Assembly (NCBI GenBank): GCA_035691485.1
Contig: DASSIZ010000074.1
Location: forward strand, 1 to 36,173
Source: Terriglobales bacterium
GTDB taxonomy: Bacteria; Acidobacteriota; Terriglobia; Terriglobales; Acidobacteriaceae
Length of the DNA: 36,173 nucleotides
Direction: 5' to 3'
The notes beneath the pieces were generated by a model that did no database searches, was not told the DNA's origin, and was given only the letters and a program-made list of their open reading frames with translations. Position numbers and translations under genes: made by a program. Each line of letters begins with the position of its first letter. Positions within the stretch are counted from its first letter, which is position 1. Of the stretch, positions 1 to 36,173 are shown piece after piece.

Positions 1-2
1 CC

Positions 3-113
3 GATCCTCTGCTGAAGACGGTGCGCAGCGACCCGCAGTTTGCGGAGATTCGGGCGGCAGCGCAGCAGTGTCAACAACGATTCCAGGCGCACCGTGCGGC
101 GGCAGGAAAGTAG
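3..113 (+). CDS. C-terminal end of a possible TPR-repeat protein (partial)
   Basis: The frame is open from the left edge to a TAG at 111-113 and gives 36 residues. They contain a segment of the form DPxFAEIRAAAxxCQxRF, which resembles the last helix of long tetratricopeptide proteins, some fused to eukaryotic-type Ser/Thr kinases, that are common in acidobacteria. The start and main body lie outside the window, so the function cannot be fixed. The downstream spacer carries a dispersed repeat from about 197. The identification rests on this short tail only. Confidence 0.5.
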   Translation, partial: DPLLKTVRSDPQFAEIRAAAQQCQQRFQAHRAAAGK

Positions 114-196
114 AAGTCCCTCGCCAGCACTGAAGGGCCGGGCTAGGTGTGCCTGCGAATTCGCGCCCAGGACGCAGAGTGTGTTCACGCTCAATC

Positions 197-290
197 TTCA
201 ACGCGCGATTGAAATGCCTATCGGCGGGTCGGTTTGGATTAGACTGCGGGGTCCTTCGACTCGGGCGTGCGCCCTCGCTCAGGATGACAC
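197..290 (+). repeat. Dispersed intergenic repeat, family A, copy 1
   Basis: This is a full-length copy of a repeat that recurs at 917-988, 1181-1318, 9330-9377 and, as a short remnant, 23304-23322. It starts with CAACGCGCGATTGAAATGCC, passes through GGTTTGGAT and CCTTCGACTC, and ends with CCCTCGCTCAGGATGACA. It fills much of the 410-bp spacer at 114-523. No open frame with coding character was seen in it. Confidence 0.8.
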
Positions 291-433
291 ATTGAAAAGG
301 GGGCATGGTGGTTAAGGTGGATTGCGGCTTGACCGGGGAGGAAACGGGGAGTACCTTGGCGCGGTTGTTTCAGGGTGTGGGGTTGTTTCGCGCTGCTGGC
401 CAGATTCGCTAATCGGTCTGTGAGCCAGTTTTC

Positions 434-476
434 TTACCGATTGTTACCGACAATTTTCTTACCGACACAATGTCGG
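434..476. promoter_or_regulatory. Three TTACCGA direct repeats plus an inverted repeat
   Basis: TTACCGA occurs at 434-440, 444-450 and 459-465, with start-to-start spacings of 10 and 15 bp. The last copy runs into an inverted repeat CCGACA-CAA-TGTCGG at 462-476. The cluster ends 47 bp before the ABM gene start at 524, a position that suits a regulator-binding region. No regulator is identifiable. The rest of the spacer (291-433) shows no gene. Confidence 0.45.
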
Positions 477-523
477 AATTGCCGGCCGGCGTCATTTCCA
501 ATTCCGCGAAAGGAGTTCCACCC

Positions 524-850
524 ATGATTTCGCGTATCGTCAGCTGCACGGTGAGGCCCGAGAAAATCAACGAATTCCGCAATGCCTTGAAAACGGCGGT
601 CCTGCCCAACATCACCCGCCAGCCCGGATTCGTGGACCTGATCGAATCGATGGACGACGGAACGGGCACATTCGTATGCACCACGTATTGGAATACACGG
701 CACGACGTGGAGCATTATGACCAGACGCTGTTCCAGGAAATCGCGCAGAAGTTAATACCGCTGATCGAGGGCCAACCGGAGATCAAGACACTCAACGTGG
801 AAAACTCCACCGTACACGAGATCAGCTCCGGCAAAAGCGCGGCGGCGTAG
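524..850 (+). CDS. Antibiotic biosynthesis monooxygenase (ABM) fold protein
   Basis: This 108-residue protein has the size and pattern of a single dimeric alpha/beta ABM domain. It opens with IVSCTVRPEKINEFRNAL, followed by a helix ending in QPGFVDLIES, a central strand FVCTTYW and a final helix. Members act as quinol or haem-type monooxygenases or as small stress proteins. The substrate cannot be told from sequence. The ATG at 524 was chosen because AAAGGAG lies 8-14 bases upstream; an in-frame ATG at 470 has no such site and falls inside the palindrome. It stands alone, with regulatory repeats upstream and a strong terminator downstream. Confidence 0.75.
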   Translation: MISRIVSCTVRPEKINEFRNALKTAVLPNITRQPGFVDLIESMDDGTGTFVCTTYWNTRHDVEHYDQTLFQEIAQKLIPLIEGQPEIKTLNVENSTVHEISSGKSAAA

Positions 851-871
851 AAACATTGGCCGGTGGTCGGT

Positions 872-897
872 AGGCGAGCTTTGGGGCTCGCCTTTTT
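872..897 (+). terminator. Intrinsic terminator of the ABM gene
   Basis: A perfect 7-bp stem GGCGAGC/GCTCGCC (873-879 with 886-892) has a 6-base loop and is followed by five T residues. It begins 22 bases after the stop codon of the ABM gene. Confidence 0.85.
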
Positions 898-916
898 GCT
901 GCAGCGTGCCGGGCTC

Positions 917-988
917 GTTCAACGCGCGATTAGATTGCCTGTTTGGATCAAGACCGCTCGGGCGTGCGCCCTCGCTCAGGATGACATT
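917..988 (+). repeat. Dispersed repeat, family A, copy 2 (internally deleted)
   Basis: It shares the CAACGCGCGATT start and the GCGCCCTCGCTCAGGATGACA end of copy 1, but lacks the central part containing CCTTCGACTC. The 465-bp spacer 851-1315 holds the terminator, this copy, the hairpin at 1091-1110 and copy 3. No gene was seen there. Confidence 0.75.
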
Positions 989-1090
989 GCTCATAAGTTT
1001 AACGTAGCCCTGACGTGCACCTCGGGCTGACGCCCTCGCGGAACGGCGTGGCGGCCCTGAAGGGGCTCGGGAAATTTGCTTGGACGCCTA

Positions 1091-1110
1091 CCCACGGCTC
1101 ACGCCGTGGG
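1091..1110. repeat. REP-like hairpin
   Basis: An 8-bp perfect stem CCCACGGC/GCCGTGGG closes the loop TCAC. It belongs to the GGCTNANGCC-type hairpins that recur at 7930-7949, 6264-6281, 6492-6509 and 30009-30112. A shorter related hairpin, GGGC-TGAC-GCCC, sits at 1024-1035. Confidence 0.65.
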
Positions 1111-1180
1111 CTGGAATTGTGCCGGCCTCGCTTCGCTCAGGATGGCAGTCATTAAGGGTTTGCGGCGTGCGATGTTGGCT

Positions 1181-1318
1181 TTGACGCGCGATTGAAATGC
1201 CTGTCGGCAGCTCGGTTTGGATCAAGGCCGCGGGGGTCCTTCGACTCGGATGCCTTGTCGGCAGGCCTATTGGATCAAGACCGCGGGGTCCTTCGACTCG
1301 AGCGTGCGCCCTCGCTCA
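1181..1318 (+). repeat. Dispersed repeat, family A, copy 3 (partly duplicated)
   Basis: The copy contains the GGATCAAG...CCTTCGACTC block twice (about 1219-1250 and 1272-1300) and ends with CGCCCTCGCTCA. Its end coincides with the TGA stop of the minus-strand HD-GYP gene: read on the minus strand the repeat begins TGAGCGAGGGCG, so the repeat supplies the stop codon. Confidence 0.75.
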
Positions 1319-3196
1319 GTCGGCCTGGGATCTGGCGGTGCCGACCGAGGCATCGGCCGAGGCGGAAGCAGCAGCGGCGGCGAGGGTAACCGGCTCGTCG
1401 ACCACGGCAACGGGCCGCACGTGCAGGTCACCACGCTCGAAGACGCGCTCCAGGGCAACAACAACGCGCGGATCGAATTTCTTTTCCGCCAGGGAGCGAA
1501 CGATTTTCACGGCGTACTCGGGCGGATGCGCGGCCTGGTAAGGGCGATTGGTGGTGATCGCGTCGAAGGCGTCGGCGACGGCGATGATGCGCGCGACCAG
1601 CGGAATTTCGTCGCCCTTGAGACCGAAGGGATAACCGCGGCCATCGAGTGACTCATGGTGCAGCTCGATGCCGGGAATCATTTCCTTGAGCTGCTGCACC
1701 GGGCGCAGGATGTTGGCGCCGCGCGTGGTGTGGGTCTTCATCACTTCATATTCTTCCGGGGTCAGCGCACCCGGCTTCTTGAGGATGCGGTCCTCGATGC
1801 CGATCTTGCCGACATCGTGGAGCTGCGCCGAGACGCGCACGATCTCGATCTGCTCGGGGCTCAAGCCTATTTCCCCGGCGAGGACGACGGAGTAGCGGGT
1901 GACGCGGTCGGAATGACCGCGCGTGTAGGGGTCCTTTTCGTCAACCGCGCCGGCGAGCATCTGGATGGAGCCCATAAACAGGGCGCGGTTCTCTTCGGCG
2001 GCGCGCTTGAGGTCGGCGACGAAGCGCTCCAGGTCCTCGGTCATGTGGTTGAAAGTCTGGGCCAGTTCGCCGAACTCGGTGCGGCTGGTGAGCTGCACCC
2101 GCTTGGAGAAATCGCCGCGGGCGATGGCGCGGCTGGACTCGGTGAGGACATCGAGCGGGCCGGTGATGCGGCGGGCGGCGAAGATGCTGACGATGATGGC
2201 CAGGACCGCGGCATAGATGGCGTAGGAGATGGCCTGCGACTGCATTTCGGTGACGTCGATGTAGGCGTCGGTCTGCGGCTTCTGGGCGATGACGGCCCAC
2301 TCCAGGGAATGCACCGGGCTGAAGGTGCCGAGCATGGCGACTTTCTCGCTGTTGGCACCGTAGGAGGTAAATTCCTTGGTGGCGACCACGGCCCTGCCGC
2401 CGGACTCGACGAAATTCTTGACAATCTCAAACTTCGTCATGTCCTGGCCGGTGGCGTAACTGGAGGTAGCGCCGGCCACCAGGCGTCCTTGGCGATCGAC
2501 GACGTAGGTGAGAAGGCCGCCGAACTTGGTGACTTCCTGGAGACGGAGGCGGAGGAAATTGAGATCGACGGCGGCGCCAAGCATGCCGATGAAGCGTCCG
2601 CCGGCGGCGATGGGAATGCTGAACAGCACCACGATGCGGCGTTCGCGTCCGCTTTCAATGGTGAGTGCCTGCCCGGTATAAGCGCGGCCCTGGCCGGCGG
2701 CAATGAAGGCGCGCTCCAGTTCCTTGCGCAGGAAATCATCGGGGGTAATGCGGCCGGCGGAAATGCCCTTGGCGTCGGAATTGAGGACGGTGGCGTAGGC
2801 GACGTCCGGCGAGGAGGAGACGAATTTTTCCAGCAGGGCGCGCAGCTCGGGAGCGCCGACGTGCTCGTTGCGCAGGTCGCCGCCGCTGGCGATGACCAGG
2901 GCGGAGGTCAGATTGCCGAGCATGGTCTCGAGGCTGCGCTGGCGGTGTTCGATGTCCTCGCCGACGGACTGCGTGATCGTGTTCTGAAGATACATTTCAT
3001 TGGTCTTCAGGCGATCACGGTTAATGGACATGACGCGCTCGGCATAGAAATACATGGGCACGACGCTGACCAGGATCAGCACGCCCAGGATCAAGCCGAG
3101 AATCGGCACGCGAGCCGGAAACGCAAACCCTTTGAACAAGCTACCTGCCCCCGAATCTCGAAATTGTATGATGAAGGCGGTTGCCGCCCAGCACAT
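1316..3196 (-). CDS. Membrane-anchored HD-GYP phosphodiesterase with Cache sensor and HAMP
   Basis: Likely a receptor that degrades cyclic di-GMP in response to a periplasmic signal. The order over 626 residues is: a short tail; a membrane helix near 28-52; a Cache-type extracytoplasmic sensor to about 330; a second membrane helix near 330-350; HAMP near 350-400; then HD-GYP. The HD-GYP signatures are all visible: RGHSDRVTRYS, QLHDVGKIGI and the canonical HHESLDGRGYP, followed by VARIIAVADAFDAI. It is divergent from the GT2-like gene with a 57-bp gap. The start is uncertain: the ATG at 3196 has a poor ribosome site, and an in-frame TTG before FKGFAFPARV is possible. The C-terminus is a low-complexity Ala/Ser tail whose stop codon lies at the edge of a dispersed repeat. 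Confidence 0.92.
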   Translation of the reverse strand: MCWAATAFIIQFRDSGAGSLFKGFAFPARVPILGLILGVLILVSVVPMYFYAERVMSINRDRLKTNEMYLQNTITQSVGEDIEHRQRSLETMLGNLTSALVIASGGDLRNEHVGAPELRALLEKFVSSSPDVAYATVLNSDAKGISAGRITPDDFLRKELERAFIAAGQGRAYTGQALTIESGRERRIVVLFSIPIAAGGRFIGMLGAAVDLNFLRLRLQEVTKFGGLLTYVVDRQGRLVAGATSSYATGQDMTKFEIVKNFVESGGRAVVATKEFTSYGANSEKVAMLGTFSPVHSLEWAVIAQKPQTDAYIDVTEMQSQAISYAIYAAVLAIIVSIFAARRITGPLDVLTESSRAIARGDFSKRVQLTSRTEFGELAQTFNHMTEDLERFVADLKRAAEENRALFMGSIQMLAGAVDEKDPYTRGHSDRVTRYSVVLAGEIGLSPEQIEIVRVSAQLHDVGKIGIEDRILKKPGALTPEEYEVMKTHTTRGANILRPVQQLKEMIPGIELHHESLDGRGYPFGLKGDEIPLVARIIAVADAFDAITTNRPYQAAHPPEYAVKIVRSLAEKKFDPRVVVALERVFERGDLHVRPVAVVDEPVTLAAAAASASADASVGTARSQAD

Positions 3197-3253
3197 TTTC
3201 TTGCGGGGGAGAATTACAAAAGTACCGTGTCCGGCATCCTAAGCAGAGCCGCC

Positions 3254-3763
3254 ATGGCCAAGATCACAGCTCTGATTCACACCCACAACGACGCGGAGCG
3301 CATCGGGAGGTTGCTGGACTCGCTACGCGCCTGCGATGAGGTGCTGGTGGTGGACCACGGCTCCACCGATAACACAGCGAAACTCGCCCGCGATCATGGC
3401 GCGACCGTCAAGGAAGGAGTGCCGGGCGTGAACCCGGGGGTGTACGCGATTGACGCGCGTCACGACTGGGTGCTGTGCCTGCTGCCGACGGAGTCGGTGA
3501 GCGAGGGCCTGGAGGCATCCCTGTTCGAGTGGAAGGACCGACGGACGGAGCCTCTCGATCAGGAGGAAAAGGAAAAGCAGGCGCCGTCGCAATGCAGCGT
3601 GGCATTCGAGGTGCGCGAGGAAAGCGGCAAGGACTGGAAGGAGCTGGGGCCGCACACGCGACTGGTAAATCGCAAAAAGATCAACTGGCCGGGCCATCTT
3701 CCGCACGACGACCCGGGGGCGGAAATTCTCCCCGGACACTTGCTGCGATTTTCAAAGCCGTGA
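3254..3763 (+). CDS. Short GT2-like glycosyltransferase lacking an evident DxD
   Basis: The 169-residue protein begins with ITALIHTHNDAERIGRLLDS and continues EVLVVDHGSTDNTAKLA, the nucleotide-binding half of family 2 (GT-A) transferases related to WaaE/KdtX. Where those enzymes have WxLxLDADE, this one reads DWVLCLLPTES, so the metal-binding acidic motif is not visible. It is also shorter than usual family members of about 250 residues. It could be a divergent enzyme or a non-catalytic relative. The ATG at 3254 was chosen from where homology begins. Its spacer with the HD-GYP gene must hold both promoters. Confidence 0.7.
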   Translation: MAKITALIHTHNDAERIGRLLDSLRACDEVLVVDHGSTDNTAKLARDHGATVKEGVPGVNPGVYAIDARHDWVLCLLPTESVSEGLEASLFEWKDRRTEPLDQEEKEKQAPSQCSVAFEVREESGKDWKELGPHTRLVNRKKINWPGHLPHDDPGAEILPGHLLRFSKP

Positions 3764-3769
3764 GAAGAA

Positions 3770-3811
3770 GGGGCTGGGGGCTGGGAGTTAGTAGTCGGGA
3801 GTTGGGGGACA
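3770..3811 (+). repeat. Heptamer array a
   Basis: Six consecutive degenerate 7-bp units begin 6 bases after the stop codon of the GT2-like gene. GGGGCTG occurs at 3770 and 3777, and GGAGTTG at 3798. The remainder of the spacer to 3953 shows no gene. Confidence 0.7.
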
Positions 3812-3953
3812 GCGGACAAGGGCAAGGGGCCAAAGGAGTTAGCGGTCAAGGTGAGGTTACGTTGGTGCCGTACCCTTTCTGCTACTCGCCAATGGACGGA
3901 ACATCCTAGCCAGTGGCGGCGCGCACTGCCATAATCCAGCTATCCTTTTCCCA

Positions 3954-4877
3954 ATGGAACCACTGCAGGCAAGCGCGTTTTTCCTGTTCGGGCTGGTGTT
4001 CGGAAGCTTTCTGAACGTCTGCATTCACCGCATTCCGCGCGGGATTTCGGTGGTGACGCCGCACTCGGCCTGCCCGCAGTGCCAGCACGCGATCAAGCCC
4101 TACGACAATATTCCGGTGCTGAGCTGGTTGATGTTGCGGGGGCGCTGCCGGAATTGTGGCGCCGGCATAACTCCCCGTTACGCGGTGGTGGAACTGCTGA
4201 CGGGCTGCCTGTTTCTAGCCTGCTACGCCAGGTTCGACCTGACGGTTTTCACACTGAAGTATTGCGTGTTCTCGTTTCTCATCATTGGCCTGATCTTCAC
4301 CGATGCAGAATGGAAGCTGCTGCCGGATGCTTTCACGCTGCCGGGATTGGCGGTCGGGCTGGGCTTCAGCCTGGTGGCCCCGATGAACGACCTGGTGACG
4401 CAGGTGACGCCCGCGTTCATCACCATTCACCGGCCGGCCAGCTTGTGGCGCTGGTTTTCTTTTGCGGACGCGTTGTTTGGGGCGGCGGTGGGGGCGTCGT
4501 TTTTTTACGGAATTGCGATGTTGTATTTGCACGCGCGCGGCCGCGAAGGCATGGGCATGGGCGACGTGAAGCTGATGGCGATGGTGGGCGCATTTCTTGG
4601 CGTGAGGCTGACGGTGGTGACGATCTTCGCCGCCTCGCTGGTGGGGTCCTTGTTCGGAGTGGCGACGATCGCGGCGGTCTGGGTAAAACGCATGCGGCGG
4701 AGGATGCGGCGCAACCGGGAATCGGCCGAGGTGGCGCGGCGCCGGGCATGGAAGTCGGCGCGCAATGTCTATCGTTATTACGAAATGCCGTTTGGCGTGT
4801 TCCTGGGCGTGATGGCCATCCTGGCGCTGTTCTTCGGCGGCGACCTGATGCGCTGGTACTGGGGGCCGTTTCTGTGA
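3954..4877 (+). CDS. pilD: Type IV prepilin peptidase / N-methyltransferase (PilD/GspO family)
   Basis: An inner-membrane aspartyl protease that cleaves and N-methylates type IV pilins or pseudopilins. It has 307 residues. FGSFLNVCIHRIPRG near residue 16 opens the methyltransferase domain, which carries two Cys pairs (C40/C43 and C65/C68) of the zinc-type motif. FTDAEWKLLPDAFTLPG (116-131) and GMGMGDVKLMAM (199-210, GxGD) provide the conserved aspartates. About seven or eight membrane segments are apparent. A basic stretch, KRMRRRMRRNRESAEVARRR, around residues 245-262 is an added cytoplasmic loop. The gene overlaps the PAS gene by 4 bp. No pilin gene is in the window. Confidence 0.92.
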   Translation: MEPLQASAFFLFGLVFGSFLNVCIHRIPRGISVVTPHSACPQCQHAIKPYDNIPVLSWLMLRGRCRNCGAGITPRYAVVELLTGCLFLACYARFDLTVFTLKYCVFSFLIIGLIFTDAEWKLLPDAFTLPGLAVGLGFSLVAPMNDLVTQVTPAFITIHRPASLWRWFSFADALFGAAVGASFFYGIAMLYLHARGREGMGMGDVKLMAMVGAFLGVRLTVVTIFAASLVGSLFGVATIAAVWVKRMRRRMRRNRESAEVARRRAWKSARNVYRYYEMPFGVFLGVMAILALFFGGDLMRWYWGPFL

Positions 4878-5515
4878 AGCTGCTGGCGAACCCGCTCATG
4901 CTGCGCATGGCGCTGGTGCTGGTGGTGTCAGCGTCGATGTTCGTGCTGGGAGTGTGGTTCATCCGAAGGCTAAGAAAGGAAATGGCGAACACCGGGCTGA
5001 GCGCGCCCGCGCCGCGCACGGACAATGCGCCCGCGTTTACGGTAGCGACACTTCACGGCGTCATCCAGCAACTGAAAGACAAAGAGCAGGAGCTGCGGCG
5101 CTTGCGGGAACAGGCGCGAGAGCGAGCGTCGCTGAGCGAGAACCTGTCGGCGGCAATCCTGACCAACCTGGAGACGGGAGTGCTGGTATTCAATCCGGCG
5201 GGGCTGGGGCAATTTGCGAACCCGGCGGCACGGGAGATTCTGGGATATTCGACGGTGTCGGGAATGCATCCGCGCGACTTGTTTCGCGGTGTGAGCGCCT
5301 TGCGGGCCGGCAACAACGGGGCGCCCTCGGGAATGACGGAGGCGCTGCAACGCGCGCTGCGGGATGCCACCGTGTTTCGCGGATTGCGAGCAGATTACGC
5401 GACGCCCAAAGGTGAACTGCGCAAGCTGGCAATCACGATCGCGCCCGCCCTCGGCGATGGCGGCCAGTGTTATGGCGCGGTGTGCCTGCTGACGGCGCTG
5501 GCACAAGCGGGGTAA
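4874..5515 (+). CDS. Membrane-anchored PAS-domain protein
   Basis: The GTG start at 4874 overlaps the prepilin peptidase stop as GTGA, which sets the start and implies translational coupling. The 213 residues hold one membrane helix near 8-28, a charged coiled-coil-like stretch near 60-95, and a PAS domain beginning around SAAILTNLETGVLVFNPAG. No histidine kinase, GGDEF or effector domain follows, so it resembles only the sensory half of a PilS/NtrB-type kinase. It may pass a signal by protein contact or be a remnant. Coupling to the peptidase suggests a role in pilus or secretion control, but this is inference. Confidence 0.7.
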   Translation: MKLLANPLMLRMALVLVVSASMFVLGVWFIRRLRKEMANTGLSAPAPRTDNAPAFTVATLHGVIQQLKDKEQELRRLREQARERASLSENLSAAILTNLETGVLVFNPAGLGQFANPAAREILGYSTVSGMHPRDLFRGVSALRAGNNGAPSGMTEALQRALRDATVFRGLRADYATPKGELRKLAITIAPALGDGGQCYGAVCLLTALAQAG

Positions 5516-5652
5516 AAGGACATGCCCGATTGCGGCATTTACCATAGTGCTTCCGGTGCGAATCCTTGCGAAAACCGGGGCCAAGCGGAGCTACAATACG
5601 CGCGGAACTCCGGATGGCGGCGCAGCGGCGCGGGTCTGGAGAAGGAAACCCT

Positions 5653-6192
5653 ATGAAACGGATCTTGCAGATCGTGGCCGCGGCATTGGCGCTGATTTCG
5701 GGAGTTGCAATCTACGCGGGCGCGCAAGAATCGCTCGGTGAGTTGGCGCGGCAGCAGCGGCAATCGAAGAAACCGAGTACGGCCAAGCTCTATACCAACG
5801 ACGATTTCGCGATGGTGCCGGAAGCCCCCGCGGCAGCGGCGGCGGACAAAACCGAGAAGAGCGACAAGGCGGAGGCGGCCGCACCGAAGGCGGGAGCTGC
5901 CGACGATAAAGGGAAGCTGGCGGCCGCATTCAAGGCGCGTGCCGATGAGCACAAGAAGAACATCGCGCAACTGGAGCGCGAACTCGACGTGGCGCAACGC
6001 GAGTACCGCCTGAAAGTGGCTGTGTACTACGCCGACGTTGGAAATAATCTGCGCGACGGGAAGAAGTGGGCGGAAGACGACCGCAAACAGCGGACCGAAA
6101 TCGAAGGCAAGCAGAAAGCTGTCGCCGATGCCAAGCAGAAGCTGGCGGATTTGCAGGAGGAAGCGCGCAAGGCGGGCATCAAGATCGACTGA
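5653..6192 (+). CDS. Exported coiled-coil protein of unknown function
   Basis: The ATG at 5653 is preceded by GGAGAAGGAA. The 179-residue product has a signal peptide (MKRILQIVAAALALISGVA, likely cleaved after YAGA near residue 23), an Ala/Lys/Glu-rich linker, and a C-terminal coiled coil from about residue 100 (FKARADEHKKNIAQLERELD through KQKLADLQEEARKAG). It is probably periplasmic. I do not recognise a family. The stop codon TGA at 6190-6192 overlaps the first bases of a 100-bp direct repeat. Confidence 0.75.
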   Translation: MKRILQIVAAALALISGVAIYAGAQESLGELARQQRQSKKPSTAKLYTNDDFAMVPEAPAAAAADKTEKSDKAEAAAPKAGAADDKGKLAAAFKARADEHKKNIAQLERELDVAQREYRLKVAVYYADVGNNLRDGKKWAEDDRKQRTEIEGKQKAVADAKQKLADLQEEARKAGIKID

Positions 6193-6290
6193 GATTCCTC
6201 GCGGGCTCCCTCGCTGCGCTCAGTGCGCCTGCTCGGAGTGAAAGTATTTGAAGAGGTTTTTTCGCAGGCCTAAAGGCCTGCGCCACCCAG
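6191..6290. repeat. 100-bp direct repeat, copy 1
   Basis: It starts GAGATTCCTCGCGGGCTCC, ends with a hairpin (GCAGGCCT-AA-AGGCCTGC, 6264-6281) and CGCCACCCAG, and is repeated at 6418-6518. Copy 1 begins inside the stop codon of the coiled-coil gene. A partial REP element GGCACGGCTGAAGCC follows at 6292. Confidence 0.8.
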
Positions 6291-6417
6291 CGGCACGGCT
6301 GAAGCCCTTTTGGCTCATCTGGGGCGCGGCTGAAGCTGTACCTTCAATGTCCAAGAATTTTCAAAACTAAACTACCGCGCGAATGGATTCGGCCGTGCAA
6401 AAAACAATGACAAAGCC

Positions 6418-6518
6418 GAGATTCCTCGCGGGCTCCTTCGCTGCGCTTGGTGCGCCCGCTCTGAACGACAAATATCTGATGGGGTTTTTTCGCAGGCCTA
6501 AAGGCCTGCGCCACCCAG
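6418..6518. repeat. 100-bp direct repeat, copy 2
   Basis: It has the same start and end as copy 1; the middle is more diverged and the hairpin at 6492-6509 is identical. The 473-bp gap 6193-6665 holds both copies, a partial REP element and the tRNA promoter. No gene was seen in it. Confidence 0.8.
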
Positions 6519-6606
6519 TTGCCGATCCCCAAGCGGGCGAATGGTTGCGGCGCGAGATTTGGAGCTGTGAGGCCGGTTGGGGCGCGGCGGGAGCCGGCAG
6601 AGCCTC

Positions 6607-6615
6607 TGCTATAAT
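6607..6615 (+). promoter_or_regulatory. Extended -10 promoter of tRNA-Leu
   Basis: TGCTATAAT is a perfect -10 with the TGn extension. It lies 51 bases upstream of the tRNA 5' end. No good -35 hexamer is visible at 17 bp, which fits an extended -10 promoter. Confidence 0.6.
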
Positions 6616-6665
6616 GATGGCGCCTCATTCGATCCGGTCCTGATTTATTGGCCGCATTGGGCAGT

Positions 6666-6750
6666 GCGGAAGTGGTGGAACTGGCAGACACACCATCTTG
6701 AGGGGGTGGCGCCGAAAGGCGTGGGGGTTCAAATCCCCCCTTCCGCACCA
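6666..6750 (+). tRNA. tRNA-Leu(GAG)
   Basis: The 85-nt gene includes an encoded CCA. The acceptor stem GCGGAAG/CTTCCGC pairs perfectly (6666-6672 with 6740-6746). The anticodon stem CCATC/GGTGG closes the loop TTGAGGG, placing anticodon GAG at 6700-6702. A long variable arm (GCGCCGAAAGGCG) marks a class II tRNA, and the T arm contains GTTCAAATC. Reading the anticodon as TGA (Ser) would break the stem. It lies 70 bp upstream of secG. Confidence 0.95.
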
Positions 6751-6820
6751 ACTCGCAATCCTAGGAACGCCCTGAGGAGAGATCAAGAAAGGACGCGGCC
6801 GCGCGCCGCATCAGCTGGAC

Positions 6821-7159
6821 ATGATTGTTGTCACGATTACCGTTATACATGTCATCGTTTGCTTGTTCCTGATCATCGTGGTGCTGCTGCAGAGCGGCAA
6901 GAGCGCCGACATCGCGGCCGCTTTTGGCGGCATGGGCAGCCAGACTGCATTCGGCCCGCGCGGGGCCGCCACCCTGCTCAGCAAGGCTACGACCTGGGCA
7001 GCGGTAATTTTCATGGTCACGTCGATTACGCTGTCGATCTTCGCGTCGCGGCGGACGGGGGGCAGCTCGGTGTTGGGGAACATTAAGTCGCAGCCGGCCA
7101 AGTCGGCGCCACCCAGCCCCGCGAAGAATGCGCCGACGCCGAATCCCACGACGAAATAG
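6821..7159 (+). CDS. secG: Preprotein translocase subunit SecG
   Basis: A small inner-membrane subunit of SecYEG that assists SecA-driven export. The 112-residue protein has the family's two-helix topology: helix 1 near 2-22 ([20 protein letters not shown]), then [14 protein letters not shown] and a conserved [17 protein letters not shown] second helix to about 75. A Pro/Ala/Ser/Lys-rich tail from about residue 85 is longer than the core and probably disordered. Cotranscription with the upstream tRNA is possible because no terminator separates them. Its stop codon starts heptamer array b. Confidence 0.93.
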
Positions 7160-7221
7160 CTGTTGATCTTAGCCATTGGCTAAACGCGCAGGCGCTAAGA
7201 GCTGCCAGCTAAGAGCTTCTT
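7159..7221 (+). repeat. Heptamer array b, filling the secG-to-hydrolase spacer
   Basis: Mostly 7-bp units beginning with GC run from the secG stop codon to the base before the next ATG at 7222. GCTAAGA occurs at 7194 and 7208, and GCTGCCA at 7201. The inverted repeat TTAGCCA-T-TGGCTAA lies at 7170-7184. The array replaces any normal ribosome-binding site in front of 7222. Confidence 0.65.
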
Positions 7222-7851
7222 ATGATCCACGAAATCCTTCCCGTTGGGCCGCTGCAGTGCAATTGTTCCATCATTGGGGACGAGAGCACGCATGAGGCGA
7301 TGGTGATCGATCCGGGCGACGAGATCGAGGACATCCTGCGGCGGGTGGAACAACACGGGCTCACGGTGAAGCAGATCGTGGTGACGCACGCGCACATCGA
7401 TCATGTCGGCGGGGCGATGAAGTTGAAGCAACGCACCGGCGCGCCGATTTTGCTGAACCAGAACGACCAGGCTCTGCTGAAAATGATGGACGTGCAGGCA
7501 GCCTGGGTGGGAATGAGGCCGCCGGGTCAGATCGCGATCGATCAGAGCGTGAAGGATGCGGACAGGCTGCGCGTAGGCAAGCTCGAGGCGAACGTCATGC
7601 ACACGCCGGGACATACCGAGGGCAGCATCTGCCTGTACTTCCCTAGCGAGCAGAAGCTGATTGCCGGAGACACTTTGTTCGCCGGCAGCATCGGGCGAAC
7701 GGACCTGCCGGGCGGGTCGCTGGAGAAGATCATGGACTCACTGAACGGGCAAGTGATGGCCCTGCCCGACGAAACGATCGTAATTCCGGGACACGGGCCG
7801 GAGACGACGATCGGCGAGGAGAGACAGAGCAACCCGTTCTTAATTGGATAA
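7222..7851 (+). CDS. Metallo-beta-lactamase-fold hydrolase, glyoxalase II-like
   Basis: A cytoplasmic hydrolase of the hydroxyacylglutathione hydrolase/GloB-like group, 209 residues, close to the usual length for short bacterial members. The zinc ligands are visible: THAHIDHVGG (H56, H58, D60, H61), HTPGHTEGS, AGDTLFAGSIGRTD and the late VIPGHGPETT. The substrate could be a thioester such as S-lactoylglutathione or another small ester. Such short members may instead act on other thioesters. The ATG at 7222 has no clear Shine-Dalgarno because heptamer array b abuts it. Confidence 0.9.
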   Translation: MIHEILPVGPLQCNCSIIGDESTHEAMVIDPGDEIEDILRRVEQHGLTVKQIVVTHAHIDHVGGAMKLKQRTGAPILLNQNDQALLKMMDVQAAWVGMRPPGQIAIDQSVKDADRLRVGKLEANVMHTPGHTEGSICLYFPSEQKLIAGDTLFAGSIGRTDLPGGSLEKIMDSLNGQVMALPDETIVIPGHGPETTIGEERQSNPFLIG

Positions 7852-7879
7852 TTTGCTCGGGCTGACGGCCTCGCCAACA

Positions 7880-7988
7880 TCGTACCGGCCTCGGCTTCGC
7901 CTCGGGCTTGGTTTGCCGGGTGCTGCTTTCCCAAGGCTGACGCCTTGGGCTGACAAGTCGTACCGGCCTCGGCTTGGTTTGCCGGGTG
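7880..7988. repeat. Duplicated GC-rich repeat with REP-like hairpin
   Basis: TCGTACCGGCCTCGGCTT...GGTTTGCCGGGTGC occurs twice (7880-7922 and 7957-7988), the first copy having a short insertion. Between the copies lies a perfect hairpin CCCAAGGC-TGAC-GCCTTGGG (7930-7949). It occupies most of the convergent spacer between the hydrolase and the aminotransferase. Confidence 0.7.
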
Positions 7989-8042
7989 CCTCGCTACATC
8001 CGGGCGGGCAGCGCATATCGATGCAGACCGCTCTTGCAATAC

Positions 8043-8070
8043 CAAATTACAAATTACCCATTACGGATTT
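8043..8070 (+). repeat. Heptamer array c at the aminotransferase stop
   Basis: Four 7-bp units are present; CAAATTA occurs at 8043 and 8050. The array encodes the last residues (VMGNL) and supplies the TAA stop at 8047-8049 of the minus-strand aminotransferase. The 21 bases 8044-8064 match 9246-9266 in inverted orientation at 20 of 21 positions. Confidence 0.75.
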
Positions 8071-9228
8071 CAGCAACCGTTTCACTCCCTCCTTAAACGC
8101 CGCTTCGGGCGCGATCAGGCTGATGACGAGATAGCCATCGGCGGGGAAATCATAAAAATGTCCAGGATGGACAAGGACTGATTGCTGCTCCAGCAGGTGG
8201 ATGGCTAGGTCTTCGTCGGAGCGCGTGACGGGTACGCGCAAGGTGGCGTACCAGCCGCCCTCGACCTGCAGCCGAGCGCAGGTTTTCTGCGCGGAGAGTT
8301 GGCGGTCCAGTTCATTCATGTTGTCGCGAATTCTCGCCATCAATTGCCGCTGGAAGCCGCCGCGTTGGGCGAATAAGAAGGGGGCAGCAAGCTGGATGGG
8401 GGCGTTCATGGAGAGATAGGTGTCGGCAATAATCTCCAGGCGAGCCATGGCGTCGCGGGCGAGATCCCCGGGGCCGGTTACGGCGATCCAGGCAACCTTC
8501 ATCTGCGGTAGTCCGGCAATCTTGGAGAGGCCGCTGAGGGTGAAGGTGAGCGGCGGGTTCGCGGTTGCTGGCTGTGAAGCGAAGCTGAAACCGGAACCAC
8601 CATCATGAGCAAAGTCGAGGAAGACCTCGTCAACCACCAGCGCCATGCCGCGTTGCGAGCACAGCGCATGCAGTTGCTTCGCTTCGTTGGGCTTGACGTA
8701 GGAGCCGGTGGGGTTATTGGGATGCACGAGCAGGATGGCGCGGGTGCGATCGCCGGCGGCGGTAGTGACGGCGTGCATGTCGAGGTGCCAGCCGTGGTCG
8801 TAGAAAAGCGGGTAGGTCTGGAGGCGCACATCCTGGATGTCAGCGAGGAATTGGAAGAGCGGGTAGCTGGGTGCGGGCACGAGGATTTCGTCATCCGGGT
8901 CGCAAAGCAGGCGAAAGATGAACGAGTAGGCTTCACTGGTGCTGGTGGTAAGGAGCAGGCGGTCGGGAGCGATGGAGACGCCGAGCTCGCGATAGTAGGC
9001 AGCAACGGCATCGCGAGCGATCGGCAGTCCCTTGGCGTCGGGATGATATTCGAGGGCGCGCGGGTCCGCCAAAGAGGACAAAATGGCGGGCGCGTCAAAG
9101 TGCAAACCGATGGCCGCGGGGTTGGAGGCGGTGAGATCGAGCAGTTCCCTGCCGGCGGCGCGGTGCTTGTCGAGCGCCACGCTGAAACGGTTGGGCGCGA
9201 GCGGCCAGTTCGTGCGGGAGGCAAACAC
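8047..9228 (-). CDS. PLP-dependent aminotransferase, class I/II
   Basis: A fold-type I aminotransferase of 393 residues. LLDLTASNPAAIGL opens the small domain. The Gly-rich/Ser region LLTTSTSEAYSFIFRLLCDPDDEI, the PNNPTGSYVKP motif, VDEVFLDFAHDG (Asp to the PLP ring nitrogen) and the PLP lysine in LSGLSKIAGLPQMKVAW are all present, as is a C-terminal Arg region (GWYATLRVP). Substrate specificity is not evident; such proteins are often annotated as aspartate- or alanine-type transaminases. The start is a GTG at 9228. Heptamer arrays c and d lie at its stop and immediately before its start. Confidence 0.9.
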   Translation of the reverse strand: MFASRTNWPLAPNRFSVALDKHRAAGRELLDLTASNPAAIGLHFDAPAILSSLADPRALEYHPDAKGLPIARDAVAAYYRELGVSIAPDRLLLTTSTSEAYSFIFRLLCDPDDEILVPAPSYPLFQFLADIQDVRLQTYPLFYDHGWHLDMHAVTTAAGDRTRAILLVHPNNPTGSYVKPNEAKQLHALCSQRGMALVVDEVFLDFAHDGGSGFSFASQPATANPPLTFTLSGLSKIAGLPQMKVAWIAVTGPGDLARDAMARLEIIADTYLSMNAPIQLAAPFLFAQRGGFQRQLMARIRDNMNELDRQLSAQKTCARLQVEGGWYATLRVPVTRSDEDLAIHLLEQQSVLVHPGHFYDFPADGYLVISLIAPEAAFKEGVKRLLKSVMGNL

Positions 9229-9231
9229 AAT

Positions 9232-9266
9232 TCAATTTGTAATTGGTAATGGGTGATTTGTAATTT
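9232..9266 (-). repeat. Heptamer array d before the aminotransferase start
   Basis: Five 7-bp units are present; on the plus strand GTAATTG is at 9239 and GTAATTT at 9260. The array ends 3 bases before the GTG start at 9228. It is the inverted partner of arrays c (8043-8070) and e (9421-9448). Confidence 0.75.
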
Positions 9267-9329
9267 AAAAAATGTGCCGAGGCGCAATGCCCCCAGTGGG
9301 AATGCCTGCTGCATTCGCGTGCCGGTGGA

Positions 9330-9377
9330 TTTCGCAGGGTGCTTCGACTCAAGCGTGCGCCCTCGCTCAGGATGACA
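9330..9377 (+). repeat. Dispersed repeat, family A, copy 4
   Basis: It carries GCTTCGACTC, then GCGTGCGCCCTCGCTCAGGA and TGACAGG, matching the second half of copy 1 (197-290). It lies between heptamer arrays d and e. Confidence 0.75.
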
Positions 9378-9392
9378 GGCGCAAGAATCAAC

Positions 9393-9418
9393 AAAAAAAG
9401 CCGCCCTGGGTGGGCGGC
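9393..9418 (-). terminator. Intrinsic terminator of the OFA transporter gene
   Basis: Read on the minus strand, a perfect 7-bp stem GCCGCCC/GGGCGGC with a 5-base loop (9400-9418) is followed by seven T residues (9399-9393). It lies about 30 bases after the stop of the MFS gene. Confidence 0.88.
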
Positions 9419-9420
9419 CT

Positions 9421-9448
9421 AAATTACAAATCGCAAATTTACAGTTGC
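9421..9448 (+). repeat. Heptamer array e after the OFA transporter stop
   Basis: Units AAATTAC (9421), AAATCGC (9428) and AAATTTA (9435) lie directly after the minus-strand MFS stop at 9450-9452. It is inverted relative to array d, so the two bracket the spacer 9267-9420. Confidence 0.7.
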
Positions 9449-9449
9449 C

Positions 9450-10709
9450 TCAGGCTGATTTGGGCAGCTCGAGAATCGTAGCCGCCTGCGGGGCACGCGG
9501 ACGGTAACGAGCCAAAATCGGCAGCACCAGCGAGCAAATCAGGATGACGGCAATGATGTGGATCGCCGTGCCGTAGGAGCCGGTGTTCTGCCGCACATGC
9601 GCGATCAAGATCGGCGAAGGCACCGCGGCCGCGCCCCACGCCAGCAGGATCCAGCCGTAGATGCCACCCATGTACTTGGCGCCAAAGAAGTCGGCCGTGA
9701 AGGACGGCATGGTGCCGAAACCGCCGCCATAGCACAGGCCAATGACGGCAAACATCAGGCTGAACACGGTGATGTTGTGAACGCTGGTCAGGGCGAAGAA
9801 GATGATCGCCTGGATGGCATAGAGCATGAAGTAAACCGGAGCGCGGCCGATCAAGTCGGAGACCCAGGCCCAAAAGACGCGACCGGCGCCGTTGAAGATG
9901 GAGATCAAGCCCACCATGCCGGCGGCAGCCAGAGGCGACATGCCCACCAACTGCTGCGCCATCGGGGAGGCCTGGCTGATGATCATGATGCCCGCCGAGA
10001 CATTCAGGAACAGCATTGCCCAGAGCAGCCAGAATTGCCAAGTGCCCATGGCCTGGGTGACGGTGAAGTCGATCTTGGTAGCGGTTTTTTGCACTGCGGA
10101 GGTCGGGCTCCAGCCGGCCGGAACATAGCCCTGCGGCGGATTGGCATAGAACTGCCCCGCGGCGGTCACCAGGATCAGGTACACAATGCCGAAAATCCAG
10201 AATGTGGCGGGAACACCGCTGGTCTGGATCAGGCGCGCGGCGATGGGGCTGAAGATGAGCGCGCCCGCACCATAACCGGCTACGGCAACACCGGTCATCA
10301 GGCCGCGGCGATCGGGAAACCACTTCACCAACGTGGCAACGGGAGTGATATATCCCATGCCCATACCAATGCCGCTGATGACCCCATAGCCAAGATATAA
10401 GCCGGCAAGCGAGTGGCCTTTGGCGGCGAAGCCGGCGATCAAGTACCCGATTCCGTAAATCACGCCCGCCACGGTGGCCACGCGACGCGGACCGACGCGG
10501 TCCTGCCATAAACCGCCGATCACAGTGCCGACGCCAAGAAAAAGGATCGCCAGAGTGAATGTCAGCGATACCTGAGTGAGTTGCCAGTGTTCCTGGGCAA
10601 TGAGCGGCTTGACGAAAACGCTCCACCCATAAGCTGCGCCGAGACAGATCTGCATTACCACCGCGGCCACAGCAATGCCCCAACGATTGCGAAGTTTTTC
10701 CACAGCCAT
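9450..10709 (-). CDS. MFS transporter, oxalate/formate antiporter (OFA) family
   Basis: A 12-helix inner-membrane carrier, 419 residues. N-terminal WGIAVAAVVMQICLGAAYGWSVF and LATLGPRR-like loops (DRVGPRR, FPDRRGLMTG) are typical of OFA/OxlT-type carriers, as are GYGAGALIFSPI and SLMFAVIGLCYGGGFGTMPSF. The ATG at 10709 was chosen because AAGGGGGG lies about 10 bases upstream; a longer frame to 10901 lacks support and crosses the promoter region. It diverges from the formate dehydrogenase operon with a 191-bp spacer, so formate is a likely substrate. This is inferred from context, since the family also moves oxalate and other monocarboxylates. A strong terminator follows. Confidence 0.88.
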   Translation of the reverse strand: MAVEKLRNRWGIAVAAVVMQICLGAAYGWSVFVKPLIAQEHWQLTQVSLTFTLAILFLGVGTVIGGLWQDRVGPRRVATVAGVIYGIGYLIAGFAAKGHSLAGLYLGYGVISGIGMGMGYITPVATLVKWFPDRRGLMTGVAVAGYGAGALIFSPIAARLIQTSGVPATFWIFGIVYLILVTAAGQFYANPPQGYVPAGWSPTSAVQKTATKIDFTVTQAMGTWQFWLLWAMLFLNVSAGIMIISQASPMAQQLVGMSPLAAAGMVGLISIFNGAGRVFWAWVSDLIGRAPVYFMLYAIQAIIFFALTSVHNITVFSLMFAVIGLCYGGGFGTMPSFTADFFGAKYMGGIYGWILLAWGAAAVPSPILIAHVRQNTGSYGTAIHIIAVILICSLVLPILARYRPRAPQAATILELPKSA

Positions 10710-10774
10710 CGGTATGCTACCCCCCTTGCCAGCAGAGGACCTGCTTAGCTCTTGATACGATGCATTTTCTGAGC

Positions 10775-10801
10775 AGGTTGTTCGCTGCCGGCAGACAACC
10801 T
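10775..10801. promoter_or_regulatory. Inverted repeat in the transporter/FDH divergent spacer
   Basis: AGGTTGT (10775-10781) and ACAACCT (10795-10801) form 7-bp arms around a perfect 10-bp palindrome CTGCCGGCAG (10785-10794). It lies about 100 bases before the FDH start and 66 bases before the transporter start. It could be a shared operator; no regulator gene adjoins it. Confidence 0.4.
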
Positions 10802-10900
10802 TCGCGCTAGCCCACAACTCTAGAGAAATTGAAGGGCAAATAAAGCCGAGGGCGCCAGTCCTTGTGGGGCTTGATAGCAAGTTAAAGCCAGGGGTCATCA

Positions 10901-13900
10901 ATGTTAAAGGATTTACTCGAACGCTGGCCCGTCTATCGACAATTCAAAACAGGTGATAACGGAACAGGAAGCGCTGCCTACAGCGAAAAAACCAAGAAGC
11001 TGCTTCCGAAAACCGAGGGATGCGAGGTGGCGCGTTCGATCTGCCCCTATTGCGGGGTCGGATGCGGACAATTGATCTACCACAAAGACGGGAAAATGGT
11101 GGCGGTCGAAGGCGATCCTGTTTCGCCGGTGTCGCGCGGGCATCTTTGTCCGAAGGGCGCGGCCACGCTGCAGTTGCACACGCATCCCGGGCGGCTGAGG
11201 AAGGTGAAATATCGCCGGCCGTACTCGCGGGTGTGGGAAGAGCTGGAGCTGGAGACGGCGATGGACATGATCGCCGACCGGGTGTGGGAGTCGCGGCTGG
11301 AGACGTTCCAGGAAAAGCAGGACGGCGAAGCAGTCATGCACACGCTGGGGATAGCGCACCTGGGCGGGGCGACACTGGACAATGAAGAGAATTACCTGAT
11401 CAAGAAATTATTCGCGGCCGGCCTGGGGATGAATTGCATCAGCAACCAGGCCAGGATATGACACAGCTCGACGGTGCCCGGTCTGGGCACCTCGTTCGGT
11501 CGCGGCGGCGCAACCACGGCACAGCAAAGCCTGCACGAATCCGATGCCATCATGATCATGGGCTCCTCGATGGCGGAGCAGCACCCGGTGGGATTCCAGT
11601 GGGTAGTGGCAGCGCGGGAACGCGGCGCCAAGATCATCCATGTTGATCCGCGGTTCACGCGCACCTCGGCGATGTCCGACATCTGGGTGCCGCTGCGCGC
11701 CGGGAGCGACATTATTTACCTGGGCGCGATCATCAACTATGTCCTGCAGAACAACCGCTACTTCCACGATTACGTGGTCCATTACACCAACGCGCCTACC
11801 ATCATTCGCGAGGAGTTCAAAGACACGGAAGACCTGGGCGGAGTGTTCTCCGGCTTGCAAGTGGACAAGGACGGCCAGACGATCTACGACCCGAGCTCGT
11901 GGCTGTACCAGGGCACGAAGGCCAAGGAAGGTGAACCGACTGCGCACCATCCTGCCGCCGGCGGACACGCACTTCGTGGCGCGGCCGGCGGCGGTCACGG
12001 GAAGGATCGCGGAGGCGAAGCCGAGGAACCCTCTGAGCACCAGGAAGACGAGACGCTGCAGAATCCGCGCTGCGTGTTCCAGATCCTGAAACGGCACTTC
12101 TCGCGCTACACACCCGAAATGGTGGAGAAGTATTGCGGCGTACCGAAGGAAGTCTTCTTGAAAGCGACCGAAGCGTTCATCTCCGCGTCGGGACGCGACA
12201 AGACCGCCGCCATCTGCTACGCCGTGGGATGGACGCAGCACTCCAAGGGGGTGCAGATCATTCGCACGGCGGCGATCCTGCAAATGTTGCTGGGCAATAT
12301 TGGACGGCCGGGCGGCGGAATTCTCGCGCTGCGCGGGCATGCCTCGATCCAAGGCTCGACCGATATTCCGACGCTGTTCGACATTCTGCCCGGTTACCTG
12401 CCGATGCCGATGTTCGAGGCGGATGCGAACCGGCTCGCGGACTACATCAAGAAACACAAAGCCAATAAGGGATTGTGGTCGAACTTCGACGGGTACTTCG
12501 TCAGCCTGATGAAGGCGTACTACGGCGAGAAGGCCACAGCGGAAAACGACTGGGGCTTCAACTGGCTGCCACGCGTCACCGGCGACCATTCGCACTTCGG
12601 TTACTGGCTGGACATGGCGGACGGGAAGATGGAAGGGCTGTTCGTCATGGGACAAAACCCGGCGGTCGGCGCGTCGAATGGACGGCTGGAGCGCAAGGCG
12701 CTGTCGAAGCTGAAATGGCTGGTCGTGCGCGACCTGGTGGAGACGGAGACCGCGGCATTCTGGCTGGATTCACCCGAGGTGCAGCGGGGAGAGCTGAGCC
12801 CCGACAGCATCAAGACGGAAGTCTTTCTCATGCCTGCGTGCGGACAGGCGGAGAAGGACGGAACGTTCACCAATACGCAGCGCATGCTGCAGTATCACAA
12901 CAAGTCGGTGGATGGTCCGGGCGATTCGCGCAGCGAGACGTGGTTCATTTATCACCTGGGGCGGCGCCTGAAGGAGAAGGCGGCACGTGATCCACGGCCG
13001 ATGCACGAGCCGCTGCGGGCGCTGACCTGGGACTATTCGACCCACGGATCTCATCACGAACCTGACGCGGAAGAAGTCCTGATGGAGATCAACGGCTGGA
13101 CCACGGCCGATCGCAAGCAACTGCAGAAGCTCACGGAACTCAAGAACGACGGGTCAACCACCTGCGGCTGCTGGATTTATTGCGGCGTCATGCCCAGCCC
13201 AGATTTGAATCGCGCCAACCTGCGCGAACCCAAGGGCAAGCTCGGGCACGGCTGGGGATTCGCGTGGCCGAACGACTGCCGCATCATCTACAACCGCGCC
13301 TCGGCCGCTCCCGACGGCAAGCCGTGGAGCGAGCGCAAGAAGCTGGTGTGGTGGGACGACGCCAAGCAGGAATGGACCGGCGAGGACTCGCCCGACTTCG
13401 TCAAGAACATGCCGCCCGACCATAAAGGCAAAGGGAAAGAGGGCATGTGGGGGCTGGATGGCGATCAGCCGTTCACGCTGCATGGCGATGGCGTGGCCTG
13501 GATGTTTGTCTCGAGCGGTTTGAAGGACGGTCCGCTGCCCACGCATTACGAGCCGCTGGAATCGCTGTTGGAGAATCCGTTGTACCCGAAGCAGCAGGTG
13601 AATCCGACGGCAAAGAAAAAAGAGCGCAGCGACAATTCCTACGCCGTCTCGCCGGCTGATCCACGATTCCCGTACGTGCTGAGCACGTACCGGCTGACGG
13701 AGCACCATACGGCCGGCGGAATGAGCCGCACGCTCAGCCACCTGGCGGAGCTGCAGCCGGAGTTGTTCTGCGAGATCTCACCGGAGTTGGCAGGGGAACT
13801 GGACATCGAGCACGGGTCCTGGGTGACGGTAGTGACAGCGCGATCTCTGATATCGGCGCGAGCGCTGGTGACACCGCGGATTCGGCCGTTGTGGGTGAAC

Positions 13901-14119
13901 GGGCGCCGCATGCACCAGGTGGGACTGCCGTATCACTGGGGATGGAAGGGCGAAGTGAAGGGCGACATCACCAACGATCTACTCGTCATCTCGGAAGAGC
14001 CCAACGTACGCATCATGGAAACCAAGGCGCTGGTGTGCAACGTCGTGCCGGGACGGCACGCCGAAGGCAAAGCGGCGCTGGACCAGCTGAAATTTTATCT
14101 GCAAAGGCCGGCAGCATGA
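10901..14119 (+). CDS. fdnG: Selenocysteine-containing formate dehydrogenase, catalytic subunit
   Basis: Molybdenum/tungsten bis-MGD enzyme oxidising formate to CO2. Read through the in-frame TGA at 11459-11461 it gives 1072 residues. One [4Fe-4S] site is C48, C51, C55 and C83. The TGA is codon 187 in the context NQARI-U-HSSTVPGLG, the known active-site position of FdnG-type selenoproteins (Sec196 in E. coli FdnG). Downstream are MGSSMAEQHPVG and IHVDPRFTRTSA, the MGD-binding segments. There is no twin-arginine signal, and a stop codon just upstream excludes an N-terminal extension. Residues about 340-382 are a Gly/His/Glu-rich insert before the conserved LQNPRCVFQILKRHF. AGGGG precedes the ATG. 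It overlaps the next gene as ATGA. Gene callers would split it at 11461. Confidence 0.95.
11459..11500 (+). promoter_or_regulatory. Bacterial SECIS element for UGA recoding
   Basis: Eleven bases after the TGA, a perfect 7-bp stem GGTGCCC/GGGCACC (11473-11479 with 11485-11491) carries the 5-base loop GGTCT. E. coli fdhF has a stem-loop at the same distance with the same GGUCU loop bases, contacted by SelB. The element is also coding sequence (STVPGLGT). Confidence 0.88.
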
Positions 14120-14964
14120 GCCATCACCAGGTAGTACCGGAAGCGAAGCACGGGGAGCCGCAGACGACCGGGTTCTTCACCGATTCGACAGTATGCATCG
14201 GCTGCAAAGCCTGCGAGGTCGCGTGCAAGGAATGGAACGACGTTGCCGCCGACGGCTACAACTGGACGGGATTTTCCTATGACAACACGGGCGCGGTCGG
14301 ACACTCGACGTGGCGGCACGTGAAGTTTGTGGAGAACACGCCCACGCCGGGAGTCGGCGGAAACGCGTCGGACCAGATCACGTGGGAATTTTCCAGCGAC
14401 GTCTGCAAACATTGCGAAGTGGCAGGATGCCTGGAGGCGTGCCCGACGGGATCGCTGATCCGCACCGAGTTCGGGGGCGTGTACATGCAGCCCGACGTAT
14501 GCAATGGCTGCTCGTATTGCGTGGTGGCGTGCCCGTTCGGGGTGATCCAGAAGAACGAGGAGGACGGGCGGGCCTTCAAGTGTACCTTCTGCTATGACCG
14601 GCAAAAGGTTGGATTACAACCAGCTTGCGCAAAGGCGTGTCCGACCGAGTCCATCATGTTCGGGCCCCTGGATCAACTGCGGGTGCGGGCCCAGGAGCGA
14701 TTGGAACAGCTGCACGGCAACGGCATGACCGATGCCAATCTTTACGATCCGACCAACACAAGCGTGAAAGGTCTGCACGCGTTTTTCCTGGTGCGTGGAG
14801 ACCCGAGAGCTTACAACCTGCCGCCCAAGCCCGAGGTCCCGACGATTTACTTGAAGGAGGGATGGCGAGCCGCCGCCAAAGGCGCAGCCATGCTGTTAGC
14901 CGGGGCCACGCTGGCGTTCGCCGCCGGACGCAACGGCAGCAAGCGAAAGAGGAGCCGCCGATGA
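14116..14964 (+). CDS. fdnH: Formate dehydrogenase iron-sulfur (beta) subunit
   Basis: Electron-transfer subunit of 282 residues carrying four ferredoxin-type Cys clusters: CIGCKACEVACKEWN, CKHCEVAGCLEACP, CNGCSYCVVACP and CTFCYDRQ...CAKACP. This is the FdnH arrangement for four [4Fe-4S] centres. After the core, GLHAFFLVRGDPRAYNLPP leads to a C-terminal hydrophobic helix (about 255-273, AAKGAAMLLAGATLAFAAG) followed by a strongly basic end, KRKRSRR. By the positive-inside rule the tail is cytoplasmic. The ATG at 14116 overlaps the catalytic subunit's stop (ATGA), and its own stop overlaps the next start the same way. Confidence 0.93.
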   Translation: MSHHQVVPEAKHGEPQTTGFFTDSTVCIGCKACEVACKEWNDVAADGYNWTGFSYDNTGAVGHSTWRHVKFVENTPTPGVGGNASDQITWEFSSDVCKHCEVAGCLEACPTGSLIRTEFGGVYMQPDVCNGCSYCVVACPFGVIQKNEEDGRAFKCTFCYDRQKVGLQPACAKACPTESIMFGPLDQLRVRAQERLEQLHGNGMTDANLYDPTNTSVKGLHAFFLVRGDPRAYNLPPKPEVPTIYLKEGWRAAAKGAAMLLAGATLAFAAGRNGSKRKRSRR

Positions 14965-16049
14965 GCGCCGTAGTCCCCGAGTTTCCCGAGCGCATACCCG
15001 ACGAACAGAGTGAGGCGCGGCTCTATGAACTGCGCCGCGAAGCACAACAGCGAGGGCAGGTAAAAGCCCTTGGAATCCGACCGCCGGGAGCGCCATTCCC
15101 GCAAGCGTCGCCGGAGACCGGTTACTACGGCATCCCCGTGTTGAAGCAGCCGCAATGGACGTGGCAGGTACCGCTGTACTTTTTTGTCGGCGGCGCAGCG
15201 GGGTCGGCGGGAGTAATTGGCGCGGTGGCGGACTTGATCGGCGACGACTACGAACTTGCCCACCACGCCCGCTGGCTCGCGCTGGGCGGCGCGGTCGCAT
15301 CCTCGGGGTTGCTGGTGTGGGACCTGGGGCGCCCGAGCCGTTTCCTGAACATGCTGCGTGTTTTCAAGCCGCAGAGCGCGATGTCGATGGGGGCGTGGAT
15401 TCTGGCGGCGTTCGCCAATTTCAGTGCCGCAGCCAGTTTCGCCGACTTGCTCGAAGGGCGGTGGGGGAAGTCGATCCCGGTTTCCGTCATCGGAGGCATC
15501 GGACGGCTGGGCTCGTTAGCTTTTGGTCTTCCCTTCCACAACTATACCGGCGTACTGATCGGCGCGACCGCCGTGCCGCTGTGGAACCGCCACATCAAGG
15601 AACTGCCACAACACTTCGGGATGTCAGGGCTGCAATCGGCGGTCAGCATCCTGGAACTGATGGGGCACAGCGACAGCCGGGCGCTGAACTTGCTCGGGCT
15701 GCTGGCCGCGGGAATGGAAACGCGCGAAGGATTCCGCATCGAAACCGATTCCGACCGCGCGCTGGAGCCGTTGAAACGAGGCGCGAGCGGCTGGATCACG
15801 CGTGTCGGCGGAGTGCTCTCCGGACCGTTGCCGCTGGCGTTGCGACTGGCGGGCTGGCGCTCGCCAACGCTGCGGCGCTGGGCCGCCGTTTCTGGAATTG
15901 CGGGCTCGCTGCTGACACGTTATGGATGGATGGGGGCGGGGCACGCGTCGGCGTCGAACTGGCGCCTGCCGCTGGAGATTGCCGAGAGCGGAGGAGAAGT
16001 GGAGCAGTTTCCCAAGCGCGCGCCGGAAAAACTTCGCGATACCGCGTGA
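14961..16049 (+). CDS. NrfD/PsrC-type membrane subunit of formate dehydrogenase
   Basis: Multi-helix membrane quinone-reactive subunit, 362 residues. After a roughly 70-residue soluble N-terminus (with GYYGIPVLKQPQWTWQVPLYFF), helices follow in the NrfD pattern: FVGGAAGSAGVIGAVADLIG, ARWLALGGAVASSGLLVWDLGRPSRFLNMLRVFK and MSMGAWILAAFANF. The motif LGRP is typical of the family. Later helices include TGVLIGATAVPLW. It replaces the cytochrome b subunit FdnI of E. coli, so electrons probably go to menaquinone without haem. It is translationally coupled to fdnH (ATGA at 14961). Heptamer array f follows its stop. Confidence 0.9.
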   Translation: MSAVVPEFPERIPDEQSEARLYELRREAQQRGQVKALGIRPPGAPFPQASPETGYYGIPVLKQPQWTWQVPLYFFVGGAAGSAGVIGAVADLIGDDYELAHHARWLALGGAVASSGLLVWDLGRPSRFLNMLRVFKPQSAMSMGAWILAAFANFSAAASFADLLEGRWGKSIPVSVIGGIGRLGSLAFGLPFHNYTGVLIGATAVPLWNRHIKELPQHFGMSGLQSAVSILELMGHSDSRALNLLGLLAAGMETREGFRIETDSDRALEPLKRGASGWITRVGGVLSGPLPLALRLAGWRSPTLRRWAAVSGIAGSLLTRYGWMGAGHASASNWRLPLEIAESGGEVEQFPKRAPEKLRDTA

Positions 16050-16050
16050 G

Positions 16051-16071
16051 GATCAGTGGTTAGGGGTTAGG
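16051..16071 (+). repeat. Heptamer array f
   Basis: GGTTAGG occurs at 16058 and 16065, preceded by one degenerate unit, starting one base after the stop codon of the NrfD-type gene. It lies in the 42-bp convergent spacer with the next MFS gene. Confidence 0.6.
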
Positions 16072-16091
16072 CGCAAAGTAGGAAGCGATCT

Positions 16092-17306
16092 TCAATCCTC
16101 AGCCGAAGCCTGATCGGCGACCACCGCTGTCTCCCCGGCGCGGGCGCGAGTCAGCAACAGGATGGCGCAAATCATCACTGCGCCCAGCAGCGGCAGCGCC
16201 GTACCCGCACGAAATCCAAAGGACTGGGACAGGTGACCAATGCTCCAGGGGAAGACTGTCCCGCCGAATAGGCCAATGGAGAACAGCACGCCGAATACGG
16301 TGCCGGGAAAGTTACGGTAACGATTGCCGGCGATGGCCAGCATGGTGGGGTAGATGGCAGCAAAGGTCAAACCCGCCAGGGCGGCTCCGACAGCCAGGAT
16401 CGGGACCGAGGGCGCACAGGCAATGATGGCCACGCTCACCAATGCGCCGGCGGCGCTGATCATGACCAGCTGAGATTCGCTGATGACACGCAAGACGCGG
16501 GTGGCGCCGATGCGTCCCACCATCATCATCGCTTGAAACAGAGCCAGCACGAGGGTGGCGGAGCGCGCGGTGGCGCCCATGTCGCCGGCCCAAGTCGAGG
16601 TCCAGCCGATCATCGCGGCTTCATTGCCGGATTCGAAGAAGAGGAGAAAGGCAAACAACAGCACGCCGGGATAGCGAACCACTTTCGCCGCGCCGCGGAA
16701 GGAGAAACCGCTGCCATGGTGCGGCGGCGGAAATGAAAGGACGAGATAAGCGGCGAGGCAGGCGGCTGAAATCACAGCGGCGGCGAGGATGACGACAACC
16801 ATGCGAGCGGAACCGACGGCGGCCGCGCCGAGCGGAATCAGCAATGCCCCTACGCCAAAGAAGACCGCCACCAGGTTGAGCCGCGCCCCGCGGTCTTCTT
16901 CAAAGATGTCGGAAACCAGGACATTGCCGGACATGTTGAGTCCGCCGCCGCCGGCGCCGAGCAGCAGACCGAAAAACTGGGCGGCTGAGTAGGTTGTGGC
17001 GAAAGCCATGCCGGCGAGCGCGACGGTGACGAGGAAAGCGGAAGCGGCGAGGATCAGCTTGTTGCCGAAGCGGTCGATGAGCGGCCCGGAGATGACCGTT
17101 GCCAGCAGAACGCCGAACAGCAGCAGCGTTTGCAGATCGCCCTGGCGGACCAGGTCGGTCACCTGGAGGCGTTGGCGCATCTCCGGCATGCCGAACAGGG
17201 TGCCGAGCAGCACCAAGACGACACCGAACATAAACAACGCGCCGCAGGCGGAGACGAAGAGGTGTTCGCGATTAAAGGCCGGGAGTTTTTGCAGGGTCGG
17301 GGGCAT
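16092..17306 (-). CDS. MFS transporter of unknown substrate
   Basis: A 404-residue, 12-helix permease. REHLFVSACGALFMFGVVLVLLGTLFGMPEMRQRL begins helix 1. GPLIDRFGNKLILAASAF is the loop 2-3 signature, and GLLLGAGGGGLNMSGNVLVSDIF and GTVFGVLFSIGLFGGTVFPWSIG are typical of sugar-type (FucP-like) members, so a sugar is plausible but unproven. The ATG at 17306 was preferred because similarity begins there, though no clear ribosome site precedes it. A GTG at 17369 would extend the protein by 21 residues and overlap the upstream ROK gene by 23 bp. The two genes are co-directional and probably cotranscribed. Confidence 0.82.
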   Translation of the reverse strand: MPPTLQKLPAFNREHLFVSACGALFMFGVVLVLLGTLFGMPEMRQRLQVTDLVRQGDLQTLLLFGVLLATVISGPLIDRFGNKLILAASAFLVTVALAGMAFATTYSAAQFFGLLLGAGGGGLNMSGNVLVSDIFEEDRGARLNLVAVFFGVGALLIPLGAAAVGSARMVVVILAAAVISAACLAAYLVLSFPPPHHGSGFSFRGAAKVVRYPGVLLFAFLLFFESGNEAAMIGWTSTWAGDMGATARSATLVLALFQAMMMVGRIGATRVLRVISESQLVMISAAGALVSVAIIACAPSVPILAVGAALAGLTFAAIYPTMLAIAGNRYRNFPGTVFGVLFSIGLFGGTVFPWSIGHLSQSFGFRAGTALPLLGAVMICAILLLTRARAGETAVVADQASAED

Positions 17307-17346
17307 GGCAGGAGCAAGCTTTGATTTTACGCGCTCACCTTCGAAA

Positions 17347-18375
17347 TTACCTGGCCACCGCCTCGCCACGAGGCGCGAGCACTTTTCTTTTCACCTTCTT
17401 TGCCGAGAGCCGCGGGTCTTCGGCCAAGGATGACGACAACGCCTGGTTGGCGCTGTGCCATGCCAGATATCCGGCGCCGTGAAGATTGGCATCCTGTCCC
17501 AGTCCGCTGACCCTGATTCGCAACTGGCGGGCGGCGACAGGATGACAGCGGGCAAGCGCGGTGTGGGTCAGGTCGTGCCAGAACAGATCACTCGCGGAAA
17601 CGAGCGAGCCGCCGACGACAACGACTTCCGGGTCGAAAATACTGATGAGGTTGGCGACGGCGAGTCCGAGCAGTTTTCCGACACGGCGAAAGATCTGCAT
17701 GCAGGCTGAATTGCCGCGGCGCGCAAGCTCGGCGACTTCGTCGGCGGAAAATGCCTCGGGGTGGCGTTCGGCGAGAACGCCAGCGGAGGCTGCTTCGGCA
17801 GCATTCCTGGCGGCGCGAACAATGGCCGACTCCGAGGCAAATGCCTGGAGGCCGCCGAACTTGCGCACCTGGAAGCCGTCTGCGTCGCAAACTACCATCC
17901 AGGCCGCGGAACCGGCGAGGTGGTGAGCGCCGCGCAACAGATGTCCTCCGCTGATGATTCCTGCCCCGATCGTGGCACCGGCGGTGAGGACGACGACATC
18001 TTTCTTGCCGCGACCGGCTCCCCGCCAGGTTTCGCCGAGCGCGGCAGCGTTGGGCGCGCTCTCCACCACGACTGGGATCTGCAGCTTGCTGTGCAGCAAC
18101 CGGCCCAGAGGGACCTTTTCCCACTCCGCCAGGTCGGGAACGGATACGGTGCCGTCGGAGCGCACGGTGCCGCGAACGGCAATGCCGGCTGCGCTGTACA
18201 TGGTGCGTCCCTGTCCCAGATCCGACGCGATGCGCAATAACTGTTTCACAGGAGAGAGGGGGTTGGAGACATCGAGTGACTCGTCCCTTCGGGACAGCAC
18301 TTTGCCGTCACGGTCGAGAACAGCGGCCAAGATTTTGCTGACTTCGAGATCCGCGACGAATACGGTGTCCGCCAT
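17347..18375 (-). CDS. ROK-fold protein with degenerate kinase motifs
   Basis: The 342 residues follow the ROK family (sugar kinases and NagC-type regulators) but lack the N-terminal helix-turn-helix of the regulators. Kinase motifs are eroded. The phosphate motif DxGGT is FVADLEVSK. The catalytic ENDANAA is ESAPNAA (105-111), lacking the Asp. The GExGH and Cys-rich zinc motif are replaced by HHLAGSAAWMVV (151-162). The GATIGAGII nucleotide loop and the late VVVGGSL segment survive. It could be a sugar-binding regulator of partner proteins rather than a kinase. It lies directly upstream of and co-directional with the MFS gene, so a joint role in sugar uptake or sensing is plausible. Confidence 0.8.
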   Translation of the reverse strand: MADTVFVADLEVSKILAAVLDRDGKVLSRRDESLDVSNPLSPVKQLLRIASDLGQGRTMYSAAGIAVRGTVRSDGTVSVPDLAEWEKVPLGRLLHSKLQIPVVVESAPNAAALGETWRGAGRGKKDVVVLTAGATIGAGIISGGHLLRGAHHLAGSAAWMVVCDADGFQVRKFGGLQAFASESAIVRAARNAAEAASAGVLAERHPEAFSADEVAELARRGNSACMQIFRRVGKLLGLAVANLISIFDPEVVVVGGSLVSASDLFWHDLTHTALARCHPVAARQLRIRVSGLGQDANLHGAGYLAWHSANQALSSSLAEDPRLSAKKVKRKVLAPRGEAVAR

Positions 18376-18394
18376 GAATGCACCCGTAAATGAA

Positions 18395-18412
18395 AAGCGG
18401 CTCGGGCCGCTT
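18395..18412. promoter_or_regulatory. Inverted repeat upstream of the ROK gene
   Basis: A perfect 7-bp inverted repeat AAGCGGC-TCGG-GCCGCTT lies 20-37 bases before the ROK gene's ATG (minus strand). It could be an operator or a leader hairpin. A weaker one, AGCCG-GCATC-CGGCT, lies further along near 18440. No gene was seen in the rest of the 18376-18601 spacer. Confidence 0.4.
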
Positions 18413-18601
18413 CAGAAGCATACCAGCGTCCTGCGACAAGCCGGCATCCGGCTGGCGAGCGAAGCGGGGCGCCAATTCCAACTTGGGACAGGGCTGGGTC
18501 TGAGCGGGCCCTACATTTTTCTAAAGAATCAATTCGGTTCCACACATCGCAGCCGGACGCGGCGGGGAAAGCGTTGTGTTACATTGACGACAGCTTCTTC
18601 C

Positions 18602-19291
18602 GTGGCACTCACGACCATTTTTTTCGATGCCGGGGGGACGATAGTCTATCCTGAGCCCGGGCTCACGCTGGCGGCGCTCGCCGAGCGAAATTACCATCCT
18701 CTTCCGGAACAGCTCCACGCCGCCGAGCGGAATGCCAAGCGCGAGTTGGACGAGGCACGCGCGCGACATGATTCCGTGGACGCGCAATACTGGGACATCT
18801 ATTACCTGCACCTGTTTCGCGAGCTGGGCATCGACGATGATGCTGAACTTCGCTCCGCACTGGTTACGGCAACAAGGACGGGAATGAATTGGCGCCGCGT
18901 GCTGCCGGATGCGCGCCAGGCGCTGGAACGCTTGAAAGACGGGCATCGGCTGGGGCTGATCAGCAACTCCGACGGGAGCGTACGGCGTCTGTTCGAAACG
19001 CTGAGCCTGGACTCCTACTTCGACTCGTTCACCGATTCGCAGCATTGCGGATATGAAAAGCCCGATCCGCGCATCTTCCAAGCTGCCTTGGCGGCGATGG
19101 GTGCCATGCCGGAGGAGAGCCTTTACGTCGGCGACATTTACTCCATCGATTATGTTGGCGCGCAGGGAGCGGGTATGGGGGCGGTGCTGGTGGATGTAGC
19201 GGGCGCATATCGCGGAATGGGGTACGCCCGGGTGGGGTCGCTGACCGAATTGCACACGCGGTTAGGCGAATTTTCCCATAGCGCAACGTAA
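18602..19291 (+). CDS. HAD-superfamily hydrolase
   Basis: A 229-residue Rossmann-fold phosphatase-like protein. Motif I is FFDAGGTIV, with the nucleophile Asp present but Gly in place of the second Asp of DxDGT, a variation known in some HAD lineages. Motif II is ISNSDGS, motif III Lys is in YEKPDPRIF, and motif IV is YVGDIYSIDYVGA. The helical cap between motifs I and II is charged and alpha-helical (C1 type). The substrate is unknown. No ATG is available near the motif; GTG at 18602 or TTG at 18584 are candidates. The TTG has GGGGAAAG about 12 bases upstream. Confidence 0.82.
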   Translation: MALTTIFFDAGGTIVYPEPGLTLAALAERNYHPLPEQLHAAERNAKRELDEARARHDSVDAQYWDIYYLHLFRELGIDDDAELRSALVTATRTGMNWRRVLPDARQALERLKDGHRLGLISNSDGSVRRLFETLSLDSYFDSFTDSQHCGYEKPDPRIFQAALAAMGAMPEESLYVGDIYSIDYVGAQGAGMGAVLVDVAGAYRGMGYARVGSLTELHTRLGEFSHSAT

Positions 19292-19299
19292 GAAGTACC

Positions 19300-19316
19300 T
19301 TGGCCGGCCTGGCCAA
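19300..19316. terminator. Hairpin after the HAD gene, possible terminator
   Basis: TTGGCC-GGCCT-GGCCAA forms a 6-bp stem 8 bases after the HAD stop codon. No T run follows, so it may only stabilise the RNA end or be factor-dependent. Confidence 0.35.
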
Positions 19317-19411
19317 ACCACCCTAAGTTACGAAAGACACGCGCTGAAGGACTTGGCAAGGGCATTGCTGCTGCGCCGGTGTCGCCGCGCCACGCGGCCC
19401 GGAGGATTGAA

Positions 19412-19858
19412 ATGGCCTGCCCCACCCGTTTCGAGCTTCGACCGGCCCCTGCCACCCAGCGCCAGGAAATCCGCTTGGAAGAGGAACTTGCTCCCGCCGT
19501 ACTGGATGCATGTTTCACCCTGTGGCGGGAATACAGCGACTTGTCAGAGCGCGCGCCTTCTGCATTCGCGAGTTGCGAGGACGAACTGCTGTCCTGGTAC
19601 GCCGAACTGCAGTACAAGACGCGCGGGGCGGGCAAGTGCTCGAACTGCCGGACCGCAGTGCGTCATGCGCTGAAGGTCCGCGTCGAATGCGCCAGCGGCA
19701 GTACCCGCACCTACGTTTGCCTGTGCACGCGCTGCCTGGTAGCCGAGGAGGCGCTTGCGGATCGCGTATTGTACCGGGTTGCGGGACGCTGGATCGAGAG
19801 CCGGCACGCGCGCGAAAAGGCGGAGCGGCGCAGCGGCAGCCTGAAGCAGGCAGCGTGA
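19412..19858 (+). CDS. Cys-rich (zinc-ribbon-like) protein of unknown function
   Basis: The ATG at 19412 follows GGAGG by 6 bases. The 148-residue product has an amphipathic N-terminal helical region (about 20-70) and then a probable metal site: CSNC (C76, C79), a hairpin-like stretch, and CLCTRC (C103, C105, C108). The last 30 residues are charged. I do not recognise the family. A compact Cys4 ribbon, probably binding zinc, is the most economical reading. Heptamer array g begins 5 bases after its stop. Confidence 0.7.
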   Translation: MACPTRFELRPAPATQRQEIRLEEELAPAVLDACFTLWREYSDLSERAPSAFASCEDELLSWYAELQYKTRGAGKCSNCRTAVRHALKVRVECASGSTRTYVCLCTRCLVAEEALADRVLYRVAGRWIESRHAREKAERRSGSLKQAA

Positions 19859-19863
19859 AAGAG

Positions 19864-19898
19864 GGGGCTAGGGGTTAGGGGCTAGGGGCTAGGAGTCG
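19864..19898 (+). repeat. Heptamer array g
   Basis: Five 7-bp units: GGGGCTA at 19864, 19878 and 19885, GGGGTTA at 19871 and GGAGTCG at 19892. It is the cleanest array of the window and starts 5 bases after a stop codon. Confidence 0.8.
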
Positions 19899-19956
19899 AG
19901 CGCAGTTTCGAACATTCCTACCGGGTGTAATCCCGCATCCAGAGCGCGTTTTAGGC

Positions 19957-19990
19957 ATCACATCAGCGTGTGATACGGCGGGGGTATAAT
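19957..19990 (+). promoter_or_regulatory. Promoter with overlapping palindrome for the moxR-VWA pair
   Basis: A consensus -10 TATAAT is at 19985-19990, 43 bases before the MoxR start. A perfect inverted repeat ATCACA-TCAGCG-TGTGAT (19957-19974) covers the place of the -35, which has no recognisable hexamer. The arrangement suits an operator or an activator site. The half-site order is opposite to a CRP box. Confidence 0.55.
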
Positions 19991-20033
19991 CGCCGCAGGT
20001 GAGGGTGTTCCCCTTGAGAGGTTCCCCAAAGCA

Positions 20034-21524
20034 ATGAATGTTCCCCGGACACTCGGCCAGCTCCGCCAGTCCTCCTATTCCGAAGCGCGCCTGAACAGCC
20101 GCCGCGTGAAAGACGAATTGCGCGAGAACCTGATCGCGCGGCTGCGGCAGGGCGGGACCCTGTTTCCCGGCATCGTGGGCTACGAGGACACGGTGGTGCC
20201 GCAAATCGTGAACGCAATCCTGTCGCGGCATAACTTCATCCTGCTCGGATTACGCGGGCAGGCGAAGAGCCGGATCCTGAGGGCGCTTACTTCCCTTCTC
20301 GACCCGCAAACGCCGTACGTTGCCGGCTGCGAGATCCACGACAATCCTTACGCGCCGATCTGCCGGCGGTGTCGGGAGACGATCGCAGCCAAAGGCGAAG
20401 ATACGCCGATTGCATGGTTGGCGCCGGAGAGCCGGTACGTGGAAAAGCTGGCAACGCCGGACGTGACGATCGCGGACCTGATCGGCGACATCGATCCGAT
20501 CAAAGCGGCCAAGGGCGGACACGAGCTGTCGAGCGAGCTGACGGTGCACTACGGGCTGCTGCCGAGGGCGAACCGCGGCATATTCGCGCTCAACGAGCTG
20601 CCGGACCTGGCGGGAAAAATCCAGGTGGGATTGTTCAACATCATGCAGGAAGGCGACGTGCAGATTAAGGGCTACCCGATCCGGCTGCCGCTGGACGTAG
20701 CGCTGGTGTTCAGCGCCAACCCGGAGGATTACACGGCGCGAGGAAAGATCATCACGCCGCTGAAGGACCGCATCGGCTCGGAAATCCGGACGCACTACCC
20801 GGCGACGGTGGAAGAAGGAATCGAGATCACGTCGCAGGAGGCCTGGGCGCAGCGCGACGGATACAAGCTGCACATCCCGAAGTACGTGCGCGAAGTGATC
20901 GAGCGAATTGCATTCGTGGCGCGCGAGGACAAGAAGATTGACAAGCGCAGCGGGGTGAGCCAGCGGCTGCCCATTACGTGCATGGAAAACGTGATTTCCA
21001 ACGCCGAGAGAAGGGCCATCACGCACGGCGAAGCTACGGTGGTGCCGCGCATCGGGGACATTTATGCGGCCATGCCGGCGATCACCGGAAAACTGGAACT
21101 GGAGTACGAAGGCGAGGTGAAAGGCGCCGACAACGTGGGGCGGGAGCTGATCCGCATGGCGATCGCGAACACCTACGACGAGTACTTCCAGGGACAGAAC
21201 ATGCAGCAGATCGTGCAGTGGTTCGACCTCGGCGGAAATATCCAGATCCAGGATGGAACCGCGGCGGTGAAGGTGCTGGAGGAAGTGAAGAACATCCAGG
21301 GTCTGCTCGATAAGGTGAGCGCGGTAGGCGTGAAGCCGAAAGATCCCGCGGAAGTACAGGTTTCGGCGGCGGAGTTTCTGCTGGAAGGTTTGTACGCGCA
21401 TAAGCGAATCGGGCGCAACGAGGAGCGTGTCTTCAGCGCGGGCGAGAAACAGGCGCGCCGGGCCGAGGCCGGTGGCATGAAGGGAGAAGAGCCGCCGTTC
21501 CGAAGTCGACGCCCGTTTAATTAG
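20034..21524 (+). CDS. MoxR/ChlI-like AAA+ ATPase
   Basis: A 496-residue AAA+ ATPase of the MoxR/magnesium-chelatase-I type. Walker A is GLRGQAKS (72-79), Walker B is in GIFALNELPD (182-191), and sensor 1 is FSANPEDY (226-233). Between Walker A and B sits a Cys/His-containing insert with C99, H102, C110 and C113, which might bind a metal. The C-terminal region is helical. Such ATPases work with a VWA-domain partner to remodel or insert metal into target proteins. That partner is the next gene, 106 bp downstream. GAGAGG lies about 14 bases before the ATG. A dedicated promoter with a palindrome precedes it. Confidence 0.9.
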   Translation: MNVPRTLGQLRQSSYSEARLNSRRVKDELRENLIARLRQGGTLFPGIVGYEDTVVPQIVNAILSRHNFILLGLRGQAKSRILRALTSLLDPQTPYVAGCEIHDNPYAPICRRCRETIAAKGEDTPIAWLAPESRYVEKLATPDVTIADLIGDIDPIKAAKGGHELSSELTVHYGLLPRANRGIFALNELPDLAGKIQVGLFNIMQEGDVQIKGYPIRLPLDVALVFSANPEDYTARGKIITPLKDRIGSEIRTHYPATVEEGIEITSQEAWAQRDGYKLHIPKYVREVIERIAFVAREDKKIDKRSGVSQRLPITCMENVISNAERRAITHGEATVVPRIGDIYAAMPAITGKLELEYEGEVKGADNVGRELIRMAIANTYDEYFQGQNMQQIVQWFDLGGNIQIQDGTAAVKVLEEVKNIQGLLDKVSAVGVKPKDPAEVQVSAAEFLLEGLYAHKRIGRNEERVFSAGEKQARRAEAGGMKGEEPPFRSRRPFN

Positions 21525-21536
21525 AGTTCACAGGAA

Positions 21537-21564
21537 GTTTCACGTTTCGCGTTTCACGTTGGAA
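21537..21564 (+). repeat. Heptamer array h1 after the MoxR stop
   Basis: GTTTCAC at 21537 and 21551, with GTTTCGC at 21544 and a degenerate fourth unit. The array begins 12 bases after the stop codon. Confidence 0.75.
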
Positions 21565-21595
21565 GAACTCGGTTGAGAGCCGCGGTTTTGACGAC

Positions 21596-21630
21596 ATGAA
21601 ACGTGACACCTCGAAACTTGAGACGATGCC
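21596..21630 (-). repeat. Heptamer array h2 before the VWA start
   Basis: Degenerate 7-bp units run to the base before the ATG at 21631. On the minus strand they read GTTTCAT and TTTCGAG, so h2 is an inverted counterpart of h1. The pair brackets the moxR-VWA spacer. No clear Shine-Dalgarno remains before the VWA gene. Confidence 0.6.
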
Positions 21631-22872
21631 ATGAAACGGGTTACCTATACCAAGTACGTGCCGGATCCGGCGAGCGAGATGAGCATGGAAGACCTGCTCA
21701 GCGCGTTGTCGGATTACCTGCTGCAGAGCGGGTTCCAGGATTCGTACGGGTTCATGGACCTGAAGGATGCCGAGCAGACGCTGGAAGAGTTGCGGCGGGC
21801 GATTGAAGACGCGCTGATGAACAGCGATGCCATCGACCAGCAACTGCAGGAACAACTGCGGCAGATGCAGATGGACGGTTCCCTGGACGAGCTGATCGAA
21901 AAACTGATGGAGAGAATGGAGCAGGAAGACTTCATTTCCATCGAGCCACCCCAGGACCCGTCGAAACAGTCGTCGGTGGGAGGGCAGGTGGGGCAGAACC
22001 AGTCGCAGGCGAAGTTTGAGATCACCGACAAGAGCCTGGACTTCCTCGGATACAAGACGCTGCGGAACCTGCTGGGTTCGCTGGGCAAGTCGAGCTTCGG
22101 ACGTCACGACACGCGCGACCTGGCCACGGGGGTGGAAGCCAGCGGCGCGGCGAAGACGTATGAATTCGGCGACACGCTGAACCTGGACATCACGGCGACG
22201 TTGTCGTCGGCGATCCAGCGCGAGGGGCTGCAGGTGCCGCTGAACCTGGAATACAGCGACTTGCAGGTACACCAGTGCGAGTACCAATCGTCGTGCGCGA
22301 CGGTGTTGATGCTGGACTGCTCGCACTCGATGATCCTGTACGGAGAAGACCGCTTCACGCCGGCGAAGAAGGTAGCGATGGCGCTGTCGCACCTGATCCG
22401 GACGCAGTATCCGGGCGACTCACTGTCGCTGATACTTTTCCACGACTCGGCGGAGGAAGTGCCGCTGTCGCAACTGGCGCGGGTGAAGGTAGGGCCGTAT
22501 TACACCAACACGCGCGAAGGATTGCGCCTAGCCCAGCGACTGCTGGCGCGCCAGCGCAAGGACATGAAACAGATCGTGATGATCACGGACGGGAAACCGT
22601 CGGCGCTGACGCTGGAAGACGGGCGGATTTACAAGAACGCATTCGGGCTGGACCCGCTGGTGGTGAGCCAGACACTGGAAGAGGTGTCGAAGTGCAAGCG
22701 TGCCGGGGTGATGATCAACACGTTCATGCTGGCCAGCGAATACGGCCTGGTGCAATTCGTGCAGAAGGTGACGGAGATGTGCCGCGGGAAGGCGTACTTC
22801 ACAACGCCCTACACGCTCGGCCAGTACCTGCTGATGGATTACATGAGTCGCAAGACCAAGACGATTCATTAA
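21631..22872 (+). CDS. VWA-domain partner of the MoxR ATPase
   Basis: A 413-residue protein with a charged helical N-terminus (about 15-105) and a C-terminal von Willebrand A domain. The metal-ion-dependent adhesion site is complete: DxSxS as D229-C-S231-H-S233, Thr in YYTNTREGL (about 292) and TDG at 319-321. No signal peptide or membrane helix is present, so it is cytoplasmic. Paired MoxR and VWA proteins (as in RavA-ViaA or ChlI-ChlD) act as chaperone-like machines, with the VWA subunit recruiting the client. The client here is unknown. No gene for a metal enzyme adjoins the pair. Confidence 0.88.
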
Positions 22873-22877
22873 ACGCA

Positions 22878-22898
22878 GCTGTTAGCTCCCAGCCAGTT
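22878..22898 (+). repeat. Heptamer array i
   Basis: Three 7-bp units (GCTGTTA at 22878, GCTCCCA at 22885, GCCAGTT at 22892) begin 5 bases after the VWA stop codon. The short hairpin CCCGC-CGATGA-GCGGG lies further on, near 22954-22969. Confidence 0.5.
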
Positions 22899-23012
22899 TG
22901 GGTTTAAACCTACTTTGAAACTCTTCACCATCTGAGACGAATCACGATTCCACCCGCCGATGAGCGGGTCTTGTAACATAACCTGCGCAATTCGTTCCTG
23001 GAGAGGGCAATC

Positions 23013-23261
23013 ATGGCAGAGCCGACGTATGAAGAACTGAAGGCGAAGGTCGAGAAGCTGGAAAAGCAACAAGGCGCGAAGCGGAGCGGCGCACTGGAAT
23101 TCCGAGTCAGCGAGAAGGGCGCGGTAAGCGTGTACGGGATGGGGCGGTTTCCGGTGACGTTGTATTACGAGCAGTGGGTCCGGCTGCTGGAAGTGGCGGA
23201 CCGGCTGAAGGAATTTCTGGAAGAGAACAAGAGCAGGTTGAAGTTGAAGAGCGCGGAGTAG
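23013..23261 (+). CDS. Small protein of unknown function (82 aa)
   Basis: The ATG at 23013 follows GGAGAGG by 6 bases. The product starts with a Glu/Lys heptad-like helix (YEELKAKVEKLEKQ) and then has a compact segment, LEFRVSEKGAVSVYGMGRFPVTLYYEQWVRLLEVAD, that I recall from small bacterial proteins of unknown role. There is no membrane segment. It probably forms a small helix-strand oligomer; nothing in the context assigns a task. Confidence 0.75.
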   Translation: MAEPTYEELKAKVEKLEKQQGAKRSGALEFRVSEKGAVSVYGMGRFPVTLYYEQWVRLLEVADRLKEFLEENKSRLKLKSAE

Positions 23262-23303
23262 TTTCGTCTCGTCGCCAAAGGACTCGAAAGACTTTTGGCT
23301 CGG

Positions 23304-23322
23304 CGCCTCGCTCAGGATGACA
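23304..23322 (+). repeat. Dispersed repeat, family A, terminal remnant
   Basis: Only the end of the repeat, GCCTCGCTCAGGATGACA, is preserved. It sits between the 82-aa gene and the DinB-fold gene. Confidence 0.5.
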
Positions 23323-23338
23323 AAAGTTTAGTTCTTGT

Positions 23339-23815
23339 TCATGCGTAGGCGGATTCGGCGCGGCGGAATTGGTGGAGCGCGAGGCCGATGTGCTGCAGGT
23401 GGTGGACCATGTGGTCCACGTAGTCTTCAATTACAAATCCCAGTGTCATTGACGTGCCGCCGCCAATGGTGCAAGTGCGGGCCAGGGCGGACGAGGGCAC
23501 GCGGCGGACAGCGGCGAGCATGTGCTGGTTCAGAGCGGACCAGAGCGAGATTAATTCCTTCCAATCGCGATCCTGGTATCCCTGGCGTTCGACCCAGGCA
23601 TTTTGCTCGTAGCCGGGAAGAGCCGGGGCGTCTTCTCGCTGCACGCGAATGACCCGGGCGTAGTTGTTGATGGCGGAATCGATCAAGTGTCCGAGTTCCT
23701 CTTTTTTCGACCATGCGCCGGGCTTGGGATGCGAAGCCGCATCCTGCGCCGCAATGGCGCCGAGTTGAGCAGGAGCAGAGGCGAGGACGGCGGAGAAGCG
23801 ATCGAGATTTGCCAT
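23339..23815 (-). CDS. DinB/YfiT-fold protein
   Basis: A 158-residue four-helix-bundle protein. GAWSKKEELGHLIDSAINNYARV is the signature first metal-binding helix (His in LGHLIDSA), and YVDHMVHHLQHIG carries the other His ligands. Members are metal-dependent thiol transferases or DNA-damage-inducible proteins; the substrate here is unknown. The ATG at 23815 was chosen because GGGGGGAA precedes it by about 8 bases; an in-frame ATG at 23869 lacks such a site. Confidence 0.85.
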   Translation of the reverse strand: MANLDRFSAVLASAPAQLGAIAAQDAASHPKPGAWSKKEELGHLIDSAINNYARVIRVQREDAPALPGYEQNAWVERQGYQDRDWKELISLWSALNQHMLAAVRRVPSSALARTCTIGGGTSMTLGFVIEDYVDHMVHHLQHIGLALHQFRRAESAYA

Positions 23816-23864
23816 GAGACGATTCCCCCCAGAGGCGAAAGCAGAATTGTCTGTACTTCTAGAC

Positions 23865-23882
23865 GGCACGGCTAAAGCGGCG
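23865..23882. repeat. Partial REP-like element
   Basis: GGCACGGCTAAAGCGGCG resembles the GGCACGGCTGAAGCC element at 30051-30112 and 6292, with an imperfect stem. It lies between the CDGSH gene's stop and the DinB gene's start. Confidence 0.4.
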
Positions 23883-23929
23883 CCCCTTCAAAAAACCGTC
23901 GGGCGGAACAAATTCTGCCGCTACTGGCG

Positions 23930-24229
23930 CTATCCCTTGGCGGGGCTGCTGGCCGTGGGATCGGTCACCACGGGCTGGGACTTCTGGTGCTCTTCTGCCC
24001 GGACCACAGCTTCAGCAGCCTGGAACCCGATCTTGGAATGAGTGCCGTCGCAGAACGGCTTTTGCACGCTGGCACCACAGCGACAGAGGGAGAAAGCCAG
24101 CTTGCCTTCCTTCATCCTGGCGGTGAGGTCATAAGGGTTGCCGTCGGCATCGACCAAATCGACAGAACCTGGCGAAGCTTCCACCCGGTAAGGGCCGTTC
24201 CTGCGGATCGTAATCTTCACCTCAGCCAT
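23930..24229 (-). CDS. CDGSH iron-sulfur domain protein
   Basis: A 99-residue protein of the mitoNEET-type family that binds a labile [2Fe-2S] cluster through three Cys and one His. The signature is intact: CRCGASVQKPFCDGTH (C49, C51, C60, H64), followed by KIGF. The N-terminal part is a beta-rich region (KITIRRNGPYRVEASPG) found in bacterial stand-alone members. There is no membrane anchor, so it is cytoplasmic. GGAGGG lies 7 bases before the ATG. Roles in redox or iron-sulfur transfer are proposed for the family. Confidence 0.93.
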   Translation of the reverse strand: MAEVKITIRRNGPYRVEASPGSVDLVDADGNPYDLTARMKEGKLAFSLCRCGASVQKPFCDGTHSKIGFQAAEAVVRAEEHQKSQPVVTDPTASSPAKG

Positions 24230-24310
24230 TCAGAATCCCTCCTGACTCAATAGATGTAACACAGGGGCGCGAGGGTGCGTGGGGGCATAGCTGAGCCAGC
24301 AGCGAAAAAG

Positions 24311-26524
24311 CTATTTTTTGAAGGCGACATTGACCAGGAGCTTTTCGCCTTCCACGTCCACGACATTGCAGAAGGTGCGGGCGCCGCGGCGGGAGAAGTC
24401 GAGTCCGACCCGGCTCTGACCGATGCGGAGGTTGCGAACCTGGAGGTACTCAAGCCAGTCGGGGAGTTCCGGGTTGACGATGTTGAGTTCCTTTCTGTGC
24501 GCGCTGGGGCGGATGCCGAGGACGGAGTTCAGCATCAGGAACATGGCGCCGGAGGCCCATGCCTGCGGCGAGCAGGAAACCGGGTAGTGGACAGGATCGT
24601 CGTGTTCGCGACGTTGCACGCCACAGAAAAGCTCGGGAAGGCGGTAGTCGCGGAAGCGAAGGGCCGCCTGGAAAAGGGTGGTGAAGACACGGAGAGCGGG
24701 CTCGCGGAATTCGTTGAGCGCCATGCCGTGAACGATGAGCGAGTTATCGTGCGGCCAAACGGAGCCGCGATGATAGCTGAGCGGATTGAAGATTCGCTCC
24801 TCGGCGGACATGGTGCGGAGTCCCCAACCGGAGAAAAGGTCATCGCGCATAAAGCGGTTGACGACAGCGCGGGCGCGTTCCTTGCCGATGATGCGGTTCC
24901 AAAGCAGGTGGCCGGGATTGGATGCGATGACCTGGAGCGGCTTTTTTTCGCCGTCGAGCGCCATGGCATAAAAGCCGCGAGAGGGCATCCAGAAAGCCTT
25001 CTCCACGCGCTTGGCGAGTTCGGAGGCTTCGCGCCGGAGGCGTTCGGCATTGACGGTGTCGCCGAAGGCGCGCAACAGCGACGCCATGCGGTACTTGGCG
25101 TCATAGACGTAGCCCTGCACTTCCACGAGCGCGATCGGCGGGCGCGCCACCGTGCCATCGCGATGCATGTTGGCGTCCCAGGAATCTTTCCAGCCCTGGT
25201 TGGCGAGGCCGCGGGAGGAGTGGCGGATGTACTCGACGAAGCCGTCGCCGTCGAAATCGCCGTAGTTGGCAATCCATTCCAGGGCGCGATAGGCGGCGGG
25301 AAGCAGGTCGCGAACCAGCTTCTCGTCGGCTGTCCAGTTGAAAGTCTCGCTGAGCAGGATGAGGAACAGGGGGGTGGCGTCAATGGAACCGTAGTAGGGC
25401 CCGAAAGGCATTTCGCCGTTGCGGGTCATCTCGCCGGTGCGGTACTCGTGGAGGATCTTGCCGGGCTGCTCGTCGCGCCAGTCATTCACTTCGCGGCCCT
25501 GGTAATGCGCGAGGGTGCGCAGGGTTTCGACGGCAAGCTGCGGGTTGAGCGAGAGCGACTGGTAGGCGGCGATGATGGAATCGCGCCCGAACATGGTGGC
25601 GAACCAGGGAATGCCGGCGGCGACGACGTGCTGGTCACCGTCAGGAATCTGGAGGGCATGGAAGTCGCCGATGGCGGTGCGCAGGGCGGAGTCGAAGACG
25701 TCGTTGCTGCTGTGGAAATTGGTGGACCGGCTTTCCCAGGCGGCGAAGGCGTCGCGGCGGGCGCGCAGGCTGGCGGCCTGGTCGGAATTGCCGGCGCGGC
25801 TCTTCGCACCCTGCACGAAGGGCGTAACGCTGGCGGTAACCTGGATCTGGCGCAGCGGCGGCAGGTTAATCTCCCAGCGCGCCACCTCATCCTCGATCTG
25901 CGCCGGCTGCGGGGCAAAATCAATCTGGGTCTGGCGCATCACGCCATCGAGACCGCGATAGAAGAATGCCAGCGTGCGGTCGCGGACCACCGGCTTGTAG
26001 TACTGGCCGTGCACGGAGCGGGCGGAGCCGCGCACCTGGAAGACATCCACGAAGTCAGCATCGTAATGGATCTCGAGCACGAAGCTGACGGGCACGAGAT
26101 TGAAGTTCTCGAAGGTCAAGCGGTCGAAAAAGGTGTCAGAGGCGAGGAGTTGTTCGCGACGGATATGAATGGTGTTTTCGGGAAGATCAAAGGACTCGCG
26201 CAAGGCAATGTTGCCGGTCGTGAGCTCAACCTGGTTGGCAAACGTCTTCTCGGTGTTGGAAGAGAGCACGACAGCGCGATTGCCCATGACCCGCAGTTCC
26301 ATGTTGCTGAGGAAGCGGGTGTCGTCATGGAAAAAACCGACATCGGGCGCGCCCGCGGGCGAAATATCGCCGGCAACGGTTGTAGAGAGGAAAGTCTTGC
26401 CGTCAATCAAGGTCAGGTTGTTGACCTTGCGCGGTTCCAGCGCCTGGAACGCAATGCGCGGTTCGACGTGAGGTGAAGAAATCTCCACCAGCACGTCGTC
26501 AGGAATGGAGAGGCGCGTACTCAT
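24311..26524 (-). CDS. Glycogen-debranching-type amylo-alpha-1,6-glucosidase
   Basis: A 737-residue protein with two parts. An N-terminal beta-rich domain (about 25-240, with KTFLSTTVAGDISP and GFFHDDTRFLSNMELRV) is the GDE N-terminal type. A C-terminal (alpha/alpha)6 barrel (about 265-715) contains GIPWFATMFGRDSI, GWKDSWDA, VEVQGYVYDAKYRMA and SVWPHDNSLIVHG, typical of the GDE/trehalase-like clan. It would remove alpha-1,6-linked branches or act on a related alpha-glucan. It has no signal peptide. It overlaps the GT4 gene by 4 bp (ATGA), so the two are translationally coupled and probably act on the same glucan. Confidence 0.92.
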   Translation of the reverse strand: MSTRLSIPDDVLVEISSPHVEPRIAFQALEPRKVNNLTLIDGKTFLSTTVAGDISPAGAPDVGFFHDDTRFLSNMELRVMGNRAVVLSSNTEKTFANQVELTTGNIALRESFDLPENTIHIRREQLLASDTFFDRLTFENFNLVPVSFVLEIHYDADFVDVFQVRGSARSVHGQYYKPVVRDRTLAFFYRGLDGVMRQTQIDFAPQPAQIEDEVARWEINLPPLRQIQVTASVTPFVQGAKSRAGNSDQAASLRARRDAFAAWESRSTNFHSSNDVFDSALRTAIGDFHALQIPDGDQHVVAAGIPWFATMFGRDSIIAAYQSLSLNPQLAVETLRTLAHYQGREVNDWRDEQPGKILHEYRTGEMTRNGEMPFGPYYGSIDATPLFLILLSETFNWTADEKLVRDLLPAAYRALEWIANYGDFDGDGFVEYIRHSSRGLANQGWKDSWDANMHRDGTVARPPIALVEVQGYVYDAKYRMASLLRAFGDTVNAERLRREASELAKRVEKAFWMPSRGFYAMALDGEKKPLQVIASNPGHLLWNRIIGKERARAVVNRFMRDDLFSGWGLRTMSAEERIFNPLSYHRGSVWPHDNSLIVHGMALNEFREPALRVFTTLFQAALRFRDYRLPELFCGVQRREHDDPVHYPVSCSPQAWASGAMFLMLNSVLGIRPSAHRKELNIVNPELPDWLEYLQVRNLRIGQSRVGLDFSRRGARTFCNVVDVEGEKLLVNVAFKK

Positions 26525-27585
26525 GCAATAGCGCGTTGAGGAATTTTTTTCTCCAGGGCTACGGGAACGCCGGCCAGGGCCCGCTCATAGACGTCGGCGT
26601 ACTGCTGAACCATGCGCTCGATGGAAAACTCCCGCTCAGCATAAGCCCGGACCTGCACCGCATCAAAATCGGGGGCGCGGCGAGCGTATTTCGCCATTTC
26701 TTCGACATTGCGACCAACGAAACCGGAGATCTCATGCTTCACGATCTCGGGCACCGAACCCCCGGGCATGGCGATCACTGGGGTGCCGCAAGCCATGGCC
26801 TCGATCATGACAAGGCCGAAGGGCTCGTCCCATTGAATGGGAAAGAGCATGGCCGTGGCATTGCCGAGAAGCTCGTTCTTAGCTTCCAGGTCAGCCTCTC
26901 CGATGTACTGGATGAAGTCGCCGTCGAGGTGGGGCTTCACCTCGGCATCGAAATACGATTGATTTATGGGCTGGATCTCGCCGGCAATCTTGAGCGGAAT
27001 CCCGGCCCGCTTTGCGATTTGGATGGCGAGGTGAGTGCCTTTGACGGGGGCAATGCGTCCGATGAAGGCAAGGTAAGGCTGCTTTTCGGTCACGAGCCGA
27101 TATTTCGAGAAGTCCAGGCCGTGGTGAATCGTGCTGATGCGCGGCATAGTCTCGCGGAAGCGCTGAAAGTCGCTGATGGTGACATAGGTGACATCAGGAT
27201 AGTAGCCGTAAAAGTTGCTGAGCGCAGGTTCCTGGGGATGATGGATGGTATAGACGAACGGAGTGGAAACAAAACGCGAATAAACCAGGCCGGGAGCGTT
27301 ATTGAGATGGAGCAGGTCGCAGTTGGCATGGGCGTCCGCAATCGCCCACGCACTGTGATTGAAGTCCTTCAGACTGCCGTGGACCTCTCCCTGGATTGGC
27401 CACTCGGAGGTGGGATACAGCGACTTGAGCGCAACGGGGACAGTGGATTCGCCATTGGCGTAGACAACGACATCGTGCCCAAGCTGCTTGAGTCCGACGG
27501 CGAGATGGGCAATGAAAAGTTCCGTACCGCCGTAAACGGTAGGCGGAACGGAGATAAACGGTGGTGCAACGAGAGCAATACGCAT
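26521..27585 (-). CDS. Family 4 glycosyltransferase (GT-B)
   Basis: A 354-residue retaining GT-B enzyme. The N-terminus MRIALVAPPFISVPPTVYGGTE is the acceptor-side loop typical of GT4. LAFIGRIAPVKGTHLAIQIAK starts the nucleotide-sugar domain, and FPIQWDEPFGLVMIEAMACGTPVIAMPGG is the Glu-x7-Glu region. The ATG at 27585 is where similarity starts; upstream codons to 27642 look non-coding. It is coupled to the debranching-type gene downstream, a pairing that suggests synthesis or remodelling of an alpha-linked glycan. The 154-bp upstream spacer (27586-27739) may hold its own promoter. Confidence 0.9.
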   Translation of the reverse strand: MRIALVAPPFISVPPTVYGGTELFIAHLAVGLKQLGHDVVVYANGESTVPVALKSLYPTSEWPIQGEVHGSLKDFNHSAWAIADAHANCDLLHLNNAPGLVYSRFVSTPFVYTIHHPQEPALSNFYGYYPDVTYVTISDFQRFRETMPRISTIHHGLDFSKYRLVTEKQPYLAFIGRIAPVKGTHLAIQIAKRAGIPLKIAGEIQPINQSYFDAEVKPHLDGDFIQYIGEADLEAKNELLGNATAMLFPIQWDEPFGLVMIEAMACGTPVIAMPGGSVPEIVKHEISGFVGRNVEEMAKYARRAPDFDAVQVRAYAEREFSIERMVQQYADVYERALAGVPVALEKKIPQRAIA

Positions 27586-27739
27586 GGGTCCTCGGAACGC
27601 GAGATAGCGTGGAACTGTCGAGCGCGCGCTCAACACTTCCACAGCGTGTTTTTAAAACGAGCCAGCGACCAGCAAGTCAGGTAGGGCTTTCCTATTTAGA
27701 GATGCGCGGGCGAGGAGAAACGTTGGCGCGGTCCGGCGC

Positions 27740-28855
27740 TTAGACGGCATTGGCCGGAAAATCGATGAGGAAATCTTCGGCGGCGGATTTCGCTGTGGAT
27801 TCCAGGGCATTTTCAAATTCGATGGCGCGGCGATGATTGGTGTGGTCAGCAAGAACCCGCTCCTGGGCGGAACTTCCGATGGAGCGGAGTTCCTGCTCGC
27901 TGAGGTCGGTGAGATAGCGCGCAACATCCTCGGCGCAGGTGGGAAGAAGAATTTCCTGCTGGGGACGGAAAAAGGTGTCGAGACCGGGCCAATTGTCGGA
28001 AGCGATGGCGGCGCCGCTGGCGGCCGCTTCAAACAGACGCACCGACGGCGAGTAGCCGGCGCGGACCATGTCACGACGGGTAACGTTCAAGGTCAAGCGG
28101 GAGGAGGAATAGAAACGGCTGTGCCAGCGCGGGTTTAGATGCATGATGCGGCGGACATTGTCAGGCCAGCGGATGATTTTGGGATATTGCGGGCCGGCCA
28201 GGATGAAACTGCGATCCGGGAGCAGGCGCGCGGGAGAGCAGAAGAACTCCTCGATCTTCGGCTGGCGATCGGGAGCGTAGGTGCCCATGTAACTGAGGTC
28301 GCAAGCGAAACGCTTGTTCACCGAAAACCGGCGGTAATGCAGGGGGTCAAACGAACAGTAGAGTGGAACCGCGAGACGGGCGCCGAAACGATTCTCAATT
28401 TCCTTCAAGATGGGTCCGCCGGTGAAGCTGAAATAGACGTCGAAGCCGGGGATCTGATCTTTGAGCAGGTAGTCGGCGCGGCCGTGCTCGCGCAATTGCG
28501 CAACGGTAATTGGGGTATCGATGTCGTAGAAGGCCTTGTGCGGCGCGGGCGAGTCGAGAACCTCGTCAATGGCGGCAATGCCGTCAGGAAAATAGGAGCC
28601 TACGATGGCGGCGTCGCAATCGCGGAGTTCGGCGCGGGCGAAGGGGAGTACGTCGTTCCAGCGGTCAAAGATGCGGACCTGACAGAAATCGGGCTCGGGC
28701 AGATCGCGGTTGTTGGCGTACCACTCGGTATCGTGCTCGAAGAAGACAATGCGGTGACCGCGAGCGTGCAGGGCTTTGCACAGCGCGCGGAAGGTGGTCG
28801 CGTGACCGTTGCCCCAGGAAGACGTAATGGAGAGGCCAAAAATAACGATCTTCAT
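27740..28855 (-). CDS. CgeB-like glycosyltransferase 1
   Basis: A 371-residue GT-B fold protein. MKIVIFGLSITSSWGNGHATTFRALCKALHARGH begins the N-domain. SYMGTYAPDRQPKIEEFF and the C-terminal SPSVRLFEAAASGAAIASDNWPGLDTFF match the CgeB/glycosyl transferase 1 C-terminal type. CgeB is named from B. subtilis spore crust glycosylation, but the family is broad and the substrate here is unknown. It is a paralogue of the next gene upstream. The 35-bp gap between them is filled by heptamer array j. Confidence 0.87.
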   Translation of the reverse strand: MKIVIFGLSITSSWGNGHATTFRALCKALHARGHRIVFFEHDTEWYANNRDLPEPDFCQVRIFDRWNDVLPFARAELRDCDAAIVGSYFPDGIAAIDEVLDSPAPHKAFYDIDTPITVAQLREHGRADYLLKDQIPGFDVYFSFTGGPILKEIENRFGARLAVPLYCSFDPLHYRRFSVNKRFACDLSYMGTYAPDRQPKIEEFFCSPARLLPDRSFILAGPQYPKIIRWPDNVRRIMHLNPRWHSRFYSSSRLTLNVTRRDMVRAGYSPSVRLFEAAASGAAIASDNWPGLDTFFRPQQEILLPTCAEDVARYLTDLSEQELRSIGSSAQERVLADHTNHRRAIEFENALESTAKSAAEDFLIDFPANAV

Positions 28856-28859
28856 AAAA

Positions 28860-28894
28860 CAGTTTCCGGTTTCCAGTTTCCAGTATTCAGTTAG
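28860..28894 (-). repeat. Heptamer array j filling a gene gap
   Basis: Five 7-bp units: CAGTTTC at 28860 and 28874, CGGTTTC at 28867, CAGTATT at 28881, CAGTTAG at 28888. The last unit contains the stop codon (28891-28893) of the upstream paralogue, and the array ends 4 bases from the ATG of CgeB-like 1. Confidence 0.8.
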
Positions 28895-29979
28895 CTTGCC
28901 TTTGCCATTTCAGTGATGCGTGAGGCTGCCAAAATGGTGTCCACCTGCCGCGCACGCAGCGCGTAGGAATGATCACGCAGCGCGCGAAGGCGCATGGCCC
29001 CACCGATTTCGCGCGCATCGTCTTCGCTCAAAGTCCGCAACCAGCGGACAACGCCCTCGGCCGAAGGGGCGACCAGAATCTCGCGGCGAAGATCGAAGAA
29101 GTGATCAATGCCGGGCCAGCTATCGGTAATGACGCAAGCGCCCGCGCCGGCCGCCTCAAAGATGCGGGTCGGCGGCGAGAAACCGACATTGGCCATGGAA
29201 TCCCGGTTGATGTTGAGCACCATGCGCGCTGAACCATTGATGCGGTTGTGATCTCCGGTGGCGACGTGTCCGATCCAACGCACGTTGTCCGGCAGCGGCT
29301 TCCCTTGCCAGCCTTCACCGCCCAGGATGAACTTGAGGTCGGGAGCGAGTTCGGCGGCGCGCAGGAAGAAATCTTCGACACGCCGCTCGCGATCCGGCAA
29401 GCGATGTCCGACGAACGCCAGGTCGCAGGCGAGCGCTGGATCCGGTGCGACGGGATGGTGCGTCTCGGGGTCGAGCCCGTTGTAAATCGGGTGGCAGTTG
29501 CGCGCCCGCAGGTTGAGATAGTGATCGACCACGGGCGGCCCGCCGCCATAGGTGAAGATGAAGTCGTAGGCGGGGATTAGAGGGCGGAAGGGATCGCCGG
29601 GATTTTCCTCGACGCGAGCCAAAGTGGCGGGGGCATCGACGTCCCAAAAAGCGACTTGGGTCGAGGCAGATTGCAGATCGAGAACCGCGCGCTCCAGGAA
29701 TTCATCATCGGCGCCGACGCCGCTGTGCTTGACGACGAGATCAGCGTCGGAGGCCTGAGCGAGCATGCGCTCAAGTTCGGACGGGGTCTGGTAAACGCGG
29801 ATGCTAGCGTAATCAATGTCGCCGGCATCGCGCTTCCGCTGGCGGCCATAGATATCGGGTTCGGCAAAGGTAATGTCGTGCCCGAGCGCGTGCAGGTTCT
29901 TGTAGATGCCGCGGTAATAAGTGGCGGCGCCATTCCAATAAGAAGAAGTGAGGCTGGAGCCGAAGATGAACAGTTTCAT
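28891..29979 (-). CDS. CgeB-like glycosyltransferase 2
   Basis: A 362-residue paralogue of the preceding gene, sharing MKxFIFGxSLTSS at the N-terminus, AFVGHRLPDRERRVEDFFLRA in the middle and PPTRIFEAAGAGACVITDSWPGIDHFF at the C-terminus. This is the CgeB-type nucleotide-sugar domain. Tandem paralogues usually add successive or alternative residues to one glycan. The acceptor is unknown. The gene is preceded by a 147-bp gap with REP-like repeats, so a separate transcript is possible. Confidence 0.87.
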   Translation of the reverse strand: MKLFIFGSSLTSSYWNGAATYYRGIYKNLHALGHDITFAEPDIYGRQRKRDAGDIDYASIRVYQTPSELERMLAQASDADLVVKHSGVGADDEFLERAVLDLQSASTQVAFWDVDAPATLARVEENPGDPFRPLIPAYDFIFTYGGGPPVVDHYLNLRARNCHPIYNGLDPETHHPVAPDPALACDLAFVGHRLPDRERRVEDFFLRAAELAPDLKFILGGEGWQGKPLPDNVRWIGHVATGDHNRINGSARMVLNINRDSMANVGFSPPTRIFEAAGAGACVITDSWPGIDHFFDLRREILVAPSAEGVVRWLRTLSEDDAREIGGAMRLRALRDHSYALRARQVDTILAASRITEMAKAS

Positions 29980-30008
29980 AAGTGCAGTTCAGGAAACCGA
30001 GATGCCTC

Positions 30009-30112
30009 GGGGCTAAAGCCCCTCGGAATGACAATCAGACAATTGGTTTCGGCACAGCTGAAGCCGTGCCCTTCCCCGCAAAGAGTTCGTTCGGCACGGC
30101 TGAAGCCGTGCC
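30009..30112. repeat. Three tandem REP-like hairpins
   Basis: GGGGCT-AA-AGCCCC lies at 30009-30022. GGCACAGCT-GA-AGCCGTGCC lies at 30051-30070. The perfect 9-bp stem GGCACGGCT-GA-AGCCGTGCC lies at 30093-30112. The last two share flanks ending CCCTTCCC. Together they fill the 147-bp gap between two glycosyltransferase genes. Confidence 0.75.
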
Positions 30113-30126
30113 CTTCCCAAAGCGTG

Positions 30127-31260
30127 TCACCGAAGTGGTCCCTCTCTGCCCAATTCATCGATTATGTCCAGGAGCTGTTCTGCACGAAGAGCGCAAGTAT
30201 GGCGGCGGCGAATGGTTTGCAGGCCGTTGTCGGCAATTTGGCGGCGAGCCCCCTCGTCGCGCAGAAGGTGCTCAATTTCAGCGACCATGGCACGGGTGTC
30301 GGCAACGCAAACGTAATCTTCCCCGGGACGAAAGAGGCCCTCGGCATCGATCCATGGCGAGCACAACAAGGCCGCGCCGCAGGCCAGGGCCTCAAAGACG
30401 CGGATGGTGGGGATGCCGCTCAGGCCGTTGGTGTACTGGCGGCGTGGGACGTGCAAGGTCAACCGGCTGCGGCCATAGACCGCGGGCGTGCTGAGATTGG
30501 GGACGTAGCCGCGGAAGTCGATGCCGGCATTCGCCAGGTTGCGGCGGGCGGCGTCGGGATAACGAACGCCGTGGACCACGAAACTGCGGTGCCGGAGCTG
30601 GAGGGCGGGTTCGACGAGGAATTCCTGCAGTTCCCGGGTGCGCTCCTCGTCGCCCCAATTGCCGATCCAGACCAGGTCATCGCGTTTTTCCAGCGGCAGG
30701 GGCCTGAAGGTGTCAACGTCAGCGGCCTCGTGAAACGTCCAGCCGCGGGACACGCCGAAGCCTTCCACGTAAATGCGGCGGATGGCTTCGCCGAAAGCGA
30801 GCACCCCGTCAAAAAGATCGAGGCGGAATTTAAGGATCTCGGCGGCGCTGGTATAGGCGCGGTGGTGAGTGTCGTGCAACAGCGCGCGAAAACCGAGGCT
30901 CTGCTTGAGTCCGAGAATGGTGTTGACGACGATGGGATCGGTCCACTCGTGGATGATGACGACATCGGCGTTGCGCAAGTGAGATTGCGCGAACTCAGCG
31001 AATTGGGCGTCATTGTTGAAGAATTGAATGTTGAGATCGGGATAGACACGGCGAAACTCATCGATCGAACTGATGGCAAGCTCGCCTTCCTGGCGAACCA
31101 GGTTGGACAGGGACCAGGAACCCAACGGCTCATAACAGGTCACGCGATGGCCCATGCGGATCAACTGGCGCGCCAGCCCGCGGAGAAAGTGGGCATTGCC
31201 GTGGTTCCAGTCGGAAACCCAGGAATGCGCGAAAAAATGAATGTTCAGCGACTGACTCAT
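30127..31260 (-). CDS. CgeB-like glycosyltransferase 3 (GT-B)
   Basis: A 377-residue GT-B protein more distant from the two CgeB-like genes downstream. LNIHFFAHSWVSDWNHGNAHFLRGLARQL forms the N-domain. LVWIGNWGDEERTRELQEFLV opens the C-domain, and IPTIRVFEALACGAALLCSPWIDAEGLF is the donor-binding region. It overlaps the GT4 gene upstream by 4 bp (ATGA), so they are coupled. Donor and acceptor are unknown. Confidence 0.85.
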   Translation of the reverse strand: MSQSLNIHFFAHSWVSDWNHGNAHFLRGLARQLIRMGHRVTCYEPLGSWSLSNLVRQEGELAISSIDEFRRVYPDLNIQFFNNDAQFAEFAQSHLRNADVVIIHEWTDPIVVNTILGLKQSLGFRALLHDTHHRAYTSAAEILKFRLDLFDGVLAFGEAIRRIYVEGFGVSRGWTFHEAADVDTFRPLPLEKRDDLVWIGNWGDEERTRELQEFLVEPALQLRHRSFVVHGVRYPDAARRNLANAGIDFRGYVPNLSTPAVYGRSRLTLHVPRRQYTNGLSGIPTIRVFEALACGAALLCSPWIDAEGLFRPGEDYVCVADTRAMVAEIEHLLRDEGARRQIADNGLQTIRRRHTCALRAEQLLDIIDELGREGPLR

Positions 31261-32366
31261 GCGACGGCTGCTCCAGTCGGTACCAGGGATTCGTACAGAT
31301 TCATGTAGTCGTCGACCATGCGCTCGGCGGTATAGCGCTGGCGGGCGCGGTGATACGCAAGATTGGCGTAGGTGAGCCGCAGCTCGCGATCGCTTTGCAG
31401 GCGTGCGATGGCGCGCGCGAGATCGGCGGCGTCGTTATAACGGAAGTAGCAGGCGGCATCGCCCCAGATTTCATGGAACGTGGGAATATCGTTGGCGATG
31501 ATGGCGCAACGGGAGAAGGCGGCCTCCAGGGGCGCGAGTCCGAACGGCTCGTAGCGGGAGGTGGCGGCGTACATGGAAGCGCGGCTGTAGAGATGTGAAA
31601 GCCGGTTTTCGGACTGCTCGCCCGTGAACTGCATGCGGCGGCGCGCAGGAAACGCGGGACGCGCTCCCCGCAGGACTTCGTCGGGATGCTTGTCGGAGCC
31701 GGCGATGAGCACGGGAGCCTTTTGCTCGCACTGGCTGAGCAGCGTGACCTGCTTTGCCGAATCCCACAGACGTCCGACCGAGAGGACGAGGTCATCCTTT
31801 GTGCCGTGGGGGTTGAAGAGGCCGGGATTGCGGCCGTTGTAAACCACCGTGCCCTGCGCCGGGCGGACATAGTACGCGCCCACAGCGTCCAGCATCCAGC
31901 GCGACGGGGCAACGACGGCGGTGGCGCCGGCAACGCCGCGAGTAACAACATCGCGGTACCAGCGTAGCCACCTGGTATGGCGGGGCTCCTCGCCGTGCAC
32001 GCTGACCCACCAGCTGAGCACGTCACTGTGGGCGGCAACCACGCGGGGGATGTCGAGCGGGAGCGCGCCGTAGCAGAACTGGTTGAAGTGGACGAGGTCG
32101 GGCGCCGCATCGCGAATCACGGAGAGCAAAAACTCGGACGAGCTGTCCAGGTCCTGCTCGGCTTCCTGCATCCATTCCAGGCGAAACGCGGTGGGGCGGA
32201 AGTCGAGGCCGCGCAGGCCTTCCATCCAGGCGCATTGCTCGGCGGTGGGAATTTCGCCGAGGCTGACGAGGGTGACACGCACGCCCCGGCGCGCCAGACC
32301 GGTCACTAACTCACGAGCGTAAGTCCAGACTCCACCGAGCGTATCGGCGGTGACTAGCAGGTGCAT
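31257..32366 (-). CDS. Family 4 glycosyltransferase (GT-B)
   Basis: A 369-residue retaining GT. The N-terminal MHLLVTADTLGGVWTYARELVTGL has the Gly-rich acceptor loop. VLSVGRLWDSAKQVTLLSQ opens the donor domain, and YAATSRYEPFGLAPLEAAFSRCAIIANDIPTFHE carries the EPFGLxPLEA motif. It overlaps the radical SAM gene upstream by 13 bp and the CgeB-like gene downstream by 4 bp, a tight operon. Confidence 0.9.
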   Translation of the reverse strand: MHLLVTADTLGGVWTYARELVTGLARRGVRVTLVSLGEIPTAEQCAWMEGLRGLDFRPTAFRLEWMQEAEQDLDSSSEFLLSVIRDAAPDLVHFNQFCYGALPLDIPRVVAAHSDVLSWWVSVHGEEPRHTRWLRWYRDVVTRGVAGATAVVAPSRWMLDAVGAYYVRPAQGTVVYNGRNPGLFNPHGTKDDLVLSVGRLWDSAKQVTLLSQCEQKAPVLIAGSDKHPDEVLRGARPAFPARRRMQFTGEQSENRLSHLYSRASMYAATSRYEPFGLAPLEAAFSRCAIIANDIPTFHEIWGDAACYFRYNDAADLARAIARLQSDRELRLTYANLAYHRARQRYTAERMVDDYMNLYESLVPTGAAVA

Positions 32367-33640
32367 TCCAGATCCTCAATCGACGCCGGCTTCTGTTCCT
32401 GGATGTCGCTGAAGCCTTTCGCGGAGAACGCGGAGGTGTAGTAATGGTGCGCGCGTTCCCAGGCCTGGTCGTCGGGCGGGCCAAACATTTGCGCGTACAG
32501 CGGCGTGCCCGGAAACGGAAACATGGGCACGGGCTCACTGACCCAGACGCCTTGCGACTTCAGGTGCTCCTGCCAGCGGCGGATCTCGTTCTTGTCGTCG
32601 TGCTCGGTCAGAATGAGGTTGGCCTGCACCCACGGGATGCGCTGCCGCGCGTAGACCAGCAGTTCGGTCAAGCGTTCCGTGCTCATGCGGCAGCCCTTGT
32701 TCAGTTGATCGCGGCCGTGGTCGGTAATCGACTCGATGCCACACTCCATGGAGATGCAGTGGGCGCGGCCGAGCAGGTCCAGGCTATCCTCGTCCCAAAG
32801 ATCAATCCTACTCTGAAAACCGATGCTGAGTTCCCGCTCCGCGATGCCTTCCAGCAACGTGCGCACGTTCTTTCCGACGCCAAAAATCTCGTCGATGAAG
32901 TAAACGTAGTCCACGCCGCGGGCGATCAGGCGGTCGATTTCGAGCAGGACCTGGTCCACGTCGCGTTCGCGGAACTTATTGCGGAATAATGTCTTATTGC
33001 AGAAATTGCAGGACCATGGGCAGCCGCGCGCGAATTCGAGCTCGGCGCCGCACCCTTCCCCGGAGAAAACGTGGTGGCGGTGGCGGTGCTGCGCGACGTC
33101 GTAGTCATGAAAGTCAAGCGCCCGCAGCGCCTTCATGTCCGCGACCCCAAGGGTGGGAGAAAAATGGTCTCCGTGATCATCGCGCCAGCAGCAGCCGTCA
33201 ATGGTTTGCCACGGTTGCGAGGCAAGTTGCGACAAGGTGATGTCGATTTCGCCGCGCATGCCAACCTGCACGTCCATTTTGCGCATGGCGGGAAGCGGGG
33301 TGGCGGAGGTGTGGGGTCCAACGGCGACCTTAACGGCTTTACTGCCAAGAGCGGCGAACCACTCCTTCGGAACACGAACTTCCGGGGGCGGACAGCGCCA
33401 GAACAGATACGAAGGCGCGGTCGGGATAACGAGGAAATCGGGAGCGAAGGCGTCGATGCGGCGCCTGGTTTCGGTGGTGTTCAGAATGTCCGCCTGGGCG
33501 TCAACCAACAAAGGCTCGTGTCCGGCTTGGCGAATCTGGTCGGCGGCGAAGAGCAACTCGAGCGGATAGTGCGGATCGCGGCAGCCAAAATAAGTGGAGC
33601 CTGTGAAGTCCCAGTTGGGATTGACAAGGGCAAACTTCAT
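32354..33640 (-). CDS. B12-binding-type radical SAM protein
   Basis: A 428-residue protein. An N-terminal Rossmann-like domain (about 1-130, DPHYPLELLFAADQIRQAGH) resembles the cobalamin-binding domain of class B radical SAM enzymes, though no DxHxxG motif is visible. The radical SAM core follows with CPWSCNFC (C207, C211, C214), the CxxxCxxC for the [4Fe-4S] cluster. An odd His-rich run (AQHRHRHHVFSG, about 183-194) lies before the core. Such enzymes often methylate or rearrange unactivated carbons. Its place between epimerases and glycosyltransferases suggests modification of a sugar or lipid carrier. The start overlaps the epimerase stop (ATGA). Confidence 0.88.
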   Translation of the reverse strand: MKFALVNPNWDFTGSTYFGCRDPHYPLELLFAADQIRQAGHEPLLVDAQADILNTTETRRRIDAFAPDFLVIPTAPSYLFWRCPPPEVRVPKEWFAALGSKAVKVAVGPHTSATPLPAMRKMDVQVGMRGEIDITLSQLASQPWQTIDGCCWRDDHGDHFSPTLGVADMKALRALDFHDYDVAQHRHRHHVFSGEGCGAELEFARGCPWSCNFCNKTLFRNKFRERDVDQVLLEIDRLIARGVDYVYFIDEIFGVGKNVRTLLEGIAERELSIGFQSRIDLWDEDSLDLLGRAHCISMECGIESITDHGRDQLNKGCRMSTERLTELLVYARQRIPWVQANLILTEHDDKNEIRRWQEHLKSQGVWVSEPVPMFPFPGTPLYAQMFGPPDDQAWERAHHYYTSAFSAKGFSDIQEQKPASIEDLECTC

Positions 33641-34737
33641 GCCGCCCCCGGAAGTTCCAGCAGGTTGGCGGCGGCGCGCTCCGGCTGCTCGGCCGGCTGG
33701 AACAGGTCGCGATTGCGCTTCCACCAGTTAAAGACGCTCTGCAAAGTCTGACGTACGCTCAAGCGCGGCTCCCAGCCGGTATCGCGGTGGAGCTTGCCGC
33801 AATCGGTGACGTAGATGAGCTGGTCGCCGGGACGGCGCTCGGCGGTTTCGTATTCGACGCGCGTGCCGGTGATGTCCGCGATGAGTGCCATCAGTTCCAG
33901 CAAAGAAATGGTGTTCGCCGGCCCGCCGCCCACGTTGTAGATTTGCCCGGCCGTGAGAGGCAGGTTGTCGCGAACCGCATCGAAGGCGCGGACGAGATCA
34001 TCGACGGACAGCACATCGCGGACCTGGCGTCCGTCACCGTAGATGGTCAATGGAATTCCTTGCAATGCCGAGTACAGGAAATGCGCGACCCAGCCCTGGT
34101 TTTCAGTGCCAAACTGGCGCGCGCCGGCAATGCACGACATGCGGAAAACGACGGTCGGAATGCCGTAGATGCGGGAGTAGTCGCGAACGTACTGGTCGGC
34201 GGCGCCCTTGGAGCAGCCGTACGGGGAGTGGAAATCGAGCGGCTCCGCTTCGGAAATGCCCTGGGAGTTCCGGTAGGCGTAGCGCGTGGCCTGGCGAACG
34301 ACCTGGCGCGAGGCCATTTCGCCGTACACCTTGTTGGTGGAGGTGAAAAGCATGAAAGGACGCCGACCGTGCTTGCGCGCCGCTTCCAGCACGTTGAAGG
34401 TGCCCAGCAGGTTGACGTCGAAGTCGAGGCGGGGATCGCTAACCGAGGTGGTGACCGCAACCTGCGCGGCGCAATGATAGATCTCGGTGGCGTAACGGAC
34501 GACGCGATCGACCATGGCGGCATCGCGAACGTCGCCGATGGTGATCTGCAGGCGCCCGGAATTCCCGGCCGCTTTTTGCAAGGCGTGCAGGTTGTTGCGC
34601 ACACCGGGGCGAGAGAGGTTGTCGAAGATTTGTACTTTCGCGTCTGTCGTCTCGAGCAGCTTATGGGCCAGATTCGACCCGATGAAGCCGGCCCCCCCGA
34701 AGATGACGACAGATCGGAAACGATCTGTTTTCTTCAT
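33637..34737 (-). CDS. NAD-dependent epimerase, CDP-paratose 2-epimerase (RfbE)-like
   Basis: A 366-residue extended SDR enzyme for sugar nucleotides. FGGAGFIGSNLAHKLL binds NAD, STNKVYG and YGCSK provide the Ser/Tyr/Lys triad, and QFGTENQGWVAHFLYSAL with YGDGRQVRDVLSVDDLV closely resembles CDP-tyvelose/paratose 2-epimerases. The substrate assignment is by similarity to that subfamily only. ATG at 34737 is preferred, with AAAGAGA just upstream; an in-frame ATG at 34752 would add five residues. It is coupled to the radical SAM gene and lies 34 bp after the next epimerase. Confidence 0.88.
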   Translation of the reverse strand: MKKTDRFRSVVIFGGAGFIGSNLAHKLLETTDAKVQIFDNLSRPGVRNNLHALQKAAGNSGRLQITIGDVRDAAMVDRVVRYATEIYHCAAQVAVTTSVSDPRLDFDVNLLGTFNVLEAARKHGRRPFMLFTSTNKVYGEMASRQVVRQATRYAYRNSQGISEAEPLDFHSPYGCSKGAADQYVRDYSRIYGIPTVVFRMSCIAGARQFGTENQGWVAHFLYSALQGIPLTIYGDGRQVRDVLSVDDLVRAFDAVRDNLPLTAGQIYNVGGGPANTISLLELMALIADITGTRVEYETAERRPGDQLIYVTDCGKLHRDTGWEPRLSVRQTLQSVFNWWKRNRDLFQPAEQPERAAANLLELPGAA

Positions 34738-34771
34738 GGCCGTCTCTTTCATTCCAATTGTTCGCAGCCTC

Positions 34772-35890
34772 TCAGGCGGTAAGACCGTAGGCCCCGAGCT
34801 GCTGCGTGGCCTCCGCGACGCGGTCCTCGGCGGGTTGCTCGCGCAGCCACTGGACCAATTCGCGGATGCCTTCGGCAAAACGAACTTTGGGCTTGTAGCC
34901 CAATACGCGCCCGGCGGCCGAGATGTCGGCATAACAATGCCGAACATCGCCGGCGCGATATTTCCCCGTGATCTCGGCGGGGATGACCGTGTCAAGAGCG
35001 ATTGCGAGCACCTGCGCCACTTGTTCAATGGTGACGGGCTCTCCGGAACCGACATTCAAAGCCATGCCATTGGCCTGCTCGCGTTCCATGGCGAGAAGGT
35101 TCGCCTGCACAACATCGTGCACGCTGACAAAATCGCGTTTCTGGCGACCGTCTTCAAAGACCATCGGCGCGCGTCGATTGAGCAGGCGCGAGGCAAAGAT
35201 GGCCGCGACGCCGGTATAGGGATTGGACAGCGCCTGGCGCGGGCCATAGATGTTGAAGTACCGCATCGCGACCACCGGAAGGCCGTAGGTGCGCCCGAAC
35301 AAGAGCGCCATCTCTTCCTGGTCTCTCTTGCTCAAGGAATAAATGGAGCTGCACTGCAAGGGCTTGGACTCGCCGGTAGGCAACGGCGTCAGCGTACAGT
35401 CACAACGCGGGCAGGTCGTGTCCCATTCCTTGCGCAGCAACTGCTGCTGGGAACGGACCGGGGGGGCCACCTCTCCACACGAGGAGCAGAGATAACGCCC
35501 TTCGCCGTAGATGGACATGGAGGAAGCCACAATCAATTTTTCGACTTTGACCTTGGTATCAAGCAAGAGCTGCAAGAGATTCGCCGTGCCCTGGGTATTC
35601 ACACCGACATAGTGGGCGATCTCGTACATGGACTGGCCGACGCCGACGGCGGCCGCAAGATGAAAAATGACGTCCACGTTGCGAACGGCGTCGCGCAGGC
35701 GGTCGGCATCGCGCATGTCGCCACGGAGGACATCCACGTCACGCGGCAGATAATCGGGGAGCCCGGCGGGATGGACTTGGGGAGTAAGGTTGTCGAACAC
35801 ACGAACCGAGTCGCCGCGCCGCAGCAGGGCGTCAACCATGTGAGAACCTAGAAATCCCGCTCCTCCGGTAACCAGGACTTTCTTGCTCAT
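34772..35890 (-). CDS. NAD-dependent sugar-nucleotide epimerase with zinc-ribbon insert
   Basis: A 372-residue extended SDR. VTGGAGFLGSHMVDALL binds NAD, SSMSIYGEG and YSLSK (Y184, K188) supply the catalytic residues, and NIYGPRQALSNPYTGV is the UDP-glucose/galactose epimerase-type loop. Between the active-site Ser strand and YxxxK lies an insert with C135, C138, C160 and C163, a likely Cys4 zinc ribbon. The start at 35890 overlaps the previous stop by one base (TGATG). Confidence 0.9.
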   Translation of the reverse strand: MSKKVLVTGGAGFLGSHMVDALLRRGDSVRVFDNLTPQVHPAGLPDYLPRDVDVLRGDMRDADRLRDAVRNVDVIFHLAAAVGVGQSMYEIAHYVGVNTQGTANLLQLLLDTKVKVEKLIVASSMSIYGEGRYLCSSCGEVAPPVRSQQQLLRKEWDTTCPRCDCTLTPLPTGESKPLQCSSIYSLSKRDQEEMALLFGRTYGLPVVAMRYFNIYGPRQALSNPYTGVAAIFASRLLNRRAPMVFEDGRQKRDFVSVHDVVQANLLAMEREQANGMALNVGSGEPVTIEQVAQVLAIALDTVIPAEITGKYRAGDVRHCYADISAAGRVLGYKPKVRFAEGIRELVQWLREQPAEDRVAEATQQLGAYGLTA

Positions 35891-36173
35891 CAGCGTTGCG
35901 CTCCTACCTGAACCCGCTCGCCGGCGAAGCCGGATGCCAGTGGCGCTTGCAATGCCGCCGGAGTGGCATACCGGTTCACGGCCCAGGCGGCAAAGTCCGC
36001 GAAGTCCTGCGGGTCCTTGGGCGGGCTGGTGTAGTGCGGCACGATGCCGAGGTGCTCGGGCGTGAAGCACAGGGTAAGGGTCGTATCGAACTCGGCGAGA
36101 GAACTCATCTGCCGGTCAAACCAAGCTTCAGCGTTGGGGCGGAAAGAATCGGCCCAACTCATGCCGGTGCGCA
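35890..36173 (-). CDS. C-terminal part of a glycoside-hydrolase-like protein (partial, perhaps truncated)
   Basis: The frame is open to the right edge, about 93 residues. It reads TGMSWADSFRPNAEAWFDRQM, then FDTTLTLCFTPEHLGIVPHYTSPP and FADFAAWAVNRYA. To my eye this matches the early part of TIM-barrel beta-xylosidase-like hydrolases, where the catalytic Asn-Glu segment should follow. Instead the protein ends about 25 residues later at a TGA that is shared with the epimerase ATG (TGATG). Either the gene has lost its 3' part or this is a short domain fusion. The 5' end lies outside the window. Confidence 0.5.
   Translation of the reverse strand, partial: RTGMSWADSFRPNAEAWFDRQMSSLAEFDTTLTLCFTPEHLGIVPHYTSPPKDPQDFADFAAWAVNRYATPAALQAPLASGFAGERVQVGAQR

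Follow-up and report, generated by a model that had tools for sequence, protein, structure and literature searches.

The window, the whole stretch of 36,173 nucleotides analysed here, comes from a Terriglobales bacterium (Acidobacteriota) and carries at positions 10901-16049 what is almost certainly a three-gene operon for a selenocysteine-containing formate dehydrogenase (FDH). The first gene, fdhA (10901..14119, forward strand), encodes the Mo/W-bisPGD formate dehydrogenase alpha subunit with selenocysteine (Sec) at residue 187. Its assignment rests on the read-through translation, the models NF041513 (formate_DH_Act; 1582.2 bits, cut-off 1400, residues 6-1066) and TIGR01553 (919.7 bits, cut-off 814.2), Pfam molybdopterin domains and an alignment with E. 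coli FDH-N (1kqf); the FDH models span almost the whole alpha protein. The second gene, fdhB (14116..14964, forward strand), overlaps fdhA in an ATGA and encodes an iron-sulfur subunit with Fer4 domains, whose score against the FDH-beta model TIGR01582 (188.8 bits) lies far under the cut-off of 334.7. The third (14961..16049, forward strand) overlaps fdhB in another ATGA and encodes an NrfD-type membrane subunit (PF03916, 45.6 bits, cut-off 25.8); NrfD also adjoins FDH in loci L055 and L071. A hydropathy scan with a crude threshold marks one stretch in the NrfD-type subunit, fewer than a membrane subunit would lead one to expect, and none in FdhB.

Divergent from the operon on the reverse strand, a predicted frame at 9450..10901 encodes an MFS transporter of the L-lactate / oxalate-formate type (NF049980, 445.7 bits, cut-off 320; TIGR00890, 256 bits, under its cut-off of 374.85), which may be tied to the FDH. 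Acetogenesis was considered and rejected, FTHFS not being found in the genome. Further along the window, the reverse strand at 26521-36070 holds five glycosyltransferase-like frames, a radical SAM protein and two sugar-nucleotide epimerase/dehydratases, probably for the synthesis of a cell-surface polysaccharide.

The in-frame TGA and the downstream hairpin

From its ATG start, the frame 10901-14119 contains only two in-frame stops, the TGA at 11459-11461 and the terminal TGA at 14117. The list of open reading frames contains 10901-11461 (186 aa) and 11474-14119 (881 aa, GTG start), exactly the pieces into which an earlier note on this DNA had expected the gene to be split, and the single in-frame TGA through which that note joined them is the only internal stop. 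With the TGA read as Sec, the frame yields a protein of 1072 aa with Sec at residue 187, in the context NQARI-U-HSSTVPGLGTSFGRGG. Third-position GC is 0.73 on one side of the TGA and 0.80 on the other. In the alignment, residue 187 pairs with the X (Sec) of 1kqf, and the four Cys of the 4Fe-4S cluster and the RGH motif are matched in the fdhA product, which bears out the earlier placement of the residue at the known Sec site of FDHs and marks it as the predicted Mo/W ligand. Between the two conserved halves of the alpha subunit, residues 340-378 (about 11918-12034 in the window) form a His/Gly-rich insertion that varies in length and sequence among relatives.

Codon 187 is TGA in 51 of the 52 alignable genes, window included, which are not 52 independent cases because about a dozen of the named loci are near-identical enterobacterial sequences. 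The residue was mapped in 54 loci, comprising the best 30 (with the window gene), 23 named loci and the genome's own paralogue; L066 and L073 gave no alignment over the Sec site and were left out. Among the genes with TGA is one on a complete chromosome, L060. The one exception, with TGC (Cys), is L069 (5001-6011), an Acidimicrobiaceae FDH fragment in which GGC CTC also replace the loop codons. The fragment fills 30% of the alignment columns and is nested among Sec sequences (support 99/94), a probable Sec-to-Cys change.

Eleven nucleotides past the TGA lies the SECIS hairpin (11473..11491, forward strand), in which a 7-bp stem of GGTGCCC (11473-11479) and GGGCACC (11485-11491) encloses a GGTCT loop. 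The perfect hairpin with a GGUCU apical loop described earlier is thus confirmed to the base. Neither strand of the window has a second perfect 7-bp stem closed by GGTCT, and base composition predicts about 0.004 such hairpins. The folding energy of the 66-nt stretch is no better than that of shuffled sequences (z -0.34; 68 of 200 shuffles equally good), so the evidence for the hairpin lies in its position, loop, covariation and codon choice and not in its energy.

Covariation was assessed over 15 close Sec homologues (the window, L022-L026, L031, L043, L051-L056 and L071). Paired cells make up 92.4% of the 105 stem cells against 82.7% after shuffling, two-sided changes occupy 9 cells in three of the seven pairs against 3.8, and the covariation score is 0.223 where shuffles average 0.073; none of 500 shuffles is as high on any of these, in a comparison that sequence relatedness inflates. 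Two weaker measures separate less, namely the number of pairs with two-sided changes, 3 versus 1.9 and reached in 26 of 500 shuffles, and that of further pair types, 5 versus 4.6 and reached in 262 of 500. Four of the seven pairs are invariant, and the outermost is unpaired in 7 of the 15 sequences. Slid registers, which keep the relatedness, reach at most a score of 0.057 and 52.4% pairing; a shift by +3 gives as many pairs with two-sided changes as the structure itself and does at least as well on both weak measures. Twelve sequences encode Gly in the loop, all of them by GGT, and the remaining three encode Ser (AGT). Within the frames concerned, some of which overrun the gene, the share of GGT among Gly codons is 8-28%, giving a product of about 5e-11 with kinship ignored; the Cys homologue L069 has GGC at this codon.

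At the gathering threshold, no Rfam family matched in the window. Searched at a limit of E 10, the stretch around the Sec site gives four matches, the best to SECIS_3 (RF01989; 11456-11514, 38.4 bits, E 1e-7) and the other three at E 0.47 to 3.2. The SECIS_3 model is aligned end to end over UGA and hairpin with its UGA placed on TGA 11459, yet its gathering score of 63 is not reached. As controls, an enterobacterial locus (L058) scores 84.3 bits and the genome's own paralogue (L074) 68.9 bits, over gathering, while the relatives L071, L053 and L051 score 31.9, 29.3 and 25.6 bits and L069 stays unmatched at a limit of E 0.5. Judged by its position, the covariation, the loop codons and the SECIS_3 match, the hairpin downstream of the TGA appears to be under selection as RNA.

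Selenocysteine machinery and related enzymes

The genome (G000; 3,836,507 bases in 145 contigs, completeness 98.54, contamination 2.6) contains the full set of sel genes. It encodes selB on contig C50 (373.6 bits, cut-off 242.25), a tRNA-Sec (selC) on C141 (69 bits, gathering score 47; SeC with anticodon TCA by ARAGORN), and selA (445.2 bits) and selD (361.1 bits) on C13. The earlier note had proposed to look for these four genes and to take a complete genome lacking selB and a Sec tRNA as the sign of a broken gene; since all four are present, that refutation fails. The selD match itself spans one in-frame TGA. The gene lies on the reverse strand (L018, G000:C13:71051-75007), with the TGA near the N-terminus in the frame ..KAAG-U-ASKLSP.. 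and a stem-loop 13 nt past it, whose folding energy is matched by 42 of 200 shuffles (z -0.79). SelD is thus likely a selenoprotein, as judged from its frame. Downstream of selD on the same strand lies a frame that, by eye, we take to be rhodanese-like. On contig C20 (L074 / L090), a second FDH has the Sec codon at the homologous place, and the genome likely holds at least three Sec genes: fdhA, this second FDH and selD. In Corynebacterium pollutisoli (L053), a tRNA-Sec at 11384-11474 (74.6 bits) and the end of the Sec-FDH match are about 3 kb apart.

In a maximum-likelihood tree of 32 proteins, rooted at the midpoint with rows chosen by the author from the loci examined, the window gene falls in a clade of 16 (100/100) from Acidobacteriota and Actinomycetota, separate from an FdnG-like clade that includes the genome's own paralogue. 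Among named relatives of fdhA, those in Acidobacteria gp1 metagenome genomes come nearest, with 69-73% identity. Motif inspection of the window reveals no Tat signal on the alpha subunit: no RR motif precedes the first Cys motif, and upstream there is no in-frame room. RR before the first Cys motif is likewise absent in 10 of 15 clade rows. Five rows (L024, L043, L052, L054 and L056) have RR in an open frame ahead of that motif, where gene starts are not known, and by eye no Tat-like hydrophobic run follows it. The FDH of L025 (G376, same class) groups with actinobacterial sequences (100/99, midpoint root), a placement that hints at horizontal transfer.

Actinobacterial Sec-FDHs (NF041513) have the same Sec site and hairpin as the window, and in Micromonospora (L071) an NrfD gene likewise adjoins the FDH; four long actinobacterial homologues are 51-55% identical to the acidobacterial protein and the fragment L069 59%. 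By analogy, FDH1 of Actinomycetospora chiangmaiensis is likely the experimental counterpart of the window FDH. The available part of the report on that organism (PMC7176365) describes FdhA1 as a protein of 1078 aa in a membrane-bound FDH1 system, deduces three Sec-FDH systems, finds formate removal to be selenite-dependent, records FDH1-system proteins, SelA and SelB as detected at low abundance, and lists FdhD in the organism. FDH1 is tabulated there with selA and selB, whereas the sel genes of the present genome lie on C13, C50 and C141.

Among solved structures, 1kqf is by sequence the best relative of fdhA. Compared with E. coli FDH-N and FDH-O (FdnGHI, FdoGHI), however, no Tat signal is seen in the window enzyme, an NrfD-type subunit stands in place of the cytochrome b556 gamma subunit, FdhB misses the FDH-beta cut-off and the enterobacterial sequences form a separate clade. 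The earlier designation of the enzyme as FdnG-type therefore holds for the aligned Sec site, but the protein is not FdnG proper. The genome's second Sec-FDH, in contrast to the window alpha, has a Tat-like SRRDFLK signal; its beta (TIGR01582) and cytochrome-b gamma (TIGR01583) subunits score over their cut-offs, and an FdhE-like gene accompanies it, under the TIGR01562 cut-off.

The available part of a survey of bacterial selenoproteins (PMC1794560) records FdhA in 67 of the 75 organisms that use Sec, and for Acidobacteria four selenoproteins in three families. For peatland Acidobacteria, the accessible text of PMC6018796 describes a periplasmic membrane-bound FDH and an uncharacterised cytoplasmic monomeric FDH, and this text has no word starting with selen. 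The window Sec-FDH is ordinary in kind, because Sec-FDHs are among the commonest bacterial selenoproteins and acidobacterial selenoproteins are already known. It is a well-supported addition to an already known Sec-FDH type and not FDH-N proper.

Distribution of FdhD

According to the available parts of PMC6239281 and PMC10609526, FdhD is essential for E. coli FDH activity. Its absence from some FDH organisms is a caveat already published, as far as the accessible text goes. In the present genome, a search for FdhD (PF02634) gives no match even with the limit relaxed to E 10; among 14 control genomes, the model finds matches in 8 under the stricter limit of E 0.001. Across a phylum sample of 396 genomes, 40 have an FDH match and 28 of these have FdhD, divided as 1 of 8 in the window's family versus 27 of 32 elsewhere (Fisher p 0.0003, from genomes that are not independent).

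A family draw of 398 genomes shows FDH in 141 (TIGR01553, E up to 1e-100), in 130 of the 398 over cut-off, and FdhD in 87; the FDH and FdhD draws are taken as the same genomes, in agreement with their size and handles. Both occur together in 26, and the other 61 FdhD genomes have no such FDH at that E-value. FdhD was thus not detected in 115 of the 141 FDH-bearing genomes, nor in 39 of the 51 that are at least 98% complete, with at most six first-look candidates scored per genome (six of six in G000), draft genomes missing genes and the 141 not all checked for Sec. Where present, fdhD can lie close to the enzyme: it directly adjoins a window-type FDH in two genomes of family f26 (G042, G286) and lies within about 3 kb of FDH in five of the window's own family (G403, G506, G581, G633, G665).

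A degenerate FdhD was sought and rejected, with none in G000 at E up to 10 and weak scraps of at most 14.2 bits in G073, G121 and G257. Among the frames listed at nine FdnG-like FDH loci (L090-L096 of the family, L098-L099 outside), no neighbour gene stands out as an FdhD substitute. Alpha, beta, gamma and FdhE-like frames are common to all nine, and further frames are common to up to three loci, for example one of 170 aa (L090, L091, L095) and one of 451 aa (L091, L092, L099); for seven of the twelve loci the FDH neighbours were relisted under a 150-aa filter and a requirement for sharing by three loci. It is quite possible, if somewhat less than probable, that the Sec-FDHs of the family mature without FdhD, either with a different protein supplying the sulfido ligand of the Mo/W cofactor or with that step being dispensable.

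Proposed mechanism and alternative readings

The UGA, the hairpin with its covariation, the sel genes, the operon and the homology are read from the sequence, and from them we infer Sec incorporation, catalysis, orientation, quinone coupling and the metal as follows. In E. coli FDH genes, SelB is recruited by a hairpin in the coding sequence downstream of the UGA. Similarly, the hairpin that lies inside the coding sequence 11 nt past UGA 11459 would bring in SelB loaded with Sec-tRNA(Sec) to read this codon during translation. Sec187 would ligate Mo or W, and formate would be oxidized to CO2. The electrons would then pass from the 4Fe-4S cluster of the alpha subunit through the FdhB clusters to the NrfD-type subunit and on to the quinone pool. 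Because no Tat signal is seen on alpha, the active site would most likely lie on the cytoplasmic side, in contrast to that of the second Sec-FDH, with its Tat-like signal and cytochrome-b gamma subunit.

Three other readings of the locus have to be weighed. Translation with table 11 yields two ORFs, as a pseudogene or a sequencing error with a true stop between two fragments would give. This reading is extremely improbable and was rejected on the conservation of the TGA, which occupies the same codon in nearly all mapped genes, the complete chromosome L060 included, and on the stem covariation; the full sel gene set and the similar third-position GC on both sides also speak against it. It is very improbable, too, that the UGA is recoded by near-cognate read-through or as Trp or Cys. 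One homologue does have Cys at the site (L069, TGC), but the Sec machinery, the match to SECIS_3 and the Sec of 1kqf all agree, and UGA is not reassigned in general, because alpha itself ends on a TGA at 14117.

A further reading accepts Sec insertion and holds the enzyme to be inactive or marginal without FdhD, the operon being a relic in the family. The lack of any FdhD match in the genome and in most FDH-bearing genomes of the family favours it. A relic would be expected to decay, however, whereas the relatives examined retain both the TGA and the stem, and the genome maintains two Sec-FDH operons together with its sel genes; the relic reading is therefore unlikely, and a functional selenocysteine-containing FDH remains the preferred interpretation.

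In conclusion, annotation without a Sec model would split not only fdhA but also selD and the second FDH. The organism would be an acidobacterium with two Sec-FDHs, one of cytoplasmic type with an NrfD subunit and the other bearing a Tat signal. What merits follow-up in the finding is the FdhD gap, and cultured relatives could make the FdhD question testable.
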